From Asparagopsis taxiformis (lineage: Eukaryota > Rhodophyta > Florideophyceae > Bonnemaisoniales > Bonnemaisoniaceae), in NCBI GenBank assembly GCA_030407315.1, contig JALQPE010000476.1, positions 89,404 through 153,403 of the forward strand: a DNA stretch of 64,000 nucleotides, in the 5' to 3' direction. This document shows positions 1 to 64,000 of the stretch, piece after piece. The position numbers and the translations under genes were made by a program. How positions within the stretch are numbered: position 1 is the stretch's first letter; each line of letters starts with the position of its first letter. Under the pieces are notes generated by a model. That model saw nothing but the letters and a program-made list of their open reading frames with translations, was not told the DNA's origin and made no database searches.

Positions 1-490
1 TTTGCAGGTATGACACTGCATTTGTTTGCCCATGCATTACTCGTGTAGGTGTGAATACTCCATCGGCTGTAATGAAACTTTGGCATTCTTGTGAACTAGG
101 GTCCAGTGGTAATTGCCAATACCCTTGACACAAGTCTAAAGTGGCAAAACAGGTGTCATTGGTTAGTTTCACAGTGCAAGATTCCAGGTCTGGCATTGGC
201 CAGACGAACGGAATTGTCTGTGAATTGACCGGTCTGAGATCAACCGTGAAGCGGAAGCCCTCTGGTCCTGTCTTGGGAACAACCAATGGTGCGCAAGCCC
301 ATTGACTGCTATTGTTAGGGAATATTAGTCCCAATTGTAACAGTTCATCACCTTCCGTCTAAAAATTCAGTTTGTTGTTCTGAATAGCGTCGGACTCGAA
401 CCCTAATTGGTTTTGCGTCTTCCTTTAGGAGAACCTTCATAGGAGGAAGACGTGCCGGTGGATCTGCACCAAGCTTGGTTCGAAAAATAT
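1..490 (-). pseudogene. reverse transcriptase N-terminus of gypsy element (partial)
   Basis: Minus-strand translation gives typical gypsy RT blocks: a region with REYSDIFRTKLG and PARLPPMKVLLKEDAKP before the RT, then SSQWACAPLVVPK, FRFTVDLRPVNSQT and TLDLCQGYWQLPL, the fingers/palm N-terminal motifs. The segment leaves the window before the catalytic YxDD box. Stops and frame changes near 360 and 480 show decay. Confidence 0.75.
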
Positions 491-681
491 CTGAGTATTC
501 TCGAACAAGAGCAGACATATCATTATGATACTTTCTGGTAAGCCCTCTTTTATGCAGTCTTCCAGCATCAAAGAAATTCCATCTGCCGATTCCTTGTCAT
601 TATCTACACCCACAGGTAGGCTGTGCTCCGAACCATCGTCCATAGACTTTGCATAATCTGAACTCTTGTGGATTTTAGATA

Positions 682-1386
682 CTACCACCTTGTCAACAGA
701 ATATTCAGGGCATTCATCAATGGTAGTGTATCACTACTCTGATCCGTCGGTGTAAGAAGCAATTCAGCCAGTTTTCCCTTCTCTGCCCCCGTTTCTTGGC
801 CATGAAAACTGTCTTCTATCCCATTGAAACCTATGTGTGAGAAGTCCGCATCATGATAGAGGTGCCTTACTGTAGAAAGGTGATTCTCCAAATCGAATCC
901 TATGGATTGGAGCAAGGGGCGCGAAAGTAAAACCTCATCCATATCTTCATCAAACACGAGATACTCAACATTCCGTAGCCGTAAAGGTCCTGTAAGCAAA
1001 TGGATTGTAGTAGATATACGTGCCTTACGTTTCGCAGTATACAACTTCTCTTTCCCCACCTCGTCACGTTCGTTCAGAGCAAGACCCATAGAAATTGGTT
1101 CTGCGAGCGGTAAAACATTGATAAACACACCAGCTTGATATAACTCTTCCAAATGTCTCCCAGAGAGCGAGGCATGATCTGATCCATAGTCGCCATTGAC
1201 AGTAACCAGTACCTTGTCTGCCAGTAAGGCCTTGAACCGCCCTGCCGGGATTTCTCGAGTAGAATCATTCAATCGACTAGAGCTAGTGATGGATTCGTTT
1301 AACATACTAAGCCGTCCGCTCTTGGTCTTTTTGTCTCGGTATAGCTTCAAATACCATCCTTTTCCTCCTGGGAAGTGTTTGGACAT
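682..1386 (-). pseudogene. retropepsin-like protease region of gypsy element
   Basis: The segment follows the zinc knuckle by a frameshift near 1375. It has an open stretch with a retropepsin-like layout. VTVNGDYGSDHASL stands where DSGA/DTGA normally occurs, so the catalytic Asp is followed by Tyr rather than Ser or Thr. A later LLSRPLLQSIGFDL resembles the ILGRPFL flap-end motif of gypsy proteases. The changed active-site triplet and the flanking frameshifts argue that it is inactive. Its place between gag and RT fits Ty3/gypsy. Confidence 0.6.
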
Positions 1387-2250
1387 GATCTTATATAATG
1401 TTTGCCGCTACAGGACGGATTGAGACAGTCTGGCAGTGCTTTGGATGGCGAGCAAGAGACTGAAGATACATGAGAAGCCTTCTCAGAAGTATCCTTATTC
1501 TTGTGCGTGCTGGAGTTCGGAGGTACGCAAGGAGAATTCATAGAACTCCTTACAGTGACATTATCGCGTCTTTGTGGTTTGCTTTTTTCATGCTGATGAG
1601 GTGGCGTGGACTTTATCGGGACGTACTCTTCACAAGCTACAGCACGTTTCATAACCTGCTTGTAAAAACTTCATCCAATTATCTTCCAGATCGTGTACTC
1701 CTAGTTCAAGATCTTGCTGTATCCTGGTCTTCAGGACATTGGGCTTCAGCATTTCGCATATATGTCGAATAGAGAGAGCTGGTTTGTCTTCGATCAGCCT
1801 TTCCCATTTCTTGTTCCTCAGCAAAGTTTGATAGTCGGTAAACAGAGCCTGAATTCGAAGTTCTGGATCTGGTTCATTTACATTGATCTTGACTGACGTC
1901 TTTATCGCTGACTCGAGGTCCTCTAGCGATATGGACTCTAGCTTTATTTCTTCTTTGCTCTTTAGAAATTCTTCCAGTATATCATCTGTCAATTCCTTGA
2001 ACTCGGATACACCTGGAAACGTCTCAAATGCAATTAAGGATAGCAGAAGATCACGATCGACAGATGAGATTATCGATACCGGCTTCATATTGCTCCCTGA
2101 AGAATTTGCATCTTGTATACGCAGTAGATAGTTTTTCACGGTTCCGGAGGAAGGTGTGGATGGCTTTGCGTCCAAGTTTCTTCAGCTCCGGGTGTGCAAT
2201 TGGCATGAAACTGGTTGCCCAGTAGATGACGATGTACCTTGATCGTCCAT
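1347..2250 (-). pseudogene. gag and zinc-knuckle part of gypsy element, frameshifted
   Basis: The likely start is the ATG at 2250 (MDDQGTSSS). The frame then shifts to a gag-like segment with LGRKAIHTFLRNRE, and again near 2135 to a long gag stretch that includes YLLRIQDANSSGS and SLIAFETFPG. Another shift near 1640 leads to a knuckle of the form CLNPSCSGKHYIRSC (C-x4-C-x3-H-x5-C), the usual nucleic-acid-binding end of gag. At least three indels make this a pseudogene. In an intact element it would form the virus-like particle and bind element RNA. Confidence 0.7.
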
Positions 2251-2655
2251 ACTAGAGAGCTTAAGAGAGATGAAGCTCAGATAGGCCTCACGATGATTGC
2301 TCAGAAGCTAAGTGATCACTTTGGCTAACAGTAGGGCAATAGTAAACTGCCGCTAGTGTGCTGGCTCCTTTTGTTTATTTCCCCTGCCAGTCGGATTATA
2401 TGTACATCATGACCTCCTTTCTAATCCGGATTCTTGTACCACATCAGTAGAAATTCCACTAGTGACGATGCCGCTCATCCTTTCTCTCTAAAGGTCGATG
2501 TATCGATATCGCAGTGATTCAACACAAGACTCCCGGAACGTTCACTTCTGTACTGTAATCAGTGCGTACCACTATTAATCAGTAATAATGGTAGCCGGGG
2601 AAAGTACACAATATATTGCAGACGGTGATACGTACTGTCTTCGCGTGCGTGCACC
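2251..2655. other. spacer between gypsy gag and acyltransferase copy 1
   Basis: No gene is seen. This should contain the 5' LTR and leader of the gypsy element, but I could not define TG...CA ends or a tRNA primer site. Confidence 0.4.
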
Positions 2656-2658
2656 AGG

Positions 2659-3657
2659 ACGATAGCGCTGATTGGTCATGGAGACTATGTATGCTTTGTT
2701 GGTCCGCATTCCATCTGCGACGGGGTCAGTCTAGATGTGATAGGGGGTGATATGGTACGTGCATTGAACGGCCAAGATGTGACCGATTTCCTGCCAATTG
2801 TGCAGCCAGCAGAGCCGATGATTGGCAATGTGAGCATAGTGACTCGTATCAAGATGATTTTCAAATTGCTGCAGGCGTCGGGTACCGTTCAAACTTTGGG
2901 TTTGGATTCAAGCAACTGGTCGCATGATTGGCGAGCACGAAAATATATTGGCAAGACGCTGAACGTGACGCTGGAGGACATATCGCCGTTCTTCGCCGCG
3001 TGCAGGGAGCAGAAGGTGTCGTTGACAAGCGGTATCATTTCAACGTTGTATGAAGTGCTAGGAAAGCGACCAGGATTGACTGTGGCCAAGGAGAAGGTTT
3101 CTGCAAATGTTTTCATGGACTTTCGAAGAAGAGCTGAAAACACGTCAGTGATGCCACGAGATCAAATTGGAGCTTACTTTGGCTCTTGTAAAGTATACGA
3201 AGACGGCGCTGCGGGGGAATGGGCGGAAAGGGCTAAACGTGTACATATGACCATTCATTCAGTTTCTCACAAGTCTTTCTTTCATAGGAGATGCACTGCA
3301 GGGAGAGATGGCGATCAAAATAGGCCGAGCGTTTTGCGAAAACTTAACAATGGCAAGATGATGGGTCGAGCGTACCCAATTGGAGTGTCCAACATTGGGC
3401 GGTGCACGAGAATTGAGAAGGCAAATGAAGAATGTCAACGCTTGGCAGGTGATGGTACGAACATAACCCAGATAGAATGGATGAGATTTGATCATTCCCA
3501 CTCGTCGTTTGGTCCGTACATAAATGTTACGGCAGCAACCGTTGGACAGAACATGACAGTGCACCTTGGTGCTTGTGAACCGTTCTTGTCACAGCAAGTT
3601 TTGGATGAGATATTGGAAAGCCTCTCAGAGCAGCTATGTCGCGTTTGTGATAATTGA
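2659..3657 (+). pseudogene. condensation-domain-like acyltransferase, copy 1 (5'-truncated)
   Basis: Homology to copies 2 and 3 begins abruptly near 2657 (GGACGATAGCGCTGATTGG) and runs to the stop at 3657. The first ~135 residues found in the other copies are missing. The reading frame is open from 2629, but no ATG occurs before 2752, which lies after the active-site motif. It keeps GPHSICDGVS, a match to the HHxxxDG motif of CoA-dependent acyltransferases and NRPS condensation domains, with Pro in place of the first His. The rest of the domain is intact, with ITSTLYEVL-like and SNIGRCTRIE-like blocks shared with the other copies. It is best read as a truncated paralogue, unless a distant 5' exon exists. 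Substrate unknown. Confidence 0.6.
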
Positions 3658-5392
3658 TCCGGCATCGAAGATTGGGTTTTGAAGTTACATTATCTACCTG
3701 ATAGTTCCTACCAATTCCAAAAATATTGTCCGTAAATGGTGAATCGGCGTGCGTGTGAACTGCCGTACGTTGAAAATTTGTACCGTGACACGTGTTCATG
3801 GAGTCCCCCTGCACTCATTCATCCCCGAATTTTTCATGATAGCGATTGGCGTCATTACCTCATGAAGTAGTCTTGCCGGCACCACCGACCTTGTTAGTGA
3901 TGGCAAGTTATCAACACTCATGTGCACATCATAACTAGCCTTGCTCACCACAAGATTGTCGAGATATATTCAAGTTACATCAGCACCCATAATATGTACA
4001 CCGGGTAAGTGGTCTAGTGGTTCTACCGCTTCGACAATAACATCTCGGTATCATGGCTGTCTCTGCAAGATCACGAAAAGTTGCATCTTGCAAACATGTT
4101 TCTTTTCAGACTTGTCCACACTACAGACAAAAACCAGATGAACAAGACTAGGCAATGGAAATTAGTTTGTCTCCAGAATGCTCGAGAACTATCTCACCCA
4201 CACGAAGATGCCGAGCTCCGTGCAACAATTCCACCCTGCAGACCGCAGCTTTCGTGCCTCAAGCTACCGAGCCGTCCACGCGACCGAGCCGTCGAAAAAT
4301 GATTACACCATGACTTTCGAGTCAGCTGCTTACTCTATCCGACCCGAGCACCTGAGTGGTGATTACTGCAAAGCTTGGTTACAAAGAAATGATCCCGTCG
4401 TGGCCTGAGAACACCATGAGCGCCGACATTTCAGCACGGAGAGTATACGCTAGCGGTCGAGAATGGCACGTTACGCATTCGCAGGCAGAATGATTACATG
4501 TCGCTCTCGATGCAAATGAGACACACTAGGGACGAGACCGTTGCCAATCTCCCCAATGGTGAGAAACGCAGGTTCTGAGACGGCAATTAGGCCGACGCTT
4601 ACAGAACAACTCGGATTGTCGCACTTGCAATTGATCAATGGACGGTCACACTGCACATTGAAAGGTGCACATTCTCAGCTCTGTCTTGCACACAGCGACA
4701 CCGGAAGCGGTCGACAAGTCCTCTGGCAGGTCAAGGAGCGGTGGATTGAATGGCTGTGAGTCGCACGGTGCATAGCTTCAGATCCAAGTATCTGCATTTT
4801 CTGCATCGCACTGCACGCGCCGCTTACCGTAGCAACTTGTAGGTATGACACGTATCCAAGTGGCGTAAAAATGACTGCGTGCTTCACGCCGTTCCACAGA
4901 GATTTTACACGTGGCGGATAAAAACTCTCCATGCAACGGGCAGGCGTGACGCACAGACGTGTGCCACGGACCCAATCAGCGCGTGTCATCATTAGCCAAG
5001 TGGTATAAACGGGGCCACTACACTTCCTGAGCAGACACATCCCTACTGACATAAACAAGCTGTCCTGGATCAACCGATGATGTGTCCAGCTGGAACATTC
5101 TCCCACACGAATCACAGAAATTCTTTGGTCTCGTATGCGATTCAACCATGGGCGTCGACCAGTAAGGTTTTTAGACTTACAATGTAGACGAATATAGTTC
5201 AATCTCAACGTGCCAAGTTAAGGGTTCTTCTATACCACATAAGGAGGCATGCGTGCAGCACGCAGCGTGGCGCAGTCTGACCGAATCAGTGGTTGTAGTC
5301 TCACTTGAAAGCTTCTTCAGCTTGTAACAAATCGCGCTCTATACACCCCCTGCTCCATGTGACCTCACATCCCGTTGCACCCACGCATCACA
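3658..5392. other. gene-free spacer between acyltransferase copies 1 and 2
   Basis: No supportable gene. Open stretches on both strands (for example minus 4675-5208) lack an early ATG and recognisable composition. The immediate upstream region of copy 2 ends in a short C/A-rich leader. Confidence 0.5.
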
Positions 5393-6809
5393 ATGGTGAA
5401 CCATTCACCGAAAAATGCTATTCGTCCGCTTGGAAGTTTCGAGCGCTTCTTTGAAGCCGCACATGATCTCTTCGGCTCCCTTCGTGTCGCCGGTGTGTAC
5501 AAATTGACACAACCCACTACTCTGGAAAACATTCGCCACGCCGCAACTTATCTTCGTGCACGCCATCAAATCCTCCAGTGCTCTGTCTCTTTCAACTGGG
5601 ATACCAAGCGGCCCATTATATCAAGGCGGACCATCTCGCACTCCATGTCGATCACCACGCAGATGAACGTACGACGAATGAGTATGTCCAGCAATTGGTC
5701 GATGGTGACTTCGCACCGGGTGCCCCGGATGAAGAGAGGCGACGGGCTTGGCGCGCACGATGTGAGAAGTATCTACCCTGGACGATAGCGCTGATTGGTC
5801 GAGGAGACCAAGTATGCTTTGTTGGTCCGCATTCCATCTGCGATGGGATCAGTTTAGACGTGATAGGGGGTGATGTGGTACGTGCATTGAACGGCCAGGA
5901 TGCGACAGATTTCCTACCGATAGCGCAGCCAGTGGAGCCGATGTTCGGTAACGTGAACAAATGGGCGTATGTAAAGACGTTTCTCAAAATGATCACGCAC
6001 CCAAACACCGTGGAAACGATGGGGCTGGATACACGCAAACTACCGCGTGACTGGCGTGCACGAAAATCCATTGGCAAGACGCTGAACGTGACGCTGGAGG
6101 ACATAGCGCCGTTCTTCGCCGCGTGCAGGGAGCAGAAGGTGTCGTTGACAAGCGGTATCATTTCAACGTTGTATGAAGTACTAGGTAAGCGCCCGGGGCT
6201 GACTGTGGGCACGGAGCAAGTTGCAGTAAATGTCGCTATGGACTGTCGAAGAAGAGTTGACGACACGTCTATGATATCGCTAGACCAAGTTGGGGCGTAT
6301 GCAGGCTCGTGCAAAGTACTGGAAGACGGCGCGGCGGGCGACTGGGCGCCCAGGGCAAGCGTGTGCACAGAGCCGTCCATTCTGCGAATAACTGGGCCTC
6401 TTTTGCGGAGCTGGGGTTGCAGGCGGGGATGGGGAGCAAGGTCGGGCGGATGTTTTTCGAGAAGTTTGTGAACGGCAAGCCGATGGGGCGGCTGTTTGCA
6501 GTTGGAGTGTCGAATATTGGGGAATGCACGAGGATTGAGAGCGCGAATGAGGAATGCCAACGCGTGGCGAGTGAGGGGGCACAGGTCGTTCAGATAGAGA
6601 GGATGAGGTTTGATAATTCTCAAGTGGCTTTCGGTGGGTTTATTAATATTTGTATCGCGACGGTCGGTCAGAACGTTGCGGTGCATATCGCTTCATGCGA
6701 GCCGTTCTTTTCGCAACAGGTTTTGAATGAGATTCTGGACGGCCTCGAGGAGGGGATCTGTCGCGTCGCGGATAAGGCGTCGCAAGGCGTCGCGTTGGTT
6801 GAGGCGTGA
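5393..6809 (+). pseudogene. condensation-domain-like acyltransferase, copy 2 (two 1-bp deletions)
   Basis: The ATG at 5393 starts a protein that aligns end to end with copy 3. It keeps GPHSICDGIS near residue 147, where the second His and the DG of HHxxxDG remain and the first His is Pro. Known families with this motif transfer acyl groups from CoA or carrier proteins to an alcohol or amine. The frame shifts twice. At about 5602 a run that is AAAGCG in copy 3 is AAGCG here. At about 6356 the codon pair GCT-AAA of copy 1 corresponds to GC-AAG. Both are single-A losses before a CG, so sequencing or assembly error is possible. The last frame ends at 6809. If the indels are real, the gene is dead; otherwise it would be about 473 aa. 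Confidence 0.65.
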
Positions 6810-7479
6810 GTTTTTTAAACGGAAGGTTGTAACTGGTTTTGGAACATCGCTAGCGGATTTTTGTTTGCGGTAGACAGTTGTGCGTGTAGGTGTTGTATCA
6901 TGATATTTGTTTTTTGGAATGTAGACGGATAAACGTGTGCATTGTATGTCTAAGCTAATTCAGTTCCCTCAAACGCATTATCTCGTCTCTATTTGTCGAT
7001 ACCGGTCGTCTTCGTTACCGCATTAAATGGAACAATCTCACCGATAAAACAAACCTGAATGCTCAAATGCGGTCACTGCAAAATTTTGTTGAAACAGGAT
7101 TATCACCTGGCACTCATTGCCCTGTGAGAGGCAACCAAATTTACGAGAATGATGCCGAGGAGAAGCTAGGTCCCCATTCAAAAGCTGACTCATTGTACTG
7201 TCATTGACGGTGTGCACAATATATGTTGGAGAGGACATCATTGGGAATCTCCCGTTCAGTGACGAAGTAACGGTTCCATTTCCGCGACAAACCAGCATTT
7301 CCGACAGAGACGACATTCGACCAACAAATTCCAAGCAAATCAAAATCTGAAGCGATACTGCGACCTCAATGAAATGTCTGTGCACTGAGGACTATGCCAA
7401 TCAATGCGAGTGAATATTTGTGGCATGAAACACCACACCCGCACAACGGCTGAAACAGCTACGCCACACATGTCCGCTA
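6810..7479. other. spacer between acyltransferase copies 2 and 3
   Basis: AT-rich, with no gene supported on either strand. The minus-strand open stretch 7038-7385 has no recognisable features. Confidence 0.5.
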
Positions 7480-8877
7480 ATGTGGCAACCCGCTCCCCCC
7501 AACTCGATTCGCGCAATAGGAGGCATCGAATCCTTCCTGGAAGCCACACACGAGCTCTTCGGCTCCCTTCGTGTCGTCGGTGTGTACAAATTGACACAAC
7601 CCACTACTCTGGAAAACATTCGCCACGCCGCAACTTATCTCCGTGCACGCCATCAAATCCTCCTGTGCTCTGTCTCTTTCAACTGGGATACCAAAGCGGC
7701 CCATTATATCAAGGCGGACCATCTCGCACTCCATGTCCACCACCATGCAGATGAGCGTACTATGGACGAGTACATACGACAATTGATCGATGGCGACTTT
7801 GCACCAGATGTCCCAGACAAAGAGAGGCAACGCGCCTGGCATGCGCGCTGTGAGAAGTACCTGCCCTGGACGATAGCGCTGATTGGTCGTGAAGACTATG
7901 TATGCTTTGTTGGTCCGCATTCCATCTGCGATGAGATCAATTTAGACGTGATAGGGGGTGATATGGTACGTGCATTGAACGGTCAGGATGTGACAGATTT
8001 CCTGCCAATTGTGCAGCCAGTGGAGCCGATGTTTGGCAATGCGAGTATATGGAGTCGAATAAAGATGTGGTTCAAACTTAGATTACAACCGAGCACTGCG
8101 AATAAGTTTGGATTGGATTCATGCGACTGGTTGCATGACTGGCGTGCACGAAAGTCCATCCATTGACAAGACGCTGAACGTGACGCCGGAGGACATTGGG
8201 CCGTTCTTCGCCGCGTGCAGGGCGCAGAATGTGTTGTTGACAAGCGGCGTTATTTCAACGATTTACGAGGGGCTTGACCAGCGACCGGAGCTGACAATAG
8301 CGAAGAAAGAAATCGCCATGTATATACCGATGGACGGTCGAAGACGAGTGGAAAACGCTTCGATAATACCACGCGATCAAATCGGGGCTTACAATGGCAC
8401 CTGTACCATATCGGAAAGCGGCAACGACGGACAAGGACAATTGGCATCAAGAGCGCAACGGATACACGGGGGCATTCACGGCACGCGCAACGAAATGGCG
8501 TACATAAAAAACACACTGCAGGCGGGAATGGTTAACAAGATGGGCGCAAAGTTGTACAACAATTTTGAAACAGCAAGCAGTTCGGGCGACTTTCTTCGCT
8601 TGCATTGTCGAATATCGGACGCTGTATGAGAATTGAACGCGTGAATGAGGAATGTTTCTGCGAGGCGACGAATGGTTGCTATGCAATTCGGATCCAGCGA
8701 TTGTATTTCGAGGTTGCGCATCGGTCTGTTGGCGCGTATTTGAATGTTTGCATGGCGACTGTTGGATGCAATGTGACGATACGGATCGCGTCATGTGAGC
8801 CGTTCTTTCCGAAGCATGACTTCAACCAAATTGTAGATGCCATCCTGACGCGTTTGTGTCGCGCACCGGGGATGTAG
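7480..8877 (+). pseudogene. condensation-domain-like acyltransferase, copy 3 (frameshifted)
   Basis: The ATG at 7480 opens a frame whose N-terminal 140 residues match copy 2 closely (LFGSLRVVGVYKLTQPTT). The active-site motif is GPHSICDEIN: the Gly of DG is Glu here, a further sign of decay. At about 8157 a 4-bp duplication (CCATCCAT for CCAT) shifts the frame. A second indel near 8600 is needed to reach the C-terminal block (SNIGRCMRIERVNEEC) that ends at 8877. The gene lies downstream of copy 2 in the same orientation, consistent with tandem duplication. Confidence 0.65.
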
Positions 8878-9104
8878 CAACGCTGCTGCGATGAATACTC
8901 CCGTTTTCGAAAGACTCGGATTCACAGATGGACATTAATAATCGGAATATTCGATATGACCAACGATGGTCATTTTGGTGTGGGTTGCAATTTCTGGTCG
9001 AAATTTACAACGATGAACCTCACGCGTCGAACACGTGTGAAACAAGGCGTGATCAGTGGTCACAAAGTACTATTAATGTTGTGATCCGAAGCGAAAAAAA
9101 ACAA
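8878..9104. other. short spacer before tRNA-Val
   Basis: No gene. It contains the T-run terminator of the tRNA on the minus strand. Confidence 0.5.
9094..9101 (-). terminator. Pol III T-run terminator of tRNA-Val(AAC)
   Basis: Eight A on the plus strand, so T8 on the minus strand, three bases past the tRNA 3' end. This is the usual Pol III stop signal. Confidence 0.75.
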
Positions 9105-9178
9105 TACTCTTGAGGAGGGTCGAACTCCTGACCTCCAGCATGTTAGGCTGGCGCTCTAACCAACTGAGCTACAAGAGC
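9105..9178 (-). tRNA. tRNA-Val (anticodon AAC)
   Basis: The minus strand folds into a full cloverleaf: acceptor GCTCTTG/CAAGAGT, D stem GCTC/GAGC, anticodon stem CCAGC/GCTGG with loop CTAACAT, T stem AGGAG/CTCCT with TTCGACC loop, discriminator A. Anticodon AAC reads GUU, and GUC after A-to-I editing. An A box (TAGCTCAGTTGG) and a B box (AGTTCGACCCT) are present. There is no intron and no encoded CCA, as expected for a eukaryotic nuclear gene. Confidence 0.95.
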
Positions 9179-9890
9179 TCGCGTGCCCTCCGGCAGGTCC
9201 GAAAAGAACAAAAATCGTCCGGAACACCAAGATGGTAGCCGTAGAAGAAGTTTACCGCATGCTCGAAAAGAGCCACCTTTTCCATCGCAGGCAACAGCGG
9301 AAATAACTAGAGACATAGGAGCAGTGGTCCCGCATAGTAAAGGGAGAGGACAACACTAGGTATGTCCCACTAAAGAAATAGTGGCAACATTGCACAAAAG
9401 CCTACAGAGGACACTGCACCTGTCAAAACCTAACCCACATTTTCCCAATCGGCAGCGTAACAAGGCTTGTATCCAATGACGAACTCGATACTTGGTTTTT
9501 GTTAACTCAAAACTTGTCCTCTGTATTCAACAAAATTCTTGAACGGGATTCAATGTAATACCATCAACCGAACGCCAGACTTTGATATATTCAACCATTG
9601 GCTAGCAAGAGCACCTCAACGCGGTCTTGATGATCTCTGCACATCAGCTCTGGTAGCGCCGACTTCAAACGGAAGGCAGTCATGGCGCGACGGACATGAT
9701 TCCATTCACGCTCATCGGGGCAGCCTGCTCACATATTCTTCGATATGTAGGGCCCAAAAATTACGTGTTTGGACAAACCGCAAAGGGTGAAATGAAGATC
9801 TACCTCTTTGACCGTTTTCGTCCGCTGAGAGATGGCAAGCTGGAATGTGGTTTGTGAGCTGGTCCAAAAAAAAATTACCTGCAGTTGAAG
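9179..9890. other. spacer between the two tRNA-Val genes
   Basis: No gene supported. It includes the T9 terminator of the second tRNA at 9866-9874. Confidence 0.5.
9866..9874 (-). terminator. Pol III T-run terminator of tRNA-Val(UAC)
   Basis: Nine A on the plus strand (T9 on minus), 16 bases past the 3' end of the tRNA. Confidence 0.65.
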
Positions 9891-9964
9891 TACTCTCGTG
9901 GAGGGTCGAACTCCAGACCCCCAGTGTGTAAGACTGATGCTCTAACCAACTGAGCTACAAGAGC
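9891..9964 (-). tRNA. tRNA-Val (anticodon UAC)
   Basis: Minus-strand cloverleaf: acceptor GCTCTTG/CGAGAGT, D stem GCTC/GAGC, anticodon stem TCAGT/ACTGG with loop CTTACAC, T stem TGGAG/CTCCA, discriminator A. Anticodon TAC reads GUA. The first ~27 bases are identical to the neighbouring tRNA-Val(AAC), so the two isoacceptor genes probably arose by duplication. No intron. Confidence 0.95.
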
Positions 9965-11111
9965 TTGCTGCTTACCCGAACGCGGCATACTGTAGTATTA
10001 AAACTAAAATCTTTGAAATAATCTCGCATGGAACCTGGAAGGTGCACCCGTTGCTAGATGAACTAGAACATGAGGGGGAAATTAAACAACAGATCACATG
10101 TAGTATGGTGAGAAATGAGGTTGAGCAGACACTTCATATCACACCTTGCAGGTTCACGTGGTACGAGTAATATCCAGGTTGTTTCATCAGATTGCTTTTC
10201 CACCTAGTCAAATTATCTCGATATATCGCACTCCTTGTCATCCCGACCTCAACCTACAGGCGAAAGACCATTTGTCTTTATAGGAAAACAGCTATTTGAA
10301 ATTATCTACTTTGGCACCGTCCAATTTGTATATCCATCGTTCGACATGAAAACTAGTCTCGATATATCAGCCTGATATTCCAGAGAGTACAAGATACATA
10401 TAGATATATGCGCGCAAGTGATATGTTTTGTAGATAAACACTGTTTTTTGCGTAAGGCAGAGGTTCCTGCTGGCATGATGCAACGATGCAAGAGTCAACA
10501 TTGTTCAGGAAACAGTTTTCAACTTCACCTAACGTAGTCCAGTCTCAAAAAATCAAGCATCTCTTCTCATTAAGTTGTTTCAAACTTGTTTTGACTTTTG
10601 GTGGTTGGCCTAAACTTCCGTAGGAGGGCAGCCTTATGTTCATGGCTTCATTGAAGGCCACTTGTCGGGAGTGTAGTTATGGTAGCAAATGACATACTTC
10701 GAAGGATGCAAGTGGATGACAGATTTGTAATACTCTTCGCCAGCATAGTACCGTATCATATCCACTGAAAGAATGTACCTGCCTATGAATACCTTGTTCG
10801 GTTGCAGTTTGAACGTATTATGATCACTATGAAACGTTAGGAACATGTAATGGTCAGAGACGTGCAGGATTCTATGAAGCGGAGAGGTACTTTATTCCGT
10901 GACTTAAGTTACCCAATTATAAGCTGGACCGATGGGGAGACAGATTAACTAGAAGAAAAGACAACAACTAATCACTACATGTTCACAACAACAGATGAAG
11001 AACGAAAGAAGCTCTCAAAGACAACAATGCCATGCTCTCGAAATACCAATTTTGAGCAGTATGGTCTGGAATAACACCAGTCCATACACACTATAAGAGA
11101 GACTGGTAGGC
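9965..11111. other. gene-free AT-rich stretch
   Basis: Short open stretches only, with no motif or coding bias that I can support. Confidence 0.5.
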
Positions 11112-11540
11112 TCATGCACCAACACAAGAAGCAGCAACAGCCATGCCACACACTCTAGCGGCAGCATCAGTGGGCTGTGTGTCACAGTTTCTGGCATTGT
11201 TGGAGAAACAGCTGAAGACCGAATCGCGCAATACGATGGTATGTCCTGCCGGGGCACAGTTTGATCGAACGGGCTGGCGGATAATGAACCTACGACAAGC
11301 ATTGATCTCAACAGTGAACGAGAAGAAGGTGGAGCCGGGACCACAGGAATCAATACTGATGCTGAGGAATGAGACAAGGGTAGGAAGGCATACTCGTTGT
11401 TTGACGCCTGGTTTGAGGTCTTCTACTTGACTTTGCTCTTCCATCTTCACAGACAGCGGTGCGGCGGAGGCATTTGCTTGAGTGGAGGCGGATAGGACGA
11501 GAAGGAGGAACAGGGCGGCAAAATGAGTGATCTGGTTCAT
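11112..11540 (-). CDS. small secreted 8-cysteine protein, unknown function
   Basis: The ATG at 11540 gives 142 aa. The N-terminus MNQITHFAALFLLLVLSAS is a clear signal peptide, with likely cleavage after ASA near residue 26. The mature part contains eight cysteines, enough for four disulfides, spaced through the whole chain and ending in CVGA. No family is recognised. A 142-aa secreted Cys-rich protein could be structural, a protease inhibitor or a lineage-specific cell-wall protein; the sequence does not decide. The reading frame is intact and has no close neighbour. Confidence 0.55.
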   Translation of the reverse strand: MNQITHFAALFLLLVLSASTQANASAAPLSVKMEEQSQVEDLKPGVKQRVCLPTLVSFLSISIDSCGPGSTFFSFTVEINACRRFIIRQPVRSNCAPAGHTIVLRDSVFSCFSNNARNCDTQPTDAAARVCGMAVAASCVGA

Positions 11541-12661
11541 TTTTTTTGCAGATGCGAAGATAAGATGCTTGTAGTGTTGTTCTCGTAGTTGATGTGCCGG
11601 GAGATTTGAGATGGAGAGGCGACAGAATAAAGGGTTTTATACGTATTGAATAGTACTCTGAAAGAATGTCTATGCCCATGTTGCATCAGACATAGCGAAA
11701 AGAAGGTATTACCTGTTTCACTCATAGACGTGTAGGGTGTGTTAGGACTGATGACGAGATTAGCCCAGGTTTGTGGCTGATGCAAGCCGGAAAGTAATGC
11801 TTTGCTGTTTCATGAGGAGCATTGAAGCAGATGGGATGGGTACGCTGCATTTCTATTCGTTCTACCGAATCCAATGAACAAAATGTCTAATTTCTGAACA
11901 GCTTTTCACATCCGACTTTCCGGTGACGATGGTCATGAAATCTGGCAAAAACTGGTATCGAGTAAAAGAGCTCACTAGATGAGGTTATTGAACTCTAGTT
12001 AATTTTGGTGTAATCCCGCATTGATGGACCAGCACATCTTGATTTCGTCAATTGACAATTGTATTGCGACATGTGACATTGGTATTAGGGGAAGCTTGCT
12101 GTTGAGGCATCCAACTTTATTGTGTGTGATGGCATCTACTCTCATATATACTGTGGATGGTTCAGAACAAATGACCGATAGTAGAAGCCTACTGGCTACA
12201 TCATGACTAAGGGAGGCGGAAGTGAAAAGAATTGCATCAACACATGACCTGTGTTGCATTATTTCTGGAGAATCTCTTCTGACGCATGTACACTAGGTTG
12301 AAAATTTTGTTGTGCTTTTCTGGCATCAAATTCAACACAGTGTGTGTTGCTGCACACGAGTGGATGAGATGCACTCCCCTGGATATCTCAAGATAATGAG
12401 CTAATGGTGGAGTACATCCGCTCCACAAGCACTTGTGTCATTTGGCACACCAAGAAATGAGGCACGAAAATATCTTGCCGTCACCTGGTGAAAGCAATCT
12501 CGTGTGTTGCACGGGCGAACAATTGCATGCGGCCTTACGCCATTTTCAAAAAAATGAATTCTGTGAAATATTTAATAATATTTTAAACGTTTAGAAACTT
12601 AATACATATTCGACACGTATACAGGGGATGGGCGACTTGAAAACAAGAGACTGTCGTTTCG
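11541..12661. other. gene-free stretch upstream of the secreted protein
   Basis: Should hold the promoter of the secreted-protein gene. No convincing TATA or coding region is seen. The end near 12550-12600 is very AT-rich. Confidence 0.45.
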
Positions 12662-13054
12662 TCATTGCTCGTAATCGAAACGACACAGAGGGCAGCAGGA
12701 GCGACGCGTGAACCAAAGCAAGAGACAATCACGATGCACGGCATGTAGGCACTGACCGACGTACACCATGGTACCAGACAAATGGTCTAGACAGATGGGA
12801 CAGGTTTTGCCATTCATCGCTTCGGATGCGACGAAACTCGTGAACGAAGTGCGTAAAAGTTGCAACGAGGAGGCACGATTGAACGCCGAACCGGACGTCA
12901 GCTGCAGAGGGATTGAAACCTGAGTGACGGTTTCCGGCACGTTGTACATGAAGTTACGCGTCGAGGAGGAGAAGAGCGGCAGTAGGTATTGTTTCACGGA
13001 GGGTGCGGCGACGGCCGCGCGTCGTTTGCATGTCGGTAACAATCGTCGGAGCAT
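12662..13054 (-). CDS. RING-H2 zinc finger protein (probable E3 ubiquitin ligase)
   Basis: The ATG at 13054 gives 130 aa. The C-terminal 50 residues form a complete RING-H2 finger: C85-x2-C88-x13-C102-x1-H104-x2-H107-x2-C110-x10-C121-x2-C124, with Leu after the second Cys and Trp at position 114, as in E2-binding RINGs. Family knowledge: such proteins recruit a ubiquitin-loaded E2. The N-terminal 80 residues are basic then Ser/Thr-rich, with no membrane segment or substrate domain that I can name. No intron is needed. The ligand set is perfect, so the call as a zinc-binding RING is firm; ligase activity and target are inferred. Confidence 0.8.
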   Translation of the reverse strand: MLRRLLPTCKRRAAVAAPSVKQYLLPLFSSSTRNFMYNVPETVTQVSIPLQLTSGSAFNRASSLQLLRTSFTSFVASEAMNGKTCPICLDHLSGTMVYVGQCLHAVHRDCLLLWFTRRSCCPLCRFDYEQ

Positions 13055-15960
13055 GTCGGCATGTGGGAAGCACGGATGAATGCGATGAAACGAACTGGTC
13101 GTGGGTTATTGTATGTGAGAAAGTTGCGAATGATCCGCGTGCATGTCATTGTTTCAATATTGAACATGATGGACGTTGTACGCTTGCATCCGGCGGATCT
13201 GCAGGCAGATGAGGATGGTAGAACGCGGGCGTTGTCCTCTTTGAAACGCATATGCACCCATTGAGAAGCACGAAACAAATGTGCCACGCGCCAATTTCAA
13301 CATGAGACATGCGAGTGTTGATGATTGGTCGTGTGCAAACGCTGCACCAATGATCAACTGTTGGTAAATGATCCGCCAGCAGTGAGTCGCGATGCACTTG
13401 CACTGTTGGCTCATGTACGCGCACTACTCACCAGCGCGTAACGAGTGTAATCAACAAACGTGTTTTGAACCGCGTGCGCATCTTGAATTGCCTGATGGTA
13501 CACAAGTGGAGAGAATTGTTTCTACTCCACCACACTTGCCGTCCGTGTCGTCAGGCACCACTTTCCGTCCGTACCAAGTCCGTCCAGCATCATCTGCACG
13601 CGACCAACACACGCTTGTCCTTGTACCGTCGCCCGTTCCCTCGCATGATTGGCATTCGCGCCGACCATATCTTGTACGCGTCGAAAGCGCGATCATATTG
13701 GCGCGTTTCGATACATCGTTCCAAATATCGCTGGCACACTGCGCCAGCTTGAAAAACCTGACGCGTTTACAACTTGGTGCGTCGTGCTCGAACAATGTAT
13801 GACATAATCCTTATCACATTGTAATAGCAAGCCAGCCGCAATAGGCACACGCGCACCGCTCCATTCTTGCACCACACGCAGTAATATCGGTTGGGTACAA
13901 CAATTTACCACCCGTTCATTTTCTGCCACAGTCACAGTAATTTGCCACCCACTATTATAGTCTCACCAGACAGCTCTTCCACACGCGTCCGACCTTTTTT
14001 GCCTTCCAAATTTACTTGGAAGCAAACCGTCAGCTGTTTGGGTCATACACTTTCACAGCCTTATTCACTCTCTTCCGTCCAATCACCCTTACCCATGTGC
14101 TGATAGACTACTGCCACACCATCGCATTTTCCAACCAACGCCGCGACTGAACTGACCAAAAACGATGCCTGTCTTCATGGCACCTAACGCGCGCTCGTCG
14201 TTCAACATCATACACCGCTGCCCGCAATCGTTCACATCATGGAATCTTTATAGTTCTTGCGAGGCGGTTATGTAGCTCGTGTGATTCTAAATCTCTCTAT
14301 AACGGTGTAGGCTGAGATATTATCTTCTCTAACATGGCCTGTTGTTTGAACGACGTGGTTGAGATGGCATCTTTGTTTGAGTCATTATTCGGTAAGATAA
14401 CGCTCTGGGATCGTGCAAAAGCGATATGTCGCAGTGTTACTCTGTCGGCCATAATCAGCTGGACTAGATGTTATTGGGTGGTTGCGCGATTACACAACTA
14501 GGAAACCCATAATGCGTATATTGCAATGGTCAGTGGATGATATCAAAAACATTATGGCAGAATTTGTAATACTGGGTAATATGTTCTTCTAAAGATGTAT
14601 TCCGAGTCGAAAAGCGAACTGAACGTATCAACGAAGATACTCAAAATATGCATACCAATGGGCGGGCGGAATAGCTTACCCGCTGAATTAAACGTAGCCA
14701 ATTGCGCATGGTCGTACACTGGCCTCTGCAAAGTCTGCCAAGACGGACACGCAGGAAACTGAGTGTAAAGAGCAAGGGAACTCCACGCTGTTGCGTGTAA
14801 CGCGTTCAATGAAAAGGCATTCAATAAGCTACGCCATAATAATCCGTGAGAAGACGTACCACTCGCTGGGGAATGAGAATTAGTTTGGACGTGTGCTCCA
14901 ATTACAGGCGTCCAATCCTAGACGTGTACAACGCGTTGACCACGCCATTGCGCAAGTATATGGAGACACGTTCGGATTGAGCAGCTAAGATTCGACATAT
15001 TGTACCATGCTGGTGATTCGTTGCATAATTTTGCGAATATGACCATTTCCATCCAGTCTAACGAGTAATTTGTGCAGCAGAAGTCTGTATACAGCCTTGA
15101 TAAGCTGCTGAATGAGAGAATGACAGTGCTGTGATGATGCAAAATGAGTTTGGATTCAGTCGAATTGGCAAAAGTTACTGCACTTTTATTGGGCGTACGC
15201 TCTGAGCCTCGACCGTGCAGCTGGTGCAGTCGGAAAATCTCGTACCAGATCGATCAAGATCCTTCCACCTGCTCGGTATACTCTTCCGCTGCTACATTGA
15301 ACCAATTGCTAGGTTGCCTGTGTGGCGATGGCATGTTGGGTTGCCTGCAATCCACTCTACAACACCAAGGCCGGAGAGTAATCTACCGTCGGTCAGTACG
15401 GTACAAGACTTGGAAAGCACGAGAGCGACTCGTCTCGAAAATTTGGAGCCTCTGATTGGGTGGCACAACCGATAGCGAAAAAATTGTCATGAGAAGGGAC
15501 CTCCCAGAACGGACTAAAATAACAAATAACTGCAGAGTGCGAACAATCTACCGATGGTATTGACGGTACAGTATCGTGCAACGGCAACTTTTCGTTCTGT
15601 AGCATGGACCAATAGCACTGCTTCGTTCTGCGAAACACTTGGACCAATAGAAATGGTTCATTCTGCATTTATCGACACGTAGGAAACCGTGATTGGCTAC
15701 CGGCCCCAATATTTGAAAAAATACCCTGAGGGGCACAAGTGCATAACAAGCTCAAAAACGGCCATTGCGGACACGTAGCCCACACGTGTCATTCCGTGAC
15801 AGCCGAGTTGATTTTTCTGTTAGATCGTGACAGACCGATTCCCTCTTGTTTACTTCGGATCCTATGTGCCACTATATACATTGCCCTTGCTACTGTTAGT
15901 GTATTGAGGTGCCACGTCCGCTCCGTGCCGACGCTGTTGGTCGAGTGCCTTTGTAAATGA
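13055..15960. other. 2.9-kb stretch with no supported gene
   Basis: Several overlapping open stretches occur on both strands at 13.1-13.9 kb, but none has domain features. Near 15600-15700 there are two direct GGACCAATAG boxes and one inverted ATTGG (CCAAT-type) within 100 bp, which could be promoter elements without an identified gene. Confidence 0.4.
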
Positions 15961-16123
15961 TGATGTTGAGGTAGTGTCTCACTCACGTACCACTTTATTC
16001 CTCTGCGTCGTCAGACGGCGAAGGTTTAAATACTGTTCCTACTACTACTGTAATGCAGTATGCGAGTGGTATGATCATCCGACAGGTAGGCTATCGGAGC
16101 TATGACGTGGATATCCGGATTGA

Positions 16124-16475
16124 TCATCCGACAGTAGCCGCACGGAATGGCGTAGTTAGCCGTAGTAGTTTGACTTTTTGGCGGAACTGTGCAGGTTTCA
16201 GTGCCTTGGTAAGGATGTCTGCGGCATTCTCGGTGGTCGGAACGTGTTTGACCGTGATTCGCCCGCGTTCGATTTGTTCCTTGAAGAAGTAATACTTCAC
16301 ATCGATGTATTTGGACTTAGGAGTAGGATGTGAAGTGTTGGCGGTGGTTACGGCGCCAGCGTTGTCCATGAATAAAGGGGTAGGTGTTCGTTCAGGATGT
16401 TCTAAGTCTGCGAGTAAGTGGCGTATTCAGTTAATATGTTGCGCGGTGTGATAGCCAGCTACATATTCGGCTGCC
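16124..16475 (-). pseudogene. copia RNase H C-terminal part
   Basis: It starts directly at the insertion edge with AEYVAGYHTAQHIN, then has one in-frame stop, MDNAGAV and EQIERGRITVKHVPTTENAA with ADILTKAL, the conserved end of copia RNase H. The frame joins that of the upstream part when the insertion and one CTGCC copy are ignored. The stop within the segment shows decay apart from the insertion. Confidence 0.75.
16471..16475. repeat. target-site duplication CTGCC, left copy
   Basis: CTGCC immediately precedes the TG start of the insertion. The matching copy is at 17712-17716. Confidence 0.75.
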
Positions 16476-17711
16476 TGTGGTGCAATACCACGTGGCGGTA
16501 CGCCTGCACGACGTGTAATGTCGCAAAATTCGTAATTTATTGTCAAATTTTATTTTTCATAAGTGGTCTAATTTTTCGCACCACAGTGAATCACTGGGCA
16601 CAACACACGTGTAACCAGTGGTACACTTTTATGTACACTGACACTAACTGTTGTACAGCACACTCACACTGCGTGGACCGCGCTGGCCATGCAACCCACT
16701 TAGGGTTTTTCCGACCGCCCTACTGTACCATTATTTAGCCTATCCCCCGACAACCGTAGAAGTTCACTTAGGGCTAGCCACCGTGCTTTAACATAGTATT
16801 TATTTTACGGCGGATCGCCCAGTTCTTCGATTGTAAAGCACCGGAAGTTCGGTTGTCATTTTGCTCCCAAGGTGCGTTTCGCCGTCTGAGTCAGCCTGCT
16901 TCTCCCTTGGCTATAGTACTTGGCACCCTTCCGGTACCCGTTCGTCGCTGATCCAGCGTTTGCCCTTGGAACTCCACCCGCTGTATCAGCATTATCCCTT
17001 ACTACGCGCAGCCTGTGGCGCGCGTGCCCCTCTATCAGGAGTCTTCAGCCTCTTGGTGTACCACCGGACCTGATCGTGTCGCTTCGCTCCCATCCTGCGG
17101 ATCGCAGTAACTGTTTGCCTACTCCGCCTGTGGCTATAGTGCGTGGCACAAGTCAGGCCTTACTCTTGCCGCTGTATCAGCGCCTCTGGAATCGCCGTCT
17201 CGCTGTACCAGCTTCTCCTCTACCCTTTCAGGGTCTCTTCCCTGCACGAGCCACCAGTGGTACACGTGCCCTCTCACCCTTTTCCCCCTACCTGGTACCC
17301 TCGCCTACTTGGTGGACCACCATTCACGCTGTATCAGCTCCCCTTCTTCTCCTTCTCGACCGTTGGTCACTCCCCTCACACACTAAGTGTCAGTTGACAT
17401 CCGGTGTATCACCGTCACACCCTACCGCTTTAGTGTACCACTGATCCAGTGTTGCGCCATCCCTTATACTCCTTTAGGGTTGGCCTGACAAGCCAACTTC
17501 TCACCTGCATAGCAGTATCACTTGAACCAAGATTCTCGACGTATCGTCTGTGTGGCCTTACAACCCACAGTCAAGCAGGCGATCCGCCTTAGCTCTACCA
17601 CCTCTAACCTGAGCTTGACTACCGAGACAGGAGGGCTCGAACACCTCGCGGTGCTTAGCCGAATCGGCTCATTACCCTAAGTCGAATCGACAGCTCGGGC
17701 ATTGCACTACA
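16476..17711. mobile_element. solo-LTR-like insertion in copia RNase H
   Basis: The 1236-bp segment starts TGTGGTGCAAT and ends ATTGCACTACA, so it has TG...CA ends and short imperfect inverted repeats typical of LTRs. It is flanked by the 5-bp direct repeat CTGCC, a normal LTR-retrotransposon target duplication. The interior has no protein domain; open stretches on the plus strand are Pro/Ser/Leu-rich chance frames. It is most simply a solo LTR left by recombination of a full element. Confidence 0.75.
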
Positions 17712-17716
17712 CTGCC
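17712..17716. repeat. target-site duplication CTGCC, right copy
   Basis: CTGCC immediately follows the CA end of the insertion. Keeping one copy restores the RNase H frame. Confidence 0.75.
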
Positions 17717-18830
17717 CAAGTGCTGGGTGCCAAAAATCGTTGGTATTTCGATTGCCAAACAATTGGTGCACCGTTGCACATGATTACTGTACCCGATGTG
17801 GAGCGTCGGGTGTTCGTACAGGCTGCAAAGTCACTGTCTGAGTAGGCACTCAGAGTGTTGTTGAGTTTGGCGGAGTATGTGATGCCGCGTTCAGTAGTTT
17901 TTTGAGGTAGCGGAGGACGCGTAGTCCGGCCTGCCAGTGTAATTTTCGGGGATTCTGGGAGAATCGTCCAAGGAAACCCGTGATATATGCGATGTAAGGG
18001 CGGGTAGAGTCGGCCAAATATCGAAGGCTACCGACCAGTGAGTTCTCATGGTACTCTGTGGTATCTAGCGGCTCCGTGATCGTTTTTGTTATGTTGATAA
18101 GGTCTGTGGCGATTGGTGTGCTGGTTGTTTTTAGCTACCGTTAGACCGAATGTGTGAAGTAGGGTTTCGATGTATGCTGGCAGCGTGATTGTGATACCAT
18201 TTTGTGTTCGCTCTACTTTCCAGCCTAGGATATTTTGCACCGGGCCGAGATCCTTGATTATGTATTTGGATTCTAGGTGTTTCTTTGCCAGTGTGCGGAG
18301 GCGTGGGGAGTTTGATACGACCAGGAAGTCGTCGATAGTAATGAAGAAGAAGACGAATTTGGTTTCGTCTTGTTTAGACTTCAGCAAGAAAGTGCAGATT
18401 TCGCTTGTTAGTCTTGTGAAGTTGTGCATGCTGAGATACTGAGATAAGCCTCGAGTGAAAGTTGCACACGCTTGTTTCGCGCCGTACATATTGACTGTGA
18501 CCTTCCCGATGTAGCCTGGGTATTTGTATGTGCAGTCGAAACGTGGGGGCTGATGGATGTACAGGGATGTATCCTCTCCAAATGTTTCGTGCAAAAAAGC
18601 CGACTCGATATCCAAATGGTGGACTTCGTAATTGTGAGCAGCCGCGATTGCCAGTGCGGTTCGGATTGCGTCACGGTTAGCGACGGGAGATGTGATAGTG
18701 TCCGGGTTATAGTGTTCGTTTGGTCATTGGAGGTCGCCGCGTAGATTGCAACGTGTTTTTCGTGTGTGTGGTATGCCATTGGCATCTGTTTTTGTCTTGA
18801 GTACCATCTTGATTGGCACTAGTCTTGTGT
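17717..18830 (-). pseudogene. copia reverse transcriptase and N-terminal RNase H
   Basis: RT begins with VPIKMVLKTKTDANG near 18810. After a frameshift near 18720 it continues with HHLDIESAFLH, the palm motif holding the first catalytic Asp, and FFFITIDDFLVV, where IDD stands for the usual VDD of the YVDD box. A further shift near 18125 leads to LVGSLRYLADSTRPYIAY, typical copia connection sequence, then RNase H up to SKYQRFLAPSTWA at the insertion edge. The multiple indels make this a pseudogene. Confidence 0.75.
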
Positions 18831-20840
18831 CAGGTGGTAATTGGGATTTTGGAACGTATGTTATTGTTCCTCTTGACTCCAGATAGTCTAATTCTTTGTT
18901 CCACGATAGGGCCCATTCAGCTGCATCTGGAGCTTTTCGGGCTTCTGCCAATGTGGTTGGGCTGCTGAATTCTGTTTTTGAGGGGTGGTGATTGGGGTTG
19001 GTGTTATTGTTCGTGATTGTGTTGCATGTGACCACTGGATCCTTGTTGGGATCGTACGTTTTGAAATCTCGGATGCGGCAGCGACTGATGCTATTCGATT
19101 GAGGGTCGTAGAGATGGTACTGGTTTACGTCCTGTCGACCAATGTAGTGCATGAGTTGTGCTCTCGGTTGTAATTTGCTGCGGGGTTGTCGGTCATGGAC
19201 ATGGCCGAGTTGTCCGAACTTAAGGAAGGTGGCGACATCCGGTTTAGTACCATTCCACATTGTGATTGGCGGCTTTCCGTGAGCAGTGTGGGGTGAATGA
19301 TTGTGGTAGTCCACAGCGGCATGGAGGGCGTAGTCCCATAGTGACGTTGGAAGGCCTGAAGCAAGTAATGGGGATCTAGTTGTTTCCATCAATGTGTGAT
19401 TGATGCGTTCTGCCAATACGTTTTCCTGCGGGGTGTGTGGTATAGTGGTGTGAACTGTGACGTGTTATTGTTGGTAGAAGTCACGAAGAGGCTTTGAGAG
19501 ATATTGCTTGGCGTTATCCATTGTGATATCTGTCACTCGTACGGACGATAGAGAGTGGAGGCGGGAAATGTATTGTTGGATGTGTGCCGCGGCGGTGTTT
19601 TTGTTGGGGGATAATTTGACTTGGAGATATCCGCTGTACTCATCCATGAACGTGGCAAAGTATTTGTTGTTGTGCAGGGAAGGTGGGCTGAAAGGGCCGC
19701 ATACATCCGTGTGAATGTGTGCACCTAGAGGTGCTGTGCGCGTTCGTGTACGGAATGGTGCCGAGATTTGCTTGCCTAATGCGCAGCCCGTGCAAGTTAT
19801 TACTGGTGGGGTGGATTTGAGGATTTTTGGTAAGCCCTTTACAAGGTCCTTTAAAGCCAGATGGTGTATTCGGAGTGGATGGAGATGGCCAAGACGTAAG
19901 TGCCATTCGTGGTAGGCTTGGGTGACATCGTTGAGTGAGATGGTCGATGGAGGCCTGGGAGTGTTGGGATTTTGGTTATTGGTTTAGGGGCTGTGCTGGT
20001 CACGATGAGTGATGGTAGTTGTGGTTTTGTGTGTTGTTTCTTAGAAGATGTGTTATTGGTATGGTGATTTGGTGCAGGTGTGTGCGATGATGGGAAGAAT
20101 TGGGTGGTTGCCTCTGTTGTGGGAGTAGAAATAGAGGATCGTTGTGTTGGGAGTTAAATTATGGGGTCTGCGAATGTTACGCGCTTGGCGCTTGTAGTTG
20201 GTGGGGGATTTTTGAGTTTTGGTTGGCTACCTGTTTGGGAGGATGGTTGTTGTTTGTGTGTTTGAGTCGGCCTCATATTAGCAGATGAGGGTCTGTGTCC
20301 AGAGAGCTTAAACGGTTTGGGTTTGGTTGTATTGGGTTTGTGAGCTCTGGGTGGGGTTTGTAGGACTGGGGAGGGAATAGGAGTTGTCTGAGTTTTCTGC
20401 TGCGGTGTTCGTTTGGATGGTTGGGCTCGCACGCCATGGCTTTGTGGGTGTTGGTGAGTCATTGGTGAGATTTTCGATACTGTTGGAAGGAAATAGAGGT
20501 TGTTTTGCTTCGGCGCTATGGCGATTATGTGTGACTGGGGTGGCGGTGGTTGTTGGCGGGTTATGTATGCCGCTTCTTTTTGGAATACGACTTCATATTC
20601 TTGAGCAAGTTGTCCCACAGACAGTAAGTTATGTTGCGCGTCAGGCATGTGTACGGCATGTGGGATAAATATGGGTGTGCTCCGTGGTACCGGTATTTTT
20701 AGTGGGCCTTGGTGTGTTATTGAGGCGTGATGGCCGGCAGCTGTTATGGATTGAGAAGGAGCGTGTATTATGATTTTGTGGTGCAATTTAAGTTGGTCGA
20801 TGGAATCGATGCGAGCGCGCGCGTTTACGTTAGTCCGCAA
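18831..20840 (-). pseudogene. copia gag-pre-integrase and integrase region
   Basis: 20154-20840 contains HMPDAQHNLLSVGQL, the gag-pre-integrase signature, followed by a Pro/Thr-rich low-complexity stretch. Frame changes then lead to integrase core pieces: MDEYSGYLQV near 19640 (first catalytic Asp region), a TDITMDNAKQYLS block near 19520 (the second Asp region of DDE), and AERINHTLMETTRSPLLASG near 19400, the conserved motif beyond the catalytic Glu. Separate frames at 20150, 19640-19465 and 19416 show it is not functional as read. Confidence 0.7.
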
Positions 20841-20859
20841 GCATCCGTTTGAGTTAGTT

Positions 20860-22163
20860 TAGTAAGCGAGCGTACGCGTGGCGTCTTGATTACGTGTCAC
20901 GGAGCGTCAATGCGAGCGCGTGCGCGCGTACGTTGCCACGAAACCGCGAGCCGCGCCACGTGTAGCGATTTCCGCGAATTTCCCTTTATTTTCCCTTTTT
21001 GGGTATTTTATGACGAAATTATTTTTCCCAAAATATTTCCCTTTCTGCGTGCGAGCGTGCGGCCGCCGCCGGCCGGCCACACAAGGACAGCCTGTCCCAA
21101 GTCAGTTAGCTATTAGTGGTCGCATGGCTTCGCATCCTACCAATAAACAGTCAGCACTTTCGCAGCTACGAGTTAAGCGTTGAGCGCGTCGCGAGGACCG
21201 ATTGCGTTACGACGTTGCGTGCGGATTGCTCACGATCGCCGACGTACGTGCGCGCGCGCCGCGTTTACCGACCGTCGAATTGCGTCGGACCGCGAGACCG
21301 CGCGTTGCGCCGCATACCGCTAGGCCATGGATTTACGATCCCTGCGTGGATCTTGTTGAGCTCGAGTTTACTCGGTGATCTCACCCTGAGCTCACGGCTT
21401 GCGCCGGCCCGCGAATCCCGTGTTGCGATCGACCCTGCGCGTTCCGCCGTTGTACCACCCGATCGCCACCGCGACCGAGCGACGTGCGAAGCGCAAGTTC
21501 ACGAGCGCGTTACGGTTCAACACGCCCTGACAAGGCAAGCGATTCTAGAACTCTCTTAGTGACCGCCATCCCGGCTGGTCCTACAACTGGTCTCTCGACC
21601 TAGAAGTGCGCGAACCGACGTGCGAACTCAGCGAAGAACAGAAACTCCGCTTAGGGAAACACGGGACGCCAAACCTATCGCTTACTCTAATTCCCCTCTT
21701 TCTCCGTTCGTCGTGCGCGACAGCGAGGGAGATTGACGCGTGCGCGCGTATCGCTATCCCGGAAGCGGTGCTACAGCCTCTCTGGTTTTGTATAACTACC
21801 CTATCTCTACTACGACGATTTGCAGCGCGGAACGACGCGATCGACGACGCAGCGCGTGCGCGCGCTAGTTCGCTACCCTAACGCGGGTTCGGCGGTGCCG
21901 AAAATATTGGGTTCGCGGACGGTCGAGACCCGTCTCCGCGCGCTCCGAGCGAGGAAGAAGCCCTCCTGCAAGCGAAATCGTCCCCCTCACCCCTACTACG
22001 CGCGCCCGATACGCAGACAATTTTCGGGAAGCGCTTCCCGTTTTACTCGCCAATTTTTCGACGCGCCGACGCGAGATTTTAACGCGCGCCGGATTCCCCT
22101 TTTCCCCTTTCCATCATACCTTTTTCCCTTTTCCCTAGGCGACGATCGAACGCGACCGCGCCG
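20860..22163. other. GC-rich leader or LTR-like region before gag-like ORF
   Basis: Base composition changes sharply near 20.8 kb to CG-dinucleotide-rich sequence (many CGCG runs). It lies between the copia fragment and the gag-like ORF and has no supported gene. It may be the LTR/leader of the gag-bearing element; I could not place its ends. Confidence 0.4.
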
Positions 22164-23240
22164 ATGAATCCCCCTACGCGCGAGCGATCGAACGCGCCGA
22201 CCGAACCGCCGCCAGTCGCGTCGCAAACGCACGCAGTCGACGCACTGGTCGCTTCACACATCCCTGACCCGACCGCTTCCCCGTGGCCGCCGCTACCGAC
22301 GCAAGCGCTCGCGAGCATCGACGACGACGCACAAACGTCCGACGATGGCGCCGCAACGAAGCGCGAGGCCGAGTTCCGCGTTTCCGACGTGCACGCTACG
22401 CCGTCCGCAACCCTTCCGAGCTTGGTTCGACAAGTAGTGGACGACCCGACGTTCCGATGCATGCTCCAGGCTGAAGTACGAGCTGCAGTGGACCGCGCTA
22501 TCAAAGGCCAATCACGTGGATTGACGGCTCAGATGAGGGCGCAAGTCCACAACCTAATCGTCACTACGATGGACTCCCGCGAGGAGCGTAATATTGACCG
22601 CGCGAACGTCGCTGCGCGCGAAAACCGAACGCGAACCGCAACGCGCGCGACTCCTACGAACTACGCACGCAACGCGGATCCCGAAGGATGGCTGGAACTG
22701 GCGCGCCAGGACCTGTCATTCGACGACCACCCGCATTCGGACAGCGACAATGGACCCGCGCATCCCGGGCTGGTAGAAATCCAGCCGTTGAACGAGCTGT
22801 TCACGCGCGCGCTTTCGTACCGCACGTATCGCTTGCGAAATACGGACCGCGCGTTTAATCGGGAAATCGCGAGCGAATTGGCTAACACCGCGAAGATGGT
22901 GCGCCATTCGATGCAAGGGGAGAATTTCACGGGCGCTGACGGAATCGCCGTGCTATCGTTTCTGAAGTACTTCAAGAGCACATGCGACGACACCGGCGTA
23001 TCCGAAGGCGCAGCGCTGCCGATTCTCAAGTATTTCCTGGCCGACGAGGCGCGCGACACGTTCCAGACGTACGTGGGACGAACGTTCAGAGGAGCGCGCG
23101 CGGGCGTCGATTCGATTACGTGCTACGCGGAAGCCGTTCAGTGGCTCCTGCTAACCTACGCGCGCGAAGGCGACGTCGCGCAAGCGTATCGTGACGTGGC
23201 GCAACAAACCCAAGACCCGAAGGAAACTGTGGAACGATAG
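22164..23240 (+). CDS. gag-like protein of a GC-rich retroelement
   Basis: The ATG at 22164 gives 358 aa. Residues 1-90 are Pro/Ala-rich. Residues ~200-355 are helical and capsid-like, with LSFLKYFKSTCDDTGVSEGA, ILKYFLADEARDTFQTYV and YAEAVQWLLLTYAREGDVAQ, a pattern like retrotransposon gag (helical segments around an ADEAR/QTYV core). The frame ends at a TAG just after ETVER, and no pol follows. It is therefore a non-autonomous or truncated element, or pol was lost. Strong GC and CG bias, unlike the AT-richer neighbours, supports a separate origin. Confidence 0.5.
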   Translation: MNPPTRERSNAPTEPPPVASQTHAVDALVASHIPDPTASPWPPLPTQALASIDDDAQTSDDGAATKREAEFRVSDVHATPSATLPSLVRQVVDDPTFRCMLQAEVRAAVDRAIKGQSRGLTAQMRAQVHNLIVTTMDSREERNIDRANVAARENRTRTATRATPTNYARNADPEGWLELARQDLSFDDHPHSDSDNGPAHPGLVEIQPLNELFTRALSYRTYRLRNTDRAFNREIASELANTAKMVRHSMQGENFTGADGIAVLSFLKYFKSTCDDTGVSEGAALPILKYFLADEARDTFQTYVGRTFRGARAGVDSITCYAEAVQWLLLTYAREGDVAQAYRDVAQQTQDPKETVER

Positions 23241-24481
23241 TTCGGTGACGACGTAGTAGCTGGTACGAGCTAGTGGACACGCTGTACTTAACGAAACGAA
23301 CGAACAGTCCACCCGCTGGTGTTTGACTGTATGTTAGGTAGAAAGGTAGAGATAGGTTAGCGAGTAGACACGAGCGTCACGACGCAACAATCCACGCGAG
23401 GATTACGTTCGGTAAACGAGGTGGCACGTCACCGGAGGCGCCCTCAACCAAGCCCGGAGGCACTACACGCAATCAGCCTTACGTGCGGCGATGGGTAGGG
23501 AGTACGCAGCTCGACGGAGACGAAGCCTCGCTAGGCAAAACGTAAACGTAGAAGTCAGTCGTAGACTAGAGCCGTTGCTCGTTCGATGAATTGTCCCCTT
23601 TCCCTCCCGGCATGATGGAAATACCTATATAGCCACGATGGCATCGCTTTACAGTGTAAACACTGCTCGTAACGTCCCCGAATGGGAAAGGACCTTGTGG
23701 GTCGCACGTAAGGACCCGTTGGTCCGTTGGCCGTTGCCAGTACGTTCGTTGCACACGTGTGCCGGTTGCGCGCGCGCATGCGCCAGCAATGTTCGTGCAT
23801 TGCTGTCGCCGGTCGTGTCCGCCGAAATTCGAATTGCGCGGAAATCGTAAATATTTGCAATTTCGGAATTGCCACGTATACTACACAGCCCCGCCCCCAC
23901 ACGTGGACGTCCCGGCCACGCGAGGCCCGTCAGGACACGCCTGAGACACGGGGCCGTGGCGCCTTTTCGGGTGCAACTGCGGACGTGGCAGTTGTCCCGA
24001 AAAATCTCGCTTAAACGTACGCGGCCCGGTTGGCTGATCGATTCGCCACGGCGCCGGAGCGCGCGCGTGCGCTCCGGCTCTTTCGTAATCATCGAGGCCC
24101 GCCCGTTGGCATTGTTTGTAAATTCCTCGCTTAGGCGTTTCCCTGCAACGAATGCAGTGTCCAGTTCCACCACGCGGGTGTGCTTCAATTCAGCGCGATA
24201 CGTGCGTAGGCCGCGGCCCTTTCGTGAATCTGCCAGCGGGCATTACGACAACGGTCGTCCGAAGGTTATTTAAGCCGCGGCTTAACCTGATAGCGATCGT
24301 CGCTCACCCTTCCTCTCACCATCGTCATCCAGGCCATTGCCTTTCCGTTTTTCCTTACCTCTTTCCCCCGCTGGGTACTACTACCTCCGTTCCTTTCGTT
24401 CTCTTGTTCCGTTTCACCCGCGTGGCTCTCGTTTTCGTGCTCGTTGCACTGGTCGTCTTCGTTGCGTACGAACTGACCACG
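23241..24481. other. GC-rich spacer with probable promoter of the 24.5-kb ORF
   Basis: No supported gene. TTATTTAAG at 24266-24274 is a good TATA-like box about 210 bp before the ATG at 24482. A second candidate, CTATATAGCC, lies near 23625. Confidence 0.4.
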
Positions 24482-26731
24482 ATGGTCACTACGCGTAGCA
24501 CCGATACCCACACTCCGCGGCCCGCCGGCTCTGCTGGAGGTGGAGCGAGGAACCCTTCACAGGGCGCTCCTTCCCTCGTCGGGGCCGGTGCGCCGCCAGC
24601 GACGGAAGCGTCCGTCGCTCCCGCCCCATCCGTTAGGGCGGGTCAAGCCGTTGCTTCGCAGGCCGTCGCCTCGTCGTCTCGCCCGATGGCTCCGTCTCGC
24701 CTGGTGGCTCCCGTGACGCCTGCCGAGGCTGCTAGAGCCGATGCCCCACGTGATGATGACGCAACGGCGTCCGACTCGGGGAATTCGTCACCCATCATTC
24801 CGGATGTCGCGGCCCCGTCGATGGGTGTAGCCGCGATGGCAGCGGCCGCTTGTTCGCGTCGTGCTGTGGCGGCGGCCCGCACGGGCGTGTCTCGTCGTGA
24901 CGGCTCGCCTCGTTCCCCTCGCCAGGATCCCTCGCCGGAGAGTGGTGACCCCGCTGGGACAGTCGGCACCGCCTCACGTGGCGGTGTGGCGCTCAACGTA
25001 GGCGTCCTGACCCACGCGTGGGCTTCGTTGCCTCGCGTGGCTATCACGGATGACGATCTCGCCACGTTGGCAAAAGATCGTCTAGACGCCCGCGCGGTTG
25101 TCGACTACATGCGTTCCGCCGAAGATACGTGGGGGCGGGCAGCCGGGCGTCGTTTCGCCAACGGGCCACCGGGATCGGAACGTTACCAGATCCCGGCGTC
25201 GATACGTTGCGACCGCTCGTGGTTGCGTGACGTCAACGACGCGATCTACGTCGATCGTATGGACGCCTTCCTGTGGAAGGGTACGCCCGAGGAACCGCCG
25301 TTCATCTCGGTGGCGTCCGTATTCGTATGTCCGCGGACACTTTCCGAAAGGCAACGTGCCGAATGGAAGACTGCTCTTTCGTTGAGCGTCATCTCCAAAA
25401 GCGTCGTGTCGTACGACGACCATTTCGCGCTCCGTCACGTGAACGCGGACGATTACCGCGTGTCGCACGCGTCGGCTCCGTGGGTCGTCCCGAGCGAGCT
25501 CTACTTCCCGCCGTTGCCGGAAGTAGTAGAGGAGTTTCCGTACCCCCGTGGGTCGTCCACGTTGCTACCACGCGTGGTGCACTACTTTACCGATGCCGTG
25601 AAGGACGCGCCTGCCCCCGTGAAGGAACGTTTCCTCATGGCCGTGGATATCGAACACGCAGCGATGCTCGCATGCTCGCTGTTCGTGGAACGTCGTGTGT
25701 TCGGGCGCGCGTGCCTGCTGCCGGAGTCCACGTTGGACTTCCTGACCGACTACGAGATGCTTCGTGCAATCCCGGTGGACGGTTCCGACACGTTAGTCTC
25801 CGTTACCAGCGCGTTAGCTGAGGCTCGCGGCGCCCTTGCGTTGGGGCCGGAGTATCGGGTTATACGCCCCGATTACGCAAGCGGCGATAACCAGGAGTTC
25901 GTCTCCGTGCGCAGCGATGGGGCTTACGTGCCGCGGGTTGCTTCCCGTTCCGAACGCCGTCGTGGCAATCGTACTGGTTATTTCGGCGGCCTCGGGGGCA
26001 ACGAGCGCCCCCGCGGGTCGCGTTCTGGCCGTCGTGGCCATCAAAACGAAGCGCCGCGTGCGCCGGATCCTCGAGAGATCGTGCCACGCGAGGCTACGGG
26101 AGGGGGCAACGTTGCCCGCGTCGGTCGTCCGGATGTGGCCACGCCGGCCGAGCGCGCGCCACAGTTCGTGAGCCTGGACGACCGCGTCTCCGATGAGGAT
26201 GCCCGTCGGCTTCTCGGCACGTCGATGGCCGCTCCGCCTCGTGCGGACGGCTGGGTTATTCGTTCCCTTATCACGTCCGTGGCTCGCGCTGCCGAAGAGT
26301 TCAAGGCCCAGACGTTGGACCTGACTGCCCGCTTGGCAACGGAGCGCGCGATTTCGGAACGTCTCGCCGCGGCGACTCGTGGTTACGCGCCGCCCGTTGG
26401 CGTTCGTAATGAACCTTACGGTTATGCGAGTGGCGGCGGCTTCGGGGACCCCGTCGGGTATGGTCACGCAGCGGCGTACCTGCCACGCGACCCCGCTTCG
26501 GCGCGCCCTTCGGATACGCGCAGTCACGGGACTGCGGATCCTTACGCTAGGGATCCCGCGTCGCGTCGCGTCGCGAGCGAGCCCCCGTGGTCACGCAGAC
26601 CGTCGATCCGTACGCGCCGGGCTTCGTTCAGCCCAGTCGCAGCCGCAGCCACGATAGCCGCGGCGAAGGCCCTGGTCCGTATGACCCTGCGGGCAAGCGT
26701 TCGCGTCGCTACTAGATCGTTCCTAGGTTAG
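24482..26731 (+). CDS. unknown 749-aa protein, possibly a retroelement ORF1/capsid-like protein
   Basis: I place the start at the ATG at 24482 (MVTTRSTDTHTPRPAG), because an open stretch from 24152 precedes the TATA-like box and looks non-coding. Residues 1-160 are Ala/Ser/Pro-rich and disordered. Residues ~175-440 look folded, with many aromatic residues (WLRDVNDAIYVDRMDAFLWK, a helical EHAAMLACSLFVERRVFG segment). Residues ~445-560 are Arg/Gly-rich, like an RNA-binding tail, followed by a coiled-coil-like helix (ARLATERAISERLAAATRGY). I recognise no family. Length, layout and the neighbouring gag-like ORF suggest a structural protein of a mobile element; this is inference. The codon usage is strongly G/C-ending. 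Confidence 0.5.
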   Translation: MVTTRSTDTHTPRPAGSAGGGARNPSQGAPSLVGAGAPPATEASVAPAPSVRAGQAVASQAVASSSRPMAPSRLVAPVTPAEAARADAPRDDDATASDSGNSSPIIPDVAAPSMGVAAMAAAACSRRAVAAARTGVSRRDGSPRSPRQDPSPESGDPAGTVGTASRGGVALNVGVLTHAWASLPRVAITDDDLATLAKDRLDARAVVDYMRSAEDTWGRAAGRRFANGPPGSERYQIPASIRCDRSWLRDVNDAIYVDRMDAFLWKGTPEEPPFISVASVFVCPRTLSERQRAEWKTALSLSVISKSVVSYDDHFALRHVNADDYRVSHASAPWVVPSELYFPPLPEVVEEFPYPRGSSTLLPRVVHYFTDAVKDAPAPVKERFLMAVDIEHAAMLACSLFVERRVFGRACLLPESTLDFLTDYEMLRAIPVDGSDTLVSVTSALAEARGALALGPEYRVIRPDYASGDNQEFVSVRSDGAYVPRVASRSERRRGNRTGYFGGLGGNERPRGSRSGRRGHQNEAPRAPDPREIVPREATGGGNVARVGRPDVATPAERAPQFVSLDDRVSDEDARRLLGTSMAAPPRADGWVIRSLITSVARAAEEFKAQTLDLTARLATERAISERLAAATRGYAPPVGVRNEPYGYASGGGFGDPVGYGHAAAYLPRDPASARPSDTRSHGTADPYARDPASRRVASEPPWSRRPSIRTRRASFSPVAAAATIAAAKALVRMTLRASVRVATRSFLG

Positions 26732-26989
26732 TACGTAGGCCTCGTAGGCCTTAGCATCGAGCTGCTTCGTAAACTTCGTCTTGTTTTCTGCGTAACCGCA
26801 CGGCTCCGTTGAGCTTCGTAATTCGTACTGGCAGGTCGTCTGCGTCGGGGGAGGGGTGAGCGTTAAGCCCCTCCCCACAATTTTTTTTGTTGTGGCGTCT
26901 ACCCCGTTGGGTGTCGCAGAGCTTTCGCAGCTCGTCCTTCGCGTTCGCGACGGCGAGTGCCCGTTGGCAGGTTCGCAAAATTCGTGGTT

Positions 26990-27230
26990 ATTCGACAACG
27001 TCTGTGTTCTCGGAAATGGACGCGGACGTCCACAACCTCTAGTACACCTAGTATTACTAGGCGGACGTCCATGTTCTCCAGTATTTTTGGATGTCCGCCT
27101 AGAACCGGACGTCCATGCGGTCTAGTACGTCTAGTATTACTAGGGCGACATTCATTGTTTCTAGTACCACGGATGTCCCCCTCGGGATGGACTTCCGCCA
27201 TGTCTATGTCCACCTAGGACGGGCGCCGGT
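26990..27230. repeat. degenerate GGACGTCC / TATTACTAG repeat cluster
   Basis: It begins TGTGTTCTCGGAAATGGACG and contains several GGACGTCC palindromes and CTAGTATTACTAG-like blocks. The first ~45 bp are nearly the same as 57895-57940, which begins the 43-bp satellite there. Same family, more diverged here. Confidence 0.6.
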
Positions 27231-27289
27231 TCAGAAATTCAAAAATTTCGACCCCAGAAATTTCTGCCGCCGTGCTCGACATGGATGTC

Positions 27290-28430
27290 CGCATCCATCA
27301 CGGCGACCACTCTATTTTTCCTTGTCGGTCGACTCCAATTTCGTCTTTAATTTTTTCATCCTCTCGCTCACACCCCTTCCTGTTGGTGCTCACCTCCCCC
27401 GTACTGTACCTCAAACACCCCCAATACCACTCTAGCACGCATTTTCAGATACCTATCCCCGCTTCCACGGTGCACACCTCCATTCCATACCTACTTTTCT
27501 GCTCTACCGTACAGATTTCGTATAACCAGTCCTCATACTACCTCAGAATAGGGCAAAACACCCCCTATCTCCTCGACCATGCTCTCCCCCATCACCTTTG
27601 AAACGTATTGTTCTTCAGTACCCTCTCTCCTCTACCCTCAACCCCTCTCCTTCGCCCTCTACACAAACTTCCCCTGCAGCTTACTCTTCCAAAACCTCTC
27701 ACTCCCCATCCCGTACCCGACCTGCTCCACCCCTCCCTCCCTCAGCTGCTCCATGCCCCCACGCCATCCGCATCTTCGATACCGTATACACCACCACCAC
27801 CGGCCCACGCTCCCGCACTGCGGGGTGGCTCCCCCGCCGTATCCCCAGAAACCTCCCCGCTCTGAAACACATATCAACCCCCCACTTCGCACCCTTCCTC
27901 CCACTCCCCTCCCTCCCCAAATACAATAACCCCCTTCTTCTCCATCACATCCCCACTCACCACAGCCAGAACAGACGCCACCCCCTCCCCTTCTTTCTCC
28001 TCACTTTCCTAAAAACCCCTCCTCTCGGCGCCTTCAACCGCACCCTCCTACGGTCCCACCTAAACACCTCCTCCGCCCTCACTACCCCAACACCCCGCAG
28101 CGTCTCCCCAATCCCCATAATATGCTTGTCGGCACTCCTCTCCGAATCACAATCCATTCTAAACCCGCACTCCGTACATTTCCACCTCCCCCTGTACCAT
28201 CCCAAGATTCCATCCCCCCACAGAACACATCCTCATACCACAGAAGAATTTTCTTCCTCTCATACCTCATCCATAAAACCTCCATCAGCTCCATGTAAAT
28301 TTCGATGAAAATATTTTCTCTACTATGCAATCTCAAACATGTATGAGCCTATGCCTTTCCGCTTTGTCAACCCTGAATATTGGTACTCATGTATTCATAA
28401 AATAGGGCCACCCACATCCCTATCCCGTTC
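27290..28430. other. pyrimidine-rich tract, no gene
   Basis: About 1.1 kb of extreme C/T bias on the plus strand. Long open frames (27598-28308) result from composition, since stops are rare in C-rich DNA; their Pro/Ser/Thr/His content carries no domain. A similar tract follows the related repeat at 58.4 kb. Confidence 0.55.
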
Positions 28431-28609
28431 TGCAAGCTTTACAAACCACTAGACGCATACTCCACAACTATACAACAAACACTACTCGCTATTTCAGACG
28501 ACGCGGTACACAAGTAGCGTAGTGTCAACCTTCCGTGACGCCTTCCCTGATGCGTACAAGTGGGAAACACGTCTAGACGTATATCACAAGTGAGCGCGGG
28601 AATTTTCGG

Positions 28610-30560
28610 CACAGGAGATGCTGGGCCACAAAATTGATTTTTCGGAAATTTTAGAATTTCTGGGCTGGCCAGCAATGCAATCGAGCTGGACATCCACCGG
28701 ACGTCCATTTCAGGTTGGTCGCGAGAGGGTGGGGCGGGACCATGATGAAACAAGGACCAAGACCTTTCCCTGACGTGTTGAGCCTGAAATCGACCCTTCG
28801 TGAGACGCGATTTTGGCTTACAGTTGGTGCTAATAGAAGCCAGTGATAGCCCCGATCGGGGCGGCAGCCGGCTCCGGCTTACAGTTGGTGCTTACAGACG
28901 CCAGTGATAGCCCCCGATCGGGGCCGGCGGTCGGTTCCTGGGGCCGTTGTGGCCAAATTAGACACCCTGATTTGAATTAAAATTTGGGCTATTCTCAAAA
29001 ACATGCACATGTGAACATGTTTTTGAGATGGGGGTGTGCCGTACGGCACAATCGACCGCCCAAATCGTTGATTTTTGCAAGATTTTTTGTGCCCGAAATT
29101 TTAGAATTTCTGGGCTGGCCAGCAGTGCATCTGAGCTGGACATCCACCGGACGTCCATTTCAGGTTGGTCGTGTGCTGCCTACATCCACGCATTGCAGAA
29201 ACTAAGCCAGCGGGTTCACTACTAATACAAAGTACACGGAATATGAGTAACGTGATAGGTGAGTAGTGTTTGTGTTGAGGGAGTAAGGCGGGACCATGAT
29301 GAAACAGGGAAAAAGATGTCACCCAAGCATAACTTAGGCTTCAAGCCTGGAATCGAACCTTCGTAAGACGCGATTTTGGCTTACAGTTAGTGCTTACAGA
29401 AGCCAGTGATGGCCCCGCTCGGGGCGGCGGCCGGTTCCTGGGGCCGTTGTGGCCAAATTAGACGCCCTGATTTGAATTAAAATTTGGGCTATTCTCAAAA
29501 ACATGCACATGTGAACATGTTTTTGAGATGGGGGTGTGCCGTACGGCACAATCGACCCGCTGAAATCGTTGATTTTTTACAATTTTTTTGTGCCCGAAAT
29601 TTTAGAATTTCTGGGCTGGCCAGCAGTGCAATCGAGCTGGACATCCACCGGACGTCCATTTCAGGTTGGTCGTGAGAGAGTGAGGCGGGACCATGATGGA
29701 ACAAGGACCAAGACCTGTCCCTGGCGTATTGAGCCTGAAATTGACCCTTCGTGAGACGCGATTTTGGCTTACAGTTAGTGCTTACAGAAGCCAGTGATGG
29801 CCCCACTCGGGGCGGCGGCCGGTTCCTGGGGCCGTTGTGGCCAAATTAGACACCTTGATTTGAATTAAAATTTGGGCTATTCTCAAAAACATGCACATGT
29901 GAACATGTTTTTGAGATGGGGGTGTGCCGTACGGCACAATCCACCCGCTGAAATCGATGTTTTTTGCAATATTTTTTTGTGCCCGAAATTGTAGAATTTC
30001 TGGGCTGGCCAGCAATGCATCTGAGCTGGACATCCACCGGACGTCCATTTCAGGTTGGTCGTGTGCTGCCTACATCCACGCATTGCAGAAACTAAGCCAG
30101 CGGGTTCACTACTAATACAAAGTACACGGAATATGAGTAACGTGATAGGTGAGTAGTGTTTGTGTTGAGGGAGTAAGGCGGGACCATGATGAAACAGGGA
30201 AAAAGATGTCACCCAAGCATAACTTAGGCTTCAAGCCTGGAATCGAACCTTCGTAAGACGCGATTTTGGCTTACAGTTAGTGCTTACAGAAGCCAGTGAT
30301 GGCCCCGCTCGGGGCGGCGGCCGGTTCCTGGGGCCGTTGTGGCCAAATTAGACACCCTGATTTGAATTAAAATTTGGGCTATTCTCAAAAACATGCACAT
30401 GTGAACATGTTTTTGAGATGGGGGTGTGCCGTACGGCACAATCGACCGCCCAAATCGATGTTTTTTGCAATATTTTTTTCTGCCCTGAATTGTAGAGTTT
30501 CTGGGCTGGCCAGCAATGCATCTGAGCTGGACATCCACCGGACGTCCATTTCAGGTTGAT
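28610..30560 (+). repeat. hairpin repeat array I (alternating ~500/388-bp units)
   Basis: Four tandem units share a core: CTCAAAAACATG ... CATGTTTTTGAG hairpin with CACATGTG in the loop, then the palindrome GTGCCGTACGGCAC, then CTGGGCTGGCCAGCA and GGACATCCACCGGACGTCC. The hairpin recurs near 28991, 29491, 29879 and 30381, giving spacings of 500, 388 and 502 bp, so a long type (A) and a short type (B) alternate. The left end is cut within a unit. Open frames seen inside are shadows of the repeat. Confidence 0.9.
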
Positions 30561-30832
30561 CGTGTATCGTGCACGTCCACCCATTACCGGAAGCAAGTAG
30601 GCGATGAAGCACGTACAAACCCAATTGTTCTGCTATTTCTACCATAGACCATCGAGTCTAGAGATGTGAGGGAATCGTCCTGGAAATCATGCTCCAACCC
30701 ACGAGGGAATGGACAATCTAGTTTGAAAGCATGGAACGGAAGTACATTATACTAGGTTCATAGATTGGAAGTGATAAAGGAGATGATTATATTCTCGATA
30801 ATTGTTTACCAAAGTAGTAGTTGTTAAGCTAT

Positions 30833-33757
30833 CTAGCCGTCGGAAAATTCTTCTTCCTCTTCGTCCTCACTATATTCAGGATCTCCCGGCAGAATAGGCG
30901 TTATCGGCAACTGTGGAGTTGAATAGCTCAAGATGAATTTTTGACCCGGTGTGAGGGTTCTCTTCTTGGGAGCTTCTGTCGTCTTCATCCGCATGATTCC
31001 GAGTTGCCCTGTCTTCGGCCTACGATCTTTCTTGACCGGGATGGGAACAACTGTCTTGTGGCGAACATTGACAGGTGCCGGTTGACTTTGCCTGGCAGAC
31101 CGGCGCGGAGCATTGGCGATTACTTCTTCTTCGAATCCCAACCGCCTGATGAAACCAAACGAAACATTGTCGGGAATCGGATACGACGCATTCCTGAAAT
31201 ACGTGTGATACCTCGTTGTCGTGTGTGACACAACTCTGTCGACATGCCCTGCCCCGGCATGTTGTACATGGCCGTGACCGATGAAGACTGAACGTGGCGG
31301 AACGATTACCTTCTTCAGCTTCATCGTCTTGGCGTACATATCTAATTCCAGCGCTTTGGAAAAGACGTACTTGTGGGACCCTGGACACACCCAGATAGGG
31401 AATGGGTCATCTCCGTTGGCAATAACAAAGTAACCCGGAAGTTGATCTTTGCGGTCGCGAGGAGGAACAGGGAAATCATTGTGTGGGACCTGCCGAGGAC
31501 ACCCCTTTCCCGTTATCAAAAACCGTCCCCCAGATGCCGGCATGACAAGTTTTTCTCCCGGTAAACCGCACTCCTCCAGCCCTATCAGCCGGACAAGGAT
31601 TCCCAACCACACATCCAGCAGGGCTCGCCGCGTCACAAACTTGAACCGGTCGATATGCGTCTCATCGTTCTCGGCATAGTCAACCAGGCAGTGGCGCGTA
31701 GACGTGAAGCGAGCCCTCCCCTCATTCCGGTTCTTCTCATCTGTTTCATCGTCCCCAGTATTGACAATGGGACTCCACAGCTGCCGGTTCCCAGGGTCCT
31801 TGTGCACCTCCTCCCCCTCCCACGTTCCCAAAAAGTACCGAAACAATTCCTGGTTAGGAATTTCTTCCATGAGACCCAAGTCAAATGGGAACTTGTCCGA
31901 CGCATCGAGGTAGCTTACATCCGCGAAATTGTGCATCACCGTATACCCTCGCTCGTTGATTTCCGTTCGGCAATTGTGGAAGTACGCCATACCAGTGCCG
32001 GCCTCATACGAATCCTTCCAGCTTGTAGACATTCGCGCAACCTGGGCGAAGTCCAGCCTCGAGGGTAGAAACGTCGATGTAGGCTCACACATCGCCTTGG
32101 CAGCCATCTTCCACGCTGCGAAAAACATCGGATAGATGGTGTCGATCTCGAAAACAAGATGACGAGCCCGATGTTGTTCCGGAATATGCAGCCCCTCAAA
32201 CACAGGGTCCATCGCCACTTGTTTCAAATACCTCACCTCTCTGCCCTCCTCATCGATTTCCACACTCTCCAATAACAACCTGAGCTCAATCGGGGGCAGA
32301 CAGCCAACCCTCACCGATGCGATGACGTCCGCGGGACGCTGCGCCAGATGATGCCCTTCAGCTCGGTCTTTGACTTCGAAATCGTCGGGAAGAGATGGCA
32401 TCCGGTCGTCGAACAGGAGGTCGTGTTCAGAAGGAGAGTCACGAACGATGTAACCGTCTTCATCGACTTCCACTCCTTCCGGAACAGTGAATGTAATTGT
32501 CACTTCGCGGACCCCCTTGCTTTCGACTTGGCCCACGTCTGCACCCTGTTTGTCTTCCTCGTCCGAAGCGGTATGGACAGATTCTTGGTTGGAGGGAGTC
32601 GCACCAGCACGTTGGTTATCTTGGGGGACAATCTCAACGGCAGAATCGGGGGAACGGGCGGAGTCTTCGTCAACCTCATCACCGGAAGCAGTGGCTTGTT
32701 GTTGATCGGTGGGTTTATCAACAACGGCCTGCTCTTCTTCCCCGGCGGATTGTTGTACCACAACCGGCTCTTCTTCCTCGAGGCGTGTGCTCCCCGTCGA
32801 GCGAAGTCGCTGTGAACGGCGGCGGATGCCATGCGAAGCAGGCTCATGTTCGACATTCCGCTGCTTCTTGTGAGTGAGTCTCACATTGGCAGCAGAAGGG
32901 CGGCGTTTGCGTCGAGCCTTAGTCTTCTTCTTCAATGTCGGATTGAAAAACTCTTTCAAGTTCGTTTCCAAATCCTGTAAACGCGTGGTTCTCCGTCGCA
33001 TTCGAACCTCACTGCTCCGGTCGTCCCCTCTATACATTGCAATGGCATTGGTGAGATGCCATTGCAACTCCTTCGGCTGCTTAACCGACCCAATTGCCAT
33101 CTCTGTGCTCAGAAATGACTTGCGCATAATACTCTTTGGGCGCCCATACGCAGCGTACAGAGAATTTGCTATTGCAGTCACGCGACGGACGTATGTATAG
33201 AAGTCGTTCACGTCAAAGCGTCCATCCGGACGTCCACCATGAGCAGGGTTCAAGTACTCCGAAAGACCACGCAAGACGAAGACAAAGTTTTCTTCCAGCA
33301 ACTCGCGCACTATCTTGTGGTCCAGGTGCGTTATCCCAATCTCGTTGCGGCGCTCGGAATTGTTCAGCTCACGCAACACTTCGTCGAGAACAGGATGCTT
33401 CAGCGTTGCTATAGCCAAACGCGTCCACCGCCGGGCCGTGTTCGTTGAATTCATCATCCCCATGAACTGCGCCTCGAACAATGTTCGGATGACATCAGAC
33501 TCACGCAAGTCGCCAGCGTTTTCCACGTTATTTGCAACAGCAATCGTACGGATGAACTGCTGGATGGACGACAAGATTCGAACCAGGGAGCGCTCCGTCA
33601 GTTGCGTCCCAGTCGTATGGTTCGACTCTGCACTCTTGTGGATGATCTCATGAGGCTGGAGATCACTGTCGTCCTTGCGGCGAAGGTAGTACACATCCAG
33701 AGGCTGAGTAACCCAGCGCAAGCGGTTTGCCTCCTGTGGCAGCTTGGTTCTGTGCAT
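30833..33757 (-). CDS. 3' part of split ParB-2OG dioxygenase gene: 2OG-Fe(II) dioxygenase-like
   Basis: The open frame runs unbroken from the CACTA terminus at 33787 to the stop at 30833. The first ATG, at 33757, is probably not the true start, because the frame continues from the ParB half at 49059. Residue numbers below refer to the joined protein. The C-terminal region has a double-stranded beta-helix dioxygenase pattern: PHNDFP gives H1103-x-D1105, FIGHGHVQHAGAGH gives the distal H1177, and TTTRYHTYF gives R1193 as the 2-oxoglutarate salt-bridge residue. The D-to-H spacing of 72 and H-to-R spacing of 16 are normal for the fold. The N-terminal ~270 residues are helical and unknown. The middle has a basic stretch (LKKKTKARRKRRP, NLS-like) and a long acidic linker; the tail is acidic (EDEEEEEFSDG). 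Such enzymes hydroxylate or demethylate substrates; with a ParB-like and DNA methylase context, DNA or chromatin is a likely target (inference). Confidence 0.7.
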   Translation of the reverse strand: MHRTKLPQEANRLRWVTQPLDVYYLRRKDDSDLQPHEIIHKSAESNHTTGTQLTERSLVRILSSIQQFIRTIAVANNVENAGDLRESDVIRTLFEAQFMGMMNSTNTARRWTRLAIATLKHPVLDEVLRELNNSERRNEIGITHLDHKIVRELLEENFVFVLRGLSEYLNPAHGGRPDGRFDVNDFYTYVRRVTAIANSLYAAYGRPKSIMRKSFLSTEMAIGSVKQPKELQWHLTNAIAMYRGDDRSSEVRMRRRTTRLQDLETNLKEFFNPTLKKKTKARRKRRPSAANVRLTHKKQRNVEHEPASHGIRRRSQRLRSTGSTRLEEEEPVVVQQSAGEEEQAVVDKPTDQQQATASGDEVDEDSARSPDSAVEIVPQDNQRAGATPSNQESVHTASDEEDKQGADVGQVESKGVREVTITFTVPEGVEVDEDGYIVRDSPSEHDLLFDDRMPSLPDDFEVKDRAEGHHLAQRPADVIASVRVGCLPPIELRLLLESVEIDEEGREVRYLKQVAMDPVFEGLHIPEQHRARHLVFEIDTIYPMFFAAWKMAAKAMCEPTSTFLPSRLDFAQVARMSTSWKDSYEAGTGMAYFHNCRTEINERGYTVMHNFADVSYLDASDKFPFDLGLMEEIPNQELFRYFLGTWEGEEVHKDPGNRQLWSPIVNTGDDETDEKNRNEGRARFTSTRHCLVDYAENDETHIDRFKFVTRRALLDVWLGILVRLIGLEECGLPGEKLVMPASGGRFLITGKGCPRQVPHNDFPVPPRDRKDQLPGYFVIANGDDPFPIWVCPGSHKYVFSKALELDMYAKTMKLKKVIVPPRSVFIGHGHVQHAGAGHVDRVVSHTTTRYHTYFRNASYPIPDNVSFGFIRRLGFEEEVIANAPRRSARQSQPAPVNVRHKTVVPIPVKKDRRPKTGQLGIMRMKTTEAPKKRTLTPGQKFILSYSTPQLPITPILPGDPEYSEDEEEEEFSDG

Positions 33758-33785
33758 ACGGGTGAGGCGCGTGAAGTCATCCGCA

Positions 33786-33800
33786 ATCACTACGGTGTTG
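33786..33800 (+). repeat. left CACTA terminal inverted repeat with AT target duplication
   Basis: 33786-33787 is AT (target duplication) and 33788-33800 is the 13-bp CACTACGGTGTTG terminus. Perfect inverse of 49044-49058. Confidence 0.85.
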
Positions 33801-33814
33801 AAAAGGGGGCCTCA

Positions 33815-34610
33815 GACAGTACTGCGAGACAGTGATTTTTACTGTCTGAGACAGTAAAAATCACTATGCGGCAAATGAAAATTAATGCCACACTTGGAGA
33901 CAGTGATTTGCACTGTCTGGCAGACAGTACGGAACACTGTCTGCAGACAGTAAAAAACACTGTCTCACAGTACTGTCTGAGGCAGTGAATGGAGACAGTA
34001 AAAATTAATGATTTATTCAATAGTTGGATATGATGTAATTTACTGTACTGGGCAGTGTTGGCGGATAGTGTTTTGTATTGGCCAAGGCAACATGGCCGGA
34101 TAGTGAAATACGCTGCCTGGGACAATAGATGGAACCAACACGGTGCACTGTCCTGGGCAGTACCTGGAGACAGTGATTTCCACTGTCCTGGGCAGTACCT
34201 GGAGACAGTGATTTTCACTGTCCAGGGCAGTACCTGTAGACAGTACTTTGTGCTGCCCTGGGCAGTACCTGTAGACAGTATTTCGTGCTGCCCTGGGCAG
34301 CACCTGTAGACAGTATTTCGTGCTGCCCTGGGCAGCACCTGTAGACAGTACTTTGTGCTGCCCTGGACAGCACCTGTAGACAGTACTTTGTGCTGCCCTG
34401 GACAGCACCTGGAGACAGTATTTCGTGCTGCCCTGGGCAGCACCTGGAGACAGTATTTCGTGCTGCCCTGGGCAGCACCTGGAGACAGTATTTCGTGCTG
34501 CCCTGGGCAGCACCTGGAGACAGTATTTCGTGCTGCCCTGGGCAGCACCTGGAGACAGTAAAAGTAGTGTCCTGATATAGTAAAATTCGGCGTCTGGGAG
34601 TGGTGGATGA
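33815..34610. repeat. left subterminal ACAGT array with 35-bp tandem units
   Basis: 33815-34020 holds irregular AGACAGT/ACTGTCT palindromes. From about 34110 to 34560 roughly a dozen units of 35 bp follow, each with CCTGGAGACAGTA and a 19-nt odd palindrome GTGCTGCCC-T-GGGCAGCAC. Because 35 is not a multiple of 3, a stop-free unit gives long open frames on both strands; these are not genes. Confidence 0.85.
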
Positions 34611-34619
34611 GATGGAGCG

Positions 34620-36370
34620 TCACGCTGTCGTGGGCATCTTTCTGGGGTAGAGGAAGGCAGTTCTAGCGCTATGAGGATGGGGCATGGACGGTATTCATAT
34701 GGGAATGGACAGAATAGTACGGCTAGGAATTTTTATTTCGTAGTGACTATGAGCTAGCGAGAGGTATACGCGGTAGGATAGGTAGCAATCTAAGAGGGTG
34801 CGATATGGGAAGCTTCACTCTGGATTTGTTTATTTGCGCAGGCTACATTGAGAATAAACAATCCCTATGTTAAAAATGCTACTACAACTAACACTATTCC
34901 GACGAGTAAAACTAAAACTACTAGAAAAGTCTAGAAATCTATCAACTGATTGAGCTGCATGAATAAGCTAGGAAATGAAGAGAAGAAGAAAAAATGATGT
35001 ATAGAAAGGAAACAAGTTAGTGACGTTGAATTGGAGAGGGAAATTGATGGTGATTAGGAGACTAACGTACCTTAACAAATACCATTGCATCCCAAATTGA
35101 GATATGTACTCACAGGCAGAAAAGAAAAGTAGTGGAGAAGTGGTAAGAGAGAAAGATAAATGAAAGTAGAAGTGGAACACTCACCTACTGGAAACCTGAG
35201 AAAGAGAAAACAAATAGAAAACTGGGTTAGTGGCGTGAGTTGTGGAAACGTACCATCATGGTTCATATCCGTCGGAGACAAAGCAACAACTTTGGCGGTG
35301 GAAGCAGTATTGATGATCTAAAACTTACGCTTTGGAAGCAGTTTAGATGATCTATACGGCTTCCACGGCCAGGGTTGTTGCTTTGTTTCCGACGGATATG
35401 AAGATGGAAACAGGGATTTCCAGAATCTGTTGTTTAAGTAGTACTCTACGGGCGGAAAAGACGTGTAGGAGAACAAAAGAGGGATAATTTTGAAACGGAG
35501 CGGTGCGATGGGAGGCCCAGTAAAACGATGCCTAGGGTGCGAATTACGCTTTGAAGCACATGACCTGGCAGAACAGGCGCAAAATTATTGTATTCTACCG
35601 CCTTCTCTAGTCTATAATGACGTCATCACTACAGAAATATAGGAAAAACACTAGCATATGGGGCCTACTGGAAAGGGGGAGGCGAGGAGTAGGAAAAATG
35701 GCGCACTTTCCTGGACGAGGAGTCCGCGCTTCCAGTGATGATTTGGACGGTATATATCGATGACGTCATTGCATGCTCTGAGCACACTTGGCAGGCAGTC
35801 AAAGCGGGCCACGTGGATGTGGGCGGCTAGGAAACAGCAGTGTGGGAGAAATTTTATGATTTTCATGTTGCAAGCGAACAGTGAATCTGCAGTTTAATAA
35901 ATAAATGTATGCTAATTTAAGATATCACACCGAGTACGATTAAACGAGAGATCGTGTTTTCACCTCGTGAATAGGGCCTAGAATATGGTAGAGTATACAA
36001 TTAGGAACTACGTGTATGAGAAAATCAGATTCAGTATTAGCGCTTAGAGCATCACCGCCTAATAAACGGAAATGGATACGTCTTTGACAGGTTTGTCTTG
36101 AGTAAATGCGATACAAGATAGCAAAACCATTTTGAGTAGGTCCAGCGCGGATAAAATAGCAATAATTCAGCAGAAAGTAATAAACATAGGACAAATAATT
36201 GTGGTGAACCAGTTCATCTGATCGAATGAAACCCTGGAAAGGTTTTATTAGGGTTGAAAGTAGTGGCAGAGAAGTAGTGGAGAAGATTAATTCTCCCTCA
36301 GCTAGCGAGACAATCATCACTACTGCTCAGTACAGTTAGCCTGAAATGCAAGTTGATCCTCGCAAAGTGA
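34620..36370. other. AT-rich CACTA interior without gene
   Basis: No coding region supported. Contains a fold-back element at 35262-35402. Confidence 0.5.
35262..35402. repeat. fold-back (inverted repeat) element, 141 bp
   Basis: The arms 35262-35290 and 35374-35402 (29 nt, 28 matching) begin TTCATATCCGTCGGAGACAA and end in the inverse. The loop contains two direct GGAAGCAGT...GATGATCT copies. MITE-like. Confidence 0.7.
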
Positions 36371-37354
36371 ATGTCAGAAGTCGTTCACAAGTGGTTGAAG
36401 AAGTCTGCAAAGATGAAGCAATACGTTCGAACGGATTTGGTAGCAGAAAACTCAAAAGAGGTCGGGGATGCTGATCATCGCATTGAAGAGCGCACTTTAT
36501 TCGTCCTTATTGACTTTCATGACGACTTGATAGACAGAAGAAGTCTGAGAACCAAGAACGGGATGTTTACAAACAGTTTTTATGACAAACTGGAATATGC
36601 TACGGGGACAAAGGCAATTCATCTTACTATGGCCGAAGAGGAAAGAGAACGAAGTCGTATGACCCCCAGAGAAATAGAACAAGCACTTGTTGTTGGTGCA
36701 AAAAGGAAAAGAGTAAGAATCTACTGTCGCAGAAGTAGAACAGGGCAATACTTCTACAGAAAAGGAAGAAGTGAAAACTCCTTATTTTCCTCAAGCAGAA
36801 GAGAGACTACCTGCATAAGCCCAAGTAGAACAGGAAGTTTCTGCTCTTGTGGAGCAAGAACAGGAAATCACTCCAATTGTCTTGGCTGAAGAGTTGATCC
36901 TGCTGTTGCCAAAGCGGTAGAAGAGGCACCTCTCAGCACCTCAAAAGAAGCAGCAGACTGTCTTGCTGCAGCAGAAGTCGGAGAACAGAAAGGTCCAGCT
37001 AAACGTCTTGCTGTGCTCCAAAAAGAAAAGGAACGTCTTTCTGCTTTGAGGACAGAGCGAGACCGTCGTGCTAGGGATAACTCTCCGGGAAGGATTGTCA
37101 GAGAAGATCGTCCTAAGGGAAGGAAACATAGAAGCGATACGCAAAGCGTGGAAATCAACTTGGACAATAGTGGTCGCATGGACATAGACACGGCTGGAAA
37201 AGGAGACCATGTTGAAGTTGTGCAGAACCGCTCTGTGATACTGAAACTTCGAATCAGGACGCCAGATATTAACAGCACTAGCCCGGAAAAGGAAGGAAAT
37301 GAAGATGCTGAAGTTGACGAGGATAAATCGAGGAGAAGCAGGGGTTCTGGTTGA
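36371..37354 (+). pseudogene. decayed charged protein gene inside CACTA, unknown
   Basis: The ATG at 36371 opens a plausible protein (TLFVLIDFHDDLIDRRSLRT; SFYDKLEYATGTKAIHL). Near 36730 the coherent frame moves to an acidic EVEQ/EEVKTP-type stretch, then returns near 36895 to a charged, coiled-coil-like part (RLAVLQKEKERLSALRTERD) that ends at 37354 with an acidic/basic tail. Two frameshifts and one stop make it a pseudogene. No family recognised. Its charged, coiled nature is compatible with a transposon accessory or gag-like protein, but that is a guess. Confidence 0.4.
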
Positions 37355-38029
37355 AGCGATGAAAACAAGTCCAGGCTGGATAAGAAGCGAAGAAGATAAC
37401 CCAAGATTCTCTGAACCGGGTACGCCTGATAAAAACAATGAGACTGAGCCTCCCCGGGAAAAGAATAGGAGATTCAATGCAGGGAAATGAACGACTGGAA
37501 AAGGAGCACTACTTTTCATTGATGAGCGAGAAAACTCCCTTTCAGACGGCAAATTTGCTGAAAAACTATTTGGGAAGTTGCCTTTATGCATTCCTTCTAG
37601 TTCGAGAGTGAAGTATTGTATCGCAGGAGATATACAATACTGAGTTCCTTATGAGCAATAGAGGAAACGATGGCGGGCGGTACTGGAATAGAACAAGAAG
37701 GCGATGAGCGTAATGACGCAGCCGTCTTCGTCTGCAACATTGAGAGAATGAGGAAGTCTTACAAAGGGGGCAGTTTCGGCGGAGCGCTAACAGAAAAGTC
37801 ATGGTAACGATCGTAGCGATGACTTTGCTGTGAGGCAACAAATCATTACAACAGTCACGATTTTCTTATCCCGTAAAAAAATTCTTGGTGATTTTTACCC
37901 GGTAAAAATTCTGCCACCACTGCAAGGAAACAAATCATTACAGCAGCCACGATTTTTACCCGTTAAAAAATTCTTGGTGATTTTTTTACCCGGTAAAAAT
38001 TCTTCAGTCACTGTAATGGCAACGGTTCC
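37355..38029. other. no gene; contains TTTTTACC/GGTAAAAA palindromes
   Basis: 37860-38000 has repeated TTTTTACCCGGTAAAAA-type palindromes and diverged copies of the TTACAGCAAAG hairpin. Confidence 0.5.
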
Positions 38030-39840
38030 TTACAGCAAAGCCATCGTTACGATGACTTTGCTGTAAGGAAACGTTTCATTACAGCAGCCACAATATTTTA
38101 CCCGGTAAAAAATTCTTTCGGCCACTGTAATGGAGACCTTTCCTTACAGCAAAGTCATCGTAACGATGACTTTGCTGTAAGCATCTCTTGTAAACGGCTT
38201 CTGCTGTAAGCGGTAGGGAGTTTAGTCCCTCTCCCAGCTTGGGAAGGATAGGAAGGGAAGTGTGAAATCCGGAACATCACGAGCGGTTAGTTTGGACGGG
38301 TGTTGACGGCTCTGGGGAGCACTCCGCGTTACGCTCAACCGGGTCTGAGCTGGCTGCAATACATGGTATTGCAGCAAGAGTGCACAAAATTTGTGCCACC
38401 ATTTCTCACGGCAGAGACTCGGACGGCCGAAATCCGACTTCGCTGAAAAGAGCTAGAACAGGTCTGGAGTACATCCAAGACCGCTGGAAAGGTACTATCA
38501 GAAATTTTACTGAGCATGCGGGGGGCTTTCCTAACCGAAATCGAGCATAGCGGTTCTGCGACCAAAGCTTACTCATGAAGGAGGTAGGGTGCTGGGTACC
38601 ACACCAACCATACCTAATTACATATGCAGTGTACTCCAGCGACCTACTTAGTATGCTACTTCCTCACTGTACAATGATTTTCAGGAAGTAGGATATGCTC
38701 TGGGCCTCAGGCCTGCTAGGCTAGCACGGGAGAGGAAGAAGGAAGGGTAGGCATGCAGAAGTATAGAGGCAGTAGTATGTGAAGACTATGGCAGTGGTAG
38801 AGAAGTATTTCATGCACCAAAGGGGCAGGCAGAGTGACACTAGAGACGTGGTGCGCAGGGCGAAGGGAGGTGGAGATGATGGAGGACAACAGACATGAGA
38901 GCGAGGGTTGAGACCAACGGCTTACAGATGGAGCAGTTTACTAGGGATGCTTACAGCAAAGTCATCGTTACGATGACTTTGCTGTAAGGAAAGGTTTCAT
39001 TACAGTAGCCATGATTTCTTTACCCGGTAAAAAAATTCTTCGGCCACTGTAATGAAAACGTTTTCTTACAGCAAAGTCATCGTAACGATGACTTTGCTGT
39101 AAGCATCCCTGGTAAACTGCCTCAGCTGTAAGCGGCTGGGAGCCTGGTCCCTCCCTCACCTTGGGAAGGGTGAGATAGGAATTGTGAAGTCGGGAACATT
39201 GTGGAAGGATGGTTTTGACGGCTTCGGGCGGCTTTGAAGAGCAATCTGTGTCTTGCTCACCCGGTCTAAACTACCTAAAAAGTTCAGTATTGCGAGAGGA
39301 GCACGAAAAATTACAACCACCATTTTCTCACAACAGAGATCCTGGCGGCCGAAATTCAAACTCGTTAAAATGGACTAGAGTTGGTGTGAACACCTCCAGG
39401 ACCTCTGGAAAGGTACTACCTGCACATTTTCCGAGGCTACAAGAGGCTGTTCTCTCCAATATCAAGCATAGATTATCGGTGCGCAAAATCTACTCCTGGT
39501 GCTGTGTAGCACATTGACTATACAAAACCGTCCGTTTCCCATTATAATAAACTATACTCTCAAGTAGGTAGGAATCTAGATATTCACTTTACATCGATGG
39601 TTATGAAGTAGGTTAGCCTAGGATTGAAGAACAGAAGGTAAAGGATAGGATGGTAGGCACGGGGTAAAATAAAGGCGGTGGTATGAGTAGAATATGGAAG
39701 TGGTAGACAGGAATTTAATGCACAGGAGGGGCGTGTGAAGTGACACCAGAGGCGCGGTGCATCACAGGAAGGGAGACTTGAATGATGAAGGACTAGAGAC
39801 ATGAGAGATAGGTTGTTGAGGCAAGCTTCTAGCTCTAATA
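38030..39840. repeat. tandem duplication of a ~0.92-kb unit
   Basis: Two diverged copies, about 38030-38945 and 38951-39840, are offset by 921 bp. Each starts with the TTACAGCAAAGTCATCG hairpin, a CCCGGTAAAAA palindrome and a second hairpin, then a shared ~700-bp body (for example GGGAAGG...GTGAA...GGGAACAT; CATGAGAG near the end). No coding region is common to both. Confidence 0.75.
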
Positions 39841-40010
39841 TATAACTACATTGCTCCTCTATATGCTACGCAATCCATTCGAGCAGTCCTAGTTAAAAAT
39901 GGACTATATGAATGTTTCATTTCAATATCAGCATTGTGCAGTTGAGCCTCTTCAAGGTCCGAAAACTTGTCCAGAGTACGCTTCCAGGCCACTTGAAGGC
40001 ATCCAGAACA

Positions 40011-40530
40011 CTTGCACTTCGTTCCTACAAAGTTCAATTTTGGCTATCACATCTCCAGTTGTGAGAATCTGGTGACCAAAAATCGATACATTCTTTCATC
40101 CCTACCTCGCAAGCCAGAAGCTTTGAGAGAAATTAGAGCAAGTTTCAGTGCTCCTCAGAGCCACTCTATCCCTTCTAGACCACTTCCACGTCGTTCCGAA
40201 AAAGTTCAATTTTGGCCATCACATCTCCAGTTGTGGGAATCTGGTTGCCAAAAATCGATGCATTCTGTCAGCCCTAGCGCGCAAACCGGAAGCTTTACAA
40301 ACGCATAGAACACTTTTCCGTACTCCCTAGAGCCACTCCAAACCTTGCAGACCACTTGCACATCATTCGGACAAAATTCAATTTTGACCATCACATCTCC
40401 AGTTGTGCGAATCTGGTGACCAAAAATCGATAAATGCTACCAGCCCATCCACGCAAGCCAGAAGCTTTGAGTGCAATTAAAACTCGTTTTAGTGCTCTCT
40501 AGAACCACCCCAACCCTTTCAGACCACTTT
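40011..40530. repeat. 172-bp tandem repeat, three copies
   Basis: AAGTTCAATTTTGG...CATCACATCTCCAGTTGT recurs near 40030, 40202 and 40374. The copies share CCAAAAATCGAT and CCAGAAGCTTT blocks. Non-coding. Confidence 0.8.
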
Positions 40531-40633
40531 GCAGCCTTTTTCGCGGGGTCCGAAATCGTCTCCTTCTTCTTCCCGAGTGAGAAACATCAGTCCCTCTCAG
40601 ATGCTTACAGAAAAGTTGGTTTACCATGGTTTC

Positions 40634-40915
40634 TTACAGCAAAGTCATCGTTACGATGACTTTGCTGTAATGTTTTGTTTTCTTACAGCAAAGTCATCGT
40701 TACGATGACTTTGCTGTAATGTTTTGTTTCCTTACAGCAAAGTCATCGTTACGATGACTTTGCTGTAATGTTTTGTTTCCTTACAGCAAAGTCATCTTAA
40801 CGATGACTTTGCTGTAATGTTTTGTTTTCTTACAGCAAAGTCATCGTTACGATGACTTTGCTGTAATGTTTTGTTTTCTTACAGCAAAGTCATCGTTAAG
40901 ATGACTTTGCTGTAA
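40634..40915. repeat. array of six 49-bp hairpin units
   Basis: Copies start at 40634, 40683, 40732, 40781, 40830 and 40879. Each is a 37-nt palindrome with 18-bp arms (TTACAGCAAAGTCATCGT and its inverse around a single central base) plus a 12-bp AT-rich spacer (TGTTTTGTTTCC-like). Two copies carry one central substitution. Related single hairpins occur at 38030, ~38150, 38951 and ~39066, and half-hairpins near 40990 and 41070. Confidence 0.9.
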
Positions 40916-41167
40916 GCAGCCGGGTAAACTGCCTTTGCTGTAAGAAAACCGAATAGCAGTTCCGACAGCTTGTCCAGAGAAAGCAAATCCGCCTTAACGA
41001 TGACTTTGCTGTAAGAAAACAGAGTACTTACAGTTCTGACAGCTTGTCCTGAAAAAGAAAATCCGCCTTAACGATGACTTTGCTGTAAGAAAACAGAGTA
41101 ATTACAGTTCCGACAGCTTGTCCTGAAAACCCATCCTCCTACACAAGTTTATTGTCTGTTACCTACC

Positions 41168-42013
41168 CTAGAGCTCTATTGACGTTCCCAGTCCCAGCTG
41201 TTGTACCACTTGAACACTCGTGTAATATTTTCGTATGGTGGAACACATTAGAATCATCATTGAAGGACAGCATCGATTCCTTTTATTGTTGCTGATAAAT
41301 CTGCACCGAGGGTTCAAACGCCGCAGTACCATAGTTGACCATAAAGCTGTTGTGAACAGTTTCATACAAATACCTCTTCTCAAATGCGCGCAGTGCGGAC
41401 ATGAACTCCAATCTCAATATGTTGTTATCACTCGACGTGGCGACCAGCAATCCTTCTTCGTGTTTTGCGAATCTTCAACCGCATTCTTCGTGATGTACGG
41501 TGTAATAATATTTACATAAGCCCTGGCACCTGGTAACAACATCGCCTTTAGAAGCAGATCCAGAATACAACATCGATTAGTTTCGCAATGCCACAATCCA
41601 TCCAGACGATCCTCATCGGCGAGCAACAAGGATATTTCCATACACCCTATCGACACAACGACAACCGCTACTACTTGGTAGGCAGATAGTTTGCGATGAA
41701 TTCCATTAGGCGTATTCGGAGTCAGAGTCCAGCACTCCCAAACATCATCCACTGCAAGAAACGCCCTTTCATCGCTAGCTCTCAAACATTTTGCAAATAA
41801 TTGCGAACAGCCGGACACAACGACGTTGCATGTCGCATCAATTCGTCGGCATTTGCATTTCACAGGGCGTACACAACCTCTGCAGTCGCATGATGAACGG
41901 CATCCAGGTCTGGCGTGTCCCACGCGGCATAGAAAGCAGAGTTGAGTTACGTGCAAATCATGTGCAACAGGTGATGGAAAGTTTGCTAATAACCGATGAC
42001 GTCGCGACGTCAT
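41168..42013 (-). pseudogene. possible decayed Cys-rich ORF inside CACTA
   Basis: 42013-41414 is open for 199 codons with a Cys-rich N-terminal block (CFLCRVGHARPGCRSSCDC) and a later folded-looking part (LTPNTPNGIHRKLSAYQ; LPGARAYVNIITPYITKNA). A frame change near 41480 continues to EFMSALRAFEKRYLYETVHN, then a stop near 41295. Its start overlaps the 42-nt palindrome. I recognise no domain; it may be a relic or chance. Confidence 0.25.
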
Positions 42014-42025
42014 CGGTTATTAGCA
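41984..42025. repeat. perfect 42-nt palindrome with TGACGTC core
   Basis: Arms of 21 nt, TGCTAATAACCGATGACGTCG and its exact inverse, meet at 42004/42005. The centre contains GACGTCGCGACGTC. Confidence 0.9.
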
Positions 42026-42851
42026 TTAGTGCGCGCACAGTGCGGCATGTTCTGCAATTTGCGGAATACCAATCACGGCGATCATCGCCGCTCATGATGA
42101 GTGTCGGCAAAATGGCTGAGTCGCTTGAATAGGCCTGCTAGGCTTGCAAACAAGAGTAAGCGGTACGAGCAATACGCAAGGCCGCATGGTCGAGATGGGC
42201 GGGAATATTGGCCTGCAACCTGGCCAGCATGGAGAGAGGCGTCTGCAAAACAACGTGTGCATTTCGGGTACCAAAGCGGTGCAAAAGCTGCGTCTAGGCT
42301 CGTTGAAACTCGAGCATGACAGCCCACATTACATATATGTGCGCATATATGCACATATGGTCCACCTGCGAAGATCTTTGACGCACATTTTTCTTACGCG
42401 GAGCGCAGCAACGTGGAATATGCGATGGGGCTTGGAAGACATGGGAATTGGTCACGGTCGTGTCGTCGCGATCCAGTTTATTCTTCGAAGTAAGGTGCAA
42501 CAGAGTGGGTAGGTCGACAAGCTTGTCCACGTGAACAGCACGAGCACTCCAGGAAGGGCGGTTTGGCTGGGATGCTGAGTTGGGTATTGTTGCAGTGGTT
42601 GTAATAGGGGGTCAGTTTCGGAGAGAGAGATTTCATCTGCCGGTGTCAAAAAGGTCGTCAATAGAAATTTGTGGGCCGGCATCTGACGAGAAGGACAGGT
42701 ATTTGTTAGGTGGGTGTCACGTCGAGGGAATTGCGAGAAATACATTTTCCCCTTGGACGACGCTTTCTGCCCGCAGAACGTGTTCTTCATCTAATGAAAG
42801 TTACTTGAAAGCCAGATTCCGGATGGTCTATCACGGCGGGATCCTGTTCGT
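42026..42851. other. CACTA interior, no supported gene
   Basis: A minus-strand open frame at 42452-42790 has one hydrophobic stretch but no other support. Confidence 0.4.
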
Positions 42852-43232
42852 CTAGAATCCTGCCACTTGAGGCGTCCCTTCTTCAACCATCACTTCGTGG
42901 AAGTTCTGAACTTGCGCGTTCGCGGTCGGTGTGGGTGAGATGGACGGCACGTTCGCGGTCGGTACCACGTAGCCATGCGCGGAGACGGGTGTGAAGCTTA
43001 CGGAAGGCCGCTCGATAGTGAATGTCATGGGTGGAGGTGGTGGGTGCGACCGAGCTCCGTCACTAGGGAGGCCCAAGCTGTGCAGTCGAAGCGATCGGGA
43101 TGTGTAGGAAAAAGGGTGAGAATATGGAGGGCAAAGCAGACTGGTCGGGGTCGAGGAGAAAGGCAACAAGTGGTTTGCGGCTGTCAGCGAGCAGACAAGG
43201 CCAGTCAGGGCAGCATAGCGAAAGATAAACAT
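42852..43232 (-). CDS. small putative secreted Pro-rich protein
   Basis: The ATG at 43232 gives 126 aa. The N-terminus MFIFRYAALTGLVCSLTAAN looks like a signal peptide. The rest is Ser/Pro/Thr-rich with a PPPPP run and two related PTAN segments, and has no cysteines after the leader. No family recognised. It lies within the CACTA insertion, so it could be captured sequence or chance. Support is limited to the leader and the intact frame. Confidence 0.3.
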   Translation of the reverse strand: MFIFRYAALTGLVCSLTAANHLLPFSSTPTSLLCPPYSHPFSYTSRSLRLHSLGLPSDGARSHPPPPPMTFTIERPSVSFTPVSAHGYVVPTANVPSISPTPTANAQVQNFHEVMVEEGTPQVAGF

Positions 43233-43772
43233 ACGTTTATCTTAAAAAATGAACGTTCATTTTTGCCAAATCATTGCATATGGTGCCACGTTTTACACAT
43301 AGCATTTTGTATATTTACAAGTCTTGTTCACTATAAAGCGTACCTTGCAATTTGTTGGAACGTCGATGCATGCCCCGACGTTGCCAAAGTATGCATACTC
43401 TTGAACATCTCCCACCATGGCTGGTATCGTGCACAATACCCACAAGATGATTTACCGACCTTCCTTACCCTCGCATTCATCTACCTATGGATGCCGTTTC
43501 TGGACATGGCTACTACGCGATTATGAGCGATTGGTAGAGACAATGAGAAATATACAACGAAAACTGTCCACGCAATGGAGCGCAGTCTCTAGCCCATTTC
43601 CTCTTACTCTCGCCCCTCTTCAACAACTTTTCCACTCCTTGATCACTCCCAATCTCAACAGGCGCTCAGATTGATCGCGTCGCTGAGGCGTAGAAACGCC
43701 TCCATTATCCGACCATTCTGGCGTTGAAAGAGGTGTTTACAATGCGCATTGACGCGCGTCAATTTACCAAAA

Positions 43773-45627
43773 ATGCTTCAGCCGCTTTTTTCCGATGTTG
43801 TTATCACAATTGGGAGGCATATGATGCTCGGGCCGCGACGTTCTTTCCAGGATATGTCTACTGCTGTGCGTTTGTTTGAGTTGTGTATCGATCACACAAA
43901 TGACCCTGAACCTATGATGATACTCGCTGAAATACTAATCACTGGACCTGCAGGAGTAGACAAAGACACAAGTCGTGCCATGGAATTATGTGCAACCGTT
44001 GTCCATGATTCTGATGGTTGTTACCTCGTATGTGATCTTGCAAGAAAATTGGCAGATGTAAGAATGGGAAAGCCCGCAGATATGCGACTTGCAATAGATC
44101 TATGTGAGATGTGTATTGAACAGAACAACCATCCACGTGCCATGGTGGACCTTGCTGAAATTTTTCTCACTGGCGGTCCAGGCGTGGAAAAAGACGTTAA
44201 TCGTGCGATGGAACTATGTGAAATATCCCTAGATGGAAGCGAAACCAGTTTCTACATTACTAGAGCTGCCAAAAAGTTGATGCATGTCGGTTCTGGAAGG
44301 CCCAGAGACATTCAGTCTGCAGTGCGTCTTTGCGAGATGTGTATAGAGAAGAAAAATAATACAAGAGCTATGAAAATGTTGGCCAAATTGTTCATGACTG
44401 GGGCTCCTCACGTTGAAGAAGATATTGATCGAGCGATGGAGTTGTGGGAGAAGTACCTCGACCGAGGTGGACCATGTGAAGCGCTGACTAAGTTTGCACG
44501 TAAGATAGTGGATGAAGCGTGTGGGATAACGAAGTATGTGCGATCTGCAATACGATTGTGCGAGATGTGTATAGACAGAAGGGATGATTTGGTTGCGATG
44601 ATAATTCTAGCCGTATTGCTCATGGTTAAAATTCCAGGTGTCGAAAAGGAAGTCGATCGTGTGATGAGTCTCTGCAAAAGTTACCTTGAAAGAAGCGGAG
44701 ACTGTGGTGCGTTGATCAAGTTTGTGAGAAGAATGGCATTTGGAGATTGTGCAATATGTCATGATATGCAGGTAGCCGTGCGGCTATGCGAGATGTGTAC
44801 AGATATGAGAAACAAGCTACCCGCGATGGGAATTCTTGGTGAACTACTTATCACTGGATCATCGGGCGTAGGAAAAGACATTAGTCCTGGAATGGAACTT
44901 TTCGACAAGTATCTCCTTGCAAATGGATCAAGCGAAAAATTAACCCACTTGGCAAGGAACATCGCTGATGGAACAGATGGTTTAACTAGGGATGTGCAGC
45001 TGGCAGCACAGATATGTGAACTGAATATCGACAAGAAGAACGACCTAGGAGCTCTGTTGCTTTTGGCCGAGATACTTCTGACTGGAGAACAAAATGTAGA
45101 GAGAGTTGTTGATCGTGCAACGGAGCTCTGTGAGAGATATCTGCTTGAGAATGGGTCCAGGGAAGAGTTGAACAAAATAGTATGGAGAATAGGACAAGGA
45201 ATATTTGTGGTACTACCACTGACTAGTAGTCATGGATGCTCGGCCTTTAATGCAGCTATTTGATATGTCTATAGAGAAGAACGATGGAAACTCCATGGTG
45301 ATTCTGGCCAAGTTACTCTTTGCTGGAGTACCGAATGTCGGCAGAGACGTTAACCGTGCAATTGGTCTTTGTCAGAAATATATGTTTGCGAATGAATCCG
45401 GGAAAGCGCTTATCTCCCTTACGACGGAGATAGTGAACGAAAGACATGGAGCTATTTCGGATATGGGTTTCGCAATACAGCTATGTGAGATCTGTCCAAA
45501 GAAGAAAGAGTATGAGGAGCCTATGCTGATTCTGGCCAAGATCTTTATTAGTGGAGATTCCAACGTCGAGAAGTTAATCGTGCATTGAAGCTTTGTGAAA
45601 ACTTCCCCTACAAGCAATAACTCAGGG
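43773..45627 (+). CDS. Sel1/TPR-like repeat protein (C-terminal frameshifts)
   Basis: The first in-frame ATG is at 43773 (MLQPLFSDVV). The main frame runs to 45263, about 496 aa, built of roughly seven copies of a ~73-residue double repeat: LCEMCIE..N...AM..LA...LTG..GVEKD..RAMELCE, then a second helix pair ending R.(A/K)KI...G. The A..LA..L..G..GV..D..RA pattern is the Sel1-like repeat, an alpha/alpha solenoid for protein binding. A frameshift near 45230 leads to two more repeats in another frame (to 45588), and a ~4-nt loss at ~45568 precedes a last half-repeat ending at about 45627. Either the product stops at 45263 or the 3' end is decaying. It sits inside the CACTA element as likely cargo. 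Confidence 0.65.
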
Positions 45628-47425
45628 CATGTAAAAGCTGAATGTTTATCCCATATAGCGATGGAAGTGATGTTTGAAAAATGAGGAGAGCTGAAGATGG
45701 AAAAGGGGAAGTGATGGCAAGATGTGCAGGTGGACGGACGACCGGGCACGGAATGTTGAACTAGTTGACGAACGGTGGCGCTTTTATGGTACTGAAAGAT
45801 CTTTTACCTGCAGGTAACGCCATGGCGTTATGGACGGCAGTTGTTAACGAACGCGGTCCAAGTACAGGGCAGAGAGGAAGTTTTGTACAAGACACGTTTA
45901 GAGTGCGATTAGCAGGTGTTTTATGTTTGTGAGGGAGTTGGACGTTGTGGTTATGCACTAAGCGAAAGAACGGATAAGTGGATTTTGTGGCAATTTTTTA
46001 TGTTGGAGTGACGAGTTGAGTGTCAAGATGGTTTAGTAGAATTAGGGGCAGAAAGGGGGCGTGAAGAATATTGGAAGATGCGACTCATAGCACGAGTTCA
46101 GCGAGATGATAACGCAGTATATAAATTTAACTGCTACTCGTACAGACCGTAAGTCAACGCATTTGCTGCAACAGAATAGAGCGCTGCACTACAGTTATCA
46201 GGCTCTATAGGACCCATCCAACAAGCGGCACATAACTCGCAGCAACAAGCACCCAAATCAGCACCAGCGCATCAAGATTACAATCTCACCGACCGTAGTA
46301 GTAGTTCTAAATATGATATCGCGTCTCCGTCTCTCGCGCCCCCACTTCTCCCTATCGTCCCTCCGTGAAACCAAGCGAGCGCTTTCCCACCGCCTCCTCA
46401 CTAGGCACGCTGCGCATGCTCGACTATCTCGCCACCGTTTCCTTTGCACACTCGGGCGCCATCCTGGCCGCGACGGCCGGTCTGTACGTTTCCAGCATGC
46501 GCATGCCACAACAATATCAGCGCTGATATTGTTGTGGAAGACTACCGCGAGTAATTATATTGATTGATAGGTAGTGAGGGTGAGCACGGGAATTGAAGTA
46601 CTTGCATCACTTTGCAACTTTTCGCTCCCATCTCCCTCTGTCATACTGACAGTTACAAGATAGATAGATTTCTTTTGCATTAATTAGTGGCGGGGCGAGA
46701 ATCGATGTAGATTAATCTACCCAATTAATTGGGACGGCGGCTGAGTAACAGTGTTCAATGCAAATGTGAGCCCACAATATTCGGCGATAGTGCCAATATG
46801 GTTCATTCGGATCGTCCGGGTGCCGAAACAGCAGATTCACCATTCATTCACTTGTTCATTACTACCTCATGTTTCGTGTGATGTGCACTTCAATGCTCCA
46901 AATCATCACACCTACCCAGCCACCTTCCTTCCCCTCCCGAATCCACCCCAATAATTTCAACACTTCTGCCGAACACACAGAACTCTCCTCTATCTGCTCT
47001 GTATTTAACAGACGCCTCAGCCCAGCTCGAATACTTTAACCTATCCAACCATGGTTGGGTAGGGTGCTAAGGTGCACCCTACCAAACAACCACTTTCTAC
47101 CACTTCAGACGTATCCCAAACTTTCCTTCTCACTCATCCCCACCCGACTACCAACTCCGCAGCACCCATGACAACGATATACAACACGTCATCTTGCCGT
47201 TCCCAGACCTCTCCCAGGTCGTTGTACACACCGTCGCAGTGGACATTTCTGCGACGCACGCCTTCTGTCCCCATCATCCCCTGCCACGCAGTACATCAGC
47301 AAGCTGCCTCCGCCACCATAAAAGTAAAAAATGCCGAAAAAAAGATTGTAGAAGGGTGGAGCAATGAAGCTGACATTAAATAGAAGAATCCGCACTAAAA
47401 GGAGGCCGACTCGCTCAAGACTGAC
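45628..47425. other. CACTA interior without supported gene
   Basis: Contains the 32-nt palindrome at 46506-46537; otherwise nothing clear. Confidence 0.45.
46506..46537. repeat. perfect 32-nt palindrome
   Basis: CCACAACAATATCAGC and its exact inverse, with no spacer. Confidence 0.9.
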
Positions 47426-47728
47426 ATGGCAGCAGAGCGCGCATTTCTCAAATGGCTATGGACGGCGATGCACATCGAGGCCATCAGTACGTTTGCCATG
47501 GAGAAGGGCCACAGGCGGGCGGGAACTGCAGTTTTCAATGTCGCATTGGTGGCCGCCTTCACAGTTGTTGTGCTCGGCACTTTTTTGTATTACCGAAGTC
47601 GAAAGGCGCTGCCCACCGGAGAGATGGCACACATTCCAGTGGTGTTGAGGGAGCACAGAGCGTTAGTTCTAGTGGGAGCTCTGGCTGTTGTGATTTTGTG
47701 TGCATCGGTGAATGGGGCCATGGGATGA
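47426..47728 (+). CDS. small membrane protein, DUF202-like
   Basis: The ATG at 47426 gives 100 aa. AAERAFLKWLWTAMHIEAIS at the start resembles the ERTFLxW...A block of DUF202 proteins, the membrane domain also found at the C-terminus of VTC polyphosphate synthase subunits. Two hydrophobic segments follow (VALVAAFTVVVLGTFLYY and ALVLVGALAVVILCASV), separated by a basic YRSRKAL loop, as in that family. The usual RT of ERT is RA here. It lies within the CACTA insertion and may be captured host sequence or a remnant of a longer gene. Confidence 0.45.
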   Translation: MAAERAFLKWLWTAMHIEAISTFAMEKGHRRAGTAVFNVALVAAFTVVVLGTFLYYRSRKALPTGEMAHIPVVLREHRALVLVGALAVVILCASVNGAMG

Positions 47729-47887
47729 TGGTACACGTGGCGGGCAACGCGTAAACATGACAGGGTGCGGAGTTTTTATACGTGTGGAAGATGTTGTGGA
47801 GAGTGTTTGCAGGAGAGGTGGATGGATGAATGTGTGTGGGTTTGAAACATGTCACGATGGAAATCATTGGGAAGGGACTGCTAAGCA

Positions 47888-48082
47888 ATGGGTTGTTTCT
47901 TGATCTCGAGCGTGCTCCTCTCCCTAACAAGCGCAGTCGCGTTCTTCGTCAGCATCTACGCGCAGCTAGCACTCTACTTCTACCACATCGTGGCCTATCC
48001 AAGCTGCGTTGACACCAATAACGAGCTCTTGATTGCCCGAATTGTATTGGATGTCCTCGTGTCCACCGTTGTGTGCGGATAG
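47888..48082 (+). CDS. very small membrane peptide, doubtful
   Basis: The ATG at 47888 gives 64 aa with two hydrophobic segments (SSVLLSLTSAVAFFVSIYA and IVLDVLVSTVV). No family recognised; may be chance. Confidence 0.2.
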   Translation: MGCFLISSVLLSLTSAVAFFVSIYAQLALYFYHIVAYPSCVDTNNELLIARIVLDVLVSTVVCG

Positions 48083-48689
48083 GTAGTTGGTGCGTAGTTG
48101 GGTTAGGTCACGGAGTTTGTAAAGGACTCGTAGCTCTTCGGGTGTGGAATCACGAGAATGGGAAGCCCGGCCAAAAAAGGTGATGTTTTGTGGTGCAGGG
48201 GCAGGAGTTGATCGGGTGCATGTTCGGCGTAAGTGATTGTAGCGTGGAAACGCGCTACAAGCAGATGGTCAGGTGGCCGACAAGAGTCAGAGTGGAGGTC
48301 TATACTGGCGCGATGAGGTTGTGGAGATTACAACAGAGTGAAAGGGTAGTTTGGTAGGCTGTTCGTGCCTCATCTGTCTGGGGCTCAGCGGCGAAGTGTA
48401 GTACTTGTTCATGACAGCTATTTTCTTTATTCCCATTGAAAGCTTTACTATTAACAGAACTACTAAATCAACTCAACGAAAATCTCAAACTCGAACTGTC
48501 GCTGCCAACGTGCATCAGTAGTGTCAATCTTTCTTTCTACGACGTCCTATTCAGCATCTAGGTTCCCTGCATCCAAATATCTGTAAAGCTCCATCACAAT
48601 TACTATAGTCGTATACCACACACCATTCCAATATTAACCTTCAAACTAACCCATTGCTCCTTATTTCCTCTCAAGTCTACTCCACCAGA
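48083..48689. other. no gene seen
   Basis: AT-rich CACTA interior before the right subterminal array. Confidence 0.45.
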
Positions 48690-49035
48690 CAGTGATGTCA
48701 ACCAATGTACGTTACTACCCGCAGACAATACAATTTGCTATCTACACTACTGTCTACAGATTTCCCCAGACAGTGCAGTAATACAGTACAATGTATTGTC
48801 TCAGACAGTAAAATGTACTGTCTGCACATACTGTCTGGCGGCAACACTTCCGGACAGTAAAATTTACTGTTCTGGACAGTAAATTTTACTGTTTTTGGTA
48901 CTGTCCAGATTTCGTGCCATTTTATTGCTGCAGCAGTATTCTGAAATTTCCAGACAGTAAATTTTACTGTCTCCGCGCACTGTCTTGGCCAGACAGTAAT
49001 TTTTACTGTCTCAGACAGTAAATTTACTGTCTTTT
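48690..49035. repeat. right subterminal ACAGT/ACTGT palindrome array
   Basis: Repeated AGACAGTAAATTTTACTGTC-type palindromes, denser toward the right terminus. Same core motif as the left subterminal array in inverted overall arrangement. Confidence 0.85.
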
Positions 49036-50060
49036 TTCATTCCCAACACCGTAGTGATGCTATGCATAGCATTGAGACGATGCAGTCCGTCGATCACGGT
49101 CACGTTCGCATTGGCATGGAATTTGCCATTCTGGAACAGACGCGTGTCGGCGGACAAATGCGTGTTCTGCGACCTCAGCACCGTCACAGTGATACGCGAA
49201 GAGCTCACATACCCCACCGCCAACATATTGTTGCGCAGGTCCTCCACGTGGTCTTCTTTGACATCGCGAAGGGTCACGGCCGGTTCCACTAGCTGCCTCA
49301 CCAACACAGTCGCTCCTTCTCCGACGTAATCCGACGTCACAAACTTGGGCACCATAATTTGCGTCCCCTGCTGCTCACGAATGCTTTCCGCCACCTCCGG
49401 TTCGTCGTCCACCTCGGTTACGTCCTGCGTAGTAGCTTCGGTGACGTTGGAGCGAGCAGGGTGCTTCGTGCCTCCACTGGAGGCTCTGGCAGAGCGAGCA
49501 GGGCGCTTCGTGCCTCCCGAAACCGGGACGGAGCGTGCTGGATGCTTCGTACCCCCCGAACCAGTGATTTCGCCTGCTGGACCGGTACTGGGCATCCGTC
49601 CCGAGCTGGCCTGGTTCGTCGCTGCGTTGAAGTTTGACGCTGCAGCAGGGGTACGAATGTCGCTAGAGCCATCCTCCGCAGCGGGGCGCATCATCCGAGT
49701 ATCCCAAGGGTAAAACGCCGCGGCGTATGCTCCACCCATCGTCTCCGGCGGTCCCTCGGCGCCATCAAACATGTACGGGAACGGGAGGTCCTTGAACTTG
49801 TCCTTAGTCGCAATGTTGCGCACGACGATATAGTCGGCCTCGTCGGTTTCCGGCAGCTTGTGGTTGTGCAGCGTGCGCGGAAGGCCAACATCGCCACCAG
49901 CAGTGCTCACCGAAGCCGTCCCAATATGCACAGCCGCACCGTCCACGTCCGCAAACAAGTCGACATCGACGCCGCGCTTGAGTCCGCGCGACTCCGCTGA
50001 CGCGCTCACTTGATCGCCGCAAACCGTTGAAAACAAACTGCTGAAATGCGTATCCGCCAT
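49011..50060 (-). CDS. 5' part of split ParB-2OG dioxygenase gene: ParB-like domain
   Basis: The ATG at 50060 (MADTHFSSLF) is the likely start. 334 host codons run to 49059; the last 16 codons and stop at 49011 come from the CACTA terminus. Residues 1-160 are unknown. About 165-205 contain three SGGTK(H/R)PARS repeats, a basic Gly/Pro motif reminiscent of AT-hook-type DNA binding. About 250-334 are ParB-like: VRQLVEPAVTLRDVKEDHVE, the AVGY turn, and VIDGLHRLNAMHS, matching the ParB GxxR (DGxHR) nucleotide-binding motif. ParB-fold proteins bind DNA, act as CTPases or nucleases, and in phages accompany DNA-modification enzymes. The protein is cut right after the helix following DGLHR; the continuation is at 33787 downward. 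Confidence 0.7.
   Translation of the reverse strand: MADTHFSSLFSTVCGDQVSASAESRGLKRGVDVDLFADVDGAAVHIGTASVSTAGGDVGLPRTLHNHKLPETDEADYIVVRNIATKDKFKDLPFPYMFDGAEGPPETMGGAYAAAFYPWDTRMMRPAAEDGSSDIRTPAAASNFNAATNQASSGRMPSTGPAGEITGSGGTKHPARSVPVSGGTKRPARSARASSGGTKHPARSNVTEATTQDVTEVDDEPEVAESIREQQGTQIMVPKFVTSDYVGEGATVLVRQLVEPAVTLRDVKEDHVEDLRNNMLAVGYVSSSRITVTVLRSQNTHLSADTRLFQNGKFHANANVTVIDGLHRLNAMHSITTVLGMKKDSKFTV
49044..49058 (-). repeat. right CACTA terminal inverted repeat with AT target duplication
   Basis: CAACACCGTAGTG at 49044-49056, then AT at 49057-49058. Perfect inverse of the left end. Confidence 0.85.
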
Positions 50061-50344
50061 GGTTGTTGAGTTGGAAAGGAAAAGAGATGGTTGACGTTGA
50101 CGTATTCGAGTGATGTGGATGGTATGTTTCACGTTAAGTTGAAGAATGGTCGTGAACGCCAATCGCTGGAAATAATAACACAATACAACCGAAATTTTGT
50201 TAGGTACACACCTATCGTGACCGCTGGAATGCAAGACAGGCAATCGAGATGTGAGTGTCCGTTCAGAACGGGCCCGAGTCGGGCTCTCGAAACCTGACGA
50301 GGTGGCGTGAAGCAGGCAGTGTCCTTGATGTGTAATGTGTTAAA

Positions 50345-51500
50345 ATTACAGCTGTCAAGCTAGGCGGCTTTTGGGGCGGCTGCGAGCACCCCTTTATCCG
50401 GGGAACACCCTGATTTGAGTTAAAATTTGGGCTATTCTCAAAAACATGCACATGTGAACATGTTTTTGAGATGGGGGTGTGCCGTACGGCACAATCGACC
50501 CGCCCAAATCGTTGATTTTTGCAAGATTTTTTGTGCCCGAAATTTTAGAATTTCTGGGCTGGCCAGCAGTGCATCTGAGATGGACATCCACCGGACGTCC
50601 ATTTCAGGTTGGTCGTGTGCTGCCTACATCCACGCATTGCAGCAACTAAGCAGGCGGGTTCACTACTAATATAAAGTGCACGGAATATGAGTAACGTGAT
50701 GGGTGAGTAGTGTTTCTGTTGAGGGAGTAAGGCGGGACCATGATGAAACACGGAAGAAGATTTCTCCCTAGCATAACTTAGGCTTGAAGCCTGCAATCGG
50801 CCCATCTTCCGGCGCCATTTAGCCTCACAGTTAGTGCTTACAGAAGCCAGTGATGACCCCGCTCGGGGCGGCGGCCGGTTCCTGGGGCCGTTGTGGCCAA
50901 ATTAGACACCCTGATTTGAATTAAAATTTGGGCTATTCTCAAAAACATGCACATGTGAACATGTTTTTGAAATGGGGGTGTGCCGTACGGCACAAACGAC
51001 CCGCTGAAATCGTTGATTTTTTACAATTTTTTTGTGCCCGAAATTTTAGAATTTCCGGGCTGGCCAGCAGTGCAATCGAGCTGGACATCCACCGGACGTG
51101 CATTTCAGGTTGGTCGTGAGAGAGTGGGGTGGGACCATGATGGAACAAGGACCAAGACCTGTCCCTGGCGTATTGAGCCTGAAATTGACCCTTTGTCAGA
51201 CGCCATTTAGCCTTACAGTTAGTGCTTACAGAAGCCAGTGACAACCCCACTCGGGGCGGCGGTCGGTTCCTGGGGCCGTTGTGGCCAAATTAGACACCCT
51301 GATTTGAATTAAAATTTGGGCTATTCTCAAAAACATGCACATGTGAACATGTTTTTGAGATGGGGGTGTGCCGTACGGCACAATCGACCCGCTGAAATCG
51401 ATGTTTTTTGCAATATTTTTTTCTGCCCTGAATTGTAGAATTTCTGGGCTGGACAGCAATGCAACTGAGCTGGACATCCACCGGGCGTCCATTTCAACTT
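50345..51500 (+). repeat. hairpin repeat array II (A-B-A units) with terminal ~75-bp motif
   Basis: Three units of the same family as array I. Hairpins lie near 50434, 50935 and 51323 (spacing 501 and 388 bp). The left end carries AATTACAGCTGTC...GCGAGCACCCCT, whose inverse closes array IV at 57070-57145. The array fills the 1.66-kb gap between the ParB-2OG gene start and the methyltransferase-SET stop. Confidence 0.9.
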
Positions 51501-51724
51501 GGTCTTGTATTTTGCATCTGCACGCATAACAGCAACCAAGCAGTCAGGTTCACTGCTCGGACGAAGTGCACCTAGAGTGTGAACGATTGGTTTTTGACAG
51601 GCGAGTACTGCCGAATAGGTTTCACCCTGGACTAATGGTGGCTGGACATTCTGCATTATATGATATACTTCAACTCTGGAACGTAGCTTTATTTGTAGTC
51701 GAAATGAAAACATCTTTCGTGACC

Positions 51725-54700
51725 CTAATTCCATGCTCTAAACGCTGTCCCATAATGAACGTAGAGCTCCTGCCCCGGACGGATATCGCGGATTGCACGT
51801 ACTACAATGATCTTCGGATTTTCTAGGTCCTTCGCCTTGAGCTTCTTCCCCGTCGAACCGCTGCTGTAGTTCTCGACAAACTCGACGTTGGCCATCCGCC
51901 TGGTGTCTTCCGCCGGAGTGTCCTCACCTCGCAAATACCGCGGGTCGTTGATGAACTGCGCCGAACAGAACGGAGCCGGAACAATCCAAATTGGATGCTC
52001 GATGTTTTCGTCGTCCTCCGCTGTTGCATACAGCTTGATAGCATACATCAAGAATGTTTCCTTCGTTATCGCCATGTGACCCTCTCCGTACGCGAACCTC
52101 ATCGACTCCTTGCTCATATCAGAGTACACAACAGTTCCGTAGTATGCACATACTTCGTCACCAACATTAAATGTCTGTTCAGCGAAGAGCCCTCTTCCTG
52201 CATTTGGATGCTTAATCAGCGATGGTCGAACGCTCAATTTTTTCGCAACACAATCGTGTGCCCGCATCACGCGAGGGTTTTCAGTTTGCAACCAGCGGCG
52301 CAGGGAAGGTGGCCAATAATGTACCGGTTTCTCCATGTGCTCGCGCGACGCAATCGACTCTGGGCACAGCTGCCAGAGGTACTGCCGAATATATTTCGGG
52401 AACCTCTGGTACAGGGGAAGGCCAGGTGGGGGTTCGATGATCCTGCGTTCCCTCTGCGTACGCATCGTGACAGAGGGGGACGCCAAGAACTTCTCAGCAC
52501 TCTGTTTCGCTTCTGTCGTGACCCTCATGTCAGTGTTGTTTGAAAGAATTACACGTGACATGACTGCACACAGCTTTGGAAGCGATCGTACCACACACAA
52601 TTTGTCCATGTCACTGCCGACGAAAACACGGTGCTCAGGCAAGCTCATAGCTGCTTTTCCCGTTGCGAAAGTGCCAGAGAATGGATCGACAACAATATCA
52701 CCAGGCTGTGAATGCTGGCTGATCAACTCCATCATGAGAGCGACGCTCTTCTGCTCTGCACGAACTCTGACCGTAGCACCGGTTGTGCTCCTTGTTCGCC
52801 ACACCATCTCATTCGAATCGATGGCGGGCATATTGATGGTGACGTTGCACCACGCCGGGTACGTGCCGTCCATGTATCCGTGGTTCCTATAGGCCACCAT
52901 CTCGCTTCCGGTCTTGAACGGAACACCTCGCTTCCAGAAGTGGATAGCGACCTCTGCCATGTTCATGCGTTGGTACCTCTTCCGCCCCGGCATTTGATAG
53001 AGGTGCCCAGGTAGTCGGACAAACAACAGAGGTACCTCGTCAACGAAGAAAACTGAATTCCGAACGACGTCCTCCTCCTCCTCGTCCTCCTCCTCATCCG
53101 CACTTTCTTCGCCACTGTGCTGCGATGCTTCGGAGTCCGAATTCATGGACGTAACCTCTTCTTCATCCGACCCGTCATCACTGGCAGCAGTATCGGTTGG
53201 GCCTTCTGACTGCGGTCCTTTGTACGTTTCCAAGTAATGGAACCATTCGTAGAACTGCAAAACCGAGCAGAACACGATGCCGTGGCCACCGGGGCGCAAC
53301 AGCTCGTCAAACACTTCGATGCTAGCCTGCATATCTTCTGCAGTTAGCCTGTCGTACGAAGAGTTGGAATCGTTCCTCTTACGACGAACATTGTAGGGCG
53401 GATCAGTCAGAATGAGCTGAACGTTGCCCGTGATGGGCACGTGTTCTCGGCTCTCGTCGGCACTGACCAAATCTTCGAAAGGGACGTCGTACACCCGGCA
53501 ATACTGACTCATTTTCGAAAGAAAGTCCTTTGCGAGAGCCTGCCCTTCACTTTCCTGCTCTTCTGTCGCATGGGGTGACGGTGACGGGGGAGACGGCCCT
53601 TGGGCAGTAAGACTGGTCCTCCCAGGTCCAAGTTGAAGCCTGGTTGTGTGTCTTGTCGACGGAACCAAACCTCTCCCTCCTGTGTTGCGACGAGTGGGAG
53701 TGTCATCAACCGGCTTGGGGACCTTTTCTGCGTCCGCGGCTTGTGGTGCCGGGCGGAGGACAGCCATAACGTCTTCGTCGAGGGTGTCAAAATACGCTGG
53801 CAGCTTGTCCGGATTTCCGCTTGAGAAGTATATTTCCAGTGCCCCCCAGCGGTCGGACTCCGGCCAGGTGTACAGGTCCGGGTTGACGATAAGAAACTGC
53901 AACCGGTCGAAGAACTTCCTCACAAGGTCCCTAAATGCACTGTGCTGCGCACTGGTTCTTGTCTCTACTTTTCCACCATATCCATCAGGATGAGATAGGG
54001 GAGCTTTGTTGTGGTAGAGATCTAGCTTCTGCTCCATCGGTGCGAATAGACCTTCATCGAGCACGTCAAACCAATGCTCACTGCTGTCGAAAATGATGTA
54101 CGGCGCCATCAACTCTTCGAAGCTGGAAAACTTTGCGGCGTAGGCCACATCGGTCCAAGCATGGTATAAAACTTGAACCACGTAACAAGCTCGATTAGTG
54201 CTTTTCCGATGGGCTGGGACGCGTGCGGCTTCGTTCCCCTCTTCGGCCGCATCTCCTATTCGGCGACGCGGCAGGTTCTTGTTGTGATTTCGGATGATAG
54301 ACAACGCTTGGAAATACATCAATACCTCGAACGTTTCCGGTGGAGCAAGAACGAAGGCGCTTGGTTCCCCGCGCTGCGGCGCCTGTAGTGGCGAAGGAAG
54401 CATGTTACATCCAATAAGGAAGGTCTGCGGCACGATCCCAGAAAGGATGCAGTGCTCAACCCATTGCCCGATACGCTCATCCTGTCTTGAAAACTCGGCA
54501 ATGGGTAATGCCAGACGAACAATCTGCTTGGCTCGCTCAACGTTCATCTCTGCCATGACGATTTCGGCAACATCCGCCTCGACTCCAGCATTCTTCGAAC
54601 GACCGCTGAAGGACATGCTGAGTCGACCTTGCAGCGCCACAAATTGTTCTTCCGTGCCCTGCGCAACCCAAGCGCCAAGGTCCGCGTATGTGAAACCTCC

Positions 54701-54922
54701 CGGCTTGTCCGTCAAGTCTGCGAAACTTGAGTGGGCGAATAAATCCAGCAAGAGGCGGAGGAAGTCTTTGCCAGCGAGAGTAGTTTCGCGGGCGGCGCGA
54801 CCTACGTTTCGACGTGTACCCATGTCACTAGAATCCTCCCAAGGGCTAGCGGGTTCGCGCAGAATTGGCACGGTTGCGTCGTCAACGATCGGATTGCTGT
54901 TGCGCCTGCGCTTATTCGTCAT
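51725..54922 (-). CDS. beta-class DNA amino-methyltransferase fused to SET domain
   Basis: The ATG at 54922 (MTNKRRRNSN) gives 1065 aa; the open frame continues upstream without a better start. Residues 1-420 are an unknown helical region. LTDPPYNVRRKR at ~505-516 is motif IV of N6-adenine/N4-cytosine methyltransferases, followed by LRPGGHGIVFCS. After an acidic insert (EESADEEEDEEEEDVV) and a target-recognition-like part come AEQKSVALMMELI (motif X) and VVDPFSGTFATGKAA at ~745 (motif I, SAM binding). The order IV-TRD-X-I is the beta class, as in CcrM and HinfI. From ~900 a SET domain follows: AGRGLFA, VGDEVCAYYG, FINDP in place of NHSC, and ELYVHYG near the end. One protein could thus methylate DNA and a protein such as a histone; activities and targets are inferred. 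Nuclear location is suggested by the basic N-terminus. Confidence 0.85.
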   Translation of the reverse strand: MTNKRRRNSNPIVDDATVPILREPASPWEDSSDMGTRRNVGRAARETTLAGKDFLRLLLDLFAHSSFADLTDKPGGFTYADLGAWVAQGTEEQFVALQGRLSMSFSGRSKNAGVEADVAEIVMAEMNVERAKQIVRLALPIAEFSRQDERIGQWVEHCILSGIVPQTFLIGCNMLPSPLQAPQRGEPSAFVLAPPETFEVLMYFQALSIIRNHNKNLPRRRIGDAAEEGNEAARVPAHRKSTNRACYVVQVLYHAWTDVAYAAKFSSFEELMAPYIIFDSSEHWFDVLDEGLFAPMEQKLDLYHNKAPLSHPDGYGGKVETRTSAQHSAFRDLVRKFFDRLQFLIVNPDLYTWPESDRWGALEIYFSSGNPDKLPAYFDTLDEDVMAVLRPAPQAADAEKVPKPVDDTPTRRNTGGRGLVPSTRHTTRLQLGPGRTSLTAQGPSPPSPSPHATEEQESEGQALAKDFLSKMSQYCRVYDVPFEDLVSADESREHVPITGNVQLILTDPPYNVRRKRNDSNSSYDRLTAEDMQASIEVFDELLRPGGHGIVFCSVLQFYEWFHYLETYKGPQSEGPTDTAASDDGSDEEEVTSMNSDSEASQHSGEESADEEEDEEEEDVVRNSVFFVDEVPLLFVRLPGHLYQMPGRKRYQRMNMAEVAIHFWKRGVPFKTGSEMVAYRNHGYMDGTYPAWCNVTINMPAIDSNEMVWRTRSTTGATVRVRAEQKSVALMMELISQHSQPGDIVVDPFSGTFATGKAAMSLPEHRVFVGSDMDKLCVVRSLPKLCAVMSRVILSNNTDMRVTTEAKQSAEKFLASPSVTMRTQRERRIIEPPPGLPLYQRFPKYIRQYLWQLCPESIASREHMEKPVHYWPPSLRRWLQTENPRVMRAHDCVAKKLSVRPSLIKHPNAGRGLFAEQTFNVGDEVCAYYGTVVYSDMSKESMRFAYGEGHMAITKETFLMYAIKLYATAEDDENIEHPIWIVPAPFCSAQFINDPRYLRGEDTPAEDTRRMANVEFVENYSSGSTGKKLKAKDLENPKIIVVRAIRDIRPGQELYVHYGTAFRAWN

Positions 54923-55229
54923 AATGGAATGAGTGGAAAATTCGGTACAGGATGGCGACCGCTCGGCGAGACAGTCAAATTTGACGACGTATCTCGTGAC
55001 GTTTGCACTCTTTCGTGAGGAACACTGGTTGATATCGAATGGAACAGAGTATACGGGTACACAGCACTGGAAAGGTCTTGAAACCCGTAACCGGTGTAGG
55101 TAATAAGTTGTGACGGATACGTGGTAGAGAAAAAATTTTAAAAAGATTGTGATTCCCTGCCTTTGAGTGTTGTACTGCAAGGCCGCCAGTCACATAGGTT
55201 GACACAGGTGCCTCACGCTTACCAGGTGA
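54923..55229 (-). other. upstream region of methyltransferase-SET gene
   Basis: Holds the presumed promoter. The reading frame stays open to 55180 without an ATG I would choose over 54922. No clear TATA box. Confidence 0.4.
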
Positions 55230-55440
55230 GCGACATCCGGACGGCCACTGGACGTGGGGATGTCCGACTCAGATGCATTGCTGGCCAGCCCAGAAATTCT
55301 ACAATTTCGGGCAGCAAAAATATTGCAAAAAACATCGATTTCGGCGGTCGATTGTGCCGTACGGCACACCCCCATCTCAAAAACATGTTCACATGTGCAT
55401 GTTTTTGAGAATAGCCCAAATTTTAATTCAAAGCAGGATG
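55230..55440 (-). repeat. hairpin repeat, single partial unit III (inverted)
   Basis: One core unit in reverse orientation: GGCCAGCCCAGAAATT, GTGCCGTACGGCAC, hairpin near 55376-55412. Ends at TTTTAATTCAAAGCAGG. Confidence 0.85.
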
Positions 55441-55739
55441 CAGATATTCGTCTTCTACCATTGTCAGAACACATTCGTATAACCACATTTGGAGAACCTG
55501 AGCCCAGAGCTATCGGTTTTGGCGGGAGCTAAGCCATATCTCATATAATCAGTAACTACTTCCCGCCAGCTGAGTGGTGGAACCCCTGCTATTTCTACCA
55601 ACGAGACATACGGGGTGTCAACTCGGCAATCGTATATGATTTGGGTGCTAAATTTATTCAAGAGACGAATGGGCTTCGAAAAGGAGCCCAACTACGTCTA
55701 CTTGTGATCCATGGGTATAGGACTATTCTATTCTTCTCC

Positions 55740-56075
55740 AGGCTTCCACCGTAGCCGCCTCCTCCGCCTCCGTTAATGGAAAGAATATCCGAACCGCACC
55801 TCAACATGTTCTTCATGTGATCCATGGGTACTGACATCTCACATGCTCTCCAGGCTTCCACCGTAGCCGCCTCCTCCGCCTCCGTTAATGGCAACAATAT
55901 CCAAACTGGACCTCTACATGTTTTTCTTGTGATCCATGGGTACTGACATCTCACATGTTCTCCAGGCTTCCTCCAAAGCCGCCACCTCCACCTCCGTTAA
56001 TGGAAAGAATACCCGAACCGCAGGCTTCCTCCATAGCCGCCTCCACCTCCGTTAATGGCAAAAACATCTCACCGG
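55740..56075. repeat. ~113-bp tandem repeat with Gly-codon-rich core
   Basis: Four copies of a block GGCTTCCACCGTAGCCGCC plus TCCGCCTCCGTTAATGG, near 55742, 55855, 55967 and 56026 (the last shortened). In minus frame the core would read INGGGGGGYGGSLE, but stops between copies argue against a gene. Confidence 0.7.
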
Positions 56076-56529
56076 GCTGAAAACGGACGGACGACATTGG
56101 GTTCGTTCCGCTGCGTAGACGTTTAGAATCTTGTTAGAAAAAAGTAAACGAAAGAGAATGACATCTCATCTCTGTCGCAATATGTTCCATTTTCAAGTTC
56201 TCGGGTTCCACACCCATCAAGGCCTGGATCGAACCCTCTTCGATGGATAGGACAAATAGTGGAAGGCTTTTAAGCCTGTGACCAAGCGGCTATTGATTGG
56301 TTGGAGGAAGGAAATTACAGAGGAAATTTAGCTGAGTACGGTGCTCGCGATAGCTGTTAGGTTAAAGTCAAATATGTGTTTCGATTATTTTTCGTACGAA
56401 AATGTCTTGCAAAAGACGATGCTTTGTCGTTCTCCTGGAGGGAGTCCGTTGCATTGCACTCAATTCGAGAGCATCGTCATGAAGGAGAGGATTCTTTCTG
56501 CTTGTTAGAATCGGTTTAGAGCACATAGC
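56076..56529. other. no gene seen
   Basis: A B-box-like GGTTCGATCC lies on the minus strand near 56233 but no tRNA fold accompanies it. Confidence 0.4.
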
Positions 56530-57125
56530 TAATGCATTACTGGCCAGCCCAGAAATTGTAGAATTTCGGGCAGCAAAAATATTGTAAAAAACCTTGATTT
56601 GGGCGGCCGATTGTGCCGTACGGCACACCCCCATTTCAAAAACATGTTCACATGTGCATGTTTTTGAGAATAGCCCAAATTTTAATTCAAATCAGGGTGT
56701 CTAATTTGGCCACAACGGCCCCAGGCACCGGCCACCGGCCCCGATCGGGGCTATCACTGGCTTCTGTAAGCACCAACTGTAAGGCTAAATGGCGTCTGAC
56801 GAAGGGTCAATTTCAGGCTCAATACGCCAGGGACAGGTCTTGGTCCTTGTTCCATCATGGTCCCGCCCCGCTCTCTCACGACCAACCTGAAATGGACGTC
56901 CGGTGGATGTCCAGCTCGATTGCATTGCTGGCCAGCCCAGAAATTCTACAATTTCGGGCAGCAAAAATATTGCAAAAAACATCGATTTGGGCGGTCGATT
57001 GTGCCGTACGGCACACCCCCATCTCAAAAACATGTTCACATGTGCATGTTTTTGAGAATAGCCCAAATTTTAATTCAAATCAGGACGTCTTCCGGACATA
57101 GGGGTGCTCGCGGCCTAGCTCGACA
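56530..57125 (-). repeat. hairpin repeat array IV (inverted, two units)
   Basis: Two units in reverse orientation, hairpins ending near 56671 and 57060 (389-bp spacing, B type). The right end carries the inverse of the array II terminal motif (GGGGTGCTCGCGGCC...GACAGCTGTAATT). Confidence 0.9.
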
Positions 57126-57316
57126 GCTGTAATTGTACCTCATTAAATACTGTTGATGACTGCCTACCGTATACAATCTGGGCTGTTGGCGTATTATCCG
57201 GTACTTGACCTGACCTGAACGTTCATCGCAGACCGTTGTGGTTACCGACACTATACAGCAATCTTTTTGTATCTCGTGCAACTCAATCGTTCCATCGCTT
57301 CCGGGAAAGCTTCATT

Positions 57317-57937
57317 ATGCCGCCGCGTATTGCGAAGAAAGCTCCAAAGCCTCCGGGCCTCCAGAAAACCCGGTCAGCAGCTGCTGTATCGAGTGCCCGA
57401 CAATCCCGTGCGAAGAAGCGGTCTGGGCCTACCGGCAGCATTGAACCGCGGTCCGGTAGTCGCAAGACGGACCGGCGCAGAACTGGGGATCCGCAGCGAG
57501 AAAGTGAGGAAGGAGGAACGGCGCGGAGAGAGATGGGGCTTGACCGAGGCAAGCGTGCTCGCAGGGACAGTGAACATCATCATGATGATGACATGATAGT
57601 GGCTCAAAACATGTTGGAATTGCGGCAGAGTGCTATGGCAAAGGTAGTTTCTCCCGGGTTGGCAGATGCGGAGGTGCTGCAGACGGAGTCCCAGCCGGGG
57701 GTTCGCGAGACACTGGAGGCTGTGACCCCCACTGCGCCAACTATGCCGAGTACATCAGCCCCAGCAGGTAATGCAGTCAGGGACCCGAGGATAGCGGCAA
57801 GGGATGTTGTTCCTGAGCAACGTTCACAGGATGCCAACTATCATCGGCGGTCAGGTGGTACTGAGGGGAGAGAGCAGCCGGAGTGCGGGCCTCCGTCTGT
57901 GTTTTCGGAAGTGGACGCGGACGTCCAGTCTCTCTAG
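57317..57937 (+). CDS. small basic protein of unknown function, possibly truncated by satellite
   Basis: The ATG at 57317 gives 206 aa: basic, Ala/Ser-rich start (MPPRIAKKAPKPPG), a charged middle (RKTDRRRTGDPQRESEEGG) with a HHHDDDD run, then a Ser/Pro/Thr-rich end. The last residues (SVFSEVDADVQSL) are encoded by the conserved start of the GGACGTCC satellite, so the true C-terminus may have been replaced. The layout is like the N-terminus of a gag or chromatin protein; no family recognised. Confidence 0.35.
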   Translation: MPPRIAKKAPKPPGLQKTRSAAAVSSARQSRAKKRSGPTGSIEPRSGSRKTDRRRTGDPQRESEEGGTARREMGLDRGKRARRDSEHHHDDDMIVAQNMLELRQSAMAKVVSPGLADAEVLQTESQPGVRETLEAVTPTAPTMPSTSAPAGNAVRDPRIAARDVVPEQRSQDANYHRRSGGTEGREQPECGPPSVFSEVDADVQSL

Positions 57938-58412
57938 TACGGGTCCTAGCCGGCCCCGAGATTTACTAGAACAAATGAACGTCCGCGTCCAAAAAAAAAT
58001 AAAAATTTTTTGGATGCGGACGTCCACTTTCTCTAGTACATATGGCGGAATACTAGGGCCCGACATCCACTTTCTCTAGTACATATGGCGGAATACTAGG
58101 GCCCGACATCCACTTTCTCTAGTACATATGGCGGAATACTAGGACCCGACATCCACTTTCTCTAGTACGTTTGGCGGAATACTAGGACCCGACATCCACT
58201 TTCTCTAGTACATATGGCGGAATACTAGGACCCGACATCCACTTTCTCTAGTACATATGGCGGAATACTAGGACCCGACATCCACTTTCTCTAGTACATA
58301 TGGCGGAATACTAGGACCCGACATCCACTTTCTCTAGTACATATGGCGGAATACTAGGACCCGACATCCACTTTCTCTAGTACATATGGCGGAATACTAG
58401 GACCCGACATCC
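57895..58412. repeat. 43-bp satellite, about nine copies, with GGACGTCC entry block
   Basis: After an irregular GGACGTCC block (57910-58030), units of 43 bp (CGACATCCACTTTCTCTAGT, ACATATGG, CGGAATACTAGG) repeat at 58062, 58105, 58148, 58191, 58234, 58277, 58320, 58363 and 58406. Copies are nearly identical, so the array is young. The same block in diverged form is at 26990-27230. Confidence 0.9.
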
Positions 58413-58439
58413 AGTATACAATATATCAGCGAAAACCGG

Positions 58440-59470
58440 GAGGGAAGAAATTACAGCGGATGGTAAATTCAGGGCCCATATCGGACCGTATTTTATTCTC
58501 TCATTTAGGAAACTGCTCGTATACAATACGTCTCTCTAGAATAGGGAATACATATCTGGTCAGAATAGGAAATAAATACCCGGTTAGAATAGGAAATAAA
58601 TACCCGGTTAGAATAGGAAATACGTATCCAGCCAGAATACAAAATACCTGTCAGCATATCGTCGATCACCCATCTCCCTCACTATCGCGTTCTCCCTACC
58701 ATCCGAACGCCATGCACCACCATCCGCACATACTGCAAGAACCCTCACGACCTAGATTACAAAAAATACGCTCCTTCCCAATACCATCCCCGCTTTCCTC
58801 GACACCACCCCAGCCCATTAAATCATCAAGACATCAAACACGAACATGGTCAGCAAAATCTTACACCACTTGAAACGCACTCTCACTTCTATCGTATGCC
58901 CCAAAATATACACATACCAGAAACACCTCACAGCTTCATTCCCCATCTTCCTACATCCCTTCTTCACTCTCCTTCAGTCCTGCCGTTCCTGCTTCACCAC
59001 TCCTGCATCACATACACAACATCAGAATCAACCACAACAGTCAGACTCAAAAGCAACGCTTACCACGACAGATATCCTAGAAACTCCCTTACTTACCTCT
59101 CCGAGAGGATGACTGAATCATCCATCCTACACAAAATACAAACCATGATCCAAAAACCTTGCAATGAATAATCAAAGTCAGCAGTCCATATCTTCGCAAA
59201 ACAAGTCTTGGTGCTCAGTAAAACTTACCTTCTGTCATCAACATTCCTGCATCATCTACACAACATCGGAATCAACCACAACAGTCAGACTCAAAATCAA
59301 CCTTCCCTCACAGCATACTTTCAAAACTTCACGTACCTCTCTTCCATCCTCCGCTCAATACACACCATCAGTCAACAGGCTTCCCATGAAAAATATCGCA
59401 TCAACGGAAATAGTCAGACTCAAAACCCACGCTTCCCTCAACGCATACCCTCGAGGGTAGAGGATGGAAC
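58440..59470. other. C/A-rich tract without supported gene; includes 24-bp repeats
   Basis: 58545-58640 has four 24-bp units (GGTTAGAATAGGAAATAAAT...). The rest is C-rich with Ser/Thr/Pro/His-coding chance frames. Two diverged copies of TCACAACAGTCAGACTCAAAA-like blocks (58.7-59.4 kb) suggest an internal duplication. Confidence 0.5.
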
Positions 59471-59474
59471 GAAG

Positions 59475-59512
59475 GTACGTGCGCGAATCTTGATCAAGAT
59501 TCGCGCACGTAC
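59475..59512. repeat. perfect 38-nt palindrome
   Basis: GTACGTGCGCGAATCTTGA and its exact inverse around 59493/59494. About 600 bp upstream of the transposase gene; could be a terminus-like or regulatory hairpin. Confidence 0.9.
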
Positions 59513-60108
59513 AAAGCAAAGTCGGTCAAAGAAGATCAGTCGGTGATGAGGGCGGAGTGGAGCCTGCGGCGTCGACCGGACAGCTTTCTGCGTCCGCTTA
59601 AGTCTTGCTGTGCATACTCGAAATCATCGCCGGCAGTGAGATTGAGTATGGCCCAAGCCATGGTCTCTGATTCCCCGAACAAAGAGATCCGGATCGAGAA
59701 CAACGAATATAAACATATAATCATATATATGAGAATCCATTTGCTTTCCTTACATGATCTGTGGCATATCCGCTGTAAAGCACATTCAGATTCCACGAAG
59801 TTTGGAAATAAAAAAGTTTATTATTACAAATGAATTAATTGAAAATTCATCTCCCAGGGCAGTCGTTCGTCCTTCCATGCACACGTTGCCAGCACGCAAT
59901 GTGATGTAACAGTTGGAAATGATTGAACTCTCGGTTAAATTCCACCGTTGGGATGTCAGCTGGAGTGAGCACAAAACTACTACCCAAAAACTACGAACAC
60001 GTTACATTCCAAGTCTCGAAAGCACCACAAAAATAAAATTGGTCGCATCTGGACGGCACAGTCTCCCCTGTTCAGCTCGCAATCCTCCCTTTTGCGTCAA
60101 AACTCGAC
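59513..60108. other. upstream region of transposase gene
   Basis: No gene supported. Likely 5' region of the transposase gene. Confidence 0.4.
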
Positions 60109-63100
60109 ATGGAATGCAAGTATGAAGGGTGCTTCTACTACTGCGTAGATGCTTATGCGCTCGCGCTGCATGAGCGAACGTGTCGCTACCGTTTCAACCC
60201 CTCTCCCCAACATTTCAACAACGCTCGTGTCCCTGCCGTCACCCATGAGCCTGCTCGAAACGGCGACCATGATTCCCCGCAACCCAGCTCCCCAGACCCA
60301 GAATCTGGTCGTGCTTCCTCCAGCGACTCACCCTGTGACGCTCCACTGCCACCAACCTCAACCCCCTCCCGCGCAGACCTCCTCGTGCAATCCCTCGCCG
60401 CCAGTCTCACAACCCTCGAGTACAAGGCCGGCGCTGGCCGCGTGAGCGAAGTCATCACCATCCTACAAGACCCCGCATTCTCCCTAGAAAAGTTCAACAG
60501 CGCCGTTCGCACCGTAGAAGAATGTCGCCACGTTACCGCTTCCATGGTCGAAACACATTTCCGCACCGAAGGTTACAAGAGCCACATCATTCCAGACAAA
60601 ACTGGTAAGTACTCGGCACAGCTGTACCTCCGCGACCCAGTCGACATGCTCCGCAGGCAGTTAGCACTGGCTAACGACCAAAATACTCTCTTCCACCCCT
60701 CCCCACAGACCGCCCCAGACGGCACCGCAATATTTTCTCATCCCCTACACACAGAATTCGCGAAAACGCTGCACCAGGTTACTAGACAGCGCGTGCAGCT
60801 CTCGGAAGATCCACAGGTCGTATGGGCAGAGGAAAATGATCCCACCGCTTCCTCCTTTGCCGGCCTCCTCCAAGTGTACTCCGACAAGAGCAGCACAAGC
60901 CTCAAGAGCTCCGCAATCGTCGCATACCCCATACACGTCACACTGCTCAACTTCTCCGCCCCCCTCCGTCGCCACTGCATCCGTACCGGCCTCACCATCG
61001 TCGGGTATCTTCCGTACATTGTTAACCCTTCGTCCAACGCCTTGTTCGGTGATGAAATGCCGACAACCTCTAGTTCTGCTAGTCGCGCTCGCAAAATTGA
61101 TATTCTTCATAAAGCACTCGAAAAAGTGTTTTCGTCCCTATCCACCGCGTTCTCTTCCGGGTTCCCCTGCACAGACTCCACTGCAACTGCCCGCCAATGC
61201 TTTCCCATCCTAGCCAATTATTGCTGCGACTTTCCAGAGGCCAAAGAGCTGTCATGCACTCGCAACAGCACTACCACCACACATCCCTGCCACCGCTGCT
61301 ACATCCCCGCCACTCAACTTGAATCCAGCGCGCCACACCAGCCCCGCTCCCTCGATGATACACGCTCTGCACGCCAAGAGAGCGCTCAGGAGCATACAAC
61401 TGCTCCGCTCGAAGCTCTCTCCCTCCTCGAACAACACTCTGTCCTCGAATCGACCGCTCTTTTACCCACCAACAGTCCCCTAGACCCCTACAACATTTTC
61501 TCCTTCGAGCCTCTGCACAATCTCCACCTCGGCATCTCAAAGCTCATCAAACAGTGCATTGTGCACCGCCTCAGCTCCCCAGACCTCACCACCACCACTG
61601 CCTCCCGTTCCGGGACACCTCGCACCTTCAAGAAGGTCAAAAAATCCATCCTCGCCGGCTCAAACAGCATTCTGTCCGCTATCGAACGCGACTACTACAT
61701 CACCGGTCTTCATGTCGACTTCTCCAAGGGTGAGAAGGCACCAATTTGAACGGCCTCTTCACGGAGGACGGCATACGCGGCATGCTCGCAGCCAAAGACT
61801 ATCACCATGTCGACATGGTGTTCCCTTTCATCGCAGCATTCATTGACACATGCTGTGACGAAGTAGATACAGCCCCCCTCACTTCCATCTGCACGCAATA
61901 CTCTGACCTCGTCGCATGGGTCATGAAACGCGGTCGCATCAAGCACTGGACTGCCGCCGAAGTAGAAAGCCTCCAAAACTCCATTTCCTATTTCAAACAA
62001 TCAATGCTCTCTACCCTCGGCCCATTCCACACCACAGGTCTCAAAACTTTCAAGTTCCATCTTCTAGACCATCTTCCCGGTGACTTGCAGAGATATGGCG
62101 CCCTGGAACACATCGATGCAGGCCCCTACGAACACTCGCATCTTCTGTTCAAACAGAGTTATAGGAAAACCTCTCGAAGGCGCTCCACAGCCATGGAAGA
62201 GACTATTCGCCACATGGAATTCTCCTTGGCCACTCCAACTGGTCACACCCCATCGAACAATTGGGAAACCCACGCATGATATCGCCCACAGACGGTGCAG
62301 TACTCGTTCGCGACGGATTCACCGTTGCACTGCACGACTTTGCCTCCCTGCTGCCGGATGCAACCCTCCTCGTTGCAGATATCGACGGACAGCCCGATCC
62401 TGCCACTCTTTTGCCTCTGCACAACTCCTCGTTCCCGTCTGGCACCATAACGCTATTCCAGCAACTCGGTGACACAGCTGCACAAGCGTTCCTCACCCTC
62501 GCTAGACTGCGCGCCACGGCAGAAGGCCCTCCAATACATGACATGGACATTTCCGTCACCGTGGTAAAGTCCGCCTACGTCATGGGAGGGTACGTCCCAG
62601 ATGCCGACGACTTTGACCCGCACAGTGGCATGCTTCGCCCCACAAACGTGTCGAGGCACAAGCAGCAGCGCGTCTTTGCAACTTCATCGTTCGGCCCCGC
62701 AAAGAGATCGCAGTACTCCTTTGTCGTCATCTCCGGAACTGCCGATGACTACAGAACCATATGGGTAGGGCGCGTCCTGGCACTGGTACGCCTGCAGTCT
62801 CCAAACTGTTTCAACCTGTAGAACTCGCTTTCGTTCAGTATATGACCTGCTTTGCCCCAAAAACCGCTGTGGAAAAATCACTTGGGTGCATTTGTTTAAA
62901 GTGGTCCACATGGGACCCGGACAACGGATCCGTTGACAGCAATGACACTGCATCCCACAGTGCAGGTGGTCCTTGGTTTGACCTCATTCCTGCATCTACT
63001 ATATCTGGCACCGTGCACATCGTACGAAGTAACTTTCCAGTCAAGCCATTTACGAAACAAATGCACTGGTCGGACCACCGTTTCTATCTCAACCGCTTCT

Positions 63101-63147
63101 ACACCAACACTGATTACCAATTCACAGATGATAATGAAGAAGAATAA
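60109..63147 (+). pseudogene. Plavaka/CACTA-type transposase, frameshifted
   Basis: The ATG at 60109 starts with a zinc-finger-like block (ECKYEGC...LALHERTC), then an acidic/Pro linker. A transposase core follows from ~residue 200, with PIHVTLLNFSAPLRRHCIR and TGLTIVGYLPYIV, as in Plavaka/CACTA transposases (a block of the type YPV.L.L.N...R.....G.LP). The frame ends at 61749 and continues in others: 61746-62279 (LNGLFTEDGIRGML; GPYEHSHLLFKQSYRKTSRR), 62261-62821 (VVISGTADDYRTIWVGRVLALVRL) and 62761-63147 (FVQYMTCFAPK to an acidic end). Three shifts near 61740, 62270 and 62800 mean it is dead, unless very short introns exist (61731 GTGAGA could be a donor). It shares a superfamily with the 15-kb CACTA insertion, so an intact relative may have mobilised that element. 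Confidence 0.65.
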
Positions 63148-63238
63148 ATCTAAATCGCAGCACTCTATTGATAATGTACTACATGATAAACCTTCTAGTC
63201 AACGTCACATTTACTGCACTAATTTCAACCATCCTCCA

Positions 63239-64000
63239 TTACGCCAAAACGTTATCAGCAGTGGCTGCATGGCGCCGCTCCATGCCCCCATACTGTGGGG
63301 CATTGATTTCGACATTCAGGTTTGCAGTCAGGTGTCCAGCATATGGGTCAACGACGAAAAGTTCTGCGCCAATTAGTCCTTGCGCAATCACACAATCCAT
63401 TACAGCACCGAGGTTTGACGTAATATGCGATTGAATCCAATCCTCGGACACTAGAACAAGTGATGAGCAGCGGTTTACATCATCAACGACATGAACAATT
63501 CCAGACCCCTCTCCGCTTTGCCACACTTCAACAGCCTCTCTCGTCACAGTACGGCTTGCAAACACATGCCGTGACTGTGCACTAGTCCGCTGTTCGCTCT
63601 CGACAACGTCCGTTTCTTCCCTTGCTTGCGAGCCTTGGAGACAAGACATGCAGTACACCACCATACCAACTAATTGCTGAAAAGCTACCCCCACATATTG
63701 ACTGTACCGCCTTGTAAACTCCTTCTGCCGTGCACCTCCTTTCCCCTTCGGTTCATCCAAACACTCCACAGTAGTCACTAGCCAAGCATCCAGGCGCGCC
63801 AGCGTTAGTATGCTCGTCTCTATGTCCATTACTTGTTCTGGTCGTATCGAATAACCCCTGAAGATGTCCAGCACATTCACAGCTACTCGGTTGTTAAACC
63901 ATGCATCACCATTCACTTCCATTTCGAAGCTGTCAGGAACCAAGCCTTTGCTGTATCGCAGCTCTGAGAACGGTGCCGTTCGCCCCTCCCCATATCCAAA
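63239..64000 (-). CDS. unknown protein, partial at right edge
   Basis: The frame is open from the window end to the stop at 63239, 253 codons with the 5' end missing. It looks like a real protein: FSELRYSKG, WFNNRVAVNVLDIFRGYSIR, DAWLVTTVECLDEP, VVYCMSCLQGSQ and a well-formed C-terminal part (VEVWQSGEGSGIVHVVDDVN; AELFVVDPYAGHLTANLNVE). No family recognised. It converges tail to tail with the transposase (92 bp apart) and may be a second ORF of the same element. Confidence 0.5.
   Translation of the reverse strand, partial: FGYGEGRTAPFSELRYSKGLVPDSFEMEVNGDAWFNNRVAVNVLDIFRGYSIRPEQVMDIETSILTLARLDAWLVTTVECLDEPKGKGGARQKEFTRRYSQYVGVAFQQLVGMVVYCMSCLQGSQAREETDVVESEQRTSAQSRHVFASRTVTREAVEVWQSGEGSGIVHVVDDVNRCSSLVLVSEDWIQSHITSNLGAVMDCVIAQGLIGAELFVVDPYAGHLTANLNVEINAPQYGGMERRHAATADNVLA

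What the first reader, a model, noticed from the sequence alone, without database searches (positions are those of the whole stretch)
33786..49058. 15.3-kb CACTA-type insertion splits one gene, with in-frame join across it
CACTACGGTGTTG and its exact inverse lie 15,269 bp apart, both continuing into ACAGT-type subterminal arrays and both flanked by AT. The ParB-like frame is open up to one end and the dioxygenase frame is open from the other, with no ATG of its own before it. Removing the element plus one AT joins AGC-AT to T-GCG (Ser-Ile-Ala), in frame, giving about 1318 codons. An in-frame join has a 1 in 3 chance alone, but with the perfect repeats and truncated domains on both sides the case is strong. 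Gene callers would report two unrelated genes.
Basis: partly seen in the sequence, partly recalled or inferred. Interest (0 to 1): 0.92.

Follow-up and report, generated by a model that had tools for sequence, protein, structure and literature searches.

The report
Transposon inside DNA-modifying giant transposon
A 15-kb jumping element has landed inside a gene that belongs to another, very abundant 20-kb jumping element, and both kinds of element carry, whole or in remnants, enzymes that look built to chemically mark DNA and chromatin, so mobile DNA here appears to travel with its own epigenetic toolkit.

Summary
A 15,269-bp CACTA-type element (33788-49056, perfect 13-bp inverted ends, AT duplication) splits an open frame. 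The unnamed 141.5-Mb genome holds 873 exact uninterrupted copies of the site and one filled copy, this one; an intact copy encodes the predicted 1,318-aa protein. But the broken gene belongs to another transposon: a Plavaka-type element (about 20 kb, ends CGTCTGTG...CACAGACG, 2-bp duplications) whose genes occur in roughly 800-970 copies. It carries a ParB-like/2OG-oxygenase fusion, a DNA amino-methyltransferase-SET fusion, a coiled-coil protein and a Plavaka transposase. The invading CACTA family is modular, with different cargo in different subfamilies; its two longest sampled copies carry ParB-2OG and methyltransferase-SET genes homologous to those it broke. Thus two transposon families with different ends carry related DNA-marking kits. 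TET/JBP, DNMT and SET genes in transposons are known; this combination was not found in the open papers searched. A self-marking, anti-silencing function is inferred. The ParB and 2OG calls rest on motifs, weak profile hits and mutual homology; structure prediction failed. The organism is unidentified, and other species could not be searched.

The parts
33788..49056 (.). Inserted CACTA-type element, 15,269 bp
   Evidence: Exact inverted 13-bp ends, AT duplication; 873 empty copies of the site vs 1 filled
33786..33787 (.). Target-site duplication AT, left
   Evidence: single AT in the empty site of C581
49057..49058 (.). Target-site duplication AT, right
33788..34560 (+). 'GA' end of the CACTA element: 13-bp TIR, ACAGT subterminal repeats, 35-bp tandem array 34148-34560
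48700..49056 (-). 'GG' end of the CACTA element: ACAGT/ACTGT subterminal repeats and 13-bp TIR
36371..36889 (+). ORF in the CACTA element that looks like a decayed remnant of the ParB-2OG gene of the long relative C74
   Evidence: Near-identical stretches (KNGMFTNSFYDKLEYATGTKA) seen by eye in the ORFs printed; no separate alignment run
37758..41129 (.). Repeat-rich middle module of the CACTA element, with inverted repeats, partly shared with relatives
43728..45263 (+). Cargo ORF with Sel1 repeats (a 32-mer of it occurs in 16 places genome-wide)
   Evidence: PF08238 E=2.9e-14; this part of the element is not covered to half of any 1-kb bin by the 14 other stretches compared
26999..57893 (.). 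Invaded Plavaka-type element (element 1): from its A-end to where element 2 cuts it; includes the CACTA element; its own other end is not in the window
   Evidence: Terminal motif at 26999; same gene set in other copies
26999..27031 (+). A-end of element 1: CGTCTGTGTTCTCGGAAATGGACGCGGACGTCC
   Evidence: 2,415 exact copies of the two-version motif genome-wide, control 0; 2-bp duplications at 6 of 9 paired ends read
49057..50060 (-). 5' half (334 codons) of the broken gene, ParB-like part, ATG at 50060
   Evidence: DG-x-HR motif aligned with relatives
30833..33787 (-). 3' half (984 codons + stop) of the broken gene; C-terminal 2OG-oxygenase-like domain (HND...H...R)
   Evidence: homologous to the C74 2OG part (E=2e-13); H185, D187, H259, R275 of alignment A1 invariant
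51725..54922 (-). Gene for a 1,065-aa DNA amino-methyltransferase + SET protein (ATG at 54922)
   Evidence: PF01555 E=4.1e-15 and PF00856 E=1.1e-6; ATG; catalytic-motif 29-mer in 811 copies
28645..30603 (+). Repeat array of element 1 with four 16-bp palindromes TGTGCCGTACGGCACA
50341..51571 (+). Repeat array with three copies of the same palindrome; its left edge is an inverted repeat of the stretch ending at 57137 (read by eye)
55249..57137 (-). Repeat array, inverted, with three copies of the same palindrome
57317..57892 (+). 5' part (192 codons) of a coiled-coil protein gene ('gene 3', about 760 aa in another copy), cut by element 2
   Evidence: 150 scored matches at 97-100% identity, open frames up to 797 aa; copy L039
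57894..64000 (+). Element 2: second Plavaka-type copy, starting with its G-end inside gene 3 and running off the contig end
   Evidence: the contig ends at the window end
60037..61749 (+). Plavaka transposase ORF of element 2
   Evidence: PF18759 E=3.9e-25; 30-mer in 971 copies

Best explanation
SHOWN: A 15,269-bp CACTA-type DNA transposon, with the marks of ordinary cut-and-paste integration (inverted ends, 2-bp AT duplication), sits in the ParB-2OG gene of one copy of a very abundant Plavaka-type transposon and breaks that copy's gene. SHOWN: copies of the invaded family carry ParB-2OG, amino-methyltransferase-SET, a coiled-coil protein and a Plavaka transposase, between near-identical 33-bp inverted ends; the invading family has a shared chassis with different cargo in different subfamilies; of its long copies, C74 has two ParB-2OG genes (one in two frames) and a methyltransferase-SET gene, and C64 has an intact ParB-2OG and a ParB-methyltransferase-SET gene, homologous to those of the invaded family. 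INFERRED: these enzymes act together on the element's own DNA and chromatin. The methyltransferase writes N6-methyladenine (or N4-methylcytosine), SET adds a histone mark, and the 2OG enzyme oxidises a methylated base (removing a host mark or hypermodifying the base), so the element stays expressed and escapes silencing. SPECULATIVE: the ParB-like domains place the enzymes on the element, possibly at the 16-bp palindromes beside its genes.
For: Insertion: 873 empty; 1 filled; 1,318-aa uninterrupted paralogue; N part 329/334 and C part 982/984 identical. Mobility of the invaded element: 2,415 end motifs, control 0; two paired-end copies of 20,044 and 20,774 bp that contain the gene's site (C52, C88); 2-bp duplications at 6 of 9 pairs read; the same order of genes in C127, C156, C171, C242, C254 and, without gene 3 listed, C88. 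Kit: MTase + SET in both families (E=4e-48); 2OG homology (2e-13 and 1e-80) with the metal/2OG residues invariant; ParB-like phrog_1033 E=0.003 on the C64 ParB-MTase-SET protein. 40 of 40 scored MTase copies (of 4,815 first-look candidates; the window's among them) are full length and 100% identical, so amplification is recent. Ten copies of one 16-bp palindrome lie beside the two genes.
Against: No activity, expression or methylation data. 2OG: no Pfam or PDB hit and no PHROG hit below E=0.08, and AlphaFold2 on three sequences failed (pLDDT 28). The window's ParB part has no profile hit, and its match to C74 is weak (E=0.09). The CACTA 1,288-aa ORF has no Pfam match. The ParB-like segment may lack the part that binds parS in true ParB (recalled). 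Whether the methyltransferase makes 6mA or 4mC is not decided by sequence. Cargo-only CACTA copies such as the window's lack an intact kit, so they would have to be helped in trans. 3 of 9 pairs in each family lack a matching duplication.
Confidence: 0.72

Rival explanations
1. The 15.3-kb stretch is an intron of an intact host gene.
For: Leaving it out restores an in-frame ORF.
Against: Ends are CACTA TIRs with a 2-bp duplication; 873 exact empty copies and 1 filled one; the 13-mer ends occur 1,866 times in the genome.
Confidence: 0.01
2. ParB-like and 2OG parts are two separate genes that happen to abut the element.
For: Gene callers would see two ORFs.
Against: 38 of 45 other scored copies have one open frame of 1,352 codons or more; C581 reads through.
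Confidence: 0.01
3. Assembly chimaera: the contig joins two repeat copies.
For: Both families are repeated hundreds of times; four of the listed contigs begin or end within about 35 bases of the CACTA 13-mer, which suggests that the assembler breaks there; the junction is unique.
Against: A chimaera would not be expected to give matching AT duplications with the two complementary halves of one gene on either side; 5 of 8 other sampled family copies show their own 2-bp duplications.
Confidence: 0.04
4. The modification genes are not an anti-silencing kit but a weapon or defence: they mark or erase marks on competing elements or viruses, or serve in element self-recognition.
For: The ParB-MTase part resembles phage proteins (phrog_67, phrog_1033); both element families carry the kit, as rivals might; one family has inserted into the other here.
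Against: The same gene set in rival elements argues for a shared need; the nested insertions here show no protection (element 2 and the CACTA element both sit in element 1).
Confidence: 0.2
5. The genes are hitchhikers with no role in transposition, kept open only because amplification is very recent.
For: Near-identity of copies means open frames alone do not prove selection; cargo in the CACTA family does vary.
Against: Homologous gene pairs are kept in two families whose proteins are only 23-29% identical, with catalytic residues conserved.
Confidence: 0.2

Closest known systems
CACTA / EnSpm DNA transposons
   Same: CACTA ends, short TSD, subterminal repeats, copies with differing cargo
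   Different: TSD 2 bp rather than the usual 3 (recalled; 3 bp for the fungal EnSpm families in PMC12730594); the putative 1,288-aa transposase of the longest copy is not recognised by Pfam; long copies carry ParB-2OG and (ParB-)MTase-SET genes
Plavaka (CMCT clade), as in Kojima 2025, PMC12730594 (outline with abstract, Results parts 1-2 of 3, and passages seen)
   Same: Plavaka transposase (PF18759), 2-bp TSD, some Plavaka families carry a TET/JBP gene
   Different: Ends CGTCTGTG...CACAGACG differ from the PlavakaA (TGT..ACA) and PlavakaB (CATCA..TGATG) ends given there; carries amino-MTase-SET and a ParB-like fusion, neither described in the parts seen
TET/JBP-carrying fungal DNA transposons (PU, AG, PE types; PMC12730594)
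   Same: DNA transposons carrying a 2OG oxygenase likely acting on DNA; several superfamilies share related genes
   Different: ParB-like fusion, no detectable profile similarity in the libraries used, HxD rather than the PE type's HxE; accompanied by a methyltransferase
DNMT-bearing retrotransposons of Symbiodinium and charophytes (PMC5890265, abstract and outline seen)
   Same: Transposable element carries its own DNA methyltransferase in many copies
   Different: C5-cytosine MTase in retrotransposons; here an amino-MTase fused to SET in DNA transposons, with an oxygenase
SET-carrying HarbingerS and MuDR transposons of Phytophthora (cited in PMC12730594, passage seen)
   Same: SET histone methyltransferase gene in a DNA transposon
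   Different: Here SET is fused to an amino-MTase
Bdelloid N4CMT (PMC8885841, passages seen)
   Same: N6_N4 MTase fused to a chromatin domain in a eukaryote
   Different: Described as a captured host gene with a chromodomain; here a transposon gene with SET
Plavaka-flanked giant repeats of Amoebidium (PMC11244446, passages seen)
   Same: Large repeats flanked by a Plavaka transposase, intron-poor genes
   Different: Many of those genes encode tyrosine recombinases; the words dioxygenase and adenine do not occur in that text

Membership tests
CACTA/EnSpm (inserted element) | Inverted ends beginning CACTA | tested here: met
   CACTACGGTGTTG perfect at both ends; 1,866 copies genome-wide
CACTA/EnSpm (inserted element) | Short (2-3 bp) target duplication | tested here: met
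   AT here; 6 of 9 complete copies have a 2-bp duplication, 3 do not
CACTA/EnSpm (inserted element) | Subterminal repeat arrays | tested here: met
CACTA/EnSpm (inserted element) | CACTA-type DDE transposase in autonomous copies | tested here: inconclusive
   1,288-aa ORF in C74, no Pfam match; GDYPA...CxxC seen by eye (motif recalled); hhalign with Plavaka not significant
Plavaka (invaded element) | Plavaka transposase | tested here: met
   PF18759 E=3.9e-25 in element 2; Plavaka 30-mer between paired ends in C52 and C88; element 1's own transposase is not in the window
Plavaka (invaded element) | 2-3 bp target duplication | tested here: met
   2 bp at 6 of 9 paired ends read, none at 3; element 1 itself could not be tested, its second end being outside
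Plavaka (invaded element) | Termini TGT..ACA (PlavakaA) or CATCA..TGATG (PlavakaB) | tested here: not met
   Ends are CGTCTGTG..CACAGACG; termini as stated in PMC12730594
TET/JBP-type 2OG oxygenase | HxD...H metal triad plus 2OG-binding Arg | tested here: met
   Invariant H185, D187, H259, R275 in three divergent members; roles assigned from recalled family knowledge
TET/JBP-type 2OG oxygenase | Recognisable TET/JBP or 2OG sequence profile or fold | tested here: inconclusive
   No Pfam or PDB match, no PHROG match below E=0.08; model failed, pLDDT 28
PE-type TET/JBP | HxE in place of HxD | tested here: not met
   HND, HTD, HTD
Amino-methyltransferase (N6_N4, PF01555) | PF01555 with DPPY/F motif | tested here: met
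   TDPPYN / TDPPFN; nearest solved DpnA (5.9e-8) and CcrM (0.0028)
SET lysine methyltransferase | PF00856 | tested here: met
ParB-like domain | ParB profile match | tested here: inconclusive
   phrog_1033 E=0.003 on the C64 ParB-MTase-SET; GmrSD_N at E=0.21, below cut-off, on the C74 ParB-2OG; window part only by the DGxHR motif
ParB-like domain | Binding to palindromic parS-type sites | not testable with these tools
   Ten 16-bp palindromes found; binding untested

The most novel reading that the evidence does not exclude
Two separate eukaryotic DNA-transposon families, each in hundreds of copies in one genome, carry a self-contained, ParB-addressed epigenetic operating kit: a fused DNA amino-methyltransferase/histone methyltransferase as writer and a ParB-2OG oxygenase as eraser or hypermodifier. 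The ParB-like parts recognise 16-bp palindromes placed around the element's own genes, as ParB recognises parS, and so give the transposon a mark that spreads over its own DNA and separates it from silenced DNA.
Probability: 0.2. Interest if true: 0.93.

Novelty: new variant of a known kind. Interest (0 to 1): 0.72.

Why it matters
It gives a testable case in which mobile DNA does not merely erase host marks but appears to bring a writer and an oxidase together, in two families, at very high copy number. It bears on how amino-methylation of DNA enters eukaryotic genomes and on how transposons escape silencing. It also warns that gene callers could report the halves of this gene, and hundreds of copies of it, as ordinary host genes.

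Tried and rejected
Viral contigs: no relatives of the 2OG part or the MTase-SET protein; phages: none for the 2OG part. PDB by sequence: none for the 2OG part; the ParB part gave one chain at E=0.06, read as chance. AlphaFold2 of the 2OG domain with three sequences gave pLDDT 28 and was discarded; no fold search was run. I considered that gene 3 is homologous to the 512-aa protein of C74 and dropped it for lack of support (E=0.22). Plavaka and the 1,288-aa CACTA ORF could not be shown to be related. Organism: PF00172 was sought to test for a fungus, but nothing rang in the controls either, so it says nothing; that the genome is eukaryotic is inferred from its size and its transposons. Left out of the CACTA duplication count (15 stretches looked at, 9 counted): C59, C10, C23 and C78, which I had cut at an internal CACTA end with a common flank (CCAGCCCTTATA), and C4 and C116, which start at the contig start with no or one base of left flank. 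MTase orientation used only the first 100 listed of 873 sites and 78 of the 100 listed MTase places (of 811), typed over; 53 sites could be paired and 47 could not.
Full report
THE OBSERVATION. The 13-mer CACTACGGTGTTG begins at 33788 and its exact inverse ends at 49056; these are the only copies in the window. The element is 15,269 bp, flanked by AT on both sides. Both ends run into ACAGT/ACTGT arrays, including a 35-bp tandem array at 34148-34560. Leaving out the element and one AT in a script gives a single minus-strand frame through the junction, with its ATG at 50060 and 334 + 984 = 1,318 codons.

THE INSERTION IS REAL. The window lies in contig C476 of an unnamed 141.5-Mb genome in 3,156 contigs. 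The 30-mer across the empty site occurs 446 + 427 = 873 times, the reversed control 0. The filled left junction occurs once, in the window. The C581 copy matches window 26999-33787 at 99.35% and then 49057-51463 at 96.9%, overlapping by the AT only; its site reads ...GGCAAT|GCTATGC... with one AT. Its protein is 1,318 aa and agrees with the window's halves at 329 of 334 and 982 of 984 residues. Of 46 scored matches to the C-terminal part (of 3,995 first-look candidates) all 46 are free of stops; of the 45 outside the window, 38 lie in an open frame of at least 1,352 codons and 7 in a shorter one.

THE BROKEN GENE BELONGS TO ANOTHER TRANSPOSON. The C581 match starts sharply at window 26999, with CGTCTGTGTTCTCGGAAATGGACGCGGACGTCC. 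This motif, in two versions (A-end, G-end, differing at two positions), occurs 1,210 + 1,205 times in the genome, control 0, and in the listed places A- and G-ends often face each other. At 9 such pairs that I chose from the list, the flanks show a 2-bp duplication in 6 and none in 3. Two of these pairs enclose the gene's insertion site: C52 (20,044 bp) and C88 (20,774 bp). Combining lists, the order ParB-2OG site, MTase, gene 3, Plavaka is seen in C127, C156, C171, C242 and C254; in C88 site, MTase and Plavaka lie between both ends, and in C52 site and Plavaka. In these five the MTase points away from the ParB-2OG gene, while in the window both point the same way. The pattern lists show only the first hundred or so places and one search scored 150 of 1,626 candidates, so these are examples, not a census. 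Exact 29- to 30-mer counts: site 873, MTase motif 811, Plavaka 971. If most were near full length they would make up about a tenth of the genome (inference).

ITS GENES. (a) ParB-like/2OG fusion: the one that is broken here. (b) MTase-SET, 1,065 aa: PF01555 E=4.1e-15, PF00856 E=1.1e-6, nearest solved structure DpnA; 40 of 40 scored copies, the window's among them, are full length and 100% identical in protein. (c) Gene 3, about 760 aa with a coiled-coil-like stretch, of which the window holds only the first 192 codons because a second Plavaka-type element starts at 57894. (d) The Plavaka transposase, seen in the window only in that second element (PF18759 E=3.9e-25).

THE INVADING FAMILY. I compared 15 stretches, 9 of them complete with both flanks readable; 6 of these 9, the window copy included, have 2-bp duplications and 3 (C64b, C21, C101) do not. 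The complete ones share about 2 to 2.7 kb at one end and about 0.5 kb at the other; most, but not the C64/C74 subfamily, also share a repeat-rich middle. The several kilobases next to the second end share little between subfamilies (window alone; C4, C116, C101, C21, C23, C78; C104; C19, C104b; C59; C64a, C64b, C74; C10 unplaced). C59, C10, C23 and C78 had been cut at an internal end, so they say nothing about the first end. The window's version carries a Sel1-repeat ORF whose 32-mer occurs in 16 places. The longest copy, C74 (25,264 bp), encodes a 1,288-aa ORF (a transposase by position and motif only), a 1,087-aa ParB-2OG ORF, a second ParB-2OG in two frames, a 1,016-aa MTase-SET ORF with a ParB-like ORF upstream in another frame, and two further ORFs; C64a has the second ParB-2OG intact (1,257 aa) and a single 1,161-aa ParB-MTase-SET ORF. 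A 35-mer of the 1,288-aa ORF occurs 442 times. The window's copy has only what looks, by eye, like a remnant of a ParB-2OG gene (36371-36889).

HOMOLOGY OF THE TWO KITS. 2OG parts: window versus C74 E=2e-13, C74 versus C64 E=1e-80; the three-way alignment keeps H, D, H and R of the 2OG triad invariant. MTase-SET: E=4e-48, with the TDPPxN and DxFSGT motifs kept. ParB-like N-terminus: C74 versus C64 E=1e-44; window versus C74 only E=0.09, on the DG-x-HR stretch. For the N-terminus of the C64 ParB-MTase-SET protein PHROGs gives 'ParB-like partition protein' at E=0.003, and a family of unknown function, phrog_4272, at E=2.2e-5. Against this, no Pfam or PDB search recognises the 2OG part and no PHROG below E=0.08, and structure prediction failed.

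HOW IT MIGHT WORK. The insertion is plain transposition. What the enzymes do is inferred: a writer (6mA or 4mC) fused to a histone writer, and an oxidase. In a survey of unicellular eukaryotes 6mA is associated with transcriptionally permissive regions (PMC12695648, passages seen), and transposon-borne TET/JBP genes are proposed to help escape from silencing (PMC12730594, abstract). A self-marking, anti-silencing role fits best. The element has ten copies of the perfect 16-bp palindrome TGTGCCGTACGGCACA in three arrays beside the two genes; ParB proteins bind 16-bp palindromic parS sites (recalled). That the ParB-like parts address the enzymes there is my boldest reading and is untested.

NOVELTY. 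TET/JBP in fungal DNA transposons, DNMTs in retrotransposons and SET in Harbinger/MuDR elements are in print (PMC12730594, PMC5890265). A ParB-2OG fusion together with an amino-MTase-SET fusion, in two families, did not show in the listings of my open-access searches (one search returned no paper, and the others list only the best-ranked ones); 'ParB' has 0 occurrences in PMC12730594. Passages of PMC13297926, PMC11075540 and PMC12344493 mention no such element. Most subscription papers, among them Iyer et al. 2014 (recalled), are not held, so the absence is limited to these searches.

Noticed in passing
50341-57137; C581 copy L035/L036: The MTase-SET segment lies between inverted repeats and occurs in both orientations: of 53 site-MTase pairs formed from 100 listed sites (47 unpaired), 35 are divergent and 18 tandem as in the window.
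   Followed up: partly
33784-33787 joined to 49059-49074 (empty site): The CACTA insertion split a 20-bp perfect palindrome (CAATGCTATGCATAGCATTG) of the empty copies, near its edge (read).
   Followed up: no
28645-30603, 50341-51571, 55249-57137: Ten perfect 16-bp palindromes TGTGCCGTACGGCACA in three repeat arrays.
   Followed up: partly
57894: A second Plavaka-type element starts inside gene 3 of the first one and runs off the contig end.
   Followed up: partly
43728-45263: Sel1-repeat ORF as cargo of one CACTA subfamily, 16 exact copies of a 32-mer.
   Followed up: partly
contigs C4, C63, C64, C116 of G000: Four of the listed contigs begin or end within about 35 bases of the CACTA 13-mer: assembly breaks at this repeat, or ends of free copies.
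   Followed up: no
L036 position 3179: In C581 the MTase gene is cut before its SET domain and followed by TAGGGGATTTAGGGG repeats.
   Followed up: no
2629-8654: Three similar stretches (about 75-81% nucleotide identity) in a row, possibly a tandem gene family.
   Followed up: no
61731-61790: The Plavaka ORF appears to change frame near 61746 (small intron or indel).
   Followed up: no
21000-28000: High-GC stretch (about 0.60) with long ORFs at 22083-23240 and 24122-26731 without Pfam matches, ending about where element 1 begins.
   Followed up: no
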